Below, piece by piece: positions 1-64,000 of a DNA stretch of 64,000 nucleotides (positions within the stretch are counted from its first letter, which is position 1; each line of letters starts with the position of its first letter). Below the pieces are notes generated by a model. The model did not search any database. It was not told the DNA's origin and saw only the letters and a list, made by a program, of their open reading frames with translations. Both the position numbers and the translations under genes were made by a program. Where the stretch lies: positions 64,168 through 128,167 of the forward strand of contig JAJQCQ010000085.1 of the NCBI GenBank assembly GCA_021202635.1, written 5' to 3'. Origin of the DNA: Lachnospiraceae bacterium (GTDB lineage Bacteria; Bacillota; Clostridia; Lachnospirales; Lachnospiraceae).

Positions 1-405
1 CACTTTAAAGTCATTTTCAAATTTGATTCCGGCATCCGAAATATCCGCTTTCGTCTTTTCAAATATCTGTAATTCTTCCGCCGAACTCAGATCCGCAACT
101 TTCATCCGACTGCGGTACGCTGACGCAATGTCTGGTACAAGTACCTCTACGTCCGCACTGATTTTGCTCACGCAGGCTAACCTCCATCCCTGCGCAAATT
201 CCTCATCGGAGATATGCATGGTCTTCTTGGTATCCAGTTCTCCTCCGATCAATTTTACTCTGCATTTTCCGCAAGCTGCATTTCCATTGCATGGCGCATC
301 AATGGCAACATTCATCTTCTTTGCCACATCCAGAAGGCTTTCTCCCGCTAAAGCAAAGCCTTCGACATCCTGCCCATGTTCAAACTTAAAAGTCACTTTA
401 AACAT
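1..405 (-). CDS. acsV: Corrinoid activation/regeneration protein AcsV (RACo), N-terminal part, runs off window
   Basis: Reductive activator of the corrinoid iron-sulfur protein: it passes electrons to restore Co(I) when the corrinoid has been oxidised. Only about the first 135 residues are present. They start MFKVTFKFEHG and form a plant-type 2Fe-2S ferredoxin domain with CNGNAACGKC near residue 40 and a further Cys in the LAC motif near residue 75, as expected of RACo. The ATP-binding ASKHA part would lie beyond the window edge. The start is supported by a GGGAGAA ribosome binding site 8 nt upstream. It follows acsE in the same direction, but a strong terminator lies in the 341-nt gap, so it may be expressed separately. 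Identification rests on the ferredoxin domain plus the acs context. Confidence 0.85.
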   Translation of the reverse strand, partial: MFKVTFKFEHGQDVEGFALAGESLLDVAKKMNVAIDAPCNGNAACGKCRVKLIGGELDTKKTMHISDEEFAQGWRLACVSKISADVEVLVPDIASAYRSRMKVADLSSAEELQIFEKTKADISDAGIKFENDFKV

Positions 406-746
406 AATCATTTCTCCCATTATGTGTTTACACTTCAGACCGAAGTGGAACGGAGACGCCCATCAGCCACAGACATATGACGCATTAGCGGCATATTGCC
501 TGCGTAGCAGGCGGTCTGCGGCTTGCTGATCTGAATCTGAACAAAAACTGCCCTGAAAAAACATACCCAGGGGTACAAATACTTCCTGGGTATGATTCCG
601 TTTCATTATGATTCCATCCGCATGCAGCGACAGGCGGCATTGATTCTGCAGTGTTTTACCCGCCACAAAATCCCTGTACTGCATTTGCGGAGGAAAACTG
701 TGTGCGTGCAGCCCATTTCGATGCTGTTCTAAACGGCTGTTCAGAA
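406..746. other. Non-coding spacer between acsE and acsV
   Basis: 341 nt without a credible gene. It holds a Rho-independent terminator on the minus strand at 556-594, a GCCTGC/GCAGGC hairpin near 498-512, and a copy of the dispersed repeat (TGTTCTAAACGGCTGTTCAG) beside the acsE stop codon. A 73-codon frame at 463-684 on the minus strand has no ribosome binding site and is not called. I see no clear promoter for acsV. Confidence 0.6.
556..594 (-). terminator. Rho-independent terminator after acsE
   Basis: On the minus strand a perfect 10-bp stem (CATACCCAGG / CCTGGGTATG) with a 13-nt loop is followed directly by six T. It sits 150 nt after the acsE stop and 150 nt before acsV. It would end or strongly reduce transcripts of the acsB-acsD-acsC-acsE unit. 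Confidence 0.8.
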
Positions 747-1532
747 TCAGATCTCCAGATAGGAATCCGCATACAGAGTATTGCTCTTAAATACATCACA
801 GGATTTAATCGTTTCCATCAGACGAAGGTCATTCGGGTTCACGATCGCGGAGGTAAGACCCTGCATCATAGCCATTGCTACGAGTGCGGAATCCATGATC
901 GGACGAATGTGCTTCGGCATACCGTTAGAGTTATTGGAAAGGCCACCGGTAGAATTCAGACCCATATCAGAGAGCATCTTGATAAACTCAAGGATCTCCA
1001 TCTGCTTGTCCTGCATTCCCTTTACGACCAGGAAGAGCGGATCAAACCACATATCGGTTGGCTCCATACCAAGTTCCATGCCTCTCTCAAGAAGCATCTG
1101 GCAATAACCCATACGCTCATCATTGTCTTTTGCAATGCCTTCGCCGTTGCAAAGAGCAATCACGATCGCGTCGTTTGCTGCTGCAAGATCGATATTTTCG
1201 ATTCTTCCGGAAGCATCCGCAGAGTTTACAATCGGTTTTCCTTTAGAACGGTTGTAAACAGAGATACCTGCCTCGATTGCCTTCTTGTTGGAGGTATCCA
1301 GCGCCAGCGGAACATTGTCAAAGTTGCTCTGAAGGAGCTGTACCGCCCATTTCATCAGATCCTCACCATCTGCCTCAGCAGGTCCGATGTTTACATCAAG
1401 ATAAACAGCGCCGGCATCGAGCTGCTGCTTTGCTCTTTTCAGAATCGGCTCCGGGTCTCTCTCAGTAAACGCTTTGTTGACTGCAGGAGCAGTGGTGGAA
1501 AGTCTCTCACCAATCGTTACAAATTTTGCCAT
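747..1532 (-). CDS. acsE: Methyltetrahydrofolate:corrinoid/iron-sulfur protein methyltransferase AcsE
   Basis: Transfers the methyl group of CH3-H4folate to Co(I) of the corrinoid iron-sulfur protein, linking the methyl branch to the carbonyl branch of the Wood-Ljungdahl pathway. It has 261 residues, close to the 262 of the Moorella enzyme, and is a single pterin-binding TIM barrel. Pterin-site motifs visible are VYLDVNIGPAE, PLALDTSN and IVNSADASG. The start has AAAGGAGAA about 8 nt upstream. It lies 45 nt after acsC in the same direction and is surely co-transcribed with it. Nothing looks unusual in the protein; its stop codon overlaps a copy of the dispersed repeat. Confidence 0.96.
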   Translation of the reverse strand: MAKFVTIGERLSTTAPAVNKAFTERDPEPILKRAKQQLDAGAVYLDVNIGPAEADGEDLMKWAVQLLQSNFDNVPLALDTSNKKAIEAGISVYNRSKGKPIVNSADASGRIENIDLAAANDAIVIALCNGEGIAKDNDERMGYCQMLLERGMELGMEPTDMWFDPLFLVVKGMQDKQMEILEFIKMLSDMGLNSTGGLSNNSNGMPKHIRPIMDSALVAMAMMQGLTSAIVNPNDLRLMETIKSCDVFKSNTLYADSYLEI

Positions 1533-1577
1533 GATGGTTCTCCTTTATCTTAATTTTGGTTAACAGTTCAGTTACTC

Positions 1578-2921
1578 TTACAGTTCTTTCATAAACTTCA
1601 CAAGCTGAACAGCCTCTCTTGGAGCAATGATGATCTCCCATCCCGGAAGCTTCGCCTCAAGCTCGCCCTTTAATACAGCTACCTTGCCCGGAATAATCAG
1701 CTTTCTGGACTTCACTTTTCCCTCGATGTCCTGCTCTGCAAAGAACTTCGCGATCGTTCCTGCTGAGAATTTTCCTGCTGCCCAGGAAGTCAGTACGGAA
1801 AGTCCGCCTGCATCGTTGATGATGAGGTTGCACGGTACACCGGAGCGCTCCAGCTCACCGGATACCAGGAAGTAGGTCAGCGCAAAGTCTACCGTAGTCA
1901 GACATACCGAATTCTCATCTGCGCCGTTAAGCGGATAGATGCCCGGCTCAACCTTCATTGGTTTCTGCGGATCGGTGAAGAGGTTCTGTCTGAGACCATA
2001 TACCGGGTTTGCTTCCGCATAGGTCATCTGGTCAAGAACAATAATCGAACCATACTTCATCGTGAACAGAGATAAGAGAGCTGCCTGCAGATGTTTATCT
2101 CCCTGGCTCAAGCGATCGAGCCGCACAATCGACGGATAACCGCAGGTACGGTTGCTGTCTTTGATTGCCGCCTTACGGAATTCAACCGCAATCTTATATG
2201 CTTCTTTAACGGAATTCACGCCGCAGTCAAAGACCAGATTCTTATTTCCAAGCTTCTCAAGAGCTGCCAGCGTATCATAAAGCTCGTCAATATCCGCGCC
2301 CTGAACACCAAGAGTGACACCAGCTTCAGTCGCGACTTTATTCATTGCTTCATAGTTGGATGCATTTGCACCGTTCAGAACCGGCTTTTTATCCTTTACC
2401 AGGGCAAGAGCCTCAGCCGCAACCTCCGGATCTTCACAGCCAAGAATGAGCACACGGTCAACAGTCGCTGCTTTCTTAACCAGATCCAGATACTTGTCTT
2501 TGCCAGCCGCTTCCGCATAGTTTACATAAATCATTTCTGTAAACATACGCTCACCGATACGCTCATAGTCTACGGACTGAATTTCAGCCAGCTTCGCATC
2601 AATCGCCGCATCATCCATGCAGCTGCATACAGTAACTGCATAACGTGTTCTGCTTACGAAAGTTTTCTCATGACGGAACAGAACGGTTTCTCCGCCGAGA
2701 GAATACTCATTGTCACCGGTTCCGACCTTGATGGTCTTCATTGGCGGCGCAGTCGCCTCGTTCAGAGAAGCTTTTGCGTCCTCAGAAAAATAGGGACATT
2801 TATCAATGGAAACCGCACCCTGTGCCACTTTCATTGAGAAAGCCATACAGGTCGGGCTGCCGCACTCTTTACAGTTTTTCTTAGGTGATAATTTAAAAAT
2901 ATCCAAGCCTTTCAATGCCAT
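1578..2921 (-). CDS. acsC: Corrinoid iron-sulfur protein large (gamma) subunit AcsC
   Basis: Carries the cobamide and a 4Fe-4S cluster and shuttles the methyl group from AcsE to the A-cluster of AcsB. It has 447 residues, normal for the family. The N-terminal cluster domain shows Cys17, Cys20, Cys25 and Cys42 (KKNCKECGSPTC then DKCP), followed by a TIM barrel and the C-terminal B12-binding region (NLIINDAGGLSVLTSWAAG). The start is preceded by AAGGAGG. It is 30 nt downstream of acsD, with which it forms the heterodimer. Confidence 0.97.
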   Translation of the reverse strand: MALKGLDIFKLSPKKNCKECGSPTCMAFSMKVAQGAVSIDKCPYFSEDAKASLNEATAPPMKTIKVGTGDNEYSLGGETVLFRHEKTFVSRTRYAVTVCSCMDDAAIDAKLAEIQSVDYERIGERMFTEMIYVNYAEAAGKDKYLDLVKKAATVDRVLILGCEDPEVAAEALALVKDKKPVLNGANASNYEAMNKVATEAGVTLGVQGADIDELYDTLAALEKLGNKNLVFDCGVNSVKEAYKIAVEFRKAAIKDSNRTCGYPSIVRLDRLSQGDKHLQAALLSLFTMKYGSIIVLDQMTYAEANPVYGLRQNLFTDPQKPMKVEPGIYPLNGADENSVCLTTVDFALTYFLVSGELERSGVPCNLIINDAGGLSVLTSWAAGKFSAGTIAKFFAEQDIEGKVKSRKLIIPGKVAVLKGELEAKLPGWEIIIAPREAVQLVKFMKEL

Positions 2922-2951
2922 TTTATTTTCCTCCTTACGCTCTTCTGACGA

Positions 2952-3893
2952 TTAAATCAACTCTGAAATCATGGTCTTGATTGCTCTGACAGATTCCGGA
3001 TGTTTCAGAATCACAGCGTCTGAGCCGGCAGCGAGAACTGCTGCAGCAGTCTCTACTTCCATGTCAATCCCGCGCTCTTCCAGATTGCCCCATGCAGGCA
3101 TATCTTCTTCCGTAGCAGTGGACTCTTTTACCGTCCATGTCTCAGAAGCAACAGGAGTAATGATAGGCATCTGCAGCGTTGTGTCACCCTGTGACAGTGC
3201 AGCCGCTTTTACACGGTCCAGTGTAGATATCACGTAGTCGAAACCATATCCGACTGCAGCGGTACCAGCGTTCATTACAATTGTCTTACTGTCAACGCCA
3301 AGCTGTGTGAGCAGTACGTTCAGCTGTTTTGCAAGGTTGATATCTACAGCGGATTCAGCGCCCACAACCTGCTTGTAAGCAAGGCCGGCAGAAGCACCGA
3401 TAGTCTTGTAGTTTTCTTCCTTTGCCGCCAGAATCATGGCATTTTTGCCTTCCAGCGCAGCTGCAGCCTTATCCAGAAGCTCAGCGTCTTTTTCTACGTT
3501 CTTGCAGCCGCAAACAACAAGCGGAACATCGACAGCGTCAGCGACATCCCTGACAATCTGAATCAGTTCCTCCGTAGATTTGTTCTTTCCGTTCGGATCT
3601 CCGCCTTCCAAACGAATGCTGAGAAAATCAACTCCGTCAAATGTCACAGCTTTTTTTGCCATGTCAACAACCGTCGTGCAGCCCTCATAGAGCTTCTGTA
3701 CACACTCCGGCTCAGCTTCCATGCCGCCGTCCGTAATCTCAATACCAACCTTCGGTGCATTCTCAATCGCATCATCAAAGGTATAGAATGGGAAGACGTT
3801 CTCGCCGCCAAGCTTGATTGCCTTATCGCCGGTGCCGACTTCAACGGTATTAATTTTCGCATTGAATTTTCCTGATTTTGCAGTAAACGGCAT
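2952..3893 (-). CDS. acsD: Corrinoid iron-sulfur protein small (delta) subunit AcsD
   Basis: TIM-barrel partner of AcsC in the methyl-carrying corrinoid iron-sulfur protein. It has 313 residues. Motifs such as SIRLEGGDPNGKN and VVCGCKNVEKD and the C-terminal DAVILKHPESV fit the AcsD/CdhD family. It carries no cluster ligands of its own, as expected. The ribosome binding site AAGGAGG lies 9 nt before the ATG. It is separated from acsB upstream by a 394-nt structured spacer, the longest gap inside the cluster. Confidence 0.96.
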   Translation of the reverse strand: MPFTAKSGKFNAKINTVEVGTGDKAIKLGGENVFPFYTFDDAIENAPKVGIEITDGGMEAEPECVQKLYEGCTTVVDMAKKAVTFDGVDFLSIRLEGGDPNGKNKSTEELIQIVRDVADAVDVPLVVCGCKNVEKDAELLDKAAAALEGKNAMILAAKEENYKTIGASAGLAYKQVVGAESAVDINLAKQLNVLLTQLGVDSKTIVMNAGTAAVGYGFDYVISTLDRVKAAALSQGDTTLQMPIITPVASETWTVKESTATEEDMPAWGNLEERGIDMEVETAAAVLAAGSDAVILKHPESVRAIKTMISELI

Positions 3894-4287
3894 TTCTTTT
3901 TATCCTCCTTGTGGGTGTTACTAAAATTTGGGAAAAGGGGAGTCTACCTTAGGTTTCAATCAAAAGACATCTCGTCGCTTATGTAAAAGATTAGTAAGCT
4001 GGATGTGTCTCACTACTTGGCCTACATCGTAGACTCAGAAAAATGCTTCGCATTTTTCTTCGTTAAAAAAGCCAAAATCAACTCACAGGAAATTCTCGCG
4101 AGCGAGATTTCCTTTACTTGGCCTACACCATAGACTCAGAAAAATGCTCCGCATTTTTCTTCGTTAAAAAACTCAAAATCGTCATGCAAGAAATCTCGCA
4201 AGCGAGATTTCTTCGCAAGCCGATTTTACGGGAGATTCGTAATACGAATCTCCCTAAGAATGCAGCGAAGCTGCATTCTTGAGTTTT
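3894..4287 (-). other. Structured spacer between acsB and acsD
   Basis: 394 nt with no gene. It contains a 101-bp tandem duplication (4015-4115 and 4116-4216), each copy with two hairpins, plus two further perfect hairpins at 4230-4254 and 4256-4280. A 12-bp inverted repeat (4165-4176 with 4279-4290, the latter including the acsB stop codon) encloses the last three hairpins. Several hairpins have GAAG/TTCG-like loops. No long U-run follows a stem outside the closing helix, so I read it as a partial terminator, processing or mRNA-stabilising region rather than a full stop. Confidence 0.6.
4015..4216. repeat. 101-bp tandem direct repeat, two copies
   Basis: Copy 1 is 4015-4115 and copy 2 begins at 4116. 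The first 56 bases of the two copies (4015-4070 and 4116-4171) differ at only three positions. The remaining 45 are clearly related but more diverged. Each copy holds a stem AGAAAAATGC/GCATTTTTCT and a stem around CTCGC/GCGAG. The two copies are too few and too structured for a CRISPR. Confidence 0.8.
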
Positions 4288-6414
4288 TTACATCATTGGT
4301 TCCATCTCAAGTGCCGGGTGACCTTTTTCGGTCAGGAACGCGAGCAGTGCTTCCGGATCTTCGGTAACGACGGTCTCATCCGCAATCATATCGACGAAGT
4401 TATCGATTCCGTACAGCTCTTTTGCTGACTCGTTCAAGCGCTCTGCTACCTGGTCTTTGAGGTCTTTCGGCATCCACACGATACGGGCGATGCCGCCTTC
4501 TGCCTTCATGAACTTCTTAGAAGAAATGAAGTGCTTGCCATGTCCCATGAAGCCTGGGGTCTGCACACCGCCGCCGGTCATGGAAGCCAACTCGGAGAAG
4601 GTCATGCCGATCGGAGTCATGCCCGCGTACTCACGGTTCGCGATGCAGACGCCGTTGGAGAGCGGCTCGATGCCACAGATACATTCGAAGCAGCCGCAGC
4701 TTGTCATCGGCTTTTCGATGATGGAATACAGAGATACATCTTCCAGTGCGCCCTGTGAGAATTTGCGGACTGCCTCATTGACATCCTCATATTCGCCAAT
4801 GCGCTCATCGATGACTTTCTCTTTGGTAATAACCTGGCAGGGACCCTGCGGATCCAGCTCGTTGGTCGCTTTCGCGTCCAGCCATGAAACAGCGCCGCAC
4901 AGTCCAAGACGCTCCGGGGTAACTACGCAGACATGGCTTGGAGAGAATGCCTGGCACATAATGCAGCTATAGTAAACGTCAACGCCCTCATCTGTCAGGG
5001 TCGTTAGACGTTCATCACGTTTGTCAAACATCGGAATCGCCAGCTCATGACGAAGCTTTGTACACATTTCCGGATCAGTGATGACCTTCACCTGGCATTT
5101 GTCTACAACAGCTGCGAACTCACTCTTTACCTTCGCGTAAAGAACTTCGCCGATGTGTTTTGCACGGAAACCGGCATTGAAGGTATCTTTGCTGACACGG
5201 ATACGGATCATGTCACGCTGACCGGTGTGCATCAGACCTTCGATGCAGTTCAGATAAGAGTGGAACTTACGCTCGAATACCGGTTCAAAGTCTGCCTGCA
5301 TGCTCTTGCCGGCAACTTCTACTATGTAACCGATGGAATGCTTGCTGCCCACCTCGAACTCGTCGAGATCCGGTCCGATGACTTCGATCTTGTGGTCTTC
5401 TACTTCGGAGAGCTCTTTGTTGTGAACCAGCTCGAAGCAGTCGACTCTGGAGCCGTCGAATTCTACCTGCATATCGCCGCGGCGGATGATCTCGCCCTCG
5501 AATGCGGACGCAAACGCAACCGGGATATCGATATCTGTAATCTTAAGCTTAATATCACGCGCTTCCAGAGAGGTCGCGTTGAACTTGGACACATCCGTCT
5601 GTACAATCAGGCTCTTCGGTACACGGAAGGTCTCTTCATTTGTGATAACCGGGAAACCGAGGGCAATCGCCCCTGCGCCGGCTGCAACAATCACTTCATC
5701 CAGCGGAGCGAATGCGTTTACGAATGCCGGTACACGCTCCATCGTGTATTTCATCAGGCCTGCCGCATCACCCGGGGTGATATTACCAAAGATCAGCGCC
5801 GCACGGATAGCGACAGAAACTACATGAATGACTGCGGTGACGTCTTTGCCCAGCGGAATCACACGTACATTTGCGCCGGTTTTATAACCGAGCTCTTCAC
5901 ACTGATCAATGATGCCGCCAACCAGTGTAACCAGGATACCCTGTGCCTGATAGCTCTTTACCAGAGCAACACCTTCCTCTGCAGTCGGAGCTGCGCCAAG
6001 AATAACAGCTACGCCCGGGATATCGCCTGTAACAAGCGGAACACCCAGCTCACGGATCACTGCATCTGCAAGATGACCATAGCAAGGCTCAGAATACGGA
6101 GCTGCACCGTCAATATACTTCAGTACTTCGATAAATTCTGCGCAGAGTGCTGTCGCAACACCTGACATGAAAGCATCGTTCATTCTCGGATTTCTGGTCA
6201 TCAGAGTTTTTACGACGCCGAGAGCTGTTTTCAGCTCACCGAGATTACCGACCTTTGTGCCAGTCACAGCATAATAGCACGGAAGGCTGTACGCGGTGTC
6301 CGGGAAAGCTACCGGCTTGTCTTCGCCGTACTGTGCGATTGCATTATCAATCGCCTGTTCTGTAAGACCATATACTGCGTCATTTCCTTTAAAAATAACA
6401 TCAAATAAAGTCAC
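4288..6414 (-). CDS. acsB: Acetyl-CoA synthase (CODH/ACS alpha subunit) AcsB
   Basis: Condenses the methyl group, CO and CoA to acetyl-CoA at the Ni-Ni-4Fe4S A-cluster. It has 708 residues against 729 in Moorella, and the difference lies at the N-terminus. All A-cluster ligands are present: Cys484, Cys487, Cys496 and Cys506 for the cubane, and the Cys573-Gly574-Cys575 motif for the distal nickel. They sit a constant 22 positions before the Moorella numbering. The start is a GTG with AGGAGG 8 nt upstream; a longer frame to 6531 overlaps the upstream gene and has no supporting site. It is preceded at 76 nt by the CODH-like truncated gene. Confidence 0.97.
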   Translation of the reverse strand: MTLFDVIFKGNDAVYGLTEQAIDNAIAQYGEDKPVAFPDTAYSLPCYYAVTGTKVGNLGELKTALGVVKTLMTRNPRMNDAFMSGVATALCAEFIEVLKYIDGAAPYSEPCYGHLADAVIRELGVPLVTGDIPGVAVILGAAPTAEEGVALVKSYQAQGILVTLVGGIIDQCEELGYKTGANVRVIPLGKDVTAVIHVVSVAIRAALIFGNITPGDAAGLMKYTMERVPAFVNAFAPLDEVIVAAGAGAIALGFPVITNEETFRVPKSLIVQTDVSKFNATSLEARDIKLKITDIDIPVAFASAFEGEIIRRGDMQVEFDGSRVDCFELVHNKELSEVEDHKIEVIGPDLDEFEVGSKHSIGYIVEVAGKSMQADFEPVFERKFHSYLNCIEGLMHTGQRDMIRIRVSKDTFNAGFRAKHIGEVLYAKVKSEFAAVVDKCQVKVITDPEMCTKLRHELAIPMFDKRDERLTTLTDEGVDVYYSCIMCQAFSPSHVCVVTPERLGLCGAVSWLDAKATNELDPQGPCQVITKEKVIDERIGEYEDVNEAVRKFSQGALEDVSLYSIIEKPMTSCGCFECICGIEPLSNGVCIANREYAGMTPIGMTFSELASMTGGGVQTPGFMGHGKHFISSKKFMKAEGGIARIVWMPKDLKDQVAERLNESAKELYGIDNFVDMIADETVVTEDPEALLAFLTEKGHPALEMEPMM

Positions 6415-6490
6415 TTTACTACCTCCTGAATTATACAGCAGAGAGCGATTTGCTGTCTGCGTAATTACTTTTGTTTCAACGTGCGATGGA

Positions 6491-7183
6491 TCAGATTTCA
6501 ATCGCAGTGCGCTTTTTCTCGATATCCGCAATCAGAGCATCTGCGAGCTCATCCAGATCAGCAGAAACCGTCTGCGTTGCATCCGCGCCGTTTTTCAGTC
6601 CGCTTGCAGCGAACACATCTTCCAGGGAACCCTCATAGGGCAGGATGCCGATAAAGGTATCAACACCCAGGCCTGCAAATGTATTGCCAAGCTCCACGGC
6701 CTGAGCTGTTACACCGGCAGGATCACAGCCAACTACCGGCAATTGCGGTACTGTCAGGCCGGAATCATTGCAAAGTGCAGTCGCGATTGTCACGACATTG
6801 CCTACATTCTCCAGACCGCCAAGCGGCAGTACCGGAGGAATCTCTGCAAGTTCACAGACACGCTTCAGGCCTGCGCCGCACAGTTCCTTCGCATCCGGGT
6901 TCAGAAGTCCGGCGTCCGCCGCCACCTGTACCGGATAACCGATCGCCAGTATTACGATATCATTGGCAATCAGCTTTTTGAAAAGAGCTACATACTCGTC
7001 CGTATCACGGACTTCAGACCCATCCGTTCCAAGAAGCACGGCAGCGCCGCGCAGTACGCCGGAAGTCACACATTCTAACAATGGCTTCGTCGTACCGGTC
7101 GTATCGACCTTTGAATTGCAGACTCCATCCAACGCCTGAATGATGTCCGCTACTTCCAGTTTCGGTAATGCAGATTCACTCAT
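6491..7183 (-). CDS. Stand-alone CODH C-terminal-domain paralogue without C-cluster cysteines
   Basis: 230 residues that align end to end with residues about 409-630 of the CooS encoded at 8180-10072. Shared blocks include ETGTTKPL/DTTGTTKPL, LCGAGLKRVCEL, IPPVL and QLPVVGC, and the same EEKRTA/EKKRTA terminus. All three C-cluster cysteine positions of this domain are changed: CooS Cys451 to Thr53, Cys481 to Tyr83 and Cys522 to Leu124. The N-terminal CODH half with the B and D clusters is absent. It therefore cannot be a CO dehydrogenase. It is an intact frame with its own promoter and ribosome binding site (AGAGGCG), directly before acsB, which argues against a dead remnant. A structural or assembly partner of CODH/ACS is a guess. 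Confidence 0.85.
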   Translation of the reverse strand: MSESALPKLEVADIIQALDGVCNSKVDTTGTTKPLLECVTSGVLRGAAVLLGTDGSEVRDTDEYVALFKKLIANDIVILAIGYPVQVAADAGLLNPDAKELCGAGLKRVCELAEIPPVLPLGGLENVGNVVTIATALCNDSGLTVPQLPVVGCDPAGVTAQAVELGNTFAGLGVDTFIGILPYEGSLEDVFAASGLKNGADATQTVSADLDELADALIADIEKKRTAIEI

Positions 7184-7219
7184 TTCATTCGCCTCTTTTC
7201 CAGTTTTTTGTATACTATT

Positions 7220-7248
7220 GTTATACCAAGAACTTCTCGATTTTGCAA
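7220..7248 (-). promoter_or_regulatory. Promoter for the CODH-like gene and acsB
   Basis: Minus-strand -35 TTGCAA (7243-7248) and -10 TATAAC (7220-7225) with a 17-nt spacer. They lie about 37 nt upstream of the start at 7183, inside the short gap after cooC. This would allow acsB to be transcribed separately from the CODH maturation genes. Confidence 0.6.
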
Positions 7249-7285
7249 CTGAAAAACTGTTTTGGCGATGATATTTTATCCTGTT

Positions 7286-8044
7286 TTATTCCAGCTTTTC
7301 CTTAATAGAGCGAATTTCCTGCACAGTACTCTGGCTGTAATCATAAGGGGAGGAACCATTGCGGTCTGCGTCAATGATTTCCGTATTGTAATGAATCACA
7401 CCAAGAAGATCCTCAGCCGGTATCTTCGAGCGGACAAACTCCTCATCCTTCTCATCGCGGACCTTATTCGCGACCACATAAACCTGTTTTACACCGAGGT
7501 CATCCGCCAGACGTTTTACATTGCGATAAGTCTGTACACTTCTCGCGCCGGGTTCGATCACAACAATAAATGCGTCCATACCGCTTGTGGTCCCGCGGCC
7601 AAGGTGCTCCAGTCCGGCTTCCATGTCCAGGATCACCACATCGTTTGAGCGAAGCATGAGATGATTAATAATTCTTTTGAGCATTACATGCTCCGGACAG
7701 ACACAGCCACTGCCGCCAGTCTCTACCGTTCCCAGAACCAGAAGCTTCACTCCATTGCATTTTTTTGCGTATTTATCCGGAATATCGTCTACCTTTGGAT
7801 TGATTTTAAAAATCTTATTGAACTCATCGGCACCGGTGCGTTCCTCAACCAATTTTCGCATTTTTGTGATGGGGACGATTTCTGCCAGATCGGCCTCATC
7901 AAATCCGAGTGCCAGGCCGAGATTTGCGTCCGGGTCCGCGTCCGCAGCCAGCACAGAGCGCCCTTCATCCGCATACAACCGCGCCAGCGTCGCAGCAAAA
8001 GTTGTCTTACCAACTCCGCCCTTTCCAGTAATTGCAATCTTCAT
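7286..8044 (-). CDS. cooC: CODH nickel-insertion ATPase CooC (copy downstream of cooS)
   Basis: MinD/ParA-type P-loop ATPase that inserts nickel into the C-cluster of CODH, or possibly the A-cluster of ACS. It has 252 residues. The deviant Walker A GKGGVGKT is at residues 7-14, and the dimer-interface nickel-binding CxC pair is Cys114/Cys116 (GCVCPEH). A switch motif DMEAGLEHLGRG follows. The start is supported by AGAGG about 9 nt upstream. It lies between cooS and the CODH-like gene. The window holds a second, diverged CooC at 10215-10988; which one corresponds to AcsF cannot be decided from sequence alone. Confidence 0.92.
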   Translation of the reverse strand: MKIAITGKGGVGKTTFAATLARLYADEGRSVLAADADPDANLGLALGFDEADLAEIVPITKMRKLVEERTGADEFNKIFKINPKVDDIPDKYAKKCNGVKLLVLGTVETGGSGCVCPEHVMLKRIINHLMLRSNDVVILDMEAGLEHLGRGTTSGMDAFIVVIEPGARSVQTYRNVKRLADDLGVKQVYVVANKVRDEKDEEFVRSKIPAEDLLGVIHYNTEIIDADRNGSSPYDYSQSTVQEIRSIKEKLE

Positions 8045-8099
8045 GTATACTGCCTCTTTCCTGCTACCGATAAAATCATGAGTTCAACAGCTTTTTGCT

Positions 8100-8149
8100 G
8101 CAGACCCGCCCGCTTAGCGAACGATATGCTGCTTCACAGAAGGGTCTGC
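8100..8149. repeat. Inverted repeat between cooS and cooC
   Basis: Arms GCAGACCC (8100-8107) and GGGTCTGC (8142-8149) with a 34-nt loop lie in the 135-nt gap between cooS and cooC. No U-run follows on the minus strand. It may be a degenerate member of the dispersed palindrome family, or an mRNA-processing site. Confidence 0.4.
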
Positions 8150-8179
8150 GCAAAAAAGGAAACATTCTGAATTTGAAAA

Positions 8180-10072
8180 TCAGATCCCCAGTGCGGTTCT
8201 CTTCTCTTCGATCCGTTCGATCATCTTGTCAACCATCTTATCGATGTCTGTCTCGACGGTATAGCAAGCCTCTACCCAGTCACGGATGCCGCCCTGCAGC
8301 AGACCTTCCACCTCTGAGGATCCGCTTGCATACGGGTCTACGCCAAGGAAGGTATCAAGACCGGTCACTACCACATAGTTGCCGATGGAAACAGCCTTTT
8401 CAGACATCCACTCCGGTGCGCAGCCAACTACCGGCAGCTGAGAGATGTTCCATCCGGAATCCTTTGCCAGCTCAGAAACAAGAATCATCATACGGCTGGT
8501 ATCTACACAGGAGCCCATATGAAGCACCGGCGGAATGTCAGCCAGCTCACAGACTCTCTTCAGACCGGCGCCGCAGAGATCCTTCGCGCGCTTATCCATC
8601 AGACCGGCTTTCGCAGCCGCCTGAGCGGAACAGCCTGACGCTACGATAATAATATCATTTTCAATCAGCTTCTTCATCAGACCAATGTGCGCTGTATCCG
8701 GGCGAACCTTCGGGTTGTTGCAGCCTACCATGGCTACCGCACCACGGATAACGCCGGATTTGATGCAGTCAACAAGCGGCTTTGTTGTGCCTGTCTCGTC
8801 TACCTGAGAGTTGGTCACGGTATCCAGTGTCTTCACAATGGCCTCAACAGAATAGCCAACGGTCGCTTTTTGCTTCAGCTGCGGGATATGTACCAGCTCC
8901 GGTTTCCGGTTCTTAAAGTTCTCAATCGCCATCTTTACGATCGCTTTCGCATTCTCACCGGCATTTTCCGGGGAGAAACGGATATAATCACTCTCCGGCA
9001 TCTGTGCGATCGGAGAGGTCGTCACAAATTTGGTGTGGAAGCACTTTGCCAGCGGTCCGATTGCCGGGAAAATACACTGTACGTCAACAACAATCGCCTC
9101 GCAGGCACCGGTCAGAATGACATTTTCCTGCTGCAGGAAGTTACCAGCCATCGGGATACCACGGCGCATTGCTACTTCATTGGAGGTACAGCAGACACCG
9201 GAAACCGTGATGCCCTTCGCACCCATCTCCTTCGCGTAAGCGATCATCTCCGGGTCATCTGCATACTCGCAGATCATCTCAGAAAGCGACGGATCATGTC
9301 CATGAACTACGATATTAACATTTTCTTCCACCATAACACCAAGGTTCGCCTCGGTGTCGATTGGCTTCGGCGTACCAAACAGGACATCGGAGAACTCCGT
9401 ACCTGCCATGGAACCGCCCCAGCCATCCGCCAGGCCGGCACGCAGAGACTGGCGAATCAGGGCCTCCGGCTTGGAAGAGCATCCCATATGGGTCATATGC
9501 ATGGAACAGGAAACCTCACGGTCAATCGCGCGCGGCTCAATTTCTTCTCTGGCCCAAAGCTCCTGTGTATGCTTCGGAGCTCTTTTAATGAAGTTCTGGT
9601 GTCCAAATACTTTTCCATACTCACCCAAAGCGAGAACAGCCATCTCATGAGCCAGATCATAGATGTCCTTCCCCTCTGTCTCAACGCCCCATTCCTTTGC
9701 GATACGGATCAGCTTCTCCGGGTCCTTTACCTTATAGTTGCCATCCGGTGAGGTGCAGTAAAGGGTATGGCAGATCTCACGGCCATGATCCGAGTGCGTC
9801 GCTGCTCCGCCGGCGGTAAATCTCAGATAGTTACGACCTACAATTCCGTGCGCGTCGCAACCGCAGATTCCACGCGGCGCTTTCGGAGTAATCCGGCATG
9901 GTCCCATCGTACAGATACGGCAGCAGACGCCCTGCTCGCCAAACTTACAATGCGGCGTCTGATTTTTTACGCGGTACTGATAGGCATCTGCGCCCACCTT
10001 TGCTCCTGTTTCGAGGAGCCGGTTTGTAGCCGCTTCAAACTCCTCAACTGTTGTCAGCTTAAAGTCTCCCAT
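8180..10072 (-). CDS. cooS: Ni-dependent carbon monoxide dehydrogenase catalytic subunit (AcsA/CooS)
   Basis: Reversibly reduces CO2 to CO, which is channelled to AcsB for acetyl-CoA synthesis (often named acsA in acetogens). It has 630 residues. The N-terminal B/D-cluster cysteines are in residues 42-75 (HCKFGEQGVCCRICTMGPC and GICGC). The C-cluster set is complete: the HGH motif near 257-259, Cys295 (GVCCTSNE), Cys333 (VQCIFP), Cys451 (GCNNP), Cys481 (SGCSAQ) and Cys522 (MGSCVD). The start has GGAGG 7 nt upstream. It is flanked by one cooC on each side, and a candidate promoter stands just before it. Confidence 0.97.
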   Translation of the reverse strand: MGDFKLTTVEEFEAATNRLLETGAKVGADAYQYRVKNQTPHCKFGEQGVCCRICTMGPCRITPKAPRGICGCDAHGIVGRNYLRFTAGGAATHSDHGREICHTLYCTSPDGNYKVKDPEKLIRIAKEWGVETEGKDIYDLAHEMAVLALGEYGKVFGHQNFIKRAPKHTQELWAREEIEPRAIDREVSCSMHMTHMGCSSKPEALIRQSLRAGLADGWGGSMAGTEFSDVLFGTPKPIDTEANLGVMVEENVNIVVHGHDPSLSEMICEYADDPEMIAYAKEMGAKGITVSGVCCTSNEVAMRRGIPMAGNFLQQENVILTGACEAIVVDVQCIFPAIGPLAKCFHTKFVTTSPIAQMPESDYIRFSPENAGENAKAIVKMAIENFKNRKPELVHIPQLKQKATVGYSVEAIVKTLDTVTNSQVDETGTTKPLVDCIKSGVIRGAVAMVGCNNPKVRPDTAHIGLMKKLIENDIIIVASGCSAQAAAKAGLMDKRAKDLCGAGLKRVCELADIPPVLHMGSCVDTSRMMILVSELAKDSGWNISQLPVVGCAPEWMSEKAVSIGNYVVVTGLDTFLGVDPYASGSSEVEGLLQGGIRDWVEACYTVETDIDKMVDKMIERIEEKRTALGI

Positions 10073-10091
10073 AAATAACCTCCAAGTTTAT

Positions 10092-10120
10092 TTAATAAAG
10101 TGTATATCCGGCTGCGGCAA
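10092..10120 (-). promoter_or_regulatory. Candidate promoter for cooS
   Basis: Minus-strand -35 TTGCCG (10115-10120) and -10 TATTAA (10092-10097) with a 17-nt spacer. They lie directly before the GGAGG of cooS, giving a leader of only about 15 nt. The hexamers are moderate matches. Confidence 0.4.
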
Positions 10121-10214
10121 AAAGTATGCTCCAGAAGGATTCCGCAATTTCTGTCCGCTGCCGTTCATAATTGTCTGCCATCTGCGCCGGGTGCGCAAAA
10201 ACGATGGAAGACAG

Positions 10215-10988
10215 TTACTTCAGATGAATTGTTTTCAGGATCTCATTGAGCGCAAGGCGCACTGGTGAGTCCTCCGGAAGTGAAGAAGTGGGTCTGCCTT
10301 CGCAGTCATATTCGTAAACCTGCTCATCCTGCGGTACAACGCCAAGCAGACGGAGGCCGCTCTTTTCAATCTCTTCCTTTGTACCGGCATTTAACTGTCC
10401 GTTCGGCGCACGATTCACGATCAGGCCAATTGTTTTCGGATTCAGATGGCACTCTTCAACCAGCTTGGCAATACGCTCGGTTGCCTGAACTCCTCTCCTG
10501 GAGCAGTCACTGATGAGCAGCATCGTGTCCACCTTTGGTAAAATACCACGGCTGATGTGCTCCATCCCCGCTTCATTGTCTACCACCACATACTTATAAT
10601 TCGGAATCAGCTTCGCCAGCTGCGCCTGCAGCAGGCCGTTTACATAACAATAGCAACCCTGCCCCTGGGATCTTCCCATCACCAGAAGATCAAAATCGTC
10701 ATCCTCTGCTAGACAGCGCTGAAGCATCATCTCTGTATAATCCGCTTTTGTCATACCGGAAGGAATGTTCCGGTCCAGCTTGTCCGCATCGTGGAGTACG
10801 GTCTCGCGTACATCTCCGAGCGTCATCTCTACATCGACACCAAGGACTTCGTTCAGGTTTGAGTTCGCATCGGCGTCCACTGCAAGGATCGGGCGTTTTC
10901 CCTCCATGCACATCGTCTGTATCAGCAAACCGCCGAGCGTTGTTTTGCCAACGCCGCCTTTTCCTGCTATCGCAATCACATGAGCCAT
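10215..10988 (-). CDS. cooC: CODH/ACS nickel-insertion ATPase, CooC/AcsF type (copy upstream of cooS)
   Basis: P-loop maturation ATPase of 257 residues. The deviant Walker A GKGGVGKT is at 9-16 and the nickel-binding pair Cys112/Cys114 (GCYCYV) has the same numbering as in Carboxydothermus CooC1. A conserved VDNEAGMEHISRG switch region is present. It is clearly diverged from the other CooC at 7286-8044, so the two probably serve different clients (C-cluster versus A-cluster); this is inference. The ribosome binding site GGAGG is 12 nt upstream. It follows cooT by about 65 nt in the same direction. Confidence 0.9.
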   Translation of the reverse strand: MAHVIAIAGKGGVGKTTLGGLLIQTMCMEGKRPILAVDADANSNLNEVLGVDVEMTLGDVRETVLHDADKLDRNIPSGMTKADYTEMMLQRCLAEDDDFDLLVMGRSQGQGCYCYVNGLLQAQLAKLIPNYKYVVVDNEAGMEHISRGILPKVDTMLLISDCSRRGVQATERIAKLVEECHLNPKTIGLIVNRAPNGQLNAGTKEEIEKSGLRLLGVVPQDEQVYEYDCEGRPTSSLPEDSPVRLALNEILKTIHLK

Positions 10989-11054
10989 GAAAACTGCATG
11001 CCTCCTTTTCCCTTTCGCTTATAAAAAATTTATAGTACGGATAAAACCCGGACA

Positions 11055-11249
11055 TTACGCAACATCTTCACAGTTGATCTCCACCTTGCCGCCGGTCAGA
11101 TCCGCCATAGCCAGCGTGCCCTCAATCGTCTTCCGCTCACCCATTACATCTGTAAGAGTGATCTGCTTCCCGTCCACTTCAATCTTGCTGACATACTCCA
11201 GAATGATGCTGTCGGGTTCATTTTTCGCATACACAGTCGCCAGACACAT
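11055..11249 (-). CDS. cooT: CooT-family nickel-binding protein
   Basis: 64-residue protein starting MCLATVYAK, matching the CooT family, in which Cys2 binds one Ni(II) per dimer. A small beta-barrel with alternating charged residues follows (EVDGKQITLTDVMGE). The family usually accompanies CODH and helps supply nickel. A GTG nine bases upstream is embedded in the ribosome binding site GGAGGTG; starting at the ATG places Cys at position 2 as in the family, so I prefer 11249. It lies between the His-rich protein and cooC, all in one direction. Confidence 0.85.
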   Translation of the reverse strand: MCLATVYAKNEPDSIILEYVSKIEVDGKQITLTDVMGERKTIEGTLAMADLTGGKVEINCEDVA

Positions 11250-11305
11250 TTCGCACACCTCCTTTTAAACCTTCACAACGTTTTGTAGTCTCCGGACGGA
11301 CGCTG

Positions 11306-11737
11306 TCAGCCTTCCTGTACCATCGACAACGCAAGCTTTAAATACAGGTTTCCTTTTTGGAATTCATCTACTGCTTTTTTGATCTGCTCTGCTGCCGCTT
11401 CTTTTCCTTCTTCGCGGAACTTTCCGGCTACCTGATCAAGCTCTGCTGCATGATGCTCATTGTGTTTGAGCATATAGTCGAGCAGTGCAACCATTTTATC
11501 GCCTTCCGGAGCTTCCTGCGCATGTGCTTCACATGCGCCGCAATGTGCATGCTCGCCCTCATGGACATGACAATGTTCTTCCCCGTGATCATGAGAATGA
11601 TTGTGTTCCTCTTCATGACCATGTTCATGCGTGTGTGGATGGGAGTGCTCATACGTATGGGTATGCGTATGGGTATGCTCTCCGTTTTCGTGTGAATGTG
11701 GAACCGCATTACCATTTTCATCCTGAACCAGATGCAT
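11306..11737 (-). CDS. His-rich metal-binding protein, CooJ-like nickel storage candidate
   Basis: 143 residues. Residues 14-72 carry 22 histidines, many as HTH, HSH or HEH alternations, plus Cys56, Cys66 and Cys69. The rest (about 78-143) is an acidic helical tail with KHNEHHAAELDQVAGKF. This design resembles R. rubrum CooJ and His-rich nickel chaperones (HypB and SlyD tails), although the His block is N-terminal here and I do not claim homology. Being the first gene before cooT, cooC and cooS, its likely job is to buffer or deliver nickel. The start is fixed by AAAGGGG 8 nt upstream; a frame extending to 11878 reads into the leader and is rejected. Confidence 0.75.
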   Translation of the reverse strand: MHLVQDENGNAVPHSHENGEHTHTHTHTYEHSHPHTHEHGHEEEHNHSHDHGEEHCHVHEGEHAHCGACEAHAQEAPEGDKMVALLDYMLKHNEHHAAELDQVAGKFREEGKEAAAEQIKKAVDEFQKGNLYLKLALSMVQEG

Positions 11738-11772
11738 AGATGTTCCCCTTTCTCTTTGCAATTGTAATTTTG

Positions 11773-11810
11773 TTATCACTGGTTGTTCTCTTCCGCAGCG
11801 ATGGTGATAA
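11773..11810. promoter_or_regulatory. Inverted repeat in the leader of the CODH cluster
   Basis: Arms TTATCAC (11773-11779) and GTGATAA (11804-11810) in the roughly 145-nt leader between the promoter and the His-rich gene. It could be an operator or an RNA hairpin. The arms are short, so confidence is low. Confidence 0.3.
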
Positions 11811-11887
11811 GGGTATGATTTTCTATGATTGTTAATTTTTTCACGCACAAAAACACAAAAAAAGCATCCCCCACCCACGGATACCTT

Positions 11888-11916
11888 ATCCTATCACAAA
11901 TGCCCGGAAATTACAA
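11888..11916 (-). promoter_or_regulatory. Candidate main promoter of the CODH/ACS cluster
   Basis: Minus-strand -35 TTGTAA (11911-11916) and -10 TAGGAT (11888-11893) with a 17-nt spacer. The -35 lies inside the loop of the terminator of the preceding gpsA operon, so the two units are packed end to end. Confidence 0.5.
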
Positions 11917-11934
11917 CGATTTCCCGGGCATTTT
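11898..11934 (-). terminator. Stem-loop ending the gpsA operon
   Basis: Long inverted repeat AAATGCCCGG...CCGGGCATTT, extended by AAAT/ATTT pairs. It begins about 32 nt after the gpsA stop codon. The T-run that follows on the minus strand is short, so termination may be leaky. It overlaps the candidate promoter of the CODH cluster. Confidence 0.65.
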
Positions 11935-11966
11935 CTGTTTACGTATTAAAAAAATACAATCAATTT

Positions 11967-12974
11967 TTACCAGGGTGTCAGCGAATTCTCTACCCCCATG
12001 TCACGGAGCATCAGAGCAGATACGGTCTCCTTCGGGTTTTTTCCTTCAAAAAGAATCTTGTTTACCTGCTCTATAATCGGGAGTTCTACATCATATTTTT
12101 TTGCAAGCGCAACAGCAGATTTTGTCGAGTAAACGCCCTCCACAACCATGTTGACTTCCTTCATCGCCTCTTCCATCGAATATCCCTGCCCCAGAAGAAT
12201 TCCGGCACGTCGGTTTCGGCTGTGCATACTCGCACAGGTGACAATCAGGTCGCCAATCCCGGTGAGTCCGCAGAATGTTTCAAACTGACCGCCCATTTTT
12301 ATACCGAGCCGGGCGATCTCTACGATCCCCCGTGTAATAAGAGCCGCCTTTGCATTGTCGCCATAGCCCATGCCATCCGCGATACCTGCCGCAAGGGCAA
12401 TGACATTTTTCAGTGAACCGCCAAGTTCAATTCCAATCATATCGGAGCTGATATAGACGCGAAACACCGGGCTCATGAAAAGCTTCTGAAGCGATCGCGC
12501 CGTCTGTTCATCCTTTGCCCCGATCACAATCGCGGTCGGCATTCCCCGTCCTACTTCCTCCGCATGGCTGGGGCCGGAAATGACAGCTGTCTGTGCCTGT
12601 GGAATCTCATCCTCAATCACATCTGTCATCGTCATGAGGCTTCCTTCTTCGATCCCCTTCGCTGCATTTACAATCACCGTACCTTCTGCCACCAGAGGTT
12701 TCATCTTTCTGGCAGTCTCCCGCACAACTGCGGAAGGACTGACCATGACAAGAAGCTCCTGCCCGCGCACTGCGACAGCCAGATCCGAAGTCACCTGAAT
12801 CTGTTCCGGAATCGTGACTCCCGGAAGCTTCGAGGGCAGTTCATGGGACTTGCGGATTTGTTCCGCATCGGATTCCAGAAAGGACCAGAGCGTCACATCA
12901 TTTCCGTTTTCACGTAATAGTTTCGACAGGGCAAGTCCCCAGCCGCCTGCACCAATTACACCAATTTTTGCCAT
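11967..12974 (-). CDS. gpsA: NAD(P)+-dependent glycerol-3-phosphate dehydrogenase
   Basis: Makes sn-glycerol 3-phosphate from dihydroxyacetone phosphate for phospholipid synthesis. It has 335 residues from the ATG at 12974, which has GGAGG about 8 nt upstream; a 12-residue longer frame lacks a site. The N-terminal dinucleotide fold shows GVIGAGGWGLAL. Further on are NAAKGIE, ISGPSHAEE, the catalytic-lysine region LGGSLKNVIALAAG, and GLTGIGDLIVTC. It follows plsY, the next enzyme of the same pathway, and is the last gene of the prs-DUF512-der-plsY-gpsA run. Confidence 0.96.
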   Translation of the reverse strand: MAKIGVIGAGGWGLALSKLLRENGNDVTLWSFLESDAEQIRKSHELPSKLPGVTIPEQIQVTSDLAVAVRGQELLVMVSPSAVVRETARKMKPLVAEGTVIVNAAKGIEEGSLMTMTDVIEDEIPQAQTAVISGPSHAEEVGRGMPTAIVIGAKDEQTARSLQKLFMSPVFRVYISSDMIGIELGGSLKNVIALAAGIADGMGYGDNAKAALITRGIVEIARLGIKMGGQFETFCGLTGIGDLIVTCASMHSRNRRAGILLGQGYSMEEAMKEVNMVVEGVYSTKSAVALAKKYDVELPIIEQVNKILFEGKNPKETVSALMLRDMGVENSLTPW

Positions 12975-13058
12975 ACCATATCCTCCATTCTTTCTGTAAA
13001 TCTGAGGCATGGATGATGCTCCGGCCGCGAAGCAGGATCCATTCAGCTCCCGTATAGT

Positions 13059-13706
13059 TTATCGCTTCGTTTTATTCAGAAATCCGGCTTTCCGCTCTTC
13101 TCCCTTGCGCAGGCGGTCAAGATTCCCGCGATGCATATAAAAAGCCAAAGCAGTAACTACTGCCGTAACCACATACATTTCGTTCAGATACCGCTGTGTC
13201 ATACCAAAAATGCCCAGCTGTCCGAAAAGAATAGTCTCGGCCAGAAAACCAGCCGCCACAACAAGCGAACCCACAGATACATAGCCGGTCAGAAATAATC
13301 CGGCGCAGAATCCCAGGATCGCCAGTCCGCATAAGGGGCGATTGATCGCAAAAATGGTCCCTCCGGTTGTCGCAATCCCCTTACCGCCATGGAACTTTAA
13401 ATAAAAGGGGAAATTGTGCCCTAATACCGCGCCGAACCCGGTATACAGACACAGAAGCGGCCAGATATCGGCATACGTTTTTCCAAAAATCAGCCATGCT
13501 GCCAATGCGGCAAAAATAGCTTTAAACGCATCACCGAGAAATGTAACTGCTCCCCATCCTTTTCCAAGCGTGCGGAACATATTTGTCGTACCGGCGTTTC
13601 CGCTGCCATAGTCACGGATGTCAATTCCGTGCAGCCGTCCGATAATATAGCTGGTCTCAAAGAGGCCAAATACATAACCTATCGCAAGACATGCCAATCG
13701 TTCCAT
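13059..13706 (-). CDS. plsY: Glycerol-3-phosphate acyltransferase PlsY
   Basis: Integral membrane enzyme that transfers an acyl group from acyl-phosphate to glycerol 3-phosphate. It has 215 residues and about five membrane segments. Family motifs are present: DYGSGNAGTTNMFRTLGK, GHNFPFYLKFHGGKGIATT and the later transmembrane blocks. The ATG directly abuts the TAA of der, so translation is probably coupled. It is followed by gpsA, which supplies its substrate. Confidence 0.95.
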   Translation of the reverse strand: MERLACLAIGYVFGLFETSYIIGRLHGIDIRDYGSGNAGTTNMFRTLGKGWGAVTFLGDAFKAIFAALAAWLIFGKTYADIWPLLCLYTGFGAVLGHNFPFYLKFHGGKGIATTGGTIFAINRPLCGLAILGFCAGLFLTGYVSVGSLVVAAGFLAETILFGQLGIFGMTQRYLNEMYVVTAVVTALAFYMHRGNLDRLRKGEERKAGFLNKTKR

Positions 13707-15032
13707 TTATTTCTCATTGTCCTTTCGTTCCCGGATGATAAATTTCAGTGGAGTACCCCGGAAGCCAAAAGCATCCCGGATCCGATTCTCCAGGTATCTT
13801 AAGTAAGAAAAATGCATCAGTGCCCTGTCATTGACAAAGATCACAAAAGTAGGAGGCTTCACCCGAGCCTGTGTGATATAGAACAGCTTCAGGCGCTTCC
13901 CTTTATCGGTTGGCGGCTGCTGCAGAGCCACTGCTTCCGCCATAATTTCATTCAATACACCGGTCTTTACACGCATGGACTGATTCTGGATCACCATGTC
14001 AATCGTTTCAAAAAGCTTCGGCAGCCGCTGCCCTGTCTCCGCAGAAATAAAAATAATTTCCGCATAAGGCATATAAGAAAGCACCTGGCGGATTTTGGCC
14101 GTATATTCATAAATCGTCTTGTCATTCTTTTCAATGGCATCCCATTTATTCACCGCGATCACGATTCCCTTGCCTCGTTCATGCGCGATACCGGCGATGT
14201 GCGCGTCCTGTTCGGTCACACCCTCCGTGGCATCGATCATCATAACGACTACGTCCGCGCGTTCCACCGCGGAAACCGTACGGATGATACTGTAGCGCTC
14301 GATGTCTTCTTTGATTTTATTTTTCCGGCGCAGTCCGGCGGTATCAATAAACACATACTCCTGCCCCTGCCATTTGACCGCAGCATCGACAGCGTCACGC
14401 GTTGTACCCGCAATGTCCGTCACGATCAGACGATTCTCACCCAGCAGCTTATTGATCAGAGAGGATTTGCCGACATTTGGTTTGCCTACAATTGCGATGC
14501 GCGGACGCTCATCCTCTTCCATATAGACCTTTTCCGGATCAAAATAAGCGGTCACCGCGTCAAGCATATCACCGAGTCCCTGTCGGTTCGCTGCAGAAAT
14601 GGGCACCGGATCACCAATCCCCAGATTGTAAAATTCGTACACATCTGCCTGAAACTTTTTAAAACTGTCGACCTTATTTACAGCCAGAACCACTGGTTTT
14701 TTGGAACGGCGAAGCATGTCCGCCACCTTCGCGTCCGAGTCAGTCAGTCCCTGCTGACAGTCGACAAGAAAAATAATCACATCTGCGGTGTCAATTGCGA
14801 TCTGTGCCTGCTCACGCATCTGGGAGAGCATAATATCCCTGCTTTCCGGCTCAATACCGCCGGTATCAATCAGCGTGAAATTCAGGTTCAGCCATTCCAC
14901 ATCGGTATAGATGCGATCTCTGGTCACACCAGGCGTGTCCTTTACAATTGAAATATTGGAACCGGCCAGCGCATTAAACAGCGTGGATTTTCCCACATTC
15001 GGTCTCCCGACAATCGCTACAATCGGTTTCAT
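13707..15032 (-). CDS. der: Ribosome biogenesis GTPase Der (EngA)
   Basis: Double-GTPase needed for 50S subunit assembly, 441 residues from the ATG at 15032 (AGGAGG 8 nt upstream). G domain 1 has GRPNVGKST near residue 8, DTGG and NKVD. G domain 2 has [13 protein letters not shown] and NKWD. A C-terminal KH-like domain ends with [12 protein letters not shown]. It sits between a DUF512 gene and plsY, a common Clostridial arrangement. Confidence 0.97.
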
Positions 15033-15051
15033 AAAAATTCCTCCTGTGTCC

Positions 15052-16377
15052 TTATTCTCCGACAATTGCACTTACAAAATCACGTCCGTCTGATTCTACC
15101 ACACGGATGGAAACTGCCAGGTTTTTCTCCAGGTCCTCCACACTGACATCGTCTAAAAAAACTCTCTCACCGCTGCGAAGCATACTGCATGGCAACAGAA
15201 GCTCCCGGCCAAGCCTTTTGCCCTTCAGCTGAGCCAGAAGATCCGTACCGGTAATCAGTCCGGCTACCGTGATGGACTCCCCAAAGTAATCATTGCGAAT
15301 CTCATAAACGTGGCAGAGAATATTTGGATACTTTTCGCAGATACGGTCACACAGATTCTTCAGGTAAGGACCTGCCAGCCTGCCGGTTGCTATGGATATT
15401 TCGCGCGGCGGCAGTTCCACTGCGCCGGTCTCTTCGTCCAGTACCTCCCGGACCTCTTCCATCAGCAGCCGCATCATACCAACCCCATTTTCCAGCTGCA
15501 GATACCCGTCATAGCGATCTGCTTCCGGAAAATCGCGGCCTGCGAGTACGTACCATTCATCTGAAGCATGGATAAAATGCAGTCCGAATTCCCCGTAAAT
15601 TTTTTCCTGCCAGCCTTCAATACAATCGATGACCTCTCCGGCATCTTCGGGCGTAAAAGCCTCCAGCGGGTATAAACCGTCCCGGAAGCGTGTCAGTCCA
15701 ACCGGTACAACAGACACGCTGCGCAGCTGCGGAAGATATTCTGTCAGCTTTTGTATGGAAGCGTTTAGTTCTTCCCCGTCATTGATGCCGCGGCAGAGTA
15801 CAATCTGTCCATTCAGCTCAATCCCGGCGTCTGCCATCCGGCGCACTTTCGGGAAAATATCTCCAGCGAAGCGATTCCGCAGCATCTCACAGCGAAGAGT
15901 CGGGTTCATGGTATGGAACGAAATATTGATCGGTTCCAGATGATAACGGATAATGCGGTCAATGTCATGATCGCTCATGTTCGTCAGCGTAACATAATTT
16001 CCCTGCAGAAAAGAAAGCCTGGAATCATCGTCTTTAAAATACAAGGTATCCCGCATGCCCTTTGGCATCTGATCAATAAAGCAGAAAATACAATGGTTCC
16101 GACAGGAACGGTACTCATCCATCAGAGAGCTTTCAAATGTAATCCCAAGATCATCCTCGTACTCTTTTTCTATTTCCAGCTCCCACTCTTCCCCGTTTTC
16201 CTTGCGTACCTGTACGGTCAGATATTCCTCATTAATCAGATAATGGTAATCAAAGACATCTTCGATTGTTTGCCCATTGACAGAGAGAACCGTATCTCCG
16301 GGAGCAAGCTCAAGCTCCTCGGCAATACTGTCCGGCTCAACAGCAGTTATTTTATGTTCCAAACATTTTTTATTCAT
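15052..16377 (-). CDS. DUF512 family radical-SAM-like iron-sulfur protein
   Basis: 441 residues. Residues 1-75 form a PDZ-like domain ([14 protein letters not shown]). Next is a radical SAM type motif CRNHCIFC with Cys92, Cys96 and Cys99, then [10 protein letters not shown], and the C-terminal DUF512 domain. Its reaction is unknown; the family is widespread in Clostridia and is often placed next to der, as here. It lies 18 nt after prs and 19 nt before der, so it is part of that operon. Confidence 0.9.
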
Positions 16378-16395
16378 ATTCCATCCAGTTTCTGT

Positions 16396-17577
16396 TTAGT
16401 CCTTATTATGGATTTTCGAAAGCAGCTCATGAATTTTCGCGGTCGGCGTCTCAATATTACTCAGAGTCGAATCATGGTTCAGAGTCTCAATAATCGTAGC
16501 AAGGAATTTTGTCATATCTGCTTCCACATAATATGGCTTCGAAAGCAACTCTGGATTCCGGTAATGGAGATTGGTGGTCACCACTTTCGTAATAAATCCC
16601 TGTTCGTAATAGCTGTCGAATTTTGCAAGTCCATTTGTAAAAAGACCGAAGGTCGTACAAACAAATACACGCCTTGCACCGCGTTCTTTCACCTGTTTCG
16701 CAACATCAAGCATACTCTCTCCGGAAGAAATCATATCGTCTACAACAATCACGTCCTTGCCTTCGACGGAATCACCCAGAAACTCATGTGCTACGATCGG
16801 GTTTTTCCCATCCACAATAACGGAATAATCCCTTCTCTTGTAAAACATACCCATATCCACGCCAAGGATGCCGGAAAAGTATACCGCACGGCTCATGGCA
16901 CCTTCGTCCGGGCTGATAATCATCAGATGATCATTATCGATCTGAAAATCCTCGACATTGTCTACCAGTGCCTTCAGAAACTGGTAAGTCGGCATAAAGG
17001 AATCAAAGCCGCTCAGCGGAATTGCATTCTGCACCCGCGGATCGTGCGCGTCAAATGTAATAATATTGGAGACGCCCATATCTGCGAGCTCCTGCAGGGC
17101 CAGGGAGCAATCCAGGGATTCTCTTTTGGAACGTTTGTGCTGTCTGCCCTCATACAGGAAAGGCATTACAACATTCACACGCTTCGCTTTCCCATTCGCC
17201 GCGGCGATAATGCGCTTCAAATCCTGGAAATGGTTATCCGGGGACATATGGTTTACGTGGCCACAGACCGTGTAGGTAAGGCTGTAGTTACAAACATCTA
17301 CCAGGATATACAGATCCGTGCCGCGGACAGAATCATTGATCTGCCCCTTGCCTTCCCCGGTTCCAAATCGGGGACAGCTGCAGTCCAGCAGATAGGTATC
17401 TGCGATATACCCGGGCTGAGAGATGACATTGCTGTTCTCTGGTTTCAGATGGCTGTTCTTTCTGGACTCTACAAGACACGCGTCAACGGCCGCTCCAAAT
17501 TCCCGGCAGCCCTCCAGAGCTGCAATTTTCAGCGGACCGACCGGCATGATCTGATCCAGCGATTCTATTTCGGACAT
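16396..17577 (-). CDS. prs: Ribose-phosphate pyrophosphokinase
   Basis: Makes PRPP from ribose 5-phosphate and ATP for nucleotide, His and Trp synthesis. It has 393 residues from the ATG at 17577, with GAGGGAG upstream. This is longer than the usual ~315 and typical of a Clostridial PRPP synthetase branch with N- and C-terminal extensions. Visible motifs are FDAHDPRVQ, ISPDEGAMSRAVYF and the PRPP loop VIVVDDMISSGESM. It is the first gene of an operon with a strong promoter immediately upstream. Confidence 0.92.
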   Translation of the reverse strand: MSEIESLDQIMPVGPLKIAALEGCREFGAAVDACLVESRKNSHLKPENSNVISQPGYIADTYLLDCSCPRFGTGEGKGQINDSVRGTDLYILVDVCNYSLTYTVCGHVNHMSPDNHFQDLKRIIAAANGKAKRVNVVMPFLYEGRQHKRSKRESLDCSLALQELADMGVSNIITFDAHDPRVQNAIPLSGFDSFMPTYQFLKALVDNVEDFQIDNDHLMIISPDEGAMSRAVYFSGILGVDMGMFYKRRDYSVIVDGKNPIVAHEFLGDSVEGKDVIVVDDMISSGESMLDVAKQVKERGARRVFVCTTFGLFTNGLAKFDSYYEQGFITKVVTTNLHYRNPELLSKPYYVEADMTKFLATIIETLNHDSTLSNIETPTAKIHELLSKIHNKD

Positions 17578-17639
17578 AGGTCTCCCTCTCTTTCGTACAA
17601 GGTACGTTTTATATGAATTCCTCTGAAAAATACGCAAAA

Positions 17640-17668
17640 AGTATAGCATCTTGCGTCCGGTGCGTCAA
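17640..17668 (-). promoter_or_regulatory. Promoter of the prs-DUF512-der-plsY-gpsA operon
   Basis: Minus-strand -35 TTGACG (17663-17668) and -10 TATACT (17640-17645) with a 17-nt spacer and a TGC extension before the -10. The leader of about 55 nt holds a small CGTAC/GTACG hairpin (17594-17606). Confidence 0.8.
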
Positions 17669-17684
17669 TAAAAAAGTGCTGCAG

Positions 17685-18578
17685 TCATACTTTCAAAGCC
17701 AGAAAAGCCGCCAGATTTCCGCGTTTCCCATGCGAAGCACGATGGGAGAAAAAAATTTCCGGGTTGCAGCAGGTGCACAGGTCTGTAACGGTAATATTTT
17801 CTGTGCACAGGCCGGCGCGCAGCATGTTTTGCCGGCAGCACTCCCAAAGGTTCAGCTGATATTTATTGTTACGGTCAGCAGATATCTTTTGGGGTTCGTC
17901 TGTTTTTTCTCTGCTTTTACCGGAATATAAAATCGGCCACAGCTTTTTCGGAAAATGATTTCGCACTTCCATAATCACATCCTCGCCGACCTCGTAACAA
18001 TCTTTACAGATGGATGGGCCAATGGCAGCGAGCAGGTCAGAAGGATCTGTTTTATATAATTCGGTCATTTTTCTCACGGTTGTCCCGGCGATGTCATTTA
18101 CTGTGCCGCGCCAGCCGGAATGAGACAGTCCGATTGCCCTGTGAACCGGATCTACGAAAAAAAGCGGCACGCAGTCTGCGTAAAAGGTAGTCAGAACTAC
18201 ACCCGGTACATTTGTCACCAGGCCATCTACATCCTGATAATCCCGCTCGCACAGATAGCCTTTTCCACAGTCCTTCGCCGTCACTTCGCGGACATTTGTC
18301 GTATGCGTCTGATAGGAGAAAACCATGCGGTCGTAAGGGAATCCGACCGCGGCCGCAATTCTGTGAAAATTTTCTTTTACGCGCTGCGGATCATCCCCGC
18401 GGGTAAAGCTCAGGTTCATTTCTCCAAGTTCCCGCTCACTGACTCCGCCAATTCGACTGCTAAAGCCATGCGTCAGGAAGGAAAGCTCCTCATAAGCCGG
18501 AAACGTAAAGTAGAGTACACCATCCTGTGTGTTTTCCCGTAAATGACTTCCTTCTTTCTTTCTGATCAAATGCGTCAT
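17685..18578 (-). CDS. pgeF: Multicopper-fold purine nucleoside phosphorylase/peptidoglycan editing factor (YfiH family)
   Basis: YfiH/DUF152 family protein of 297 residues. The family acts on purine nucleosides with a His/Cys zinc site and, in E. coli, limits misincorporation of serine into peptidoglycan. Conserved metal and active-site blocks are visible: SYQTHTTNV, YADCVPLFF and GLSHSGWRGTV, and a late CTCCNPEIFFSHR motif. The start is backed by AGGAG about 8 nt upstream. It is separated from yraN by a 151-nt gap filled with dispersed repeats. Confidence 0.88.
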   Translation of the reverse strand: MTHLIRKKEGSHLRENTQDGVLYFTFPAYEELSFLTHGFSSRIGGVSERELGEMNLSFTRGDDPQRVKENFHRIAAAVGFPYDRMVFSYQTHTTNVREVTAKDCGKGYLCERDYQDVDGLVTNVPGVVLTTFYADCVPLFFVDPVHRAIGLSHSGWRGTVNDIAGTTVRKMTELYKTDPSDLLAAIGPSICKDCYEVGEDVIMEVRNHFPKKLWPILYSGKSREKTDEPQKISADRNNKYQLNLWECCRQNMLRAGLCTENITVTDLCTCCNPEIFFSHRASHGKRGNLAAFLALKV

Positions 18579-18630
18579 ATCTGTACTCCTGTCTCTTTCA
18601 GATTTGCACGCAGCACCCGTTTTTCTTTCC

Positions 18631-18730
18631 GATGCTGTTCTGAACGGTTACGAAAGTTTGTAACTACTCAGAACAGCAGGCCGCAGACTGCCTTCCTTTG
18701 CGATGCTGTTCTGAACGGTTACGAAAATTT
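18631..18730. repeat. Dispersed palindromic repeat, compound copy
   Basis: Two identical direct copies of GATGCTGTTCTGAACGGTTA plus CGAAA (18631-18655 and 18702-18726) flank an opposite-facing copy that starts GTAACTACTCAGAACAGCAG (from 18660). The whole fills the gap between pgeF and yraN. It belongs to the GTAAC-ended family seen at many other gaps in this window. Confidence 0.75.
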
Positions 18731-19077
18731 TATGACCAGAAGGCATCCGGTATCACACATACCTGATTTTCATCAAACGCAACAACATCAAAACGCACCG
18801 GCGTCTCTTCCGGCAGATGATGTTCCATCAGATACCACCGTGCTACGCGTATAATCCGCTGCTGCTTTTTGAAATCAACGGCTTCTGCTGCGCTTCCACT
18901 GCTCCTGTCGGAACGATATTTCACTTCCACAAACACGAGATATCCCTGATGGCGGGCAACCAGATCGATTTCGCCGGCCCGGGTGCGATAATTCTGACAT
19001 ATGATGTGGTATCCAAGCGATTCCAGATGTGCAGCCGCACGCGCTTCATATGCAGAACCAACCATACGTTTGTTCAT
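18730..19077 (-). CDS. YraN family (UPF0102) nuclease-fold protein
   Basis: 115 residues with the restriction-endonuclease-like core GEIDLVARHQGYLVFVEVKYR split by a short gap (Asp and Glu-x-Lys positions present) and an N-terminal helix YEARAAAHLESLGY. The cellular role is not established; the gene usually sits beside rnhB, as here. The start has GGAGGA 7 nt upstream. Confidence 0.9.
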   Translation of the reverse strand: MNKRMVGSAYEARAAAHLESLGYHIICQNYRTRAGEIDLVARHQGYLVFVEVKYRSDRSSGSAAEAVDFKKQQRIIRVARWYLMEHHLPEETPVRFDVVAFDENQVCVIPDAFWS

Positions 19078-19131
19078 AAAGGTTCCTCCGCAGATTCTGC
19101 CATGCCCGTTTTGGTCTGCATCCAGGGGCAG

Positions 19132-19890
19132 CTACTCCAGAAAGTGTCCGATAAAGGTTTTTCTGTGAATTGGAGATGGTCCGTACTGTTTCAGCGCTTC
19201 AATATGCGCTGCGGTGCCATAACCTTTGTGTGCGGCAAAACCGTATTGCGGCATCATCCTGTCGTATTCCATCATGAGCCGATCCCTGGTCACCTTGGCC
19301 AGTACACTGGCAGCCGCAATCGACAGGCTTTTCCCATCTCCGCCGATGATCGGTACCTGCTGACAGGAAACCAGGGGAATCGTCACTGCATCATTCAGCA
19401 ATATCTCCGGCTGCGGATTCAGTTTGGAAATGGCTTCCCGCATGGCTTCATAAGTGGCCTGTAAAATATTAATCTCATCAATACGGGCCGGAGATGCCAT
19501 ACCAATGCCATATGCGACAGCTTTTTCCTGTATTTCATCAAACAGCTCCTCCCGCCGTGCAGGCGAGAGCTTCTTTGAATCATTCAGATACAGGATCTCA
19601 CAATCCACCGGCAGAATCACTGCTCCAGCCACAACAGGACCCGCAAGCGGGCCGCGGCCGGCTTCATCGATGCCGCAGACCAGACCCAGTTCTTCATATT
19701 TATGTTCATAAATACGCATATTCTCGAGCCTTTTTCGTTCCGCAGCCAGCCGCTCCAGTTTTTTCCGGTATTGCACAACCAGGCCGCGGACTCCGCTCCG
19801 GCTGTCATCTTCGTATTTCTCAAACAGCAACGAAAGCTCAGATTCCGCGGCCTGCGCAAATTCTTCTCTGATTTCTTTTATCTGCTTCAT
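19132..19890 (-). CDS. rnhB: Ribonuclease HII
   Basis: Removes ribonucleotides and RNA primers from RNA-DNA hybrids. It has 252 residues. The catalytic core starts with GIDEAGRGPLAGPVVAGAV near residue 74, with the second acidic region (LNDSKKLS) and AAASVLAKVTRD after it. The ~70-residue coiled N-terminal part (KKLERLAAERKRLENMR) is typical of Firmicute RNase HII. It lies upstream of yraN and after the third signal peptidase gene. Confidence 0.96.
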   Translation of the reverse strand: MKQIKEIREEFAQAAESELSLLFEKYEDDSRSGVRGLVVQYRKKLERLAAERKRLENMRIYEHKYEELGLVCGIDEAGRGPLAGPVVAGAVILPVDCEILYLNDSKKLSPARREELFDEIQEKAVAYGIGMASPARIDEINILQATYEAMREAISKLNPQPEILLNDAVTIPLVSCQQVPIIGGDGKSLSIAAASVLAKVTRDRLMMEYDRMMPQYGFAAHKGYGTAAHIEALKQYGPSPIHRKTFIGHFLE

Positions 19891-19905
19891 GAAGTCCCCT
19901 TATTT

Positions 19906-19979
19906 GTAATGATTCAGAACAGTTCCTTTTACTTTGCGCCAGACGCGAGGCTGCAAAGCAGCCATTCCATGCGCGTCTG
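19906..19979. repeat. Repeat-derived hairpin between lepB and rnhB
   Basis: A GTAATGATTCAGAACAG element (19906-19922) is followed by nested stems CAGACGCG/CGCGTCTG (19940-19947 with 19972-19979) and GGCTGC/GCAGCC (19949-19954 with 19958-19963). This is a member or relative of the dispersed palindrome family. Confidence 0.55.
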
Positions 19980-20022
19980 TGTGCATCAATTATAGTGAAT
20001 GACAAAAGAATTTTGTCGTTCT

Positions 20023-20595
20023 CTATAGCAGTCCAAACGATGAAAACGGCCAGATTCGCAAAACCGCTTTCCCTATGATCTGGTCTCTTGTGATATTTCC
20101 GACACTCGGTTCCCGGCTGTCCGTACTGTTATTGCGGTTGTCTCCAAGAACAAAATATTCCTGGTCGCCAAGCGTAATCTCCGCCGAGGCCAGTCCCGGA
20201 TTGCGGATCATTTCATTCCCATAAGAATCTTCCAGAATCTCTCCGTTGATATATATGACGCCGTCCACAATCTGAACCGTTTCTCCCGGAAGACCGATAA
20301 TTCTTTTGATGTAATAGGTGTCTTCCTGATACTGAAATGGAAAGACAACGATATCGAACCGTTTCGGATCCGTAAAACGGTAAGAAATCATATCGACGAT
20401 CAGCTGATCCCCGTCACTGAGTGCCGGATACATGGATTCCCCCCACACTTCGGTGCGTTCTACGACATAATTGACAACCAGGTAAGCCGCACCGCAAATC
20501 AGAATAAAGTAAAAAATCCAGCTCAACGCCTCCCGGACAATACTTTTTTTCTTCTTTCCATTCTTTTTTCCCGCTTTTTCTTCACCCTTCTTCAA
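20023..20595 (-). CDS. lepB: Signal peptidase I (third copy)
   Basis: Type I signal peptidase, membrane anchored, which cleaves Sec and Tat signal peptides. It has about 190 residues from a TTG start with AGGGAG 6 nt upstream; another TTG at 20610 is possible. A Lys-rich cytoplasmic tail precedes one membrane helix (SWIFYFILICGAAYLVV). The catalytic Ser is in GESMYPAL and the catalytic Lys in YYIKRIIGLPGE. The GDNRNNSTDSR box is present. It is the closest of the three copies to its upstream neighbour at 20667-21260, suggesting a tandem duplication. Confidence 0.93.
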   Translation of the reverse strand: MKKGEEKAGKKNGKKKKSIVREALSWIFYFILICGAAYLVVNYVVERTEVWGESMYPALSDGDQLIVDMISYRFTDPKRFDIVVFPFQYQEDTYYIKRIIGLPGETVQIVDGVIYINGEILEDSYGNEMIRNPGLASAEITLGDQEYFVLGDNRNNSTDSREPSVGNITRDQIIGKAVLRIWPFSSFGLL

Positions 20596-20666
20596 GCGCT
20601 TCTCCCTCAAACTTCCCTGTATCGCCGTCTGGCATGAGCAGGCCGGATGCCTGCACCACAGGAACC

Positions 20667-21260
20667 TTACTGATGCGTCAGGAACCCAAAGCTGCTAAGC
20701 GGCCAGATCCGCAGCCATGCCTTTCCGACGATCGAGTCCCGGCTGACATTTCCAACACGTTCTGTTCGGCTGTCCGTACTGTTGTTGCGGTTATCACCAA
20801 GGACAAAATATTCATCTTCTCCCAGGGTAATCTCTTCGCTTGCCCGTCCGGGATTTTCAATCGTTTCTCTGCCGTAATCCTCCTCAAGCAGTTCGCCGTC
20901 AATGTAAATACTGCCATCCTCGTCAATGCGTACGGTTTCACCGGGAAGACCGATGATTCGCTTGATATAGAGTTCACTGGAGTCCTCATAAGGCTGAAAT
21001 ACGATAATATCAAAGCGCTGCGGGTCGCCAAAGCGGTAGGAAAGCTTTTCCACAATCAGATTGTCCCCATCCTGAAGGGTATCATTCATGGAACGACCGT
21101 CTACAACCGTTCTCTGACCAACGAAATGCAGAATCAGCCAGGTTGCCAGAATTACAAAACCGATATATAAGATCCAGCTTAAAATTTCTCTTTTCAGATC
21201 CACCTGGTTCACCTCGTCAGCAGTATTGTTCTGTTCTTTATTTCTGCTCATTGTCCCCAT
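20667..21260 (-). CDS. lepB: Signal peptidase I (second copy)
   Basis: 197 residues with one N-terminal membrane helix, catalytic Ser57 (DGRSMND), Lys100 (LYIKRIIGLPGE) and GDNRNNSTDSR. It is complete and looks active. It shares the GDPQRFDIIVF-type block and the C-terminal WPLSSFG with the third copy at 20023-20595 and is less like the copy at 22292-22837. The initiation site is weak: two ATGs 9 nt apart are possible. Confidence 0.93.
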   Translation of the reverse strand: MGTMSRNKEQNNTADEVNQVDLKREILSWILYIGFVILATWLILHFVGQRTVVDGRSMNDTLQDGDNLIVEKLSYRFGDPQRFDIIVFQPYEDSSELYIKRIIGLPGETVRIDEDGSIYIDGELLEEDYGRETIENPGRASEEITLGEDEYFVLGDNRNNSTDSRTERVGNVSRDSIVGKAWLRIWPLSSFGFLTHQ

Positions 21261-21309
21261 CCATCTTCTTTCTTGTTATCTTGTAACGATTCGTTACTGT
21301 TCACACCCC

Positions 21310-21405
21310 GACCACGCACCTGCTGCGTGGTCAGGGGCAAGAACGTAGAGATTGCAACGATTCAGAACAGCAGTACACAGGACTGTGCTTCGTTCTGATC
21401 GGAAT
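21310..21405. repeat. Dispersed repeat plus hairpin between rbgA and lepB
   Basis: A perfect hairpin GACCACGCA/TGCGTGGTC (21310-21332) is followed by a family copy starting GCAACGATTCAGAACAGCAG (21354) and ending near TTCTGATCGGAAT. It fills the 174-nt gap between rbgA and the second lepB. Confidence 0.6.
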
Positions 21406-21434
21406 GATGCGATATTCTGGTAACGCATCAGCTC

Positions 21435-22280
21435 TTACCTGGGTGCAGACTCCAGGGTGATCCGACCGATTCGGCCACTGCGGAAATCATCGAGAAGAAG
21501 AGCTGCTGCTTTTTCATAATCCGGTTCGTTTCCGGTGCGAATGCATCCACGTACTCTGGCAATCTCACCAAGCAAAAACGTCTCGTCTACATCCTCTGCA
21601 ACGGAATAGCGGGCAGACAGAAATCCCGGATAATTCTTTTTTATAAACCCAAGTACCCACACAGAGAGCTCTTCTGTCTGGATAATTTCATCCCGTATGG
21701 AGCCAAGCGCAGCCAGTCGCTGTCCCACCCTGGGATCATCAATCTTCGGCCAGAGAATCCCGGGTGTATCCAGAAGCTCTACGCTTTTATTCAGGCGGAT
21801 CCACTGCTTTCCCCTTGTCACGCCCGGCTTATTCCCGGTCTTTGCGCAGGCCTTGCCGGCAAAAGAATTGATAAAGGTTGACTTTCCGACATTCGGGATA
21901 CCGGCTACCATAGCCCGTACCGGCCGGTTCAGAATGCCGCGCTTCCGGTCGCGTTCTATCTTTTCCTGACAGGCTTCCATAATGACGTTTTGTATCCGTT
22001 TCATTCCCGCCCCGGTCCTCGAATTGACTGCCGCCGCAAAAAGGCCTTTTTCCCGAAAATACGCTTCCCAACAGGCGTTTTGCCGTTCATCTGCCATATC
22101 CGCCTTGTTCAGCAGAATCACCCGGAATTTGTTTTTTCCAAGCTCATCAATATCCGGATTCCGCCCGGACTGCGGAGCCCGTGCATCCGTCAGTTCAATA
22201 ACCAGATCGACAAGCTTCACATCTTCCTGCATCATCCGCTTTGCTTTCGTCATGTGTCCCGGATACCACTGGTATGCCAT
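21435..22280 (-). CDS. rbgA: Ribosome biogenesis GTPase YlqF/RbgA
   Basis: Circularly permuted GTPase required for late 50S assembly. It has 281 residues from the ATG at 22280, with GGAGG 5 nt upstream; a 10-residue longer frame overlaps the preceding gene's end. G motifs are in permuted order: LLNKADMAD (G4) near residue 60, then GIPNVGKSTFINSF (G1), then LLDTPGI (G3). The N-terminus YQWYPGHMTKAKR is the family signature. Neighbouring signal peptidase and L19 genes are the usual Firmicute context. Confidence 0.96.
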   Translation of the reverse strand: MAYQWYPGHMTKAKRMMQEDVKLVDLVIELTDARAPQSGRNPDIDELGKNKFRVILLNKADMADERQNACWEAYFREKGLFAAAVNSRTGAGMKRIQNVIMEACQEKIERDRKRGILNRPVRAMVAGIPNVGKSTFINSFAGKACAKTGNKPGVTRGKQWIRLNKSVELLDTPGILWPKIDDPRVGQRLAALGSIRDEIIQTEELSVWVLGFIKKNYPGFLSARYSVAEDVDETFLLGEIARVRGCIRTGNEPDYEKAAALLLDDFRSGRIGRITLESAPR

Positions 22281-22291
22281 ACACTCCTCCA

Positions 22292-22837
22292 TTAATTCAC
22301 AAATCCCCAATGTTCAGATGGGGAAATTACAAACCACACCTTGCCTTCGATATAATCGGCTGAGACAACGCCTATATCTGCGTAACGGCTATCTTCGCTG
22401 TTGTTGCGGTTATCTCCCAGCACGAAATATTCTCTGTCGCCAAGCGTGACGCCATCTTCAGCCAGCCCGGGGTCTGTAATCGAGGGAAAATTATTTTCTT
22501 CGATATAAACCTCTCCATCGATATAAATCATGCCATTTTTGATCTGAATCGTCTCACCTGGCAGACCGACCACCCGTTTAATACTCGTATATGCGGTACT
22601 GCTTCCATTTGGTTTAAACGCGATGACATCGCCTCGCTTAGGCGTACTGAATTGATAGGCAAATGTATTTAACAGCACAGTGTCGCCGCCGGAAAGAGTG
22701 GTATTCATAGATTGTCCGATATTTGTCCTTGTCTGTCCGAAAAAGTAAACCACGACATAAGCGAACAGAATCACGACCAGAATTTCAAATGCCCACAAAA
22801 ATACAGATCGAATGACGGATTTTTTTTTCGTGTTCAT
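22292..22837 (-). CDS. lepB: Signal peptidase I (first copy, next to rplS)
   Basis: 181 residues with one N-terminal membrane helix, catalytic Ser43 (GQSMNTTL) and Lys87 (SIKRVVGLPGE), and GDNRNNSEDSR. The start has AGGAGGGG just upstream. This is the copy in the conserved rplS-lepB-rbgA-rnhB position; the other two copies have been inserted after rbgA. Confidence 0.94.
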   Translation of the reverse strand: MNTKKKSVIRSVFLWAFEILVVILFAYVVVYFFGQTRTNIGQSMNTTLSGGDTVLLNTFAYQFSTPKRGDVIAFKPNGSSTAYTSIKRVVGLPGETIQIKNGMIYIDGEVYIEENNFPSITDPGLAEDGVTLGDREYFVLGDNRNNSEDSRYADIGVVSADYIEGKVWFVISPSEHWGFVN

Positions 22838-22864
22838 GGCCCCTCCTGTTGTTCGCTTACATGA

Positions 22865-22884
22865 CAGAACAGCAGGCTGTTCTG
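22865..22884. repeat. Minimal member of the dispersed palindrome family
   Basis: Perfect 8-bp stem CAGAACAG/CTGTTCTG with loop CAGG in the rplS-lepB gap. It has the core of the dispersed family without the long arms. Confidence 0.6.
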
Positions 22885-22896
22885 ACTGGTTTTAGC

Positions 22897-22928
22897 AAAA
22901 AAGGGAGAATACATAAATGTAATCTCCC
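22897..22928 (-). terminator. Rho-independent terminator after rplS
   Basis: On the minus strand, GGGAGATTACA pairs with TGTATTCTCCC with one internal mismatch and is followed by six T. It lies 11 nt after the rplS stop, so rplS is largely its own unit and lepB is reached by read-through or a separate promoter. Confidence 0.8.
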
Positions 22929-22939
22929 TGATCCGATCC

Positions 22940-23287
22940 TTATTTCACAAGCTCTTTTACTTTCGCTTTCTTTCCTACACGTCCTCTCAGGTATGTCAGC
23001 TTCGCGCGTCTTACTTTACCGCGTCTCACAACTTCTACCTTCTCAACAGACGGGGAATGCAGCGGCCAGGTTTTCTCTACGCCTACGCCATTCGAATTCT
23101 TGCGAACCGTAAATGTCGCGCGGACACCACCGCCCTGTTTTTTCATTACGATTCCCTCAAATACCTGAATTCGTTCACGGTTTCCCTCTTTGATCTTACC
23201 GTATACTCTGACGGTATCGCCTACAGAAAACTGCGGAACCTCAGCCTTCAGCTGAGCATCCTCAATCTTTTTAATAATATCGCTCAT
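22940..23287 (-). CDS. rplS: 50S ribosomal protein L19
   Basis: 115 residues, normal length, with the family blocks [29 protein letters not shown] and the basic C-terminus [11 protein letters not shown]. The start has AAGGAGAT 8 nt upstream. It has its own promoter and a ~160-nt leader upstream and a terminator downstream, unlike the continuous trmD-rplS operon of E. coli. Confidence 0.98.
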
Positions 23288-23454
23288 TGTGGATCTCCTT
23301 CCTATACTGGATGTTCGTAATACGCGTGCTTCTGACTCTGTTCGCCCTAAAGCTCTTCTTCAGGACAAATCCCGCAGCTGCCCTTCTTATCGGGTCAGAT
23401 GCAGCAAATCCGCACAGACTGTACCAGAGGACCATCTATTTCACAACGCCAAAT
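23288..23454 (-). promoter_or_regulatory. 5' leader of rplS, possible L19 leader element
   Basis: About 160 nt between the rplS promoter and its ribosome binding site, GC-rich with several short complementary stretches (GGGCAGC...GCTTTAGGGC region). An L19 leader RNA that mediates autoregulation is known upstream of rplS in many Firmicutes, so this is the expected place for one. I could not fold it or match the consensus. Confidence 0.35.
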
Positions 23455-23483
23455 AGTGTAGCATGATTCCTGACAAAATGCAA
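23455..23483 (-). promoter_or_regulatory. Promoter of rplS
   Basis: Minus-strand -35 TTGCAT (23478-23483) and -10 TACACT (23455-23460) with a 17-nt spacer and TGC before the -10. It sits in the 326-nt trmD-rplS gap; the remaining 130 nt up to trmD show nothing I recognise. Confidence 0.75.
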
Positions 23484-23613
23484 GAAAATATTAACTGATT
23501 TTACAAACTTTTTCCGTGTGAGTTTCGTGTCGCGATTGCTCCCGCTGACAACGCTCTGCCATGAATTTACAGCTGTTTTTGTTCCATCCAGGCCCATTAG
23601 ATACACAGAAGGA

Positions 23614-24486
23614 TCAGCTCTGCTCCAGAATGCTCTGTAAAACAGAAATGGTTTCCTGTTTCAATTCGTATTCATTTTTTTCTTCGAGAACTTTTCGTAA
23701 AAATTTCCGGTCTTCCCGATCCAGCACAGCTTTTTTCAGAAGATCAGGACGGTTCAGGAGTGTCCGCAGCAAAGACTGTTCATGACGCCAGTGATCTACA
23801 TTTCCATGATGGCCGGACAGCAGCACCGGAGGAACCGGACATCCCCGCCAGATTTCCGGCCGGCTGTATTGCGGATACTCCAGAAGACCATCCGAAAAGC
23901 TTTCTGAGACTCCGGAATCCGAATTGCTGAGCACACCCGGAACCATGCGGGCGATTGCGTCCATCATGACCATCGCCGGAAGCTCTCCGCCGGTAAGCAC
24001 ATAATCTCCGATTGAAACATAATCTGTGACAATGGTTTCCAGAACACGCTCATCGATTCCTTCATAGTGTCCGCAAAGGAAAGAAAGGTTTTCCTCACGG
24101 GCAAATTCCTGTGCCATGTTCTGATCGAACACACGCCCTTGCGGGGTCAGATAGACCAGGCGAAATCTCTTTTGGTTCCCGGAAGCTGTGGAGGCAGGGG
24201 AGCATTGCCGTTCTGTTTCCAAAACCACATTCGATTCTTGGGCGGAACCGTTGATCTGGTATACAAGATCCTCATATGCACGGCAGACGGGCTCAGCCTG
24301 CATTACCATGCCCGCTCCGCCCCCATAGGGATAATCATCGATTCGCCCGTTACCGGCGACAGAGTAGTCACGGATATTGACGGTTTTCAATGAGAGGAAC
24401 CCCTTTTCGATCGCCCGTCCGATGATGCTCGTATGCATTCCCTGCTCAATCATTTCCGGAAACAGGGTCATTACGTAAAAATTCAT
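23614..24486 (-). CDS. trmD: tRNA (guanine-N1)-methyltransferase TrmD
   Basis: Methylates G37 of tRNAs reading CNN codons to prevent frameshifting. It has 290 residues, longer than the usual ~240-250. The SPOUT-fold motifs are intact: FLCGHYEGIDERV, SIGDYVLTGGELPAM and YPQYSRP. Extra length comes from an insertion of about 25 residues around 80-106 (QINGSAQES...SGNQKR) and a long C-terminal helix. Its ATG overlaps the rimM stop by 4 nt (ATGA), so the two are translationally coupled. Confidence 0.95.
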   Translation of the reverse strand: MNFYVMTLFPEMIEQGMHTSIIGRAIEKGFLSLKTVNIRDYSVAGNGRIDDYPYGGGAGMVMQAEPVCRAYEDLVYQINGSAQESNVVLETERQCSPASTASGNQKRFRLVYLTPQGRVFDQNMAQEFAREENLSFLCGHYEGIDERVLETIVTDYVSIGDYVLTGGELPAMVMMDAIARMVPGVLSNSDSGVSESFSDGLLEYPQYSRPEIWRGCPVPPVLLSGHHGNVDHWRHEQSLLRTLLNRPDLLKKAVLDREDRKFLRKVLEEKNEYELKQETISVLQSILEQS

Positions 24487-25061
24487 TCCAGAAGTCCCTC
24501 CAGCAGATGGACAAGCATACTGCCCTTTTCAATGTCCACATTCAGGATACACTGTCGGATCGCCGGGATCAGTACCTTTCGTCCATCCGTTACCGTCACC
24601 TCGTAGACATCATTTGCTCCCGTTTGCAGTACATCGGTCAGCTCGCCAAAAGAAAAAACGGAATCCCCCGCAGATAAATCCGCGTCCGTGTCTTTTCCTT
24701 CATCCACGGATGGACCGATATCCTGCGGTTCGTCTGTGTAAACTCTCAGACCAATCAAGTCCGCAATGAAATATTCACCTTCCTCAAGCTCCACCGCATT
24801 CTCCCGGGTTACGTAAAGCGGACGGCCGCGAAAAGCTTCCACATCCTCAATCCGGTCAAGGCCACGAAACTTCAGAATCACAAGATTTTTAAAAAATTTC
24901 ACCCGTTCAATCTCCAGCTCACGCAATGTGTCCGGAGCGCCCAGTAAAACGGATTTCAGTTTTTTAAATCGCATCGGGTCATCGGTAGTAGGGTAAACCT
25001 TAACCTCACCGGCAAGACCATGTGTAGAAGTGATCGCTCCCACCTGTAAAATATCCTGCAT
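24483..25061 (-). CDS. rimM: 16S rRNA processing protein RimM
   Basis: 30S maturation factor that binds S19, 192 residues. The N-terminal barrel starts LQVGAITSTHGLAGEVKVYPTT and the C-terminal PRC-like barrel has YFIADLIGLRVYT and the terminal VLIPAIRQCIL. An acidic insertion (QDIGPSVDEGKDTDADLSAGD) lengthens the PRC part. It overlaps trmD by 4 nt and is separated from khpA by a 185-nt gap containing a hairpin element. Confidence 0.95.
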   Translation of the reverse strand: MQDILQVGAITSTHGLAGEVKVYPTTDDPMRFKKLKSVLLGAPDTLRELEIERVKFFKNLVILKFRGLDRIEDVEAFRGRPLYVTRENAVELEEGEYFIADLIGLRVYTDEPQDIGPSVDEGKDTDADLSAGDSVFSFGELTDVLQTGANDVYEVTVTDGRKVLIPAIRQCILNVDIEKGSMLVHLLEGLLE

Positions 25062-25160
25062 ATTTTTTCCTCATTATGGCTGTCAGTTATCGCGGTGCGC
25101 ATATGCATAAGTGCGATAACTGTATTTGTTACAAATTTTTCAGCGATATTATGCATAGAA

Positions 25161-25234
25161 AAGAGCTGTCCTCACAGTTTGCAGACCGTAACAGTTCTGA
25201 GCAGTTACAATCCGAACAAATTCTGACAGCTCTT
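25161..25234 (-). terminator. Composite hairpin between khpA and rimM
   Basis: 10-bp terminal arms AAGAGCTGTC (25161-25170) and GACAGCTCTT (25225-25234), with the inner inverted repeat GTAAC...GTTAC typical of the dispersed family. Reading the minus strand, the second arm runs into TTTTC, so the element can act as a weak terminator between rpsP-khpA and rimM-trmD. Confidence 0.55.
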
Positions 25235-25246
25235 TATACCGCTATA

Positions 25247-25477
25247 CTACTGTAAAATGTCTACGACTACTTTTCTGTCTTCCTTTGTCGCCGCAGCCTT
25301 TACAACTGAGCGAATCACTTTCGCAATTCTCCCCTGCTTGCCGATTACCTTCCCCATGTCAGAGGAAGCAACCCGCAGCTCTAATACAAGTGTATTTCCA
25401 CTTTCTTTTTCCGTAACTTCGACTTCGTCCGGATGTTCAACCAGAGATTTTGCAATTACTTCCAATAGCTCTTTCAT
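25247..25477 (-). CDS. khpA: KH-domain RNA-binding protein KhpA (YlqC family)
   Basis: 76 residues forming a single KH domain with the GxxG loop in VIGKQGRIAKVIRSVV. KhpA pairs with KhpB/Jag and binds many RNAs in Firmicutes. Its position directly after rpsP is conserved. The start has GGAGGTGA 6 nt upstream. Confidence 0.95.
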   Translation of the reverse strand: MKELLEVIAKSLVEHPDEVEVTEKESGNTLVLELRVASSDMGKVIGKQGRIAKVIRSVVKAAATKEDRKVVVDILQ

Positions 25478-25493
25478 GCCTGCTCACCTCCGA

Positions 25494-25739
25494 TTATTTT
25501 TCAATACCGGCCAGCTTGAAAAGCTTTCCAACTGTCTCGGTCGGCTGAGCTCCGCTCGCAAGCCACTTTTTCGCCAGTTCTTCATTAATCTTGAACTCAC
25601 TTGGATTTGCGTTTGGATTGTAGGTGCCAATCTCTTCGATACATCTTCCGTCTCTCGGAGATCTTGCGTCTGCTACAACGATTCTATAGAAAGGATTCTT
25701 TTTCTTACCAGTCCTTCTTAAACGAATCTTTACTGCCAT
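25494..25739 (-). CDS. rpsP: 30S ribosomal protein S16
   Basis: 81 residues starting [19 protein letters not shown], the family signature. A GTG 9 nt upstream lies within the ribosome binding site AGGAGGTGA and is not the start. It is followed 16 nt later by khpA. Confidence 0.98.
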
Positions 25740-25802
25740 TTCATTCACCTCCTGTTATAATAATGTATTTATCAGGCAGGGATCACTCTTCTCCTGCCCG
25801 AT

Positions 25803-27152
25803 TCAAAAAGGAAGTTTAAACTTACCTCTTTTCGCACCTTTTCCTCCGAACATTCCGGAGTACTGCTTCATCATTTTGCGGCTTTGCTCAAACTGTTTCA
25901 CCAGGCGGTTTACCTCACTGATATCTACACCGGCACCGGCCGCAATTCTGCGCTTTCTGGAAAGATTCAGAATATCGGGATTTGATCGCTCTTTTGGTGT
26001 CATGGAGAGGATGATCGCTTCAATCTGCGCCATCTTCTTCTCATCCACAGCATCCTCCAGCTGCTTCATCTGTGCGCCGCCCATGCCAGGCAGCATACCC
26101 AGGACGCTGGAAATGCCTCCCATATTCTTCATCTGATTCATACTTTCGAGGTAATCATCAAAGCCAAACTGCGCCTTGCGGAGCTTCTGCTCCATATCTT
26201 TGGCTTTTTCCTCATCAATGTTCTCCTGTGCTTTTTCAATCAGGGAAAGCACATCTCCCATCCCGAGAATACGGGAAGCCATACGATCCGGATAAAACTG
26301 TTCCAGATCAGAGAGCTTCTCTCCCATACCGGCATAGAGAATCGGCTTGCCGCAGGTCGCCTTAATCGAAAGTGCCGCGCCGCCTCTCGTATCGCCATCC
26401 AGCTTCGTGAGAATCACACCGTCGATGCCGATCTTTTCTTCAAACATCGTGGCGACGTTCACCGCGTCCTGTCCGGTCATCGCGTCTACGACCAGAACGG
26501 TCTGGTCGACCGAAACCGCATCTTTTATCTCCTGCAGCTCGCGCATCATGTCTTCATCGACATGCAGCCGGCCGGCCGTGTCCAGAAATACCAGATTGAG
26601 GTTATGCTCTCTTGCATAATTCACTGCCTCCTGTGCGATGTGTACAGGATTTTCTTTGTCTCCCAGGGAAAAAACCTCTACCCCCTGCTTTTCACCATTG
26701 ATCTGAAGCTGTTTGATCGCAGCCGGGCGGTATACGTCACATGCAGCCAGCAGCGGCCTGCGGCCTTTAGATTTAAATTTTCCTGCAAGCTTGGCGGCGG
26801 TGGTCGTCTTACCGGCGCCCTGCAGACCTGCCATCATCACGACAGATACTTCATTCGCAGGGCGGAGAGAAAGCTCTGTCGTCTCCGATCCCATCAGAGA
26901 TACCAGCTCATCATTGACAATCTTAATCACCATCTGCCCCGGGTTCAGGCCATTCATGACATCCTGCCCGATCGCCTTTGCCTCAACAGACTTAATAAAC
27001 TGCTTTACCACTTTAAAACTGACGTCCGCCTCCAGAAGAGCCATCTTGACTTCCTTAAGCGCGGTCTTCACATCCGCCTCCGTCAGCCTTCCCTTGCTGC
27101 GCAGGTTCTTGAATACATTCTGCAGCTTCTCCGATAAGCTTTCAAAAGCCAT
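25803..27152 (-). CDS. ffh: Signal recognition particle protein Ffh
   Basis: SRP54 GTPase that targets nascent membrane proteins. It has 449 residues from the ATG at 27152, with GGAGG 9 nt upstream. N domain, G domain (GLQGAGKTT, DTAGRLHVDE, TKLDGDTRGGA) and Met-rich M domain (GMLPGMGGAQMKQLE, RMKQYSGMFG-like end) are all present. It starts one base after the ylxM stop, indicating coupling. Confidence 0.97.
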   Translation of the reverse strand: MAFESLSEKLQNVFKNLRSKGRLTEADVKTALKEVKMALLEADVSFKVVKQFIKSVEAKAIGQDVMNGLNPGQMVIKIVNDELVSLMGSETTELSLRPANEVSVVMMAGLQGAGKTTTAAKLAGKFKSKGRRPLLAACDVYRPAAIKQLQINGEKQGVEVFSLGDKENPVHIAQEAVNYAREHNLNLVFLDTAGRLHVDEDMMRELQEIKDAVSVDQTVLVVDAMTGQDAVNVATMFEEKIGIDGVILTKLDGDTRGGAALSIKATCGKPILYAGMGEKLSDLEQFYPDRMASRILGMGDVLSLIEKAQENIDEEKAKDMEQKLRKAQFGFDDYLESMNQMKNMGGISSVLGMLPGMGGAQMKQLEDAVDEKKMAQIEAIILSMTPKERSNPDILNLSRKRRIAAGAGVDISEVNRLVKQFEQSRKMMKQYSGMFGGKGAKRGKFKLPF

Positions 27153-27153
27153 A

Positions 27154-27498
27154 CTATAATTCCTCCAGGATCTGCGCCGACAGACTCGCTGTCTGTTCCG
27201 CAAATGACTGTGCGTCAATTTCATTATAATGGGAGGACAATTCCAGAATCCGCTCTGCCTTTGCCCGGATTTTCAGGAAACGCTCTACCAGGTGCAGTTT
27301 TGATTCGTAATCCTCCAGAATCTTTCCGGAACGCTTTACTAAATCGTGTACTCCCTGCCTGCTGACACCGAATTCTTCAGCAGCCTCTGAATACGAAAGG
27401 TCATTCTGTACAACCGCTTCGTAAACTTCTCTCTGGTGTTCTGTAAGCAGCTCTCCGTAAAAGTCATACAGAAGCGTCTGCCGCAATACTTCGTCCAT
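27154..27498 (-). CDS. ylxM: YlxM/p13-like helix-turn-helix protein
   Basis: 114-residue UPF0122 protein with the sigma-70 region 4-like helix-turn-helix LSYSEAAEEFGVSRQGVHDLVKR split over residues about 30-52. The family accompanies ffh and is thought to modulate the SRP pathway. GTG (27507), ATG (27504) and ATG (27498) are possible starts; I choose 27498 because GGTGA lies 5 nt before it and the promoter -10 ends only about 18 nt upstream. This gives a leader of roughly 10 nt. Confidence 0.9.
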   Translation of the reverse strand: MDEVLRQTLLYDFYGELLTEHQREVYEAVVQNDLSYSEAAEEFGVSRQGVHDLVKRSGKILEDYESKLHLVERFLKIRAKAERILELSSHYNEIDAQSFAEQTASLSAQILEEL

Positions 27499-27515
27499 GT
27501 CCATCACCGTCGCTT

Positions 27516-27544
27516 ACTATACACAAAAATTCCTATGCTGTCAA
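27516..27544 (-). promoter_or_regulatory. Promoter of the ylxM-ffh-rpsP-khpA operon
   Basis: Minus-strand consensus -35 TTGACA (27539-27544) and -10 TATAGT (27516-27521) with a 17-nt spacer. The -35 lies inside an 11-bp perfect palindrome, ATGCTGTCAAG/CTTGACAGCAT (27535-27563), which is followed on the plus strand by TTTTTT and could serve as operator or terminator. Confidence 0.8.
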
Positions 27545-27621
27545 GTGTTTTTCTTGACAGCATATCTTTTTTCATCCGTTGGAATTGAAATCAAATATAG
27601 GTGTGTAAATTATTTCTCAAA

Positions 27622-27688
27622 TTTTACGCCATTTTCTGGAAAAACGTAAAAAAGCACGGTTGACAAGAGATTTGTTCTATGCTACGTT
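27622..27688 (+). promoter_or_regulatory. Promoter region of the 5'-nucleotidase gene
   Basis: -35 TTGACA (27660-27665) and -10 TACGTT (27683-27688) with a 17-nt spacer. An inverted repeat TTTTACG/CGTAAAA just upstream (about 27623-27650) may be an operator or a small terminator. The gap 27508-27803 holds only this and the divergent ylxM promoter. Confidence 0.5.
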
Positions 27689-27803
27689 TGAAATCGACAG
27701 AAAAAGCGGCCATATCCTCTGTTCTGACTTCCAATTCAAAATAATCGAATCGAGTCAGTAAGAAGGAAAGGACCAGCTTTGTCAGAAAAAGGAGGAAAAG
27801 AAT

Positions 27804-29495
27804 ATGATACTCGGAAAGAAGGAAGCAAAAAAACTGCTCGCCAGTGTACTCTCGATGAGCATGGTTTTCTCCGGATCCGCTGCCGTATGGGCAGAAGAAG
27901 AGACGGAGACAGAGGAAATCATCCCCTATGTGGTAGAGGGAGATTATTCTGGTGAGACCATCATTCTGCACAGCAATGACGTACACGGCAGCATTACCGG
28001 TTATGCTGCAATGAGCGCACTGAAGGCAGATTACGAAGCAGCCGGCGCAGAAGTGATCATGGTAGACGCCGGTGATTTTATTCAGGGTACGACCTATGTC
28101 AGCACCTCTCAGGGTGCAACGGCCGTCGAGCTGATGAACCTCGCCGGTTACGATGTCGTCACGCTTGGCAACCATGAATTCGACTATGGCTATGAAAATC
28201 TGGTCACGATTCTGGAGGATGCAGAATTCGCTGTTGTCAATACCAACATTCTTTATAATGATGAGGCAGCCTTCGATGGAAGCACAGTGATTACTACTGA
28301 GGGCGGTCTGACCATCGGCTTTTTCGGTGTAGAGACTCCGGAGACGGCGACTAAGGCGCATCCGGCAAAGATCCAGGGCGTTACATTCCTGGCGGAGGAT
28401 GAGATGTACGCGGCGGCTCAGGCAGAGGCAGACACTCTGGCAGAGGCAGACTGTGATCTGATCATCGGCCTGGTTCATCTGGGTGTTGATGATGAGAGTG
28501 AGCCGAACCGTTCGGTAGACCTGTGGGCAAACATTACAGGCGTAGATTTTCTCATCGATGGTCACTCACATACGGTGATGACGGAGGGCGAGGATGGACA
28601 GCCAATCCAGTCCACCGGTACTGCGTTTGAAAACATCGGTGTGATCGAAATCAGCGCAGAGGGCGAGATTGTGGACAACTATCTGGTACAGACGGTTGCT
28701 TACGCAGGCTCTGACGATGCGGTAGCAGCTGCGGCGCAGGAAATTATTGACGAGATTGAAGCAGTGTACGGCGAAGTGTTCGCTACGACGGAAGTGCTGC
28801 TCAATGGCGAGCGTGAGCCGGGTGTACGTACAGAAGAGACCAACCTGGGCGACCTGATCACGGACGCGATGCGCTGGTATGTTCTGAAGGACGGCGTAGA
28901 ATCCCTTGGCATTGCGGAGGAAAATGTAGTGGCGATTACAAATGGCGGCGGAATCCGCGCGACCATTGAGGCTGGCGACATCACGATGAATGACATCAAT
29001 ACCGTCCTTCCATTTGGCAACACAGTCGCCGTTGTATATGTGACTGGTGAAGTGCTCCTTGAATCTCTGGAAGCTTCCACCTACAGCACACCGGAAGCGA
29101 TCGGCGCGTTCCCGCAGACCTGCGGCATTGAGTTTACAATTGACACAACGGTAGCCTATGATGAAGGCGAACAGTACGAAGGCTCTACCTATTTCGGACC
29201 GGCATCGATCCAGAGGGTGACCATCACCTCCATCAATGGTCAGAAATTCGACCCGGAAGCTACCTACGCAGTTATCACAAATGACTTCCTGGCTGCAGGC
29301 GGCGACACCTACTACGCATTCTCCGTATCAGAAGTGATGGATACCGGTACACCGATGGATGAGGCGGTGATTGCTTATATCGAGGAAGAACTTGGCGGTG
29401 TGGTAACGGCAGACGCTTATGGTGAGTCCAGAGGTGACATCACGATCATCGCGGAGGAAGCCGTTGAAGAAGAAACACTGGAGCCGGCGGCTTAA
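27804..29495 (+). CDS. Secreted 5'-nucleotidase / bifunctional UDP-sugar hydrolase family protein
   Basis: Extracellular metallophosphoesterase that dephosphorylates nucleotides so that the nucleosides can be imported. It has 563 residues. A signal peptide covers residues 1-30 (Lys-rich start, SVLSMSMVFSGSAAVWA). The metal-site motifs are HSNDVHG, VDAGDF, LGNHEFDYG, GLVHLGVD and IDGHSHT. The C-terminal 5'-nucleotidase substrate domain has LGDLITDAM, TNGGGIRA, LPFGNTV and AGGDTYYAF. The tail is acidic with no sortase motif or membrane anchor. The ribosome binding site is GGAGG 8 nt upstream. It is a single gene with its own promoter and terminator, opposite to its neighbours. Confidence 0.93.
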   Translation: MILGKKEAKKLLASVLSMSMVFSGSAAVWAEEETETEEIIPYVVEGDYSGETIILHSNDVHGSITGYAAMSALKADYEAAGAEVIMVDAGDFIQGTTYVSTSQGATAVELMNLAGYDVVTLGNHEFDYGYENLVTILEDAEFAVVNTNILYNDEAAFDGSTVITTEGGLTIGFFGVETPETATKAHPAKIQGVTFLAEDEMYAAAQAEADTLAEADCDLIIGLVHLGVDDESEPNRSVDLWANITGVDFLIDGHSHTVMTEGEDGQPIQSTGTAFENIGVIEISAEGEIVDNYLVQTVAYAGSDDAVAAAAQEIIDEIEAVYGEVFATTEVLLNGEREPGVRTEETNLGDLITDAMRWYVLKDGVESLGIAEENVVAITNGGGIRATIEAGDITMNDINTVLPFGNTVAVVYVTGEVLLESLEASTYSTPEAIGAFPQTCGIEFTIDTTVAYDEGEQYEGSTYFGPASIQRVTITSINGQKFDPEATYAVITNDFLAAGGDTYYAFSVSEVMDTGTPMDEAVIAYIEEELGGVVTADAYGESRGDITIIAEEAVEEETLEPAA

Positions 29496-29524
29496 ATCAA
29501 AATCTGTAAGTAAAATCTTTGATC

Positions 29525-29604
29525 GAGCAGGAGGCGCCTTGTCACCTTCTGCTCGCCCGCTCGGGCCGGGTGCGGCATAAGCCGCAAAACTTCTTGCCCG
29601 GCCC
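29525..29604 (+). other. Structured 3' region after the 5'-nucleotidase gene
   Basis: Two successive stems, GAGCAGGAGG/CCTTCTGCTC (29525-29534 with 29545-29554, one wobble) and GGGCCGGG/CCCGGCCC (29563-29570 with 29597-29604), precede the terminator. They may protect the mRNA 3' end. Confidence 0.45.
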
Positions 29605-29620
29605 TGTGCATCAATAAAGA

Positions 29621-29649
29621 AGGGGACTGTTTTTACAGTCCCCCTTTTT
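29621..29649 (+). terminator. Terminator of the 5'-nucleotidase gene, shared with citrate synthase
   Basis: Perfect 9-bp stem GGGGACTGT/ACAGTCCCC followed by C and five T on the plus strand. Read from the minus strand the same stem is followed by TTCTTTATT, so it probably also stops the convergent citrate synthase transcript. Confidence 0.85.
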
Positions 29650-29685
29650 CTGCCTTGTTCTATACTTTTGATTTTTAGCAAAAGC

Positions 29686-29713
29686 TCTGCGGCCTGCTGT
29701 TCTGAATAGCTAC
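29686..29713. repeat. Dispersed repeat, single arm
   Basis: TCTGCGGCCTGCTGTTCTGA followed by ATAGCTAC, one arm of the palindrome family, just after the citrate synthase stop codon. Confidence 0.65.
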
Positions 29714-29725
29714 GATTCTTATTCT

Positions 29726-31051
29726 TTACTCTTTTTTCTCCATTACGCTCAGATATGCAGGACGAATGATCTTATCCGCGCAGATCAGCTCTTCAATGCG
29801 ATGGGCGCTCCAGCCGACAATTCTCGCAATCGCAAAGATCGCAGTATAAAGCTCCATGGGAATATTCAGCATACTGTACACAAACCCGCTGTAAAAATCA
29901 ACATTCGGACTTACACCCTTATAGATATGACGTTTCTCGGCAATCAGCTTCGGAGCCAGCTCTTCCACCGTTGCGTACAGATGCATATCCTCGTCGCAGT
30001 GTTTTTCCTGTGCCAGCATTTCCACGTATTTCTTGAAGATTCGCTCTCTCGGATCAGAAAGGGAATAGATCGCGTGTCCCATGCCGTAAATCAGACCTTT
30101 GTGGTCAAATGCGTCGCCATCGAGAATCTTCGAGAGATATGCTTTTATTTCTTCGTCGTCATGCAGGTCTCTCACATTCGCGCGGATATCGTCCATCATC
30201 TCCATCACTTTGATATTTGCGCCGCCGTGCTTTGGTCCCTTCAAAGAGGACATCGCGGCAGCAATCGTGGAATAAGTATCCGATCCGGAGGAGGTAACCA
30301 CACGCGTCGTAAACGTCGAGTTATTACCACCGCCGTGCTCCATATGCAGAATCAATGCAGTATCCAGTACCTTTGCCTCTACAGCGGTATACTGTTTGTC
30401 CGGGCGAAGCATCATCAGCAGATTCTCTGCGGTTGAAAGCTCTGGAGCCGGTCGATGAATGTACATACTCTCAACATTTTCATAATGGTTGTACGCATGA
30501 TACGCATAAACGGCAAGCACCGGAAACAGCGCGATCAGCTCGATGCACTGGCGCAGGCTGTTGTGAACACTCGTGCTTTTCGGGTTTTTGTCATAAGAAG
30601 CAAGCGTCAGAATGCTTCGCGTCATTGTATTCATAATATCGGAGCTGGGCGCTTTCATGATGACATCTCGTGTAAAATTGGTCGGCAGCGTCCGGCTGTT
30701 GCCTACGATATCTTTGAATTCTGCAAGCTCCTTCTCATTTGGCAGTTCTCCCATCAGGAGCAGGTACGCAATTTTCTCAAAGCCAAATTCTTCACTTCCA
30801 AGATTCCTAATGAGGTTCTGTCCATGATATCCGCTGTACCAGAGTTCACCATCGCAGGGAACCTTTTTGCCGTCTATCTTTTTTGAGGATACAATCAGTG
30901 AAATATTGGTAAGCCCCGTAAGCACACCATTTCCGTTGAGATCTCTTAATCCAAGGTTCACGCCATATTCCTTATAGAGCTCACGCGGAATGCTGTCATT
31001 CTTCCGGCATGTCTGTGAGCCTCTTCTGGTATATTCCGTCATATCAATCAT
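29726..31051 (-). CDS. gltA: Citrate synthase
   Basis: Condenses acetyl-CoA and oxaloacetate to citrate, the entry to 2-oxoglutarate and glutamate synthesis in an organism likely to have an incomplete TCA cycle. It has about 441 residues. Catalytic blocks are LHMEHGGGNNS, GLIYGMGHAIYSLSDPRE and NVDFYSGFVYSML. The ATG at 31051 is preferred because GGAGG is 8 nt before it; the ATG at 31057 is only 2 nt away from that site. It has a strong promoter about 345 nt upstream with a long leader. Confidence 0.95.
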   Translation of the reverse strand: MIDMTEYTRRGSQTCRKNDSIPRELYKEYGVNLGLRDLNGNGVLTGLTNISLIVSSKKIDGKKVPCDGELWYSGYHGQNLIRNLGSEEFGFEKIAYLLLMGELPNEKELAEFKDIVGNSRTLPTNFTRDVIMKAPSSDIMNTMTRSILTLASYDKNPKSTSVHNSLRQCIELIALFPVLAVYAYHAYNHYENVESMYIHRPAPELSTAENLLMMLRPDKQYTAVEAKVLDTALILHMEHGGGNNSTFTTRVVTSSGSDTYSTIAAAMSSLKGPKHGGANIKVMEMMDDIRANVRDLHDDEEIKAYLSKILDGDAFDHKGLIYGMGHAIYSLSDPRERIFKKYVEMLAQEKHCDEDMHLYATVEELAPKLIAEKRHIYKGVSPNVDFYSGFVYSMLNIPMELYTAIFAIARIVGWSAHRIEELICADKIIRPAYLSVMEKKE

Positions 31052-31396
31052 GCGCATTTCCTCCCTGTTTTCTGTTTGGGCAGCAATCCAAAACCCGATC
31101 AGGCAACTACCGCGCCAGCTGTTTGGATTTGTTCCGTTTGTTGTTCCATACCCTGTAACTGTTCTGTAATGTCACAGTTACCATACATCTTTGTATACAG
31201 AAACAGAAACAAAGGCAATTCTGTTTCATCCTTTGTTCTATTTCAGATTCTTCTGTTCAATGATCCAATTCGGAATTTGTCTGTACTGTATCTGTGTTGT
31301 AAATGAGCTGCATACTGAAAGATCGGGGGGGGGCTGATTTGTCTGATTATTATTTCATTCAATCCCAGGTTTTTCCGATTCGTTTCATTCTTAACA
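31052..31396 (-). promoter_or_regulatory. Long 5' leader of citrate synthase
   Basis: About 340 nt untranslated region between the promoter and gltA. It contains an inverted repeat GTAACTGT/ACAGTTAC (near 31156-31184, related to the dispersed family) and a run of nine G on the plus strand (31325-31333). No gene is credible here. The length suggests RNA-level control, but I recognise no riboswitch. Confidence 0.5.
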
Positions 31397-31424
31397 ATCT
31401 TACCACATAAATTTTTTTCGTCAA
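31397..31424 (-). promoter_or_regulatory. Promoter of citrate synthase
   Basis: Minus-strand -35 TTGACG (31419-31424) and -10 TAAGAT (31397-31402) with a 16-nt A/T-rich spacer. The rest of the gap up to 31550 is A/T-rich and shows nothing further. Confidence 0.7.
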
Positions 31425-31550
31425 GAGTTTTTAGATTCTTTTAAGACTTTATGAATCTTTTTCATAATTTAAGAAGCAAACAATGAAAACAGCATCACAA
31501 TAAAAAGCCAGACAATGCAAATAAATGAGCGAAGGGCTGGATTCCTGTCG

Positions 31551-32432
31551 CTATACAGGGAAAATATCCAGATCTTTTCCGTTTACTACCGCACCGTCAT
31601 ATCCAGCTTCCCGGATTTCCCGCAAAATTGCCTCATCCCGTCTTTCGATTTCCGCCGTCAGGTTGCGTGTATTATCCTGGATCTCCATGTGATAAATGCG
31701 ATGCGTTGTTACCAGAAGCCGGGGACAGGCTTTTTGCGCAATCCTGGCAAGGTCACAGCTCAGGGTATGTACTTCCCTGTGATATTGCTGCCACTTCGGG
31801 AGCCGGGCCGCAATTCCGGCTGTATATTCTGTTTCATGAAGAAGAATGTCACAATCCGCGGCCTGTTCTGCTACCAGATGCAAAGGCGCAGTATCACCGC
31901 TGATCACGATTGTTTTATTGCCTGACGTAAATTTATATCCATAACTTTCCAGTGTGCCATGACTGACAGGAAATGCTTCAACCGTTACCCTCTCATCCCG
32001 GTATACCACACCGGGACAGATCTCAGTCGATTCTACCTGATATCCCACTTCATTGGCCTTTTCGAAACCGTGAATGCGAAAATGGATATCATCCTGGTAG
32101 GCGGACAGAATATGCCTGGTCATATGTCCAATCCCCTTCGGACCAAAGACTTTTAATGGTTCGCTGCGCTCCAATACCCAGGGGGTAAAGATCAGATCCG
32201 CATACCCGGCGGTATGGTCGGTGTGCAGATGTGTACAGAACGCCACAGTCAGCCGGTCCGGGCGCAGTGCGTCGATTCCCTTAAAGTATGCCTTTGATGC
32301 CTGGCGTACGACTCCAGGACCGAAATCCACCAGATAAGCCTGGTCTCCCACGATGACTGCACAGGCCGGGCCACTTGCATCCGGGCAGGCATTTGGAGTT
32401 CCTGTTCCCAATAATACCAGTTTCATATCCAT
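31551..32432 (-). CDS. MBL-fold metallohydrolase, RNase Z-like
   Basis: 293 residues from the ATG at 32432 (GGAGGA upstream; a 24-residue longer frame is less likely). The metallo-beta-lactamase signature is HLHTDHTAGYAD; other metal ligands lie in VSHGT, ISGDTAP and TTHRIY. The start KLVLLGTGTPN is typical of the RNase Z/arylsulfatase-like group, but the flexible exosite arm of true tRNase Z is not evident, so substrate is unknown. It is the last gene of the run that begins with the peptide importer. Confidence 0.85.
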   Translation of the reverse strand: MDMKLVLLGTGTPNACPDASGPACAVIVGDQAYLVDFGPGVVRQASKAYFKGIDALRPDRLTVAFCTHLHTDHTAGYADLIFTPWVLERSEPLKVFGPKGIGHMTRHILSAYQDDIHFRIHGFEKANEVGYQVESTEICPGVVYRDERVTVEAFPVSHGTLESYGYKFTSGNKTIVISGDTAPLHLVAEQAADCDILLHETEYTAGIAARLPKWQQYHREVHTLSCDLARIAQKACPRLLVTTHRIYHMEIQDNTRNLTAEIERRDEAILREIREAGYDGAVVNGKDLDIFPV

Positions 32433-32494
32433 GTTCTCTTCCTCCTCCGTCTGGCAGACTGTATCGGAATTCCCTGTACAGAATACACACCTGA

Positions 32495-33073
32495 CTACTG
32501 GCATGCCGGCCAGCAGGGCGGTTTCCAGTCTCCTTCCACACGCACGGGTTCCGGATAGCGTTCGTCATACAATTCCAGTTCTACCCGCTCAATGATTTCA
32601 GGTTCTATCGGCCGATTTACTTCCACTCCCGGAATCGGAAAAGCAACCGGAACCGTGCGGACCGTTTCCAGTCGTCGGATCTCATCCATCCCTTCCAGTA
32701 CAGTGCCAAAGACCGGATAGGTTCCCCGATGCTCCGGGCAGTCCCGCAAAGGAAAGAAAAACTCACAGCCCGCAATTCCATGCTCGCCGTATCCTCCCAT
32801 AGCCACTACGCCTGGATGGGAATCCAGCGGAGTCAGCTCAGGATGGAGCTGAAATTCATTGGGGATCAGGTATTGACACTCCAAATGGCCAAACGCCGTA
32901 TAGCTCATGTCAATCCAGTTCCCGGGAACGATTCGCTCAATCGCGTGATGGTCCAGGAAGCCTTTGGACGCCATAGAGAGAAAGCTGTTTACTGTATTTG
33001 GAGCTGCGTTTGGAAGCAGCTCAATCACAATCCTTCTGCCATTTTTCATATGGAGAATTGCTTTTGGATTCAT
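32495..33073 (-). CDS. Cyclophilin-type peptidyl-prolyl isomerase-like protein
   Basis: 192 residues, cytoplasmic (no signal peptide). The frame of the cyclophilin fold is visible: ILHMKNGRRIVIELLPNAAPNTVNSFLSMA split in two, HHAIERIVPGNWIDM, GGYGEHGIAGCEFFFPL and YPVFGTVLEGMDEI. The usual FxxQGGD segment after the catalytic Arg is replaced by WIDMSY, and GSQFFI by GCEFFF, so activity is uncertain. It is between a MBL hydrolase and an M24 peptidase in the same direction. Confidence 0.8.
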   Translation of the reverse strand: MNPKAILHMKNGRRIVIELLPNAAPNTVNSFLSMASKGFLDHHAIERIVPGNWIDMSYTAFGHLECQYLIPNEFQLHPELTPLDSHPGVVAMGGYGEHGIAGCEFFFPLRDCPEHRGTYPVFGTVLEGMDEIRRLETVRTVPVAFPIPGVEVNRPIEPEIIERVELELYDERYPEPVRVEGDWKPPCWPACQ

Positions 33074-33153
33074 CCTTCTTTCCTTTCTTTATACAGGGCG
33101 CGCAAGCTTGCGGATCAGGCAAGACACAGGTATAATGGCGAAGCGCTTATTTC

Positions 33154-34233
33154 TCAGCCGATGATCTTCAGTGTTTGGGGATAGTGGTTGAGTACTTCAA
33201 CGCCATTTTCGGTCACCATCACAAGATCCTCAACCCGCACGCCGGTATCCTGCGGCAGATAAATACCTGGCTCAATGGAGAATATCATCCCCGGCACAGC
33301 CTCCCAGGTATTCGCAGCAGAAACATCTCCATATTCGTGTTCACTTAAGCCAATAAAATGTCCGAGCCGATGCGTGAAATAAGAGCCATATCCCGCAGAC
33401 GCGATCAAATCCCGGGCAGTCTGATCCAGATGGCACAGAGGCACACCCGGACGGATGGCCGCAATCGCCGCCTCGTTCGCGCGCCGCACCGTATCATAGA
33501 TTTCGCGGCAGTGAGCAGTGGCTGTTTTGTAGTAAAACGTCCGCGTCATATCGGAACAGTATCCGTCTTTGATGCATCCTACATCAAAAAGAACACAGTC
33601 TCCTTCTTTCACCACAGTGTCATCCGGACTGTGATGAGGATCCGCAGCATTGGCGCCAAACGCTACCAAAGGAGGGAAGGAATACCCATCGGCCCCCAGG
33701 TCCAGATAGATCTGCAGCATCTGCTCCGCTACCTGACATTCTGTCACGCCCTCCCGGATCAGCTCCTTGAATTTTGCCATCGCTGCGTCATTGATCGCAG
33801 AGGATACGCGCATCCGGGCCTGTTCCTCCTCATCCTTGATCCCCCGTGTAAAATCGACCGCGAGGGAACCATTCACAAATCCGGCAGCAGCCTTCTCTTC
33901 CATCAGCGGCAGCAGAAAACGGGCTTTCAGATCCTTATCTACGCCTAAAACAGCAGTTCTGTCCAGGCAGGGAGACACAAGATCAACGATATCGTCCGTA
34001 TCTGAGTACCATATTTTTTGAATACCGACCTCTTCCGGCACATGGAACAGGCGGTTCAGAAAGAATGCATGGTCTCCATCTGCGCGAAGCAAAAGAGCAT
34101 AAAAACGCTCCATGGGTGTCATGTAAACCCCCGTGAGATAATAAATGGACATAGGGTCAGTAAGGAGCATCTGACTTACTCCCTGTTCATTCAAGGCGTT
34201 CAGGACCCTGCTCACTCGATTTCTGTCTAGCAT
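33154..34233 (-). CDS. M24 family Xaa-Pro aminopeptidase-like metallopeptidase
   Basis: Releases N-terminal residues next to proline from peptides. It has 359 residues: an N-terminal creatinase-like domain (residues 1-130) and a pita-bread catalytic domain. Metal ligands are in LFDVGCIKDGYCSDMTRTF (two Asp), HRLGHFIGLSEHEYG (His), IFSIEPGIYLP (Glu) and RVEDLVMVTENG (Glu). It has no signal peptide, so it acts on imported peptides. Its position after the Dpp-type importer makes a joint peptide-utilisation role likely. Confidence 0.9.
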   Translation of the reverse strand: MLDRNRVSRVLNALNEQGVSQMLLTDPMSIYYLTGVYMTPMERFYALLLRADGDHAFFLNRLFHVPEEVGIQKIWYSDTDDIVDLVSPCLDRTAVLGVDKDLKARFLLPLMEEKAAAGFVNGSLAVDFTRGIKDEEEQARMRVSSAINDAAMAKFKELIREGVTECQVAEQMLQIYLDLGADGYSFPPLVAFGANAADPHHSPDDTVVKEGDCVLFDVGCIKDGYCSDMTRTFYYKTATAHCREIYDTVRRANEAAIAAIRPGVPLCHLDQTARDLIASAGYGSYFTHRLGHFIGLSEHEYGDVSAANTWEAVPGMIFSIEPGIYLPQDTGVRVEDLVMVTENGVEVLNHYPQTLKIIG

Positions 34234-34263
34234 ATCGATTCATCCTTTCTCCATAATTTTTTG

Positions 34264-34323
34264 GTAACAGTTCAGAATACCGAAGCGAAGCATAGATCTG
34301 CGGCCTGCTGTTCTGAATAGTTA
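34264..34323. repeat. Dispersed palindromic repeat, full-length copy
   Basis: From GTAACAGTTCAGAAT to TTCTGAATAGTTAT with the internal CTGCGGCCTGCTG. It can form a ~14-bp end stem and lies between dppC and the M24 peptidase gene. Confidence 0.75.
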
Positions 34324-34335
34324 TATTTTTTTCGA

Positions 34336-35181
34336 TCAGAACTGTGTGCGAAGCTTCGGGTCCAGAAGATCCCGCAGTCCGTCGCCAATGAAATTGGCTC
34401 CGACGGACATCGTAAAAATCGCCAGTCCCGGGAATCCGGCAATCCAGAATTTATTAAAGTTGTCCACGCCTTCTGACACCATCATCCCCCACTCCGGGGT
34501 AGGCGGCGCAGAGCCAAGGCCTAGGAAGCTCAGCGTAGAAAACATCAGAATCTTATTCCCGATATCTGTTGTCGCCATAATGATCACGGAGCTGATGCTG
34601 TTGGGAATGATTTCCCGTATCAGAATCCGGGAATTGGTCGCTCCCATAGCCTCTGAGGCCGTGACATATTCGTTCTCCTTTACACTCAGCACGACACTGC
34701 GCATCAGCCGTGCATAAGTAGGCCATGAAACAATAACCAGAGCAAACATGGTATTAAAGAGGTTCGATCCCATCACGGCATTGATAATCATCGCCAGAAC
34801 CAGTGACGGGAAGGAAAGAATCATTTCCGAAAAGCGCATCATGACATTGTCAACCCAGCCGCCTATATACCCGGCAATGGCTCCATAGAAGGTGCCAATG
34901 ACACCGGCAATCACAACCGTCAGGCATCCGGCCAGCAGGGAATAGCGGGCACCATAGAGAACACGGCTGAAAATATCCCGGCCAAATTTATCTGTTCCGA
35001 ACAGATGTGCCATGGATGGCGCCTGCAGCTTTACCGTGAGATCCTGCTCTATGGGATCATAGGGAGCCAGGAGCGGTGCAAAGATGGCAGCCAGAATCCA
35101 CGCAAGACAGATAATGACGCCAACCGTAAAGAGATGATTTGACTTAAACATTTTCTTTATGGAAAGAAGCATCAGCGGCAC
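34336..35181 (-). CDS. Oligopeptide ABC transporter permease, DppC type
   Basis: Inner-membrane permease of 281 residues with an N-terminal segment and about six membrane helices. The N-terminal signature is LFGTDKFGRDIFSRVLYGAR. The EAA loop that contacts the ATPases is in ASEAMGATNSRILIREIIP. It overlaps the DppB-type gene by 10 nt, so the two are coupled. Confidence 0.94.
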   Translation of the reverse strand: MPLMLLSIKKMFKSNHLFTVGVIICLAWILAAIFAPLLAPYDPIEQDLTVKLQAPSMAHLFGTDKFGRDIFSRVLYGARYSLLAGCLTVVIAGVIGTFYGAIAGYIGGWVDNVMMRFSEMILSFPSLVLAMIINAVMGSNLFNTMFALVIVSWPTYARLMRSVVLSVKENEYVTASEAMGATNSRILIREIIPNSISSVIIMATTDIGNKILMFSTLSFLGLGSAPPTPEWGMMVSEGVDNFNKFWIAGFPGLAIFTMSVGANFIGDGLRDLLDPKLRTQF

Positions 35182-36191
35182 CTCACTCTCGGGTCAATGA
35201 TTCCATACAGGATATCTACAATCGTGTTTATAACCATATAGTTCAGAGCGATCAAAAGAGCGACTCCGATAATGGCCGGATAATCCACAGCCAGCACAGA
35301 TTTATAGGCATATTGGCCGACGCCTGGCCATTGAAAAATGGTTTCTACCAATACCATACCGCCGAGGAGATTGCCAAGGCCAAGACCGATTACGGTCAGT
35401 ACCGGGATCAGGGCATTGCCAAGGGCATGACGAATGATCAGACGCAGGCCCCCCATTCCCTTGGCCTTCGCCGTGCGGATATAGTCTGTAGAAAGCACAT
35501 CCATCAGATTGGAGCGTGTTGTTCGGGTAATTAAGCCCATGGTGAAGGCAGCCAGAACAATGCCCGGCATCAGCAAATGGCAAAACGCGTCCCATGCTTT
35601 TGCCAGGTCTCCTTCGATCAGGCTGTCGATCACATACATCCCTGTAACCGTAGCGGGGGCGGAAAAGGAATTACTGAGACGGCCTGGTCCGGGAGCAATT
35701 TTCAGCTTATAGTAAAAGAAATACAGCATCAGCAGAGCAAACCAGAATGGGGGAATGCTCACACCGGTCACAGAGACCGTGCGGAATACATGATCCAGGG
35801 CACTGTTTCGCCGGATGGCGGAAACGATCCCAAACAGAATGCCCATGACAGAAGCCAGTATGATAGAAAACAAAGCCAGTTCAAGTGTGGCAGGAAAACA
35901 GCGCGCCAGGTCGTCCAGCACTGCCTGATTTGTGCGGATAGAGGTTCCCAGATCCAGACACAGAAGATTCTTAATATACAGGAAGTACTGTACAATTACC
36001 GGTTTATCAAGACCATATTTCGCCCGATATGCGGCTACAATCTCTTCATCGTTAAGCGCCTGCTGGCTCAGATTTGCTACCTCTGGAGACCCGGGTATCA
36101 GCTTCGTCAGGATAAATACCAGAGTCGCCACTCCCAAAAGCATGATGATCAGGTTCAGAAGCTTTTTGCCAATAAACTTTAATTGCTCCAT
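35172..36191 (-). CDS. Oligopeptide ABC transporter permease, DppB type
   Basis: 339 residues from the ATG at 36191 (AGAGGA upstream). One N-terminal helix (LLNLIIMLLGVATLVFIL) and about five more follow. Signatures are IPGSP, KYGLDKPVIVQY and the EAA loop TAKAKGMGGLRLIIRHALG. It pairs with DppC to form the channel. The upstream frame to 36299 lacks a site. Confidence 0.94.
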   Translation of the reverse strand: MEQLKFIGKKLLNLIIMLLGVATLVFILTKLIPGSPEVANLSQQALNDEEIVAAYRAKYGLDKPVIVQYFLYIKNLLCLDLGTSIRTNQAVLDDLARCFPATLELALFSIILASVMGILFGIVSAIRRNSALDHVFRTVSVTGVSIPPFWFALLMLYFFYYKLKIAPGPGRLSNSFSAPATVTGMYVIDSLIEGDLAKAWDAFCHLLMPGIVLAAFTMGLITRTTRSNLMDVLSTDYIRTAKAKGMGGLRLIIRHALGNALIPVLTVIGLGLGNLLGGMVLVETIFQWPGVGQYAYKSVLAVDYPAIIGVALLIALNYMVINTIVDILYGIIDPRVRCR

Positions 36192-36311
36192 AAAATCCTC
36201 TTTTTCGTGAACTACACGATCGTTTTTGCATATAAAATGATTACTCTGACGCTGCATGGCGAGCCGGAAGAAACGTGTCCGGCTCGCCGTAAAGCGCACG
36301 ATTCAGAACCG

Positions 36312-37913
36312 TTATTTTACATTGATGGAAGTCAGGTCAATGGTGATGGAATCCCGGAATTCAACACCCTCCAGACGGACATTGTAAGCAATGTGAGCCG
36401 GAGCCTGTGCAATCATAATGAAGGGACCATATTCGTACATAGCTTCCTGGATCTCTTCCAGAACGGCAATACGATCTTCGTTGTCCGTAGCAGCCATAGC
36501 CTCGGAATAGAGAGCTGCCAGATCCGGGTCCATATCAGCCGTCCATCCGGCGCGCAGGCCGACGGTGCCGCCCGGCAGGAATTCAAGCTGTACATTCGGA
36601 TCCATGTAGTCCGGACCCCAGTACATTACTGTGAAGCCCAGAGTACCTGAGCGGTATGCATCGCCGTATCCGGCTGCCCAGGCTTCTGTCACAAGGTTGA
36701 CATTAATGCCGATTTCCGACAGGTCGCTCTTGATTTTCTGTGCCAGGTCGGTGAGCAGGATGCCTTCCATATCCAGGTCGGTTACCGTCATGTCGATGTC
36801 AAAGCCATCCGCGTAGCCGGCCTCAGCCAGAAACTCCTTTGCTGCCTCCACATCTCTGTAATCGGTGGGGCGCTCACCCAGGCAGCCCATAAAACCTACC
36901 TGGATAATGTCATATGGAGTTGTGGTACCCTCTCCGCAGATCATCTGAATGCCTTCATAGTCCAGAGCCAGACGGATCGCCTGCTGTACCTGGGTATTGG
37001 AAACCGGACCTCCATAGGTTTCATCCATATTCATCATCACAAAGGCAACCGTTTTGGTGGCGCCGTTGGCGATCTCGATATCCTCTGCACCATCCAGCTC
37101 CTCCATGGTATCGTCTGTCATGTTCAGAGCAATGTCAATGTCGCCGGTAGCCAGGGTCATCATCTGGGTGTTGGAATCGGACTGAATTTTCAGAATATAT
37201 TTGTCAACGTTGCTGGTCTCCTCTCCCCAGTAAGCCGTATTTTTCTCCAAAACCACTTCCTCATCCGTAATGTAGCTGGTAAGAACATAAAGTCCGGAGC
37301 CGGCGCTTGTGCCATTCAGATACGTCTGTGCGGTATCCGTGCTGGCTGCATCCTCATCTGAGGTACCGCCGTTTTCCATCACGACCGCACTGTCCAGAAC
37401 GGAGAGGGAATTGTAAGTCAGCTTCGAAAGAATGGCGCTGTCTACCTGATTCAGGTTAAAAACAACCGTGTAATCATCAGGAGTATCTATGCTCTCGATG
37501 GTATCACAGATAAAGGACGGATTGCTGACCAGATTCTTGCAGCGATTGATACTGAAGGCCACATCTGCGCTTGTCATAGGATTGCCGCTGGCAAACACGA
37601 CATCCTGGCGGAGGCTGACGGTAAGTGTCAGACCATCCTCAGAGAATTCGTAGCTCTCCGCCAGAAGCGGCTGCGGAGTGTCGTCATCGGAATAGAAACG
37701 GAACAGAGTTTCGTAGCAGGCATTGACGATAAGCTGCGGGTATTTTTCATAGACATAACCCGGATCCAGAGATGAGAAGCCTGCCCCCATTGCGATAATC
37801 ACTGTGTTGTTCGATTCAGAGGCAGACGCCACAGTGCCGATACCGGACAGTGCAGCTGTGGCCATTCCTGCCGCAGAACCCTTCAAAAAGTCTCTTCTGC
37901 TGATTTTTTTCAT
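36312..37913 (-). CDS. Peptide ABC transporter substrate-binding protein with Tat-type signal
   Basis: 533 residues, SBP_bac_5 family. The N-terminus has a twin-arginine motif (SRRDFLKG), a hydrophobic stretch (AAGMATAALSGIG) and ASA cleavage site. There is no cysteine lipobox, unlike most Gram-positive binding proteins. Family blocks are LDPGYVYEKYPQLIVNACYE and LAESYEFSEDGLTLTVSLR. It lies between the ATPase and permease genes. The ligand could be peptides or nickel; the M24 peptidase downstream favours peptides. Confidence 0.9.
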   Translation of the reverse strand: MKKISRRDFLKGSAAGMATAALSGIGTVASASESNNTVIIAMGAGFSSLDPGYVYEKYPQLIVNACYETLFRFYSDDDTPQPLLAESYEFSEDGLTLTVSLRQDVVFASGNPMTSADVAFSINRCKNLVSNPSFICDTIESIDTPDDYTVVFNLNQVDSAILSKLTYNSLSVLDSAVVMENGGTSDEDAASTDTAQTYLNGTSAGSGLYVLTSYITDEEVVLEKNTAYWGEETSNVDKYILKIQSDSNTQMMTLATGDIDIALNMTDDTMEELDGAEDIEIANGATKTVAFVMMNMDETYGGPVSNTQVQQAIRLALDYEGIQMICGEGTTTPYDIIQVGFMGCLGERPTDYRDVEAAKEFLAEAGYADGFDIDMTVTDLDMEGILLTDLAQKIKSDLSEIGINVNLVTEAWAAGYGDAYRSGTLGFTVMYWGPDYMDPNVQLEFLPGGTVGLRAGWTADMDPDLAALYSEAMAATDNEDRIAVLEEIQEAMYEYGPFIMIAQAPAHIAYNVRLEGVEFRDSITIDLTSINVK

Positions 37914-37991
37914 TTTCTTTTTCCTCCTGATTTATTTGGACAAATGACTTCTGTCATCTGCTCATAACTGTTATCATCCGCGGCTAAGCGG

Positions 37992-38972
37992 TCAGACGGT
38001 TTCCGTATCATAAAGATGACAGGCGACAAAATGTCCGGGTTCAATTTCCCTCATCACCGGTTCAACCCGGCTGCAGTGCTCGCAGGCCTTGGGACATCTG
38101 GTGTGAAAGCGGCATCCGGAAGGCGGATCGGAAGGACTGGGCACATCTCCCTCCAGACGGATGCGTGCTCCCTGGCCGGATTCGCCCACCTGCGGAATGG
38201 CAGAGAGCAAAGCTTCTGTATAGGGATGATAGCGTTTTTCATAGAGCCGGTCATACGCGGCAATTTCAGCGATCTTGCCCAGATACATGACCGCCACCCG
38301 ATCGCTGACCTGATACACGACATTCAGATTGTGGGAGATAAAAAAGTAAGTCAGTCCCAGCTTCGTTTTTAATTCCTGCAGAAGATTGAGTACCTGTGCC
38401 TGCACTGAAACATCCAGCGCGGACACTGCCTCGTCACAGATAATCAGATCCGGATTCAGCGCCAGAGCACGGGCAATCCCGATTCTCTGTTTCTGACCGC
38501 CGGAAAGCTCATGCGGATAGCGGCTGAGAACATAGGTATCCATACCAACCAGCTGCAGCAATTCTTCGATCCTGGCGTTCACATCCATTTTTTTCTGCAA
38601 TTTGTGAATCTCAAATGGCTCCATCAGAATCTGCCGGATGTTGCGGCGGGGGTTCAGACAGGCAGACGGATCCTGAAAAATAATCTGTGCTTTGCTGCGC
38701 ATTTTTCGCAGGTCGGTTCCTTTCAGATCTGTGATATCTGTCCCATCGAGAATCACGCGTCCCTGGGTAGGTGGAATGAGACGAATCAGAGCACGTCCTA
38801 ATGTACTTTTTCCGCACCCGCTCTCCCCTACGACACCAAACGTCTCCCCTCTGTATATATCAAAGCTGACATCATCCACAGCCTTCACAACACCGGAACG
38901 CTTTTCTTTTCCTTTGAAATACACCTGTAAATGGTCTGCTGTCACCAGCACCTGCTTCTTATTCTCTGCCAT
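37992..38972 (-). CDS. Oligopeptide ABC transporter ATPase, DppF type
   Basis: 326 residues from the ATG at 38972 (GGGGGA upstream). Walker A GESGCGKST, signature LSGGQKQRIGIARAL, Walker B LIICDEAVSALD. The C-terminal oligopeptide-transporter domain has the Cys motif GCRFHTRCPKACEHC. It overlaps the dppD end by 14 nt, so translation is coupled. Confidence 0.94.
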   Translation of the reverse strand: MAENKKQVLVTADHLQVYFKGKEKRSGVVKAVDDVSFDIYRGETFGVVGESGCGKSTLGRALIRLIPPTQGRVILDGTDITDLKGTDLRKMRSKAQIIFQDPSACLNPRRNIRQILMEPFEIHKLQKKMDVNARIEELLQLVGMDTYVLSRYPHELSGGQKQRIGIARALALNPDLIICDEAVSALDVSVQAQVLNLLQELKTKLGLTYFFISHNLNVVYQVSDRVAVMYLGKIAEIAAYDRLYEKRYHPYTEALLSAIPQVGESGQGARIRLEGDVPSPSDPPSGCRFHTRCPKACEHCSRVEPVMREIEPGHFVACHLYDTETV

Positions 38973-39972
38973 GCGCAATCCCCCCTGCCTGCTCCTCTCC
39001 GGCATACAGCCAGCACCGGACATCCCGTTCATCTGAAATACTTTGAATCGGCGGAACCTCTGTTTTGCATTTTTCTGTCGCGCGGGGGCATCTTGGCCAG
39101 AAGCTGCATCCCTCAATCCGCTCAGTCGGGTTTGGCACCATCCCTTCGATCGTAACCAAAGGCTTTCTTTCCTTTGTAATGGTCGGTATGGCATGGAGCA
39201 GTCCCTGCGTATAGGGATGCTTCGGAGATGTGAAAATATCTCTCACCGGTGCTTTTTCCACCACATGGCCGGTATACATGACAATGACGGTATCGCACAG
39301 CTCACTGACGACGCCCAGATCGTGGGTAATAAACAGAATCGAGGTGCCTCTCTTCGCATTCAGGTCCCGGATCAGATCCAGAATCTGTGCCTGGATCGTC
39401 ACATCCAGAGCTGTGGTAGGCTCATCCGCAATCAGCACCTCCGGCTGACAGGCCAGCGCCATGGCAATCATTACGCGCTGTCGCATACCACCGGACATCT
39501 GATGCGGATATTCATAGGCACGTGCTTCCGGATTCGCAATCCCGACCTCCCGCAGCAGCTCAATCGCTTCCTGCATGGCTTTCTTTTTTTCCATGCCGCC
39601 GTGAAGCTGCAGGACTTCGGCAATCTGTCTGCCACAGCGTATGATGGGATTCAAAGAAGTCATCGGCTCCTGGAAAATCATGGAGATCTTATTTCCCCGG
39701 ATCTTTTGCATCTCTTTTTCTGAAAGGCAGGTCAGGTCCTGCCCGGCAAAGTGAATCTCTCCGCCAACGATTTTTCCCGGCGGATTGGGAATCAGTCCCA
39801 TAACGGCCAGGGAAGAAACGCTCTTGCCACTTCCGCTTTCTCCCACGATGCCCAGCTTCTCTCCTTTATGTAAGGTATAGCTCAGGCCATCTACGGCTTT
39901 GACCGTTCCCGCAATCGTATGAAACTCTACACATAAATCCCTGATCTCCAGGGTGATTTCCGACTGAATCAT
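38959..39972 (-). CDS. Oligopeptide ABC transporter ATPase, DppD type
   Basis: 337 residues, first gene of the importer operon. Walker [10 protein letters not shown], signature [15 protein letters not shown], Walker [13 protein letters not shown]. The C-terminal motif [15 protein letters not shown] matches the DppD/OppD iron-sulfur-like cysteine region. It has a promoter about 245 nt upstream with a leader holding dispersed repeats. Confidence 0.94.
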
Positions 39973-40011
39973 GATTTCTCTTGTTCTTTCTGATTTTTTA
40001 TCCGCTTAGCG

Positions 40012-40090
40012 GCAAGCGAAGCAGAGTGCAGACCAGCGGCCTTCTGTTCTGGGTTATCGCTTTCCTGTAACGATTCAGAATCGTGCTTCG
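40012..40090. repeat. Dispersed repeat copies in the importer leader
   Basis: One arm at 40012-40060 (GCAAGCGAAGCAGAG ... GACCAGCGGCCTTCTGTTC) and one arm starting GTAACGATTCAGAA at 40068, with a short GTGCTTCGCAC hairpin after it. They fill most of the 5' leader of the dppD operon (gap 39973-40264). Confidence 0.6.
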
Positions 40091-40215
40091 CACTTTTTTC
40101 ATCCATGCCGCATACGGATGATTTACGGGTTTGCAGTTTCACCAGTTTACAGTCTTAAAGTGTCCGACAAAAGAAAAAGGACATTCGAACGCCCTTGTCT
40201 TTGCAATTTCATTCC

Positions 40216-40244
40216 ACTCTACCATAGAACAGCGATAATTTCAA
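40216..40244 (-). promoter_or_regulatory. Promoter of the peptide importer operon
   Basis: Minus-strand -35 TTGAAA (40239-40244) and -10 TAGAGT (40216-40221) with a 17-nt spacer. It starts a leader of about 240 nt before dppD. Confidence 0.65.
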
Positions 40245-40264
40245 GTAAATCTTTTTTGTGCGAA

Positions 40265-40828
40265 TTATGCAAGAGAAAACAGGATAAGCCCGGCCGCACC
40301 CGAACCCAGCATTGCCCAGATCGGGCTTATTTTCCACTTCCTTAGTATAAAAAATGCACCGATGAAAATCACAACCGCTTTGCTATTGATTTCGCTCAGA
40401 CTGCCAGGCAAAGAGGCCGCACCAGAAACTGCCGTAAAAAACAGGTTCATCCCTGCCGAGAAGATCATGGCTATCACCGCCGGGCGAATTCCTGAGAGGA
40501 TTCCCTGTATCATTTTCATGTTTCGGAATCGATAATATAAGTATGCCAGTAACATGACAATCGTACAGGATGGGACAATGCAGCCCAATGTTGCGGCAAT
40601 TGCACCAGGCAGGCCTGCTGTCAGCGTGCCGACGAAGGTCGCGGAATTAATTGCGACCGGACCAGGCGTCATCTCTGCGATCGTGACAATATCCGCGAAT
40701 TGTGTTTCTGTGATCCAGGAATGCACTTCCATCACCTGATGCTGTATCAGCGGCATCGCCGCATACCCTCCGCCAATGCTGAACAGACCGATCTGGAAAA
40801 AGCTCCAGAATAATTCGAGATAAATCAT
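40265..40828 (-). CDS. Chromate transporter family protein (short CHR subunit)
   Basis: 187 residues, one half-size CHR domain with about five or six membrane helices. Signatures: FFQIGLFSIGGGYAAMPLI and the TPGPVAINSATFVGT loop. Split CHR pairs act as a heterodimer; their physiological substrate in gut Clostridia is not known and may not be chromate. It follows its partner gene by 3 nt. Confidence 0.9.
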   Translation of the reverse strand: MIYLELFWSFFQIGLFSIGGGYAAMPLIQHQVMEVHSWITETQFADIVTIAEMTPGPVAINSATFVGTLTAGLPGAIAATLGCIVPSCTIVMLLAYLYYRFRNMKMIQGILSGIRPAVIAMIFSAGMNLFFTAVSGAASLPGSLSEINSKAVVIFIGAFFILRKWKISPIWAMLGSGAAGLILFSLA

Positions 40829-40831
40829 TCT

Positions 40832-41404
40832 TTACAGCTCCTTTTTGCGTTTTCCATCATACAGGGTTTCCAGGGCTCCAATTACTCCGCAGAGGAAAAT
40901 GACCAGAATCATATTTACATCAAAATACCGGATAGCCACAAAAGCTCCCGCAAAAACCAGAATCGGAAGAAGCTGCCTCTTTTGCAGAATCGGCTTCAGC
41001 ATATCAAAAACTACATCAAAAATTACCGCGGCTACACCGCATAGCAGTCCTGCCATAACCAGGCTGACAATGGCATTATCACGAAAAGCCTGGTAAAACA
41101 TCGAGATAACAGAAATAATGACAAGAGGCGGAATCACGGTGCCCCCAACTGCCAGCAGTGCGCCGGAAACACCGGATACACGGTATCCTACGAGGATCGA
41201 AGTGTTGACCGCGACTGCTCCCGGAGAAGACTGTGCAATCGCTGCGATATCCAGCATCTCCTGCTCATCCAGCCACCCCAGTTCCTCTACAAACCGTTTT
41301 TTCATCAGCGGAACAATCACAAATCCGCCCCCAAATGTACAGGCACTCAGGCGGAAGACAGAAAAAAACAGCTGCAATTGTTTTGACTTTTTTATTTTCT
41401 TCAA
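40832..41404 (-). CDS. Chromate transporter family protein (short CHR subunit, partner)
   Basis: 190 residues, second half-size CHR domain: FSVFRLSACTFGGGFVIVPLM and SSPGAVAVNTSILVGYR. I choose the TTG at 41404 because AAGGTGA lies just upstream and the protein then starts like its relatives (KKIKKSKQLQLFF). The ATG at 41458 coincides with a possible -10 element (TATGAT) and would add an unusual charged tail. It is divergent from a LysR gene, its probable regulator. Confidence 0.85.
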   Translation of the reverse strand: MKKIKKSKQLQLFFSVFRLSACTFGGGFVIVPLMKKRFVEELGWLDEQEMLDIAAIAQSSPGAVAVNTSILVGYRVSGVSGALLAVGGTVIPPLVIISVISMFYQAFRDNAIVSLVMAGLLCGVAAVIFDVVFDMLKPILQKRQLLPILVFAGAFVAIRYFDVNMILVIFLCGVIGALETLYDGKRKKEL

Positions 41405-41463
41405 ATCGTCACCTTCATCAAATCCAAAGTCCTTCTTTTTTCTTTTGTATCCTATCATAGCAC

Positions 41464-41492
41464 TTGCTTTTTAATAACGGAAATAATATAAT
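41464..41492 (+). promoter_or_regulatory. Promoter of the LysR gene in the divergent chr/lysR region
   Basis: -35 TTGCTT (41464-41469) and -10 TATAAT (41487-41492) with a 17-nt spacer. The A/T-rich region overlaps the likely promoter of the divergent transporter genes, as expected when a LysR protein controls both. Confidence 0.7.
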
Positions 41493-41534
41493 TCAATCAA
41501 AATAATAATGATTTTTATATAAGGAGACGATGGA

Positions 41535-42449
41535 ATGACATTACGTCACATGAAAATATTCAGCGCTGTTTGCGACGCAAATTATAATACCACGAAAGCA
41601 GCTAAAAACATGAATATGACACAGCCGGCCGTCAGTTTCGCGATCAAAGAACTGGAACAGTATTATGGAATTGTTCTTTTTGATCGAATTGGGAGGCGGC
41701 TCCAGATCACGCCGGCCGGAGAAAAGTTTTTACAATATGCGCTCCGCATTCTGGCACAGTTCGACGACCTGGAGCGGGAGATGCGGAACTGGGACTCCGT
41801 TGGCCTGTTGCGGGCAGGGGCCAGCATTACCATCGGCTCACAGTTTCTGCCAGGTTATGTGAAAGCTTTTTATCATGATTATCCCGATACGGATGTGCAG
41901 GTCACAGTAGCCCCCTCGGAACGACTGGAGCAGGCTCTGATCAATAACTGTCTGGACTTCGCACTGATGGAAGGTCCGCCGCACGATCCGGCCATGTACG
42001 CCGAAGAATATATGAAAGACCATCTGAGTATCATCGCTTCTCCGGACGAAGGATTCATACAGGACCAACAGCTGACCTTGCAGCAGTTTCAGAAGCAGCG
42101 TTTCCTTTTGCGGGAACCCGGAAGCGGTACCAGAGAAGTATTTGATCTGGCTGTCTCGCATGCGGGTATTACCATAAAGCCGATCTGGGAAGCGACCAGC
42201 ACGACTGCACTCGTCAATGCGGTAATGAACGGTCTGGGAATCGCTGCCGTCCCGTATCGAATGATACAGAGCGTTTTAGAACGGAAACAGATTGTGACTC
42301 TAAATGTGGAAGGACTGGATTTTACGAGAAGTTTTTTTATTGTTTATCACAAGGACAAATATCTGACACCATCCGCAAAGGCTTTTCTCGACCTCTGCCG
42401 CAATTACGAAAAGAACAGTCCTTTGCCCAAATACAACGGACTGTATTAA
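41535..42449 (+). CDS. LysR family transcriptional regulator
   Basis: 304 residues. The N-terminal winged helix-turn-helix begins LRHMKIFSAVCDANYNTTKAA with AVSFAIKELEQYYGIVLFDR as the recognition part. A periplasmic-binding-like effector domain follows from about residue 90. The ribosome binding site AAGGAG is 8 nt upstream. It is divergent from the two chromate-family transporter genes, which it probably controls. The inducer is unknown. Confidence 0.92.
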   Translation: MTLRHMKIFSAVCDANYNTTKAAKNMNMTQPAVSFAIKELEQYYGIVLFDRIGRRLQITPAGEKFLQYALRILAQFDDLEREMRNWDSVGLLRAGASITIGSQFLPGYVKAFYHDYPDTDVQVTVAPSERLEQALINNCLDFALMEGPPHDPAMYAEEYMKDHLSIIASPDEGFIQDQQLTLQQFQKQRFLLREPGSGTREVFDLAVSHAGITIKPIWEATSTTALVNAVMNGLGIAAVPYRMIQSVLERKQIVTLNVEGLDFTRSFFIVYHKDKYLTPSAKAFLDLCRNYEKNSPLPKYNGLY

Positions 42450-42465
42450 GTGTGCACGGCCGCAT

Positions 42466-42945
42466 CTATTTATGATACGGTTCGCCGCGGTTAATGCGGA
42501 AGCTGCGATAAATCTGCTCAAGCAAAATGACCCGCATCAGCTGATGGGGGAAGGTCAGTCTGGAAAAGCTCATCTGCTCATTGGCGCGTAAAAAGATCTT
42601 ATCTGAAAGACCAAGGGAGCCTCCAATGACAAAGCAGATACTGCTCTCTCCATGCAGCCCAAGCATCTCCAGCTTATGTGCCAGACCAATGGAATCCGGC
42701 ATCTGTCCATCGATTGCCAGGGCAATCACATAGTCTGTATCGCTGATGCATCGAAGCAGACGATCCGCTTCTGTATCCTTGATCTGAAGCTCTTCCGCCT
42801 CGGAGGCACCATCCGGCGTCTTCTCATCCGATACTTCAACGATTTCAAGCTTACAGTAGCGGCTTAAGCGCTTCTGATATTCAGCCACCGCGTCACGAAG
42901 ATATTTTTCTTTGATTTTTCCTACGGTAAGGATGCGTATTTTCAT
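42466..42945 (-). CDS. rlmH: 23S rRNA (pseudouridine1915-N3)-methyltransferase RlmH
   Basis: 159-residue SPOUT methyltransferase. SAM-binding knot motifs are CFVIGGSLGLSDKI and FSRLTFPHQLMRVILLEQIYRSF split across the C-terminus; HK-rich end GEPYHK is the family terminus. It is convergent with the LysR gene at 16 nt. Its ribosome binding site is weak (AGAAAG). Confidence 0.97.
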   Translation of the reverse strand: MKIRILTVGKIKEKYLRDAVAEYQKRLSRYCKLEIVEVSDEKTPDGASEAEELQIKDTEADRLLRCISDTDYVIALAIDGQMPDSIGLAHKLEMLGLHGESSICFVIGGSLGLSDKIFLRANEQMSFSRLTFPHQLMRVILLEQIYRSFRINRGEPYHK

Positions 42946-43021
42946 ATATTCTTTCTATTTCGTTCTGATTTCTTCTCAGACCTCTGGTTTCTCGAAAGGA
43001 TTGTTTTTCGTAACGATTCAG

Positions 43022-43083
43022 AAAAAAAGCAGACAGTTGTCTGCCGCAGGAACGCTTTTCCCGGGCAGGACAACTGTCTGCTG
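43022..43083 (-). terminator. Rho-independent terminator of nfnAB
   Basis: On the minus strand, AGCAGACAGTTGTC pairs perfectly with GACAACTGTCTGCT (14 bp) and is followed by seven T. It lies 12 nt after the stop codon at 43095. It adjoins a GTAACGATTCAGAA element of the dispersed family on the far side. Confidence 0.9.
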
Positions 43084-43094
43084 CAGAAACATCG

Positions 43095-44486
43095 TTATTT
43101 CGCACTCAGAAACTCGTGAATGCCCTTCGCTGCTGCTTTTCCGGCACCCATAGCCAGGATTACCGTCGCTGCGCCAGTGACCGCATCGCCGCCGGCAAAT
43201 ACCGCTTCCTTCGAAGTCTTTCCGGTCTCTTCATCTGCGATGATGCATTTTCTGCGGTTTACATCAAGACCAATGGTGGTCGAGGAGATCAGAGGATTCG
43301 GTGAGGTACCAAGGGACATAATCACCGTATCTACGTCGAGATCAAACTCGGAACCAGGAATCGCTACCGGACGTCTTCTGCCGGAAGCATCCGGCTCACC
43401 AAGCTCCATGCGGATGCAGCGCATGCCGCAGACGGCATCATTCTCATCGACGAGAATCTCGGTCGGGTTGGTCAGAAGGTCAAAGATGATCCCTTCTTCT
43501 TTCGCATGATGAACCTCCTCCGCACGTGCCGGAAGCTCTGCTTCAGAACGGCGGTATACGATATGTACCTCCGCACCCAGACGAAGCGCTGTTCTTGCGG
43601 CATCCATTGCCACATTTCCGCCGCCGACTACTGCAACCTTTTTGCCCTTTACGATTGGCGTATCATAGTCCTCGCGGAACGCTTTCATGAGGTTATTTCT
43701 GGTCAGGTACTCATTCGCAGAGAAAACGCCCTTCGCGGTCTCGCCCGGAATACCCATGAACATTGGAAGACCGGCACCGGAACCAATGAATACAGCTTCG
43801 AAGCCTTCCTCGTCAAGCAGCTCATCAATCGTCACAGACTTGCCGATGATGACGTTTGTCTCAATCTTCACGCCGAGAGACTTGACATTCTCCACTTCCT
43901 TTGCCACAACATCAAGCTTCGGAAGACGGAATTCCGGGATACCATAGACAAGCACTCCGCCCGCCTCATGCAGGGCTTCAAAAATCGTCACATCATACCC
44001 CAGCTTCGCCAGATCGCCTGCGCAGGTCAGTCCGGACGGACCAGAACCGATCACGGCTACCTTACGGCCATTCTTTGTCTCCGGAGCAGGAGGCTTAATG
44101 CCATTTTCTCTTGCCCAGTCTGCGACAAAGCGCTCCAGCTTGCCAATGGAAACGGAGTCTCCCTTGATGCCGCGCACACATTTGCCCTCGCACTGACTCT
44201 CCTGCGGACATACACGGCCGCAGATCGCCGGCAGGGCGCTGGATCTGGAAATTACCTTATATGCTTCTTCGATGTTACCTTCTTTCACCTCAGCGATAAA
44301 GTCCGGAATATTGATATTTACCGGACAGCCCTCGATGCACTTCGCGTTCTTGCAGTGAAGACAGCGGGATGCCTCCTCCATCGCCTCTTCCTTGTTATAG
44401 CCAAGACATACTTCTTTAAAGTTTGTCGCTCTTACCTTTGGCTCCTGCTCTCTGACCGGAACCTTTACCATACCTTTTGCAGCCAT
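43095..44486 (-). CDS. nfnB: NfnB: NADPH-binding subunit of the ferredoxin-dependent NADH:NADP+ oxidoreductase (GltD-like)
   Basis: 463 residues. Two 4Fe-4S clusters in the N-terminal part (CLHCKNAKCIEGCPVNI and CGRVCPQESQCEGKC). FAD site VAVIGSGPSGLTCAGDLA near residue 147 and NADPH site VAVVGGGNVAMDAARTAL. With NfnA it couples ferredoxin oxidation and NADH oxidation to reduction of 2 NADP+, or runs in reverse. The pair is often annotated as glutamate synthase small chain or SudAB; adjacency to the NfnA gene and absence of a GltA large subunit support NfnB. Its ATG overlaps the nfnA stop by one base. Confidence 0.9.
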   Translation of the reverse strand: MAAKGMVKVPVREQEPKVRATNFKEVCLGYNKEEAMEEASRCLHCKNAKCIEGCPVNINIPDFIAEVKEGNIEEAYKVISRSSALPAICGRVCPQESQCEGKCVRGIKGDSVSIGKLERFVADWARENGIKPPAPETKNGRKVAVIGSGPSGLTCAGDLAKLGYDVTIFEALHEAGGVLVYGIPEFRLPKLDVVAKEVENVKSLGVKIETNVIIGKSVTIDELLDEEGFEAVFIGSGAGLPMFMGIPGETAKGVFSANEYLTRNNLMKAFREDYDTPIVKGKKVAVVGGGNVAMDAARTALRLGAEVHIVYRRSEAELPARAEEVHHAKEEGIIFDLLTNPTEILVDENDAVCGMRCIRMELGEPDASGRRRPVAIPGSEFDLDVDTVIMSLGTSPNPLISSTTIGLDVNRRKCIIADEETGKTSKEAVFAGGDAVTGAATVILAMGAGKAAAKGIHEFLSAK

Positions 44487-45379
44487 TATTTGTCACCTCC
44501 GCAATTTCCGCATCCACCGTGATGCGTTTTCCCTTCGCGATACGCAAGAAGCGCGCGGCCTTCTTCTGTCTTATACAGAGTCTGGCGTTTCATCGCCGCG
44601 TCGAAGTCAACCAGATGGCCGTCAAACTCCGGACCATCTACGCAGGCAAACTTCACTTCTCCACCGACCAGGATACGACAGGCGCCGCACATACCGGTAC
44701 CGTCTACCATAATCGGGTTCATGCTGACAATGGTCTTCAGATTGTATTTCTTCGTCGTCAGGCAGCAGAACTTCATCATAATCATCGGTCCAATGGAAAC
44801 ACAGTGGTCGTAGGTCTTGCCTTCATGCTCGATCAGATCCTCAATCACCTTCGTCACCATACCGCTTCTGCCGTAGGAACCGTCATCCGTCGTTATGTAA
44901 AGATTATCACAGACGGATTTAAACTTATCTTCCATGATCACAAGGTCTTTGGTCTTCGCACCGATAATTACATCACAGCCTACGCCGTGCTCATGCAGCC
45001 ATTTCGCCTGCGGATATACCGGAGCTGTGCCAACGCCGCCCGCGACAAACAGAATTTTCTTTTTCTTCGTCTCTTCCAGCTCGCTCTCCAGGCACAGCTC
45101 AGACGGCTGTCCGAGCGGACCTACAAAATCACAGAACGAGTCACCGGCCTGAAGCTCGGCAAATTTCTCTGTGGATACTCCGATCGGCATAAAGACAATC
45201 GTGATCGTCCCCGCCTCTCTGTCAAAATCGCAGATCGTCAGCGGAATGCGCTCTCCTGTCTCATCTGCCTTCGCGATGATAAACTGTCCCGGCAGGCAGC
45301 GCCTTGCAACGCGCGGCGCGTCTACAACCATCTCGTAGATGTTGTTTGCAAGCTTTCCGGCTTTTAAAATTTTGTACAT
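44486..45379 (-). CDS. nfnA: NfnA: NADH-binding ferredoxin-NAD(P) reductase subunit
   Basis: 297 residues of the ferredoxin reductase/PyrK type: an FAD-binding barrel (ARRCLPGQFIIAKADE, RIPLTICDFD), an NAD domain (LFVAGGVGTAPVYPQAKWL), and a C-terminal 2Fe-2S site (MCGACRILVGGEVKFACVDGPEFDG). This subunit holds the bifurcating flavin partner for NfnB. The ribosome binding site AGGAGGT is just upstream. Together the pair rebalances ferredoxin, NADH and NADPH for acetogenesis. Confidence 0.9.
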   Translation of the reverse strand: MYKILKAGKLANNIYEMVVDAPRVARRCLPGQFIIAKADETGERIPLTICDFDREAGTITIVFMPIGVSTEKFAELQAGDSFCDFVGPLGQPSELCLESELEETKKKKILFVAGGVGTAPVYPQAKWLHEHGVGCDVIIGAKTKDLVIMEDKFKSVCDNLYITTDDGSYGRSGMVTKVIEDLIEHEGKTYDHCVSIGPMIMMKFCCLTTKKYNLKTIVSMNPIMVDGTGMCGACRILVGGEVKFACVDGPEFDGHLVDFDAAMKRQTLYKTEEGRALLAYREGKTHHGGCGNCGGDK

Positions 45380-45407
45380 ATCCTACCTCCTGAGGTTTCT
45401 TATGAAA

Positions 45408-45431
45408 GTAACTATGAGAATTCATAGCTAC
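45408..45431. repeat. Miniature palindrome in the nfnA leader
   Basis: GTAACTATGA/TCATAGCTAC with GAAT in between, one mismatch. It has the GTAAC/GCTAC ends of the dispersed family and lies between the promoter and ribosome binding site of nfnA. Confidence 0.5.
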
Positions 45432-45448
45432 GAAAACACATTGCGAAT

Positions 45449-45477
45449 AGTATAAAACAATCCCGGCGATAATTCAA
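45449..45477 (-). promoter_or_regulatory. Promoter of nfnAB
   Basis: Minus-strand -35 TTGAAT (45472-45477) and -10 TATACT (45449-45454) with a 17-nt spacer. The leader is about 65 nt. Confidence 0.75.
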
Positions 45478-45530
45478 TGGTCAATTTTTGTAATTCCGAC
45501 ATTTCACGCAAAAAATGAAGAAAACACCGG

Positions 45531-45559
45531 TTTACTTTTCAGAAAGGAAAGAGTATACT
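45531..45559 (+). promoter_or_regulatory. Promoter of pyrC
   Basis: -35 TTTACT (45531-45536) and -10 TATACT (45554-45559) with a 17-nt spacer. It is back to back with the nfnAB promoter in the 212-nt divergent gap. Confidence 0.7.
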
Positions 45560-45591
45560 GCGGGAAAAGATGAAAAAGGAGTACACGTTCC

Positions 45592-46917
45592 ATGATTATC
45601 AAAAACGGCACGATATTATCCCCCGGAACACAGGAAGAATATGCTGCGGACCTGCGCATTGCAGACGGCCTGATTGCAGAAATCGCCCTTCCGGGTTCCC
45701 TGTCTCCGGATTCTGACGAGGAAAAAGTCCTGGATGCCTCCTCCTGTGTGATCGCTCCCGGACTGGTCGACGTCCATGTGCATTTTCGCGACCCCGGATT
45801 TACCTGGAAGGAAGATCTGCACACCGGCGCGTGCGCTGCTGCCGCGGGAGGCTTTACCACCGTGATCTGCATGGCGAACACAAAACCGCCTGTCGATAAC
45901 ACGGATACGCTCTCGGACCTCCTTTTGCGTGCACAAAAGGAAGCCATCCGCATCCGTTTCACCGCTGCTGTCACCAAAGGCCTCGCAGGAAAGGAACTGA
46001 CCGATTTTGAAACTCTCGCCGGACTGGGCGCATGCGGTTTCACAGATGATGGGATTCCGCTCTGCGACGAAAAGCTGACTGAGCAGGCCATGTGCCGGGC
46101 AAAAGCACTCGGACTTCCTCTTTCCTTCCACGAGGAGGATCCGGCTTTTATTGAGAAATCCGGCACGAACCGTACTGCGCCTGCAATTGCAGAAGACATT
46201 CTGGTCGCCCGCGACTGCATGTTATCCAGATATACCGGCGCCGTCATCAACATCCAGCACATCAGCTCCGAAGCCTCCGTTGCGCTCGTGCGTACAGCCA
46301 AAGCCCTCGGTGCGCCTGTATTTGCGGAGGCGACTCCTCATCATTTTTCGCTGACCGAGGAGGCAGTTGAAACGTACGGAACCTGTGCAAAAATGAATCC
46401 GCCGCTGCGGACAGAGGCGGATCGCCAGGCAATCATTGAAGGACTAAACGACGGAACCATCGACATCATCGCCACCGACCACGCACCACACAGCACAGCA
46501 GAGAAGCAAAAAGAAGACTTCTTCGCAGCGCCCAGCGGCATCATTGGCCTTGAGACGTCCCTGGGTCTTGGCATCACGAACCTCGTGCGCCCCAGTCATC
46601 TCACATTGATGCAGCTGCTTGAAAAGATGACCGTCAATCCAGCCAGGCTATATCGGATCAATACGCTGGCAAAACCCGCTACAGTACAGGACAATTTGCC
46701 TGAAAGCACACCAGAGTCATTCTTCTACGGTTCTATCCGTCCCGGCTGTGCGGCTGACCTCGTAATCTTTAATCCGAACGAAGCCTTTGTTGCCGGCAAT
46801 TACCAGTCAAAGTCCGAAAACTCGCCATTTACCGGGATGGAACTCTACGGCAGGGTTCACTACACGATCTGTAACGGGAAAATCGCCTGGGCTGCCTCTG
46901 ATACAGCCTGTTTCTGA
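45592..46917 (+). CDS. pyrC: Dihydroorotase
   Basis: Cyclises carbamoyl aspartate in pyrimidine synthesis. It has 441 residues, class I (large) type. Metal-site motifs are DVHVHFRDPG, IQHISS and ATDHAPHS, and the substrate region GGFTTVICMANTKP is present. The start has AAGGAG 10 nt upstream. It stands alone on the plus strand, without other pyr genes nearby. Confidence 0.95.
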   Translation: MIIKNGTILSPGTQEEYAADLRIADGLIAEIALPGSLSPDSDEEKVLDASSCVIAPGLVDVHVHFRDPGFTWKEDLHTGACAAAAGGFTTVICMANTKPPVDNTDTLSDLLLRAQKEAIRIRFTAAVTKGLAGKELTDFETLAGLGACGFTDDGIPLCDEKLTEQAMCRAKALGLPLSFHEEDPAFIEKSGTNRTAPAIAEDILVARDCMLSRYTGAVINIQHISSEASVALVRTAKALGAPVFAEATPHHFSLTEEAVETYGTCAKMNPPLRTEADRQAIIEGLNDGTIDIIATDHAPHSTAEKQKEDFFAAPSGIIGLETSLGLGITNLVRPSHLTLMQLLEKMTVNPARLYRINTLAKPATVQDNLPESTPESFFYGSIRPGCAADLVIFNPNEAFVAGNYQSKSENSPFTGMELYGRVHYTICNGKIAWAASDTACF

Positions 46918-46945
46918 CACATCCAGGCGAACAGAACGGTTCTTT

Positions 46946-46974
46946 TATCCGGAAGCGATCGCAGCTTCCGGATA
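46946..46974. terminator. Stem-loop between convergent pyrC and yqeG
   Basis: Perfect 11-bp stem TATCCGGAAGC/GCTTCCGGATA with a 7-nt loop in the middle of the 73-nt convergent gap. There is no good T-run on either strand, but the location suggests it ends both transcripts. Confidence 0.6.
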
Positions 46975-46990
46975 GTCGATCCCCACATAC

Positions 46991-47488
46991 TCACTTTTTC
47001 TGCCTCCAGTAAAAATATAATACTATTTTCTCCAGCTTTCTTTTGAACACAATCTGAATCTCTTCTTTCGGGTGAATCGGCTTCACCAGAATCGAATACA
47101 GACCCGCTCGCCGCGCACCATACACATCCGTAAACAGCTGATCACCGACAAACAGGGTCGTAGAACGGGTCGTCCCCATCGTCTCCATTGCCCGCTGATA
47201 CCCTTTCCTGGACGGCTTATGCGCATCCTCAATAAAGTGCGCACCAATGTCACGGTTAAACATCTCCACCCGCTCCCGCTGATTATTCGAGAGCAAACAG
47301 CACGAAAATCCCAATGCCCCCAGATAAGAAAACAAAGCCCTTGCCCGCTCATTCGCCGGAGCCCCATGCGGTACCAGCGTATTATCAATATCAAAAATAA
47401 TCCCGCGATATCCCCGCTGATAAAACGACGAATAATCAATCACATACGCAGAATCCAGATATTCATCCGGGTAGAACATCTCAAACAT
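46991..47488 (-). CDS. YqeG family HAD IIIA-type phosphatase
   Basis: 165 residues. HAD motif I is IIFDIDNTLVPHG (Asp-x-Asp), motif II is CLLSNNQ, and motif III/IV lies in TLFVGDQLFTDVYGARRAG. The substrate is unknown; relatives act on phosphatidylglycerophosphate or sugar phosphates. It follows polC by about 90 nt on the same strand. Confidence 0.92.
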   Translation of the reverse strand: MFEMFYPDEYLDSAYVIDYSSFYQRGYRGIIFDIDNTLVPHGAPANERARALFSYLGALGFSCCLLSNNQRERVEMFNRDIGAHFIEDAHKPSRKGYQRAMETMGTTRSTTLFVGDQLFTDVYGARRAGLYSILVKPIHPKEEIQIVFKRKLEKIVLYFYWRQKK

Positions 47489-47580
47489 ACTGTTAACGTC
47501 TCCTGTAATTCAGTAATTTATTAATTGTGAAAACCTTCCGCGTCCGAAGCAGCCCTACGGCAGCCGCCGCACTCATTCCC

Positions 47581-50500
47581 TCACCGCGGCATCATATCAA
47601 AAATCGACAACTGATTCGTCTCAGGCAGCCCGTCAAGGATTTTGAGATCTACGAGCAGGTCCGTCATCGTCTTCCCGACCTTGGCGCGCGTCATGAAATC
47701 ATCCTTTGAGAGGAATGGCCCATCCTTGCAGGCGTCCACGATCGACGCGGCTGCCTTATCGCCCAGTCCGGAGATGGAGCTTAACGACGGCATAATATCA
47801 TTCCCAACGATTTGGAATCTCGTCGCCTGTGCTTTATAGATGTCAATCGGCACGAAGTTCAGTCCTCGCGCGTACATTTCCAGCACACTCTTCATATCTT
47901 TATAGGTATCCTGCTCTTTTTTGCTTAAGGAGTCCATGCGTTTCTCAAAATCTGTCATATGGTAAAGCAGCTTTTCTTTTCCCAGACACATCAGCTCATA
48001 ATCAAAGCCGGACGCGCGGATGCTGAAGTAAGCCGCGTAATAAGCCTGCGGATAATTGATCTTACAATAAGCGATACGCCACGCCATCATGACATAGGCC
48101 GCCGCATGTGCTTTCGGGAACATATATTTGATCTTTTTGCACGACCAGATATACCAGTCCGGCACATCGTGGGCGATCATCTCTGCTTCCCATTCCAGCT
48201 TCAGTCCCTTCCCTTTGCGGACGCTCTCCATGATGGTAAAGGAGAGCTCACTGTCCATGCCCTTGCTGATCAGGTAGATCATGATATCGTCCCGGGTACA
48301 GATCGCCGTGGAAATGGTCGCCTTCCCTTCCTGGATCAGCGTCTGTGCGTTGCCCAGCCACACATCGGTACCATGCGCCAGACCGGCAATACGAACAAGG
48401 TCAGAGAAATACTTTGGTTTCGTGTCGATCAGCATCTGCATGGCGAATTCAGTACCAAACTCCGGAATGCCCAGAGAGCCGAGCGGCACGCCGCCGATGT
48501 CATCCGGCGTAATCCCAAGTGCTTCCGTGCTCGTAAACAGAGACATGACCTCCGGGTCATCCAATGGAATTTCTTTCGGATCCAGCCCGGTCAGGTCCTG
48601 CAGCATGCGGATCATGGTCGGATCATCGTGTCCGAGAATATCAAGCTTGAGCAGGTTGTGGTCAATCGAGTGGTAGTCAAAATGGGTCGTCACGATATCC
48701 GTCGTCATATCGTTCGCCGGATGCTGTACCGGCGTAAAGGAGTAAATCTCATCGCCAATCGGCAGAACGATAATGCCGCCCGGATGCTGCCCGGTCGTCC
48801 GGCGTACGCCGACACAGCCCTGGACAATCCGGTCAATCTCACAGTTTCGCTTATGGATATTGCGTTCTTCATAATAGTTTTTTACATAGCCAAACGCTGT
48901 TTTATCCGCAAGCGTACCGATCGTCCCGGCACGGAAGGTCTGTCCCGCGCCGAAAATCACCTCCGTGTACTTATGCGCCTTGCTCTGATATTCACCGGAA
49001 AAGTTCAGGTCGATATCCGGCTCCTTATTTCCCTTAAATCCCAGGAATGTCTCGAATGGAATATCAAATCCCTCTTTTTTCAATTTTGTCCCGCAGTTCG
49101 GGCAGATTTTGTCGGGCATATCGCAGCCGGCCATACCGGCATATTTTTTGACTTCCTCCGAATCAAAATCGCTGTAATGACAGTTCGGACAGATGTAGTG
49201 CGGGCTCAGAGGGTTAACCTCTGTAATTCCGGACATCGTCGCGACAAACGAAGAACCGACTGAGCCTCGGGAACCAACCAGATAACCGTCCGCATTCGAT
49301 TTCCAAACCAGCTTCTGCGCAATGATATACATGACGGCAAATCCATTGGAAATGATCGAGTGCAGTTCGCGCTCCAGTCGCTCTGACACAATCGGCGGCA
49401 GCTCTTCCCCATAGATTTCATGTGCCTTCTCATAACACAGGTTTCGCAGAATCTGATCTGAATTTTCGATGACAGGCGGACATTTGTCCGGACGCACCGG
49501 AGAAATCCGCTCACACATATCTGCAATTTTTTCCGTATTCGTCACAACGACTTCATATGCTTTCTTTTCCCCGAGGTATGTAAATTCATTCAGCATCTCC
49601 TCTGTTGTGCGCAGATAAAGAGGAGCCTGCTCATCCGAATCTTTAAATCCGCGGCTTCCCATAATGATCCGGCGGTAAACCTCATCCTGCGGATCCAGAA
49701 AATGCACATCACAGGTGGCCACGACCGGTTTATGGTACTGCTCTCCTAATTCTACAATCCGCCGGTTCAGATCCTGGAGCTCTTCTATTGTTTTGCGGTC
49801 CTCATAATCCTCCTTCGTCATAAACAGGTTATTTCCAAGAGGCTGTATTTCCAGATAATCATAAAACTCGACCAGCCGGGCGATCTCCGGCGCGGAAGCA
49901 CCGCGAACCAGAGCCCGGTACAGCTCTCCCGCCTCGCAGGCAGAGCCAAGCAGCAGTCCCTCGCGGTTTTGCTCCAGAACGCTCTTCGGAATGCGCGGAT
50001 GGCGGTTATAATAATCGATATGCGACCATGACACCAGCCGGTACAGGTTTGTTCGTCCGACCTCATTTGCAGCCAGTATAATTGCGTGATAGGTCGGCAG
50101 CTTTTTAATCTGGTCTTTTGACGAGTGCCCCAGATCGTTGAGCTGAGCAAGCGTTGTGATTTCCCTTTTCTGAAGCATTCCTAAAAATTTTTCAAAAATC
50201 TCCGCGGTGCATCCGGCATCATCCACCGCGCGATGGTGATGTCCCAATGGCACGCCAACGGCTTTTGCGACAGTGTCCAGCTTAAACCGGTTCAGAGCCG
50301 GAAGCAGCACGCGCGCCATCGCCACGGTATCGACCGCAGTTTTATCACAGGGAATCGCCAGTCTGCGGCAGTTTTCCTCGATAAAGCTCATATCAAAAGA
50401 TGCGTTGTGCGCTACCATCACACATCCCTCGCAGAATTCCATGAATTCCGGCAGAACGGTCTCGATTGTGGGGGCATCCATGACCATATTGTCATTGATA

Positions 50501-52170
50501 CTGGTCAGTTCCTCAATCCGGAAAGGAATCGGCACCTGCGGATTGACGAATGTGCTGAATTTATCTGTGATTTTTCCATTCTGCACTTTTACAGCACCGA
50601 TTTCAATGATGCGGTTGTTCTGCGGAGAAAAACCGGTCGTCTCCAGGTCAAAAACAACGAAATCCGCGTCCAGATCCTGTCCCTTTTCATTTACCGCAAT
50701 TTCTTTCTGATCATCTACAAGATAAGCTTCCACGCCATAGATGACCTTAAAATCACTGCCCTGGGGGATCGCGTGATTGGCATCCGGGAAAGCCTGCACT
50801 GCCCCGTGGTCCGTGATTGCAATTGCTTTGTGCCCCCAGCTGATAGCCCGTGCAATGATATCCTTCACATCAGAAACGCCATCCATATCACTCATTTTGG
50901 TGTGACAGTGCAGCTCTACACGCTTCTCAATGGCGTTATCGACACGTTTGACGCGGAAGTCAGCGATCTTTTTGATTCCCTGAACATTGCCGATCGTCAG
51001 CTGACTGTCAAACCGGTCAATCGTGGTCACACCACTGATCATCAGAAAAGCATCTTTTTTGATCGAGGGGGCAAGCTCTTCCGCCTGTTCCTTCGTCAGA
51101 AACATTTTGACATTAATCGAGTCAGTAAAATCAGTGATTGTAAAAATAAAGAGGATTTTTCCAATCCGCAGCTCCCTCTGTTCCACCGAAAGAACCTGCC
51201 CCCGGAGGAGCACACTGCCGATCTCACCGGTAACTGTCTCAATGAGAATCGGCTCTCCGTCAAAATCTCTGCCATAAATGACATCCGGATTGTCAGAACG
51301 ACGGAAACCGCCCGACCGATCCCGGTAAAAACCGCTGCTTCTCTTCTGCGTGTCGCCTCCGGCTGTCGCCGGATTCCTCGAAAATTTCCCGGAAAAGGAG
51401 TTGTCGTTCCCGCTGTGATCGGCTGCCGGAAAGTCCGCGTTTTTCTTTCCCATACCGGAAGCACCCGGCGCATTGCCCTTTGAAGCCTCTTTTGCACTGG
51501 ATTTTGCCTTGCTGTTCGCCGTGTTTTTCGCATAGCTGTCCAATGCTCCGGTATCCCCGGCGGAGGGCTCCTCCTCGTCCTGTTTTGCTCTGGCATAGTT
51601 TTTCGAGATCGCCGCAACCTCCTGCTCCAGCTCCAGGTCGGCCTGTTCCCTCTTGCGGTTTCTTACCGGCTTCGTTCGTTCGGAGCTTACATGGAAATTC
51701 ATTCCGCAGCGCTCACAGAATATTTTTTCCAGAATTTCCAGTAATTCCTTCTCTTTTCCATCCGCCACAACGGAATCCGGAATCTGAAGCTTCAACGTGT
51801 CTTCATCTGTAAATTCTTTATCAGACTGAACAAACAGCGTATAGAGAAGCGCATTATAATTTTTCAGCTCCAGTGAAATACTCTCTTCGTAGAGCGGCAT
51901 CAGGCGCCTGGGGGTATATTGTCTGGAAAGGTGAAATTTTTCAATCACCTTTACCGTCAGATACGCATCCGGAAAAAGCTGGTTTTTAATATCATCCTCC
52001 AGCTCCAGTACGTACTTTTTAAAGACCAGCCGGTCACTCGCAATATAGACGTGCATAAAATCCCGGCGGCTGTTCATCGTTACGCGCTCGACTGTCACAT
52101 ATTCCAACAGTCCCGCGAGAGAGTCGCTCACATCCAGAGCCGGAAATACATCCGTAAATGACTTGCTCAC
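47581..52170 (-). CDS. polC: DNA polymerase III alpha subunit, PolC type (Gram-positive)
   Basis: Main replicative polymerase with proofreading. It has 1529 residues against about 1440 in B. subtilis. In order: N-terminal domain, OB fold (VLLRGQVLSVEQRELRIG), PHP domain (ELHCHTKMSDMDG), DEDD 3'-5' exonuclease (FVVFDLETTGFSP), palm and fingers with a Zn site (CPNCHYSDFDSE and CPNCGTKL). A low-complexity Ser/Ala/Gly/Asn-rich linker of roughly 130 residues (about 165-293) accounts for the extra length. The start codon is GTG with AGGA upstream. Its strand agrees with the main gene orientation. Confidence 0.97.
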   Translation of the reverse strand: MSKSFTDVFPALDVSDSLAGLLEYVTVERVTMNSRRDFMHVYIASDRLVFKKYVLELEDDIKNQLFPDAYLTVKVIEKFHLSRQYTPRRLMPLYEESISLELKNYNALLYTLFVQSDKEFTDEDTLKLQIPDSVVADGKEKELLEILEKIFCERCGMNFHVSSERTKPVRNRKREQADLELEQEVAAISKNYARAKQDEEEPSAGDTGALDSYAKNTANSKAKSSAKEASKGNAPGASGMGKKNADFPAADHSGNDNSFSGKFSRNPATAGGDTQKRSSGFYRDRSGGFRRSDNPDVIYGRDFDGEPILIETVTGEIGSVLLRGQVLSVEQRELRIGKILFIFTITDFTDSINVKMFLTKEQAEELAPSIKKDAFLMISGVTTIDRFDSQLTIGNVQGIKKIADFRVKRVDNAIEKRVELHCHTKMSDMDGVSDVKDIIARAISWGHKAIAITDHGAVQAFPDANHAIPQGSDFKVIYGVEAYLVDDQKEIAVNEKGQDLDADFVVFDLETTGFSPQNNRIIEIGAVKVQNGKITDKFSTFVNPQVPIPFRIEELTSINDNMVMDAPTIETVLPEFMEFCEGCVMVAHNASFDMSFIEENCRRLAIPCDKTAVDTVAMARVLLPALNRFKLDTVAKAVGVPLGHHHRAVDDAGCTAEIFEKFLGMLQKREITTLAQLNDLGHSSKDQIKKLPTYHAIILAANEVGRTNLYRLVSWSHIDYYNRHPRIPKSVLEQNREGLLLGSACEAGELYRALVRGASAPEIARLVEFYDYLEIQPLGNNLFMTKEDYEDRKTIEELQDLNRRIVELGEQYHKPVVATCDVHFLDPQDEVYRRIIMGSRGFKDSDEQAPLYLRTTEEMLNEFTYLGEKKAYEVVVTNTEKIADMCERISPVRPDKCPPVIENSDQILRNLCYEKAHEIYGEELPPIVSERLERELHSIISNGFAVMYIIAQKLVWKSNADGYLVGSRGSVGSSFVATMSGITEVNPLSPHYICPNCHYSDFDSEEVKKYAGMAGCDMPDKICPNCGTKLKKEGFDIPFETFLGFKGNKEPDIDLNFSGEYQSKAHKYTEVIFGAGQTFRAGTIGTLADKTAFGYVKNYYEERNIHKRNCEIDRIVQGCVGVRRTTGQHPGGIIVLPIGDEIYSFTPVQHPANDMTTDIVTTHFDYHSIDHNLLKLDILGHDDPTMIRMLQDLTGLDPKEIPLDDPEVMSLFTSTEALGITPDDIGGVPLGSLGIPEFGTEFAMQMLIDTKPKYFSDLVRIAGLAHGTDVWLGNAQTLIQEGKATISTAICTRDDIMIYLISKGMDSELSFTIMESVRKGKGLKLEWEAEMIAHDVPDWYIWSCKKIKYMFPKAHAAAYVMMAWRIAYCKINYPQAYYAAYFSIRASGFDYELMCLGKEKLLYHMTDFEKRMDSLSKKEQDTYKDMKSVLEMYARGLNFVPIDIYKAQATRFQIVGNDIMPSLSSISGLGDKAAASIVDACKDGPFLSKDDFMTRAKVGKTMTDLLVDLKILDGLPETNQLSIFDMMPR

Positions 52171-52229
52171 ACAAAATTCCTGCCTTTCTGCCCTCTGATC
52201 CTCCGTATTCCTGTTGCCGCTCCGGTTTT

Positions 52230-53288
52230 CTATTCACTCCAGTTCAGCAATTCATTCCGAAGCACAGAAAGCAGTTCCGCCTCCGGAACCTTCCGGACTA
52301 CCTCGCCCTTTTTGATCAGGAGACCGACACCCTTGCCTCCGGCAATGCCAATATCTGCTTCCCTTGCCTCTCCGGGACCATTCACCACGCAGCCCATCAC
52401 CGCCACTTTGATATCCAGCGGGATGTCTTCGACCATCTTTTCCACCTGGTTTGCCAGTCCAATCAGATCAATCTGTGTGCGTCCGCAGGTCGGACAGGAT
52501 ACAACCTCAATGCCGCCCTTTCGAAGACCCAGGGTTCGCAGAATCAGCTTCGCTGTCCGTACCTCCTCCAGCGGGTCACCGGTCAGGGAAACACGGATCG
52601 TATCGCCGATCCCCTCAGAGAGAATGATGCCGAGTCCGACCGAGGATTTGATGTTCCCGGAATACAGGGTACCAGCCTCTGTGATCCCTACATGCAGCGG
52701 GTGACTGGTTTTCTCTACCAGCAGACGATGCGCCTTTACACAGAACATCACATCCGATGCCTTGATACTGATCACCAGATTGTCATACCCCATATCCTCG
52801 ATCACGGCCGTCTGCCGCAGCGCGCTCTCCACAATGCCTTCCGGAGTCACACCTCCGTCCCGCTCTACGATCTCTTTTTCCAGAGAGCCGCTGTTTACGC
52901 CGACACGAATCGGGATATTCCGCTCCCTCGCAGCGGAAACCACCTCGCGCACACGGCTCTTATCGCCGATGTTCCCGGGATTGATCCGGATCTTGTCTGC
53001 ACCTGCCTCGATGGCAGCGATCGCCAGCTTATAATCAAAATGAATGTCTGCCACCAGCGGAATCGTGATCTGTTTCTTAATTTCCTTAAGCGCGTGCGCG
53101 GCTTCCATGGTTGGCACTGCACAGCGGATGATATCACAGCCCGCGGCAGCCAGACTCTGAATCTGTGCAACCGTCCCCGCCACGTCTTCCGTCTTCGTAT
53201 TTGTCATCGACTGAATCAGGATCGGATGACCGCCGCCAATCACGCGGTCGCCGATCGTTACTGTCTTTGTCTGAGCTCTGTAATCCAT
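52230..53288 (-). CDS. ispG: 4-hydroxy-3-methylbut-2-en-1-yl diphosphate synthase IspG (GcpE)
   Basis: Penultimate enzyme of the MEP isoprenoid pathway, a 4Fe-4S reductive dehydratase of 352 residues. The TIM barrel start is TVTIGDRVIGGGHPILIQSM. The cluster ligands are in SCPTCGRTQID and VMGCVVNGPGEA. The start has GAGGAA upstream. It lies 59 nt before polC; other isoprenoid genes that often precede it (dxr, rseP) are absent, replaced by ppk. Confidence 0.97.
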   Translation of the reverse strand: MDYRAQTKTVTIGDRVIGGGHPILIQSMTNTKTEDVAGTVAQIQSLAAAGCDIIRCAVPTMEAAHALKEIKKQITIPLVADIHFDYKLAIAAIEAGADKIRINPGNIGDKSRVREVVSAARERNIPIRVGVNSGSLEKEIVERDGGVTPEGIVESALRQTAVIEDMGYDNLVISIKASDVMFCVKAHRLLVEKTSHPLHVGITEAGTLYSGNIKSSVGLGIILSEGIGDTIRVSLTGDPLEEVRTAKLILRTLGLRKGGIEVVSCPTCGRTQIDLIGLANQVEKMVEDIPLDIKVAVMGCVVNGPGEAREADIGIAGGKGVGLLIKKGEVVRKVPEAELLSVLRNELLNWSE

Positions 53289-53383
53289 ATTTTTTCCTCA
53301 ATTATCTGTATTCGCCATCGTATTTCTGCTTTTCCATGCGTTGCTTATACTTCCGGATACCAGCAGCAGAATTCGATGCCTGC

Positions 53384-55549
53384 TTACATATCTGCCTGTG
53401 CCGGAACAAACCGCCTGGTTTTTACCGGGTCAGAAGCTTCCTCATGTGCTTTTTTCGCTTCCCTGGCATCCCGAATCGCTTCCTCACAGAAATAATCCTG
53501 CGCACAGAGCAGTTCTTTGCCCCGGCGGTCGATTCGCTCGTAGGTTCCGTCCGGCTGCATAACCTGAGCCTTCACATTGTCATCCAGCTGAATCTGAAGA
53601 ATGTGACGCACCCGTTCCTGAATATCCGGATCCTCGATCGGGAAAAGGATTTCCACACGCTTATCCAGGTTTCGGGGCATCCAGTCTGCACTGGCCATAT
53701 AAAACTCTTCGTTTTCATCATTTAAAAAATAGAAAATACGCGCGTGTTCCAGAAAGGTACCGACAATTGAACGCACACGAATGGTCTCGCTGACGCCGGG
53801 GATCCCCGTCTTCAGGCAGCAGATACCGCGTACAATCAGGTCAATCTGCACCCCCGCGGCAGAAGCCTCATAAAGTGCTGCAATGATTTCCTTGTCACAA
53901 AGGGAATTCATCTTGGCAATGATCCGAGCCGGCAGTCCGTTTTTGGCGTGCTGCATCTCGCGGCGGATCAGATAGAGAAAACGGTCGCGCATCCAGAGCG
54001 GCGCGAGCACCAGACGATTCCAGTGCTTTGGCTCTGAATAACCGGAGAGCATATTAAAGACCGCTGTCGCATCCTCGCCGATCGGTTCAGAACAGGTCAT
54101 GATGCCGCAGTCCGTATACTGTTTTGCCGTGGAATCGTTGTAGTTGCCGGTTCCCAGGTGTACATAGCGGCGGATGCCATCCTCCTCACGCCGCACCACA
54201 AGCGTAATCTTGCTGTGCGTCTTCAGACCGAGCAGCCCGTAAATCACATGGCAGCCGGCTTTCTCCAGCATCTTCGCCCAGTTGATGTTATTTTCCTCAT
54301 CAAAACGGGCCTTCAGCTCTACCAGCACAGAGACCTGTTTGCCATTTTCCGCCGCCTGCGCCAGTGCACGGACAATCGGGGAATTGCCGCTGACGCGGTA
54401 AAGAGTCTGCTTAATAGCCAGCACATCCGGGTCGACCGCGGCCTGCTTTACAAATTGTACCACGGGTTCAAATGTCATATACGGATGGTGCAGAAGGATA
54501 TCTCCCTTTCGGATTTGTGTGAAGATATCTTCGGTTTCATTCATTCCCGGCACCGGCTGCGGCTGATAGGGCTTCTGCCGGTATGCCTCCATTCCATCCA
54601 TGCCATATAGCTTCATCAGGAATGTCAGATCCAGAGGCCCGCTGATCTTATAGATATCGTCATTTCTGACATCCAGCTCCTGTTTCAGAATTTTCAGAAG
54701 CTTCGGGTCCATATTGTCTTCAATTTCCAGACGAATCACCTCGCCCCACTGCCGTTTTTTCAGCTGCTTCTGGATTTCCTTTAGCAGGTCCGAAGCATCG
54801 TCCTCATCAATCGTCAGATCCGCGTTTCGCATGATCCGGTAGGGATGTGCACAGACTACGTTATAATTGGAAAACAGCTGATCAATGTTCCGCTCAATCA
54901 GCTCCTCGAGCAGAATGACACATTTCGTCCCGTCCGCAGCATCCGGCAGACGGACAAAACGTGGCAGAACGGAAGGCACCTGCACGGTCGCAAACTCTGC
55001 CTTTCCCGTTTTTCCCTTTTCTCCCTTATCCTCTTTCTTTGCAATCAAAGCCCCAATATTTAAAGCTTTGTTGCGCAAAAGCGGAAATGGGCGGGACGGG
55101 TCCATAGCCATTGGTGTCAGCACCGGATAAACGGTCTCCTCAAAGTAACGGTCCGCCACTTCGGCCTGCTCGGCGGTCATTTTTTCATGCTCCGTCACAA
55201 TCTCCAGTCCACACTGCTTCATCAGAGGCAAAAGTGAACGGTTATACGTCGAATATTGCTGCTTTACCAGCTCATGAGCCTCCTGCGAAATCAAATCCAG
55301 CTGTTCCTGTGGCGTCATGCCGGAAATGTCCTTTTTGGTATATTTTGCATGAACCATGTCCTTCAGTGATGCAACCCGGATCATAAAAAACTCGTCCAGA
55401 TTGGATGCGGTAATGCTCAGAAATTTCAGTCGTTCCATGGGAGGGTTTGTTTTATCACGAGCCTCCCCCAACACCCTGGCATTAAATTTCAGCCAGCTGC
55501 TTTCTCTGTTTGTGTAATATTCCGGTTTTTCAAATACCGTACCTGCCAT
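53384..55549 (-). CDS. ppk1: Polyphosphate kinase 1
   Basis: Polymerises the ATP gamma phosphate into polyphosphate. It has 721 residues from the ATG at 55549 (AGAGGTG upstream; a GTG in that site is not the start). The four PPK1 domains are present: N (NRESSWLKFNARVL), head, C1 and C2. The autophosphorylated His lies in LGLKTHSKITLV and a second conserved His in FLEHARIFYF. It lies 55 nt downstream of a Ppx/GppA gene, so synthesis and breakdown enzymes are paired. Confidence 0.96.
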   Translation of the reverse strand: MAGTVFEKPEYYTNRESSWLKFNARVLGEARDKTNPPMERLKFLSITASNLDEFFMIRVASLKDMVHAKYTKKDISGMTPQEQLDLISQEAHELVKQQYSTYNRSLLPLMKQCGLEIVTEHEKMTAEQAEVADRYFEETVYPVLTPMAMDPSRPFPLLRNKALNIGALIAKKEDKGEKGKTGKAEFATVQVPSVLPRFVRLPDAADGTKCVILLEELIERNIDQLFSNYNVVCAHPYRIMRNADLTIDEDDASDLLKEIQKQLKKRQWGEVIRLEIEDNMDPKLLKILKQELDVRNDDIYKISGPLDLTFLMKLYGMDGMEAYRQKPYQPQPVPGMNETEDIFTQIRKGDILLHHPYMTFEPVVQFVKQAAVDPDVLAIKQTLYRVSGNSPIVRALAQAAENGKQVSVLVELKARFDEENNINWAKMLEKAGCHVIYGLLGLKTHSKITLVVRREEDGIRRYVHLGTGNYNDSTAKQYTDCGIMTCSEPIGEDATAVFNMLSGYSEPKHWNRLVLAPLWMRDRFLYLIRREMQHAKNGLPARIIAKMNSLCDKEIIAALYEASAAGVQIDLIVRGICCLKTGIPGVSETIRVRSIVGTFLEHARIFYFLNDENEEFYMASADWMPRNLDKRVEILFPIEDPDIQERVRHILQIQLDDNVKAQVMQPDGTYERIDRRGKELLCAQDYFCEEAIRDAREAKKAHEEASDPVKTRRFVPAQADM

Positions 55550-55604
55550 ATCCCTTAACACCTCTCTCCCTCACAATGTTCCCATGCTCTGTCATCCATG
55601 ACCG

Positions 55605-57233
55605 TTAAAATGTTTTTTTCTGTTTCAAAACCGGGCGCACATTGAACATTTCCTCAAAAAAATCCACCTTCTCATTAAATGCGCCGCGCTCCAGAGACAG
55701 ATCCTGCTGGCTCGCCACGGAAATTTTTAATTCATGCTCCTTTAACGTCACGGTGATATTGGAACATTTCTGGTGATGTGTGCGGTCCAGTGAATTCGCC
55801 ACACGCAGAATGGCTGTCAGCTTTCCGACAATCATATATTCCCTGGCGGACAAATCCGTACGTCCGGACAATTCCTCATAATAGATAAAAGGACTGGTAT
55901 TGTATTTCACCGTGTAAGCAACAATCGCCCGGTCTTTTTGTGAAAGTCCGATAATTTCTGTCGCCAGAATGATGTTATAGGCACAGTCAGAGATATCGGT
56001 CAGGCTGATAAATTTTCCGCAGCTGTGCAGGATAACCGCAATCTGTAAAAGCAGCCGCTCGTGTTCCCCGAGACCGTGTACTTTTTTCATACGGTCAAAA
56101 ATCTGCACCGCAATATCGCTAATATTCCGGATGTGGCTCTGGCTGGTTTTGTAGCGCTTCGCAATACTGCGGGCAGCGGCCAGAATATCCTCGTCAAAAC
56201 TGTGGCGGCGTGTCACAAGGCCCATACGCACTCCATAATCATATGAAACACCGTCATTTAAGGAAAACCCGGGCATCCACACAACATCTACATCAAAATT
56301 CTCAATCAGGCTCCGGCAGATAATCGCGGAAGGCACAATCGCGTCTGTCATATCAGATGGAAGGTCATACTTCGCGGCGATTTCCTCCGGTGTCTGCGCA
56401 ATCATATCCTTGTAAATCCGCTCAAACTGTTCTTTCGTCAGAGACGGGATTCGGATATCAGAAGCGGTATCCTTTTTTGTACCTGTATCGGTTGCCTCCG
56501 CGGTGTCTTTTTTCGATATAAATGCGGATTGCTCCTGAAGCTCCAGAAAATTTTTCATCGGCATCATTTCATTCAGGCTGCCGCCTAAAACAATCAGATT
56601 CCGGATTTTGCGGTCCTTCTGATAAAGCTTCGCGAATCCGGCCAGTTCATAGGCCATCAGTTCACGCACCAGTTTTTCAAAATGCTCTCCATTTTTCGCC
56701 AGTGGCAGCAGATTTTCTCTTGTCGTAATATTACCGACACGGATATTCTGCGTGGTAATCAGCTTATCCTTATCAAACAGAGAAATCTGTGTGCTGCTGC
56801 CGCTGATGTCCACAATTGCCGTAGCATTCTGGATGATGGCCGCAAATTCCTCTGATGTCGAAGCAATCGCCTGATAATCGACAAAGCGCTGCTCTGCGTT
56901 TGTAAAAACTTCGATCTCAAGACCAGTCTGTTTTTCGATGTAATCGCACAGAATCGTCCGGTTCCTTGACTCCCGAAAGGCGCTCGTTGCAAACACCCGG
57001 TAAGCCGAAACCCGGTACCCGGACATTGTGCGTTTGAAATCATTCAGTACATCACAGAGCTCGTCGATGTGTTCCCGGCTGATTCGTCCCTGTTCATAGA
57101 CGTCCAGACCCAGGTTGATCCGGGTCGAGATGCATTCGATTTCCCGCATCGACCGGCGCTGCGTAAACTCAAATATTTTCATTTCAGTCACGGCCGAGCC
57201 GATACTCACAGCCGCGAAGGTTTTTAGTGCCAT
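55605..57233 (-). CDS. ppx: Ppx/GppA family exopolyphosphatase with C-terminal HD-type domain
   Basis: 542 residues from the ATG at 57233 (GGAGG upstream). The N-terminal ASKHA fold has SIGSAVTEMKIFEF near residue 8, a second phosphate loop VDISGSSTQISLFD and the catalytic region FATSAFRESRNR. A Ppx C-terminal helical HD-like domain follows from about residue 360 (VILHSCGKFISLTD). It may hydrolyse polyphosphate or pppGpp; placement beside ppk1 supports polyphosphate. The N-terminal DxG of the fold is altered (SIGSA), a small oddity. Confidence 0.85.
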   Translation of the reverse strand: MALKTFAAVSIGSAVTEMKIFEFTQRRSMREIECISTRINLGLDVYEQGRISREHIDELCDVLNDFKRTMSGYRVSAYRVFATSAFRESRNRTILCDYIEKQTGLEIEVFTNAEQRFVDYQAIASTSEEFAAIIQNATAIVDISGSSTQISLFDKDKLITTQNIRVGNITTRENLLPLAKNGEHFEKLVRELMAYELAGFAKLYQKDRKIRNLIVLGGSLNEMMPMKNFLELQEQSAFISKKDTAEATDTGTKKDTASDIRIPSLTKEQFERIYKDMIAQTPEEIAAKYDLPSDMTDAIVPSAIICRSLIENFDVDVVWMPGFSLNDGVSYDYGVRMGLVTRRHSFDEDILAAARSIAKRYKTSQSHIRNISDIAVQIFDRMKKVHGLGEHERLLLQIAVILHSCGKFISLTDISDCAYNIILATEIIGLSQKDRAIVAYTVKYNTSPFIYYEELSGRTDLSAREYMIVGKLTAILRVANSLDRTHHQKCSNITVTLKEHELKISVASQQDLSLERGAFNEKVDFFEEMFNVRPVLKQKKTF

Positions 57234-57270
57234 AAGGCTACCTCCATTGAAAAAGATCGTTTGCCTGGCT

Positions 57271-58689
57271 TTACTGCATGGCAGAAATGTAGTCGACAAA
57301 TTGTTGTGCGGTTCTTCCGGACAGACCGCCGTGGCTCAGCTCCCATTTATTCGCTTCCAGAAGCAGTTCTTCTTCCGGCATGGTAATTCCGTAGCGGGCG
57401 GCCAGGGTGCGTACGATATGCTGGAACTGTTTTTTGTCCGGTGAGCCGAAATAGATGGATACCCCGAAGCGTGAGGAAAGCGAGAGCTTTTCCTGTACGG
57501 TATCGGAAACATGCAGATCACCGCCGTGGGTCGCGTGAATCTCGGCCGGTTTGCCGATGTCCCCTTCCATATTATCGCCGAATTGTTCCCGAATCAGGTG
57601 ACGGCGATTGGATGTCGCATAAATCAGCACGTTCTTCGGCTTCCGCTCCAGACCGCCCTCAATCACTGCTTTCAGATATTTATATTCAATCTCGAACTCT
57701 TCAAATGACAGATCATCCATGTAGATGATAAAGCGATAATTGCGGTTTTTGATCTGCGCAATCACTGCGTTCAGGTCCTGAAACTGGTGCTTATATATCT
57801 CAATCATGCGAAGTCCGCGATCGTAATACTGGTTCAGAATTCCCTTGATGCTGGAAGACTTTCCTGTCCCTGCGTCGCCGAAAAGAAGGCAGTTATTCGC
57901 ATTTTTACCCTGAATGAATGCTTCCGTATTGTCAATGAGTTTCTTTTTCTGAATCTCATATCCCACCAGATCATCCAGCTTCACATGTGCGATATTTGTG
58001 ATCGGCAGAATCTGTACCCCATTCTCATCATGTTCAATTCGAAACGCTTTATGCAGGCCAAACCTTCCTACACCAAATTCCTGATAAAAACGCATCATGT
58101 CCGAGGTAAATTTCTCTAATCCGGCATCCGTCCTACACATAGTGTTTTCCGACTGGCTGACGGAAGCTGCAGCCGTATCTTTACAGGAAGAAGATTCCAT
58201 ATCTGAGCCGGCTGCGGAGTCTGCCGCCAACGAAGCGCCAAGCTCACAGATGCGGTTACGTATGCGCCGGTTAAACACCCTGCCTTCGACGGTTCCTCTT
58301 TTATAATGCAGGATTTCTTCAAAAAATCCCACCTGCAGCTTCTGCTCGAGTTCCGAAAAATCCAGACGGTACAGGTGCATAAATATCCGAAAATCATGCT
58401 TCGCCAGCTGAAGCAGACTTCCATCGGTCAGGCCGCTGATTTCACAGGAGGTGCTAAATACATTTTCATTGTTTACCAATAACAGGGTCAGATAATTGTG
58501 CCAGAGATTCCCTTCAAAGCCATAGGTACCGGCCAGATCAATCAGCGCATGCATACAGGAATAAAAACGTACCTGAACCTCCTCCCGCGCCTCTTCCTGT
58601 TCCATATGTGCCAATACCCAATCCATATCTTCCAGAATCTGCCCATTCTCAAAATTTCTGTACAGGATCAGTTCATCCGATCGTTTCAT
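57271..58689 (-). CDS. DUF815 family AAA ATPase
   Basis: 472 residues. The N-terminal ~200 residues are a poorly conserved helical region with a Ser-rich stretch. The ATPase has Walker A LLFGDAGTGKSS near residue 265, Walker B FIIYMDDLSFEEF, sensor 1 IYATSNRRHL, and a conserved sensor 2 region SLSSRFGVSIYFGSPDKKQF. The function of the family is unknown. It is 37 nt before the ppx gene in the same direction. Confidence 0.88.
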   Translation of the reverse strand: MKRSDELILYRNFENGQILEDMDWVLAHMEQEEAREEVQVRFYSCMHALIDLAGTYGFEGNLWHNYLTLLLVNNENVFSTSCEISGLTDGSLLQLAKHDFRIFMHLYRLDFSELEQKLQVGFFEEILHYKRGTVEGRVFNRRIRNRICELGASLAADSAAGSDMESSSCKDTAAASVSQSENTMCRTDAGLEKFTSDMMRFYQEFGVGRFGLHKAFRIEHDENGVQILPITNIAHVKLDDLVGYEIQKKKLIDNTEAFIQGKNANNCLLFGDAGTGKSSSIKGILNQYYDRGLRMIEIYKHQFQDLNAVIAQIKNRNYRFIIYMDDLSFEEFEIEYKYLKAVIEGGLERKPKNVLIYATSNRRHLIREQFGDNMEGDIGKPAEIHATHGGDLHVSDTVQEKLSLSSRFGVSIYFGSPDKKQFQHIVRTLAARYGITMPEEELLLEANKWELSHGGLSGRTAQQFVDYISAMQ

Positions 58690-58726
58690 TTTTTCTCCTC
58701 AATCATGCTCTTTGGTTCTGAAACCC

Positions 58727-59857
58727 TTAATAGTTTCCCAGGATTTTCATATTTATCGCTTCCTCGCGGATGCCGCGCAGCGCGTTTTTCACGGCGCTGT
58801 CTGTGAGATTCCCATCGAAATCCACAAAAAAACGGTATTCCCAGTTCTGACCGGGAATCGGGCGGGACTCGATCTTTGTCATATTCAGATTGTTGTAAAT
58901 AAAATGCGACAGAATATGATACAGGGACCCACTGTGATGCGGCACTTCAAAGCAGATACTGATCTTCTTTGCGTCGCGTCGGAAGACACGCTGATTCGTA
59001 ACTACGATAAAACGCGTCGAGTTTGCCTGATTATAATAAATCTTCTCTTCGAGAACAGCAAGGCCAAACGTCTCTGCCGCGAACAGGCTTCCCACAGCCG
59101 CCTGTGTCGGGTCACCATCCTCTGCCACTTTTTTCGCTGCCCGCGCCGTATTGTCAAAGGGGATCAGCTGCCATTCGGGATGCCGGTACAGGTACTCTTC
59201 ACACTGGGAAAGTGCCTGCTGGTGCGAGTACACTCGTTTGATATTCTCAATCTTTGCTCCCGGAAGACCGAGCAGCGCATGTTCACACTTTACAATCTGC
59301 TCCCCGACAATATAATTTTCAAAATTGACCAGCAGATCATAATTGTCCGCCACGATTCCGGCCGAGGAGTTTTCAATCGGCAGCACGGCATAGTCCGCAG
59401 AACCCTCTGCGATGGCCTCCATCGCATCGCGGAATTTCCGCACATGGAAGCAGTTCACATCGTTTCCGAAATACTCCCGCATGGCCGCGTGACTGTATGC
59501 GCCTTCAACCCCCTGGTAAACCACACGAATGTTCTCCCGGTCAATATCCTCCACCTCAATAAAAGGCAGACGCCCTGTCACACCGTTTTCTTCCAGCAGC
59601 TGATACTGCAGCTTACGGCTCATCGCCATAATCTGGGAAAAAAGCTCCTGCACCCCATGGCGGTTAAAATCATTATGCGCCATCGCGCTAAGTGTCTCCA
59701 GCTTGCTCTGCTCCCGTTCCTTATCAAAAACCTTCCTGCCGTTTTCTATTTTGAAGCGGGCAACCTCCTCACTGATCTTCATTCTGCGCTCAAACAGGTC
59801 TGTGATCTGGGCGTCCACGAGGTCAATCTCTTCTCTTAATTCCAGCAAGTCCCTCAT
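58727..59857 (-). CDS. pheA: Bifunctional chorismate mutase/prephenate dehydratase (P-protein)
   Basis: Makes phenylpyruvate from chorismate. It has 376 residues. The AroQ chorismate mutase is at residues 1-90 (LREEIDLVDAQITDLFERR, KVFDKEREQ). The dehydratase starts near 110 (VVYQGVEGAYSHAAMREYF) and contains NSTRFIVV. The C-terminal ACT domain with the ESRP motif (MTKIESRPIPG) gives Phe feedback inhibition. It is 35 nt downstream of the aldo/keto reductase gene. Confidence 0.96.
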   Translation of the reverse strand: MRDLLELREEIDLVDAQITDLFERRMKISEEVARFKIENGRKVFDKEREQSKLETLSAMAHNDFNRHGVQELFSQIMAMSRKLQYQLLEENGVTGRLPFIEVEDIDRENIRVVYQGVEGAYSHAAMREYFGNDVNCFHVRKFRDAMEAIAEGSADYAVLPIENSSAGIVADNYDLLVNFENYIVGEQIVKCEHALLGLPGAKIENIKRVYSHQQALSQCEEYLYRHPEWQLIPFDNTARAAKKVAEDGDPTQAAVGSLFAAETFGLAVLEEKIYYNQANSTRFIVVTNQRVFRRDAKKISICFEVPHHSGSLYHILSHFIYNNLNMTKIESRPIPGQNWEYRFFVDFDGNLTDSAVKNALRGIREEAINMKILGNY

Positions 59858-59892
59858 AAATTGTAATCCTCTCCTGGTATTGTCTATTCCGT

Positions 59893-61005
59893 TTATTTTT
59901 CAAAAACCTTTGCTGTTTTCTGCAGCCAGTCGGTTACCTTCAGCTGCTGCGGACAAACGCTCTCACACTGTCCGCACCCGACACAATCCGATGCTTTTCC
60001 GTGCTCCTTTGACAGTTCCCCGTAACGTGCCATATGCGCGGGATTGTCCCGATCCTCCAATTCCGCGTTATATAGCGCGAAATAGTCCGGAATCGCGATA
60101 TTCATCGGGCAGCCTTCCACGCAGTAGCGGCAGGCTGTACAGGGAATCTTTGCCGCCTCGTGAATGATATCCACTACCTGCCCCAGCAGCAGATTCTTTT
60201 CTTCCTCTGTGAGAGGCTCCATATTCTGCATATAACCACTGTTATCTAGCATCTGCTCCATCGAAGACATCCCGCTTAATACGATTATTACGTTCTCAAG
60301 GCTGGCCGCGAAGCGAATCGCCCAGGATGCATTTGACCAGTCCGGATGAACCGCACGAAGCAGCTTTTCTGCTTTTTCCGGCAGCTTCGCAAGGGTGCCG
60401 CCTTTGACAGGCTCCATGACTACAACCTTTTTGCCATGTTTTACTACCGTTTCATAGCATTTGCGGGACTGCACCTTTGCGTCTTCCCAGTCGAGATAGT
60501 TCAGCTGCAGCTGTACAAACTCTACTTCCGGATGATCGGTCAGAATCCGGTCAAGCACCTCTGCCTTGTCATGAAACGAAAAACCGATATGACGAACCTT
60601 TCCTTCCGCCTTTTTTGCGGCAATAAATGTGAATCCGCCCAGGCGCTCTACCAGATCATAACGCTCGCCGCTCATCGCGTGCAGCAGGTAATAGTCAAAA
60701 AAGTCCTGTCCCGTCTTTTCCAGCTGCTCATTGAAAATGCGTTCCATATCCTCCTCCTTTTCCAGCTGAAAAAGTGGAAGCTTTGTCGCCAGCGTATAGC
60801 TGTCACGGGGATAGCGCTTCGTGATCACATCCTTCACCGCGCGCTCACTTTCATGATCGTGATACATATACGCCGTATCAAAATAGGTAAAACCGCGCTT
60901 TAAAAATGTATCTGCCATCTGACAGACCTGTTCTTTGTCGATACTTTTGGGATCATCCGCATTCAAAAGCGGAAGCCGCATCAGTCCAAATCCTAATTTT
61001 CCCAT
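59893..61005 (-). CDS. Aldo/keto reductase with C-terminal 4Fe-4S ferredoxin domain
   Basis: 370 residues. The AKR barrel spans about residues 1-270 with the catalytic Asp/Tyr segment YFDTAYMYHD. A C-terminal domain holds two 4Fe-4S motifs: CTACRYCVEGCP and CVGCGQCESVCPQ. The family is common in Clostridia; substrate unknown, with electrons possibly from ferredoxin. The ATG at 61005 is 8 nt after GGAGG and is preferred over the ATG at 61011, which is only 2 nt away. Confidence 0.9.
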   Translation of the reverse strand: MGKLGFGLMRLPLLNADDPKSIDKEQVCQMADTFLKRGFTYFDTAYMYHDHESERAVKDVITKRYPRDSYTLATKLPLFQLEKEEDMERIFNEQLEKTGQDFFDYYLLHAMSGERYDLVERLGGFTFIAAKKAEGKVRHIGFSFHDKAEVLDRILTDHPEVEFVQLQLNYLDWEDAKVQSRKCYETVVKHGKKVVVMEPVKGGTLAKLPEKAEKLLRAVHPDWSNASWAIRFAASLENVIIVLSGMSSMEQMLDNSGYMQNMEPLTEEEKNLLLGQVVDIIHEAAKIPCTACRYCVEGCPMNIAIPDYFALYNAELEDRDNPAHMARYGELSKEHGKASDCVGCGQCESVCPQQLKVTDWLQKTAKVFEK

Positions 61006-61048
61006 TTTCATATCCTCCTTATATAAAAGTTCATAAATATAATATTAT

Positions 61049-61102
61049 GTAAACACTCAGAACAGCAGGCCACAGGTCTGCGCTTTGCTTCTGAACGGTT
61101 AC
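61049..61102. repeat. Dispersed palindromic repeat, full-length copy
   Basis: GTAAACACTCAGAACAGCAG at the left end and TTCTGAACGGTTAC at the right end, with GGTCTGCGCTTTGC between. It overlaps the end of hemW (stop at 61099). Confidence 0.75.
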
Positions 61103-62355
61103 ACAAATTCCGCCATTACAGGATTGCTCAGGTCCAGACCACGCGCTGTCAGAAATATACGCCCGCATTGTCTTTTGAGCAGACCAAGGGATGTCATACG
61201 ATCAATTTTGTCGCCATATATCTGATCGATTGACCGATGAAAACGTTCGGAAAACTCCTCTTCCGAGATTCCGGAAAGCATCCGCAGGCCAAGGAACATA
61301 AATTCCGCCATCTCGTCCTCCACAGAAAGGATTTCACAGCTTAAGGCGCTTTCTTTCCCAAATTGCTCATACGCGCCGTGCTCCATCGGATTCTGGCAAC
61401 GCACACTTACCAGAGAACTCTGTGCCAGATGGCTGTCCCCTTTCTGACGGCATCGGATCATTGAGGAAGCGCCCAGTCCAAATCCCAGGTACTCCGTCCC
61501 CCGCCAGTAGCCGATGTTATGTCGGCATTCATATCCCGGGCGGGCATAATTGGAGATTTCATAGTGCTCATATCCGGCATCACCAAGCAGCTGCTCTGTG
61601 AGCGCATACATTTGGCGCTCGTCATCCTCAGAAGGCAGATACAGCGGCTGTTCTCCATCTGCGCGCCGCAAATCATCCTCATGATACTTCTGATAAAACG
61701 GAGTCCCTTCCTCAATGATTAAACTATACGCCGAAATGTGTTCCGGCGCAAGCATTAAAATTTGACGCAGCGTATTCTCCCACGATTCCACCGTCTGCCC
61801 GGGCAGCGCGGACATCAGGTCTACGTTGATATTTTTGAAGCCTGCCTTCCGCGCCGCTTCATAGGAGCAAAGGAACGTCTCCCAGGTATGAATACGGCCA
61901 AGCATGGCAAGTTCCGCATTGTCCGCAGATTGAAGGCCAAGGCTGATGCGGTTTATGCCACAGGCCCGATAAGCCTCCATAATTCTGCTTTCGGATAACG
62001 CGCCTTTTTCTGAGAAAGTCCCCGGATTGCACTCGATCGTTATCTCACATTGTTCAGAAAAAGAAAAACAGGCGCGCAGGGTTTTCATGATCTCTGCAAT
62101 CTGCGCGGACGGAAGAATGGAAGGCGTCCCCCCTCCGAAAAAAACACTGCTGACAAAGTACTCCTCCCGCCTGGCGCATTCCATGGTCTCCGGCAGGGAA
62201 CATGTGCTTCCTGGCATTCCGCTGCGAATCTCCGTTTGCAGGGTCTGAACATAGCGATCCCGCTGTTCTTTTCCTGCCGGAGCAGAAAGAAAATCGCAGT
62301 AAGCACATTTTTTCACGCAAAAAGGAATGTGGATATAGAGTTCCAGTTCGCGCAT
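61099..62355 (-). CDS. hemW: HemW-like radical SAM protein (coproporphyrinogen III oxidase-like)
   Basis: Radical SAM protein with Cys13, Cys17 and Cys20 (FCVKKCAYCDF), the GGGTPS SAM motif and the HemW C-terminal domain. It has 418 residues. HemW is a heme chaperone, not an oxidase, and the fourth Cys of true HemN (CxxxCxxCxC) is absent here. It starts 30 nt after the MATE gene end in the same direction. Confidence 0.93.
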   Translation of the reverse strand: MRELELYIHIPFCVKKCAYCDFLSAPAGKEQRDRYVQTLQTEIRSGMPGSTCSLPETMECARREEYFVSSVFFGGGTPSILPSAQIAEIMKTLRACFSFSEQCEITIECNPGTFSEKGALSESRIMEAYRACGINRISLGLQSADNAELAMLGRIHTWETFLCSYEAARKAGFKNINVDLMSALPGQTVESWENTLRQILMLAPEHISAYSLIIEEGTPFYQKYHEDDLRRADGEQPLYLPSEDDERQMYALTEQLLGDAGYEHYEISNYARPGYECRHNIGYWRGTEYLGFGLGASSMIRCRQKGDSHLAQSSLVSVRCQNPMEHGAYEQFGKESALSCEILSVEDEMAEFMFLGLRMLSGISEEEFSERFHRSIDQIYGDKIDRMTSLGLLKRQCGRIFLTARGLDLSNPVMAEFV

Positions 62356-62385
62356 GGCAAGATACTCCTCTCCTTCTTCACAGAC

Positions 62386-63753
62386 TTATTCACCTTTTCG
62401 GTTATTTTCTTCTTTGGCGAGTCCGAATTTTTCCCGATGGGACAGAAACAATACAATACAGATCACGGCTGAGAGTGTAGAACCGGCAGGTGCCGCCATT
62501 CCCATCGGAAACAGTGTATTCGGGAATCGTTTTGTTGCCAGATACGCGCCAGGAATCCGCACCAGCAGGACCGAAGTCAGATTGTGCACGAAGGAAAAAC
62601 CGGACAGTCCATACGCACAGAAAAATCCGCTGAAGCAGAAGTGGATGCCCGCCATGATACAGTCAAACGAGTAGGAACGCAGATATTGCCCACCCAGCTT
62701 CCGAACAAGCTCTTCACTGGAGAATAACCCGACAAACTGTTCCGGCACCAGCTGGCAGAGAATGAAACAGACAACCCCAAACGAAACCGAAACCAGTATC
62801 GCATAATAGAGCGTTTTTCGCGCCCGTCCATGCTGACTTGCTCCGCGATTCTGTGCAGCAATCGCAGAAACAGAAGAAAGCATCGCGGACGGCACCAGAA
62901 ACAGAAAGCTGATAATTTTTTCTACGATACCGACGCTGGCTGCCACATCCACGCCGCGCTGATTTGCAATCATTGTGATCACCAGGAACGAAATCTGGAT
63001 AAATCCGTCCTGGCAGGCGACCGGTACCCCGACTTTGAGAATATCTGAAAGAACGGACTTCTCGGGTCGAAAATCTTTTCCGGTAATTTTTAATCCAACA
63101 CTTTCCCGCTTCCTCATCAGAAACAGAAGCGCAAACACCACGCTGGACGCCTGAGAAATCACTGTGCCATACGCGGCACCCGCCGCCCCCATCTGAAAGC
63201 CGCCGATCAGCAGAAAATCCAGCACAATATTCAGCACACAGGCGACTCCGACAAAATACATCGGACTTTTTGAATCGCCCATGCCGCGGTAAATGCAGCT
63301 GATCACATTATAAGCGGTAATAAATGGAATCCCGGCAAAGCAGATCGTCAGGTAATCCCCCGTCTGTGAAATGGCTTCGGCAGGAACTGACATCACGGTA
63401 ATGATCCCATTTCTGGCTGACATCAGTATCACAACCAGGGCCACCGAGCCGATCGCAAACAGCGTTACCGTATTCCCAATAATACGGGATGTCCACTCCT
63501 TCTGTCTGCTGCCGATCGCTACTCCCAGGCCAACCGTGGATCCCATCGCGAGACCGACAATCACAACCGTCAGCATATGCATAACCTGACTGCCGATCGA
63601 CACCGCTGAGGTCGCGGCTGCTCCGTTATACTGACCAATCACATACAGATCCACCATCCCGTAAAAGGTCTGTAAAAAAGAAGAAAGCAGGTACGGCAGA
63701 GAGAACCGCAGCAATACTTTCAACACACTTCCTTTTGTTAAATCCTTTTCCAT
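62386..63753 (-). CDS. MATE family efflux transporter
   Basis: 455 residues, 12 predicted membrane segments in two homologous halves (VLLRFSLPYLLSSFLQTFYG at the N-terminus, DILKVGVPVACQDGFIQISF at the mid-point). Multidrug and toxin efflux driven by Na+ or H+. The start has AGGAG 6 nt upstream. Drug specificity cannot be told from sequence. Confidence 0.93.
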   Translation of the reverse strand: MEKDLTKGSVLKVLLRFSLPYLLSSFLQTFYGMVDLYVIGQYNGAAATSAVSIGSQVMHMLTVVIVGLAMGSTVGLGVAIGSRQKEWTSRIIGNTVTLFAIGSVALVVILMSARNGIITVMSVPAEAISQTGDYLTICFAGIPFITAYNVISCIYRGMGDSKSPMYFVGVACVLNIVLDFLLIGGFQMGAAGAAYGTVISQASSVVFALLFLMRKRESVGLKITGKDFRPEKSVLSDILKVGVPVACQDGFIQISFLVITMIANQRGVDVAASVGIVEKIISFLFLVPSAMLSSVSAIAAQNRGASQHGRARKTLYYAILVSVSFGVVCFILCQLVPEQFVGLFSSEELVRKLGGQYLRSYSFDCIMAGIHFCFSGFFCAYGLSGFSFVHNLTSVLLVRIPGAYLATKRFPNTLFPMGMAAPAGSTLSAVICIVLFLSHREKFGLAKEENNRKGE

Positions 63754-63868
63754 CCTGATCTCCTGATCTTTTCTCTTTTTATCGTTTTCTGTGTTCCAGG
63801 CAGATTTTTTTATTCAGATGCCGCAGCGGCTCCTGAACCGTTTTCGCTGCCAGGGTTGCGCTCCACGG

Positions 63869-64000
63869 TCAGTCGTATTTCTGCTTTGTCTCATACTCAT
63901 CCAGAAAATGATACCGCTTACCGTCCTTCTTCCAGCCGATGATCGTATTCAGATTCACATTTTCCGCGCTGCGGAAAATATTGCTTTCAATCACCGGATC
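63869..64000 (-). CDS. Unidentified protein, C-terminal 43 residues only
   Basis: Open frame running in from beyond the window and ending at a TGA at 63869. The visible tail includes NTIIGWKKDGKRYHF and LDEYETKQKYD. I do not recognise a family. The frame shows ordinary codon use for the region and is about 115 nt before the MATE gene. Confidence 0.5.
   Translation of the reverse strand, partial: DPVIESNIFRSAENVNLNTIIGWKKDGKRYHFLDEYETKQKYD

Follow-up and report, generated by a model that had tools for sequence, protein, structure and literature searches.

A predicted CODH-derived pseudoenzyme domain encoded within the acs cluster of Lachnospiraceae

Introduction

CODH/ACS belongs to the most ancient machineries of carbon fixation, and CODH-ACS docking, maturation and CO retention are still under study. 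According to PMC11474084, Rossmann fold 2 of the C. autoethanogenum CODH carries the loop and the helix which dock to ACS. The acsA gene of the same organism is interrupted by an in-frame TGA, resulting in CAETHG_1621 (1203 bp) and CAETHG_1620 (684 bp), and partial read-through was shown (PMC4895105). Published CODH surveys discarded short hits, with thresholds of less than 550 aa in PMC6344411 and less than 400 aa in PMC8776680, and would therefore miss a protein of the kind described here. A survey of ruminant acetogens reports a similar acs gene organization across genera, and its accessible part makes no mention of such a gene (PMC12449052). Likewise, no description of such a short CODH-like protein was found in the accessible portions of the open-access literature, most subscription papers being outside that search.

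Here we analyze a stand-alone gene from the acs cluster of a Lachnospiraceae bacterium, referred to as the short gene, the product of which (the short protein) resembles the C-terminal part of CODH.

Results

Position of the short gene within the acs cluster

The window, i.e., the whole stretch of 64,000 nucleotides that was analyzed, contains an acs cluster on its minus strand in the order second CooC-like ATPase, cooS/acsA, cooC, short gene, acsB, acsD, acsC and acsE-like gene (Table 1). The name cooC for the gene preceding the short gene is derived from its position and the motif GKGGVGKTT, and no cooC model matched. As stated in the initial annotation, the short gene lies directly before acsB: 76 nt separate its stop codon from the likely GTG start codon of acsB, which is preceded by an AGGAGG read by eye.

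Table 1. Features of the acs cluster in the window.
Feature	Position	Strand	Remarks
acsE-like methyltransferase	747..1532	-	named by eye and position
acsC (complex subunit gamma)	1578..2921	-	NF003195
acsD (complex subunit delta)	2952..3893	-	NF040759
acsB, acetyl-CoA synthase	4288..6414	-	likely GTG start at 6414
230-aa stand-alone CODH Rossmann-fold-2 paralogue without C-cluster ligands (short protein)	6491..7183	-	intact ORF, ATG start
cooC-to-short intergenic region	7184..7285	-	RBS and promoter-like TTGCAA-17-TATAAC
cooC-like nickel-insertion ATPase gene	7286..8044	-	P-loop MinD/CbiA families
cooS/acsA, full-length acs-type CODH	8180..10072	-	parent family of the short protein; all checked C-cluster sites present
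second CooC/MinD-like ATPase	10215..10988	-	upstream of cooS

The promoter of its own which had been ascribed to the gene is weakly supported. The promoter-like sequence is situated 36 nt 5' of the short-gene ATG; the same site was present in only eight of the 23 acs-linked loci and was absent from the output of a standard promoter scan. A Shine-Dalgarno-like GAGGCGA ending 5-6 nt before the ATG was found in all 23 linked loci, and the two unlinked copies described below carry AGGAGGAAT at this position. The codon bias of the short gene (0.658, compared to 0.543-0.787 for 12 other genes of the window) says little, because the reference set consists mostly of acs genes.

Just upstream of the second CooC-like gene, an ORF at 11306-11737 (minus strand) encodes a His-rich protein of 143 aa with dense HTHTH-type repeats, for which no Pfam match was obtained and for which nickel storage or handling is possible. 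Three signal-peptidase-I-like ORFs, named by eye, are clustered at 20023-20610, 20667-21260 and 22292-22837 on the minus strand. Rfam gave no match in positions 1-13000 of the window, and PHROGs gave none either.

Relationship to the C-terminal region of CooS

In a single BLASTP comparison with the nearby CooS, 104 of 232 positions (45%) were identical with an E value of 5e-67, and the alignment covers the short protein over its whole length and CooS from residue 399 to 630, in accordance with the relationship proposed initially. The short protein passes the Pfam model Prismane (PF03063) with 83.1 bits at a cut-off of 27 (profile positions 345-484 of 513), and scores 93.1 bits against TIGR01702, the model of the Ni-CODH catalytic subunit, which lies far below its cut-off of 478 (profile positions 417-618 of 621). 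Since it begins at the equivalent of CooS residue 399, the N-terminal region with the B/D clusters and the remaining C-cluster ligands is absent. The closest relatives of solved structure in a PDB sequence search were the CODH chains 9fzy and 6ytt of the C. autoethanogenum CODH/ACS (E 3.4e-35), residues 405-630 and 406-631 of which align with residues 8-230 of the short protein. Judged from these alignments, the short protein is predicted to be Rossmann fold 2 of CODH alone. A search of the whole source genome returned two matches only, the short gene and cooS. A chance ORF is ruled out by homology and conservation.

Loss of the C-cluster ligands and of a lysine

For the comparison of ligand positions, 24 complete short proteins (22 acs-linked and two unlinked; the cut copy of genome G020 was left out) were aligned with 59 CooS, 32 from the genus and 27 from the family. 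In all 59 CooS the residues C451, C481, C522 and K559 are invariant, and C42, H93, H259, C294 and C333 are kept in all 58 sequences of exactly 630 residues, one CooS of 628 residues being left out. We take these ligand cysteines and the lysine to correspond to C446, C476, C526, K563 and others of C. hydrogenoformans, and CooS K559 presumably is the catalytic acid/base Lys563 of its CODH-II. The spacing of 37 residues between the last cysteine and the lysine agrees with that residue assignment.

All 24 short proteins carry Tyr at position 83 (C481 in CooS) and Leu at position 124 (C522), so that two of the three cysteine replacements originally noted are fixed throughout the family. Position 53 (C451) is variable, with Thr in 17, Gly in six and Cys in one copy (G010), and the Thr53 of the window is thus not fixed. 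A fourth loss, beyond those originally listed, concerns the lysine located 37 residues after C522, as K559 is replaced by Gln161 in 24 of 24 copies. Because the thiolate ligands are gone, a role of the short protein as a C-cluster scaffold is unlikely.

Departures from CooS

Of 143 positions that are near-invariant in CooS (at least 57 of 59 sequences), 67 have a changed consensus in the short proteins. These changes are concentrated around the ligand sites, where 27 of 32 CooS-invariant positions changed compared to 40 of 111 elsewhere; the Fisher p of 1.5e-6 is only descriptive, because the windows were drawn after the changed sites had been seen. Moreover, no variation was seen among the 24 short proteins at 23 of these 67 positions, including S56, Y83, P120, L121, G123, L124, E125, N126, D154 and Q161. 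Both observations would fit an old C-cluster pocket rebuilt for another ligand, either a small molecule or a metal held by O/N donors, which would turn the short protein into a sensor or regulator, perhaps of CODH/ACS. Against this stands that the pocket is barely more constant within the short family than the rest of the protein (20 of 34 pocket-window positions invariant vs. 97 of 196; 117 of 230 overall), and a special constancy of the old pocket was discarded, the excess being only slight. Furthermore, the most constrained segment, residues 115-126 with 12 of 12 positions invariant, is equally constant in CooS, and no ligand, motif or family match indicates a ligand. We therefore consider a rebuilt ligand pocket unlikely.

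The putative ACS-docking loop and helix were equated with residues 54-75 by the order of elements in the Rossmann fold, with borders set by eye. In this segment seven of 22 positions are invariant and 10 of 22 show the CooS consensus. Compared to 117 invariant positions of 230 overall, the conservation of the docking helix is not supportive of ACS binding, and a docking piece without special constraint speaks against the simplest docking mimic. The short family is also strongly acidic, with a mean pI of 4.2 and a charge of -17.6 compared to 5.2 and -5.4 for the parent domain; the surface of the short protein has therefore changed.

Integrity of the gene and selection

All 24 complete copies start with ATG, encode 230 aa and stop after residue 230, with neither indel nor internal stop. 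For 20 carriers with complete cooS, acsB and short gene, dN/dS was determined according to Nei-Gojobori from pairs with dS between 0.2 and 1.5, other pairs being dropped. The median for the short gene was 0.060 (range 0.027-0.110; 138 pairs), compared to 0.052 for the CooS C-terminal domain (178 pairs), 0.026 for CooS 1-398 (162 pairs), 0.027 for CooC (54 pairs) and 0.094 for AcsB (184 pairs). Between the two unlinked copies, identity amounts to 96% at the protein level and 83% at the DNA level, and the 116 differences are distributed as 6, 5 and 105 over the first, second and third codon positions. The low dN/dS and the predominance of third-position differences therefore indicate strong purifying selection in both the linked and the unlinked setting, contrary to relaxed selection.

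A functionless fragment left to decay after a partial duplication would account for the patchy presence within the genus, in which 23 of 47 genomes hold a full or cut copy. Such a fragment would hardly retain a dN/dS of 0.06 and a reading frame free of internal stops, frameshifts and indels in 24 complete copies, nor a ribosome binding site conserved in the linked loci and a further existence at a second, unlinked place. We regard decay as extremely improbable; dN/dS, length conservation and codon-position counts rule out a relic or pseudogene.

Distribution and linkage to acs

Among 47 genomes of the genus, 22 contain the full stand-alone gene, one (G020) a copy cut to 63 residues by the contig end, 14 cooS only and 10 no match. 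A match for acsB was obtained in 40 of the 47, including all 23 carriers of the short gene. The order cooS-cooC-short-acsB is found in 22 of 22 carrier loci that reach acsB (the DNA examined contains only part of cooS in G005 and of acsB in G010), and in G020 cooS-cooC is followed by the short gene, within which the contig ends. Of the 14 genomes in which only cooS was matched, 11 have a contiguous cooS-cooC-acsB that lacks the short gene; in two others with split contigs, G007 and G024, acsB is preceded by the end of cooC and the end of cooS, respectively. Thus, 13 genomes of the genus keep cooS and acsB without the short gene (the 14th cooS-only genome, G002, is not counted), and the short gene is therefore dispensable. 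A 28% match in G003 was set aside, being by eye an ABC-transporter ATPase frame.

Beyond the genus, the copy of the window itself was the only full-length stand-alone copy among the matches listed for 397 genomes of the family, with at most seven candidates per genome scored, and likewise among the stronger matches, which were those listed, for 398 genomes of the phylum with the same limit on candidates. The shortest other frames among the matches listed were fragments of 76 and 79 aa and a 305-aa frame (G448), matching CooS residues 326-630, in the family, and a frame of 374 aa in the phylum. A scan of genome contigs with six short peptides yielded 18 loci, the titles of which all refer to MAGs of Lachnospiraceae, Clostridiales or Marvinbryantia, and several of these loci lie on contigs of genus genomes already counted. 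Fifteen of the loci (L032-L046) contain copies of 82-99% identity, each preceded by a CooS-type match at a distance of up to about 2.1 kb; in the genome of L046, cooS, short gene and acsB are close together. L049 combines a 46% cooS match with a 94% short-gene fragment at the contig end.

The remaining two loci, L047:4807-5499 and L048:8001-8693, represent unlinked copies of 71% identity in two genomes (G858 and G859) beyond the genus set. With full copies in 22 of 47 genus genomes and in these two, the gene is not confined to one genome. Among 98 relatives of the L048 genome, a stand-alone copy was detected in the same two genomes only. The unlinked copies adjoin a TraX-like gene and have MFS-like or MATE-like transporter genes as neighbors, all named by eye, and no acs gene, including cooC, was found in the surrounding 6.9 and 12.6 kb. 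Both genomes possess cooS, one at full length (84%) and the other as a 281-residue piece at a contig end (83%), and linkage to acs is therefore not needed. In G858 the acs cluster, which lacks the short gene, reaches the start of acsB at a contig end; a search of G859, the cooS of which is cut by the contig end, did not yield acsB.

These neighborhoods raise the possibility of an unrelated role to which the CODH ancestry would be incidental, as the copies of G858 and G859 have TraX-like and transporter genes beside them and no acs gene nearby. Since all 23 genus carriers and both unlinked carriers have CODH, and the short gene lies inside the acs cluster in each of the 23 genus carriers, an unrelated role appears quite improbable.

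The gene order also bears on a function in maturation, in which the short protein would serve CooC or apo-CooS as a CODH-like decoy or platform during insertion of nickel into the C-cluster. In each of the 23 linked loci the short gene follows cooC directly, the most CooS-like segment of the protein (residues 99-114) is consensus-identical at 14 of 16 positions, and the His-rich, possibly nickel-handling protein and the second CooC-like ATPase are encoded upstream of cooS. This function has to be reconciled with the loss of this domain's thiolate ligands, one of which persists in one copy, which makes holding of the C-cluster unlikely. In addition, no cooC accompanies the unlinked copies within the 6.9 and 12.6 kb examined, and the phylogeny of CooC does not track the presence of the gene, one carrier clade being rejected with a p-AU of 0.00015. 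On balance, a maturation helper seems doubtful to us.

Viral contigs gave no match. The single plasmid match and the single phage match were rejected as stand-alone copies, since they lie in CooS-size frames of 631 and 664 aa, respectively. The phage record, L188 (MT836275.1, 1397-3391), is titled 'UNVERIFIED Bacteriophage sp.' and derives from human faeces; its 664-aa frame with the CooS-like match is probably bacterial DNA in a phage record. L187 (NZ_CP154629.1) is a 2.63-Mb 'plasmid' of Acetoanaerobium noterae with cooS, cooC-like and fhs-like genes, named by eye, and the record may therefore be a mislabelled chromosome.

Origin and phylogeny

In a tree with CooS of other clostridial groups, eight short proteins join 38 acs-type CooS of Lachnospiraceae with a support of 99/95, and these 38 CooS form a group without the short proteins in none of 200 bootstrap trees. 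The stem of the short proteins measures 2.84 changes per column compared to a median end branch of 0.074. Because of the long branches and a bootstrap that had not settled according to program warnings, the nesting and the exact sister of the short proteins are unsure. As judged from the sequences, the short gene most likely stems from the duplication of only the 3' third of an acs-type cooS of Lachnospiraceae, and the history may be read as a single such event, a burst of change and subsequent stasis.

In a housekeeping tree built from four proteins (with 23 carriers, 11 non-carriers and two others), three changes are needed to explain the distribution of carriers, and the test gave no firm rejection of one carrier clade (p-AU 0.065; 0.27 without G010). 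CooC rejects one carrier clade at the value given above and AcsB does not (p 0.32). Vertical loss and exchange between lineages are both possible causes of the patchy presence. The CooC of the genus (window 7286-8044, loci L089-L126) fall into two deep types which cut across the carriers of the short gene. As CooC splits the carriers while CooS groups 21 of 22, the acs cluster looks mosaic.

Three CooS residues, A342, E360 and W541, are common to 21 of 22 carriers and were found in 0, 1 and 2 of 36 other CooS, which include that of G858 with its unlinked copy and from which one CooS of 628 aa was left out. Co-evolution of CooS and the short gene was considered on these grounds and dismissed: shared descent is sufficient, as the CooS tree groups the same 21 carriers (98/97) and the housekeeping tree is compatible with such a clade (p-AU 0.27). 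Columns which split carriers from non-carriers fully or with one overlap numbered three in AcsB, two in CooC and six in CooS, counts that are confounded by relatedness.

Discussion

Taken as a whole, the sequence comparisons indicate that the short protein is a real, conserved and lineage-restricted CODH-derived pseudoenzyme domain, a variant within a known family. The loss of the ligands together with purifying selection argues for a pseudoenzyme domain rather than a CODH. Of the duplicated pseudo-subunit with a non-catalytic role that was suggested initially, the retained, translated-looking and non-catalytic duplicate of the CODH C-terminus stands; the assembly scaffold, as far as the C-cluster is concerned, is unlikely, the thiolate ligands having been lost.

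The explanation we prefer, tentatively and at somewhat less than even chances, is that a duplicate of the 3' third of cooS has become a pseudoenzyme domain under selection which acts as a non-catalytic partner of CODH/ACS in trans. A partial duplicate of an acs-type cooS, as suggested by the tree, would encode Rossmann fold 2 only; the C-cluster ligands and the lysine would have been lost in a burst of change, and the new form would then have been held by purifying selection. The identity with Rossmann fold 2 and the constant company of CODH genes make a trans-acting partner of CODH/ACS the best guess, and the protein probably helps or regulates the real enzyme with no chemistry of its own. 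It would most likely do so by presenting, without a C-cluster, either the CODH surface to which ACS docks or, to CooS or CooC, a surface resembling that of CODH. In this way the short protein could hold, cap or time the assembly of ACS or apo-CODH; ACS, CooS and CooC are speculative candidate partners, with ACS as the first guess. The idea of an ACS interface gains support from the literature on the C. autoethanogenum CODH/ACS, but the segment equated with the docking loop and helix shows no special conservation in the short proteins.

A more elaborate version, rather unlikely as a whole, is a lineage-specific regulatory pseudo-subunit: after duplication, the ACS-facing fold would have lost its NiFeS site and been remodelled about invariant side chains, and would control CODH-ACS in trans through docking, the CO tunnel or maturation, possibly via a new ligand in the old active site. 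If the preferred explanation applies, selection would be maintaining a natural, metal-free, ACS-facing CODH domain in gut bacteria that possess an acs cluster, and this domain could serve directly as a probe of the interface. The short protein would possibly be the first pseudoenzyme described for the CODH/ACS system.

Among known systems, the archaeal CODH epsilon subunit bears a likeness to the short protein in being a small accessory subunit with a single Rossmann fold as main element (PMC11474084); no epsilon-subunit chain was among the 40 PDB sequences matched by the short protein at E values up to 1. The mini-CooS of Thermosinus carboxydivorans is a reduced CODH-like protein as well and is described with a complete metal-cluster motif, which the short protein lacks (PMC8776680). 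The closest counterpart of solved structure is the CODH of C. autoethanogenum (6ytt, 9fzy, residues ~405-630), which is homologous over residues 8-230 and has the same Rossmann fold 2; compared to it, the short protein has no helical domain, no Rossmann fold 1 and no B/D cluster region, and within the shared domain the lysine and, except for one in a single copy, the C-cluster cysteines are missing. The split acsA of this organism is divided close to the same domain border, giving parts of about 400 and 230 residues, which supports a natural domain border. In contrast, acsA is one split gene with a truncated main product and partial read-through, and no ligand loss is mentioned in the part consulted, whereas the short gene is a second gene next to an intact cooS and its product has lost the ligands (PMC4895105).
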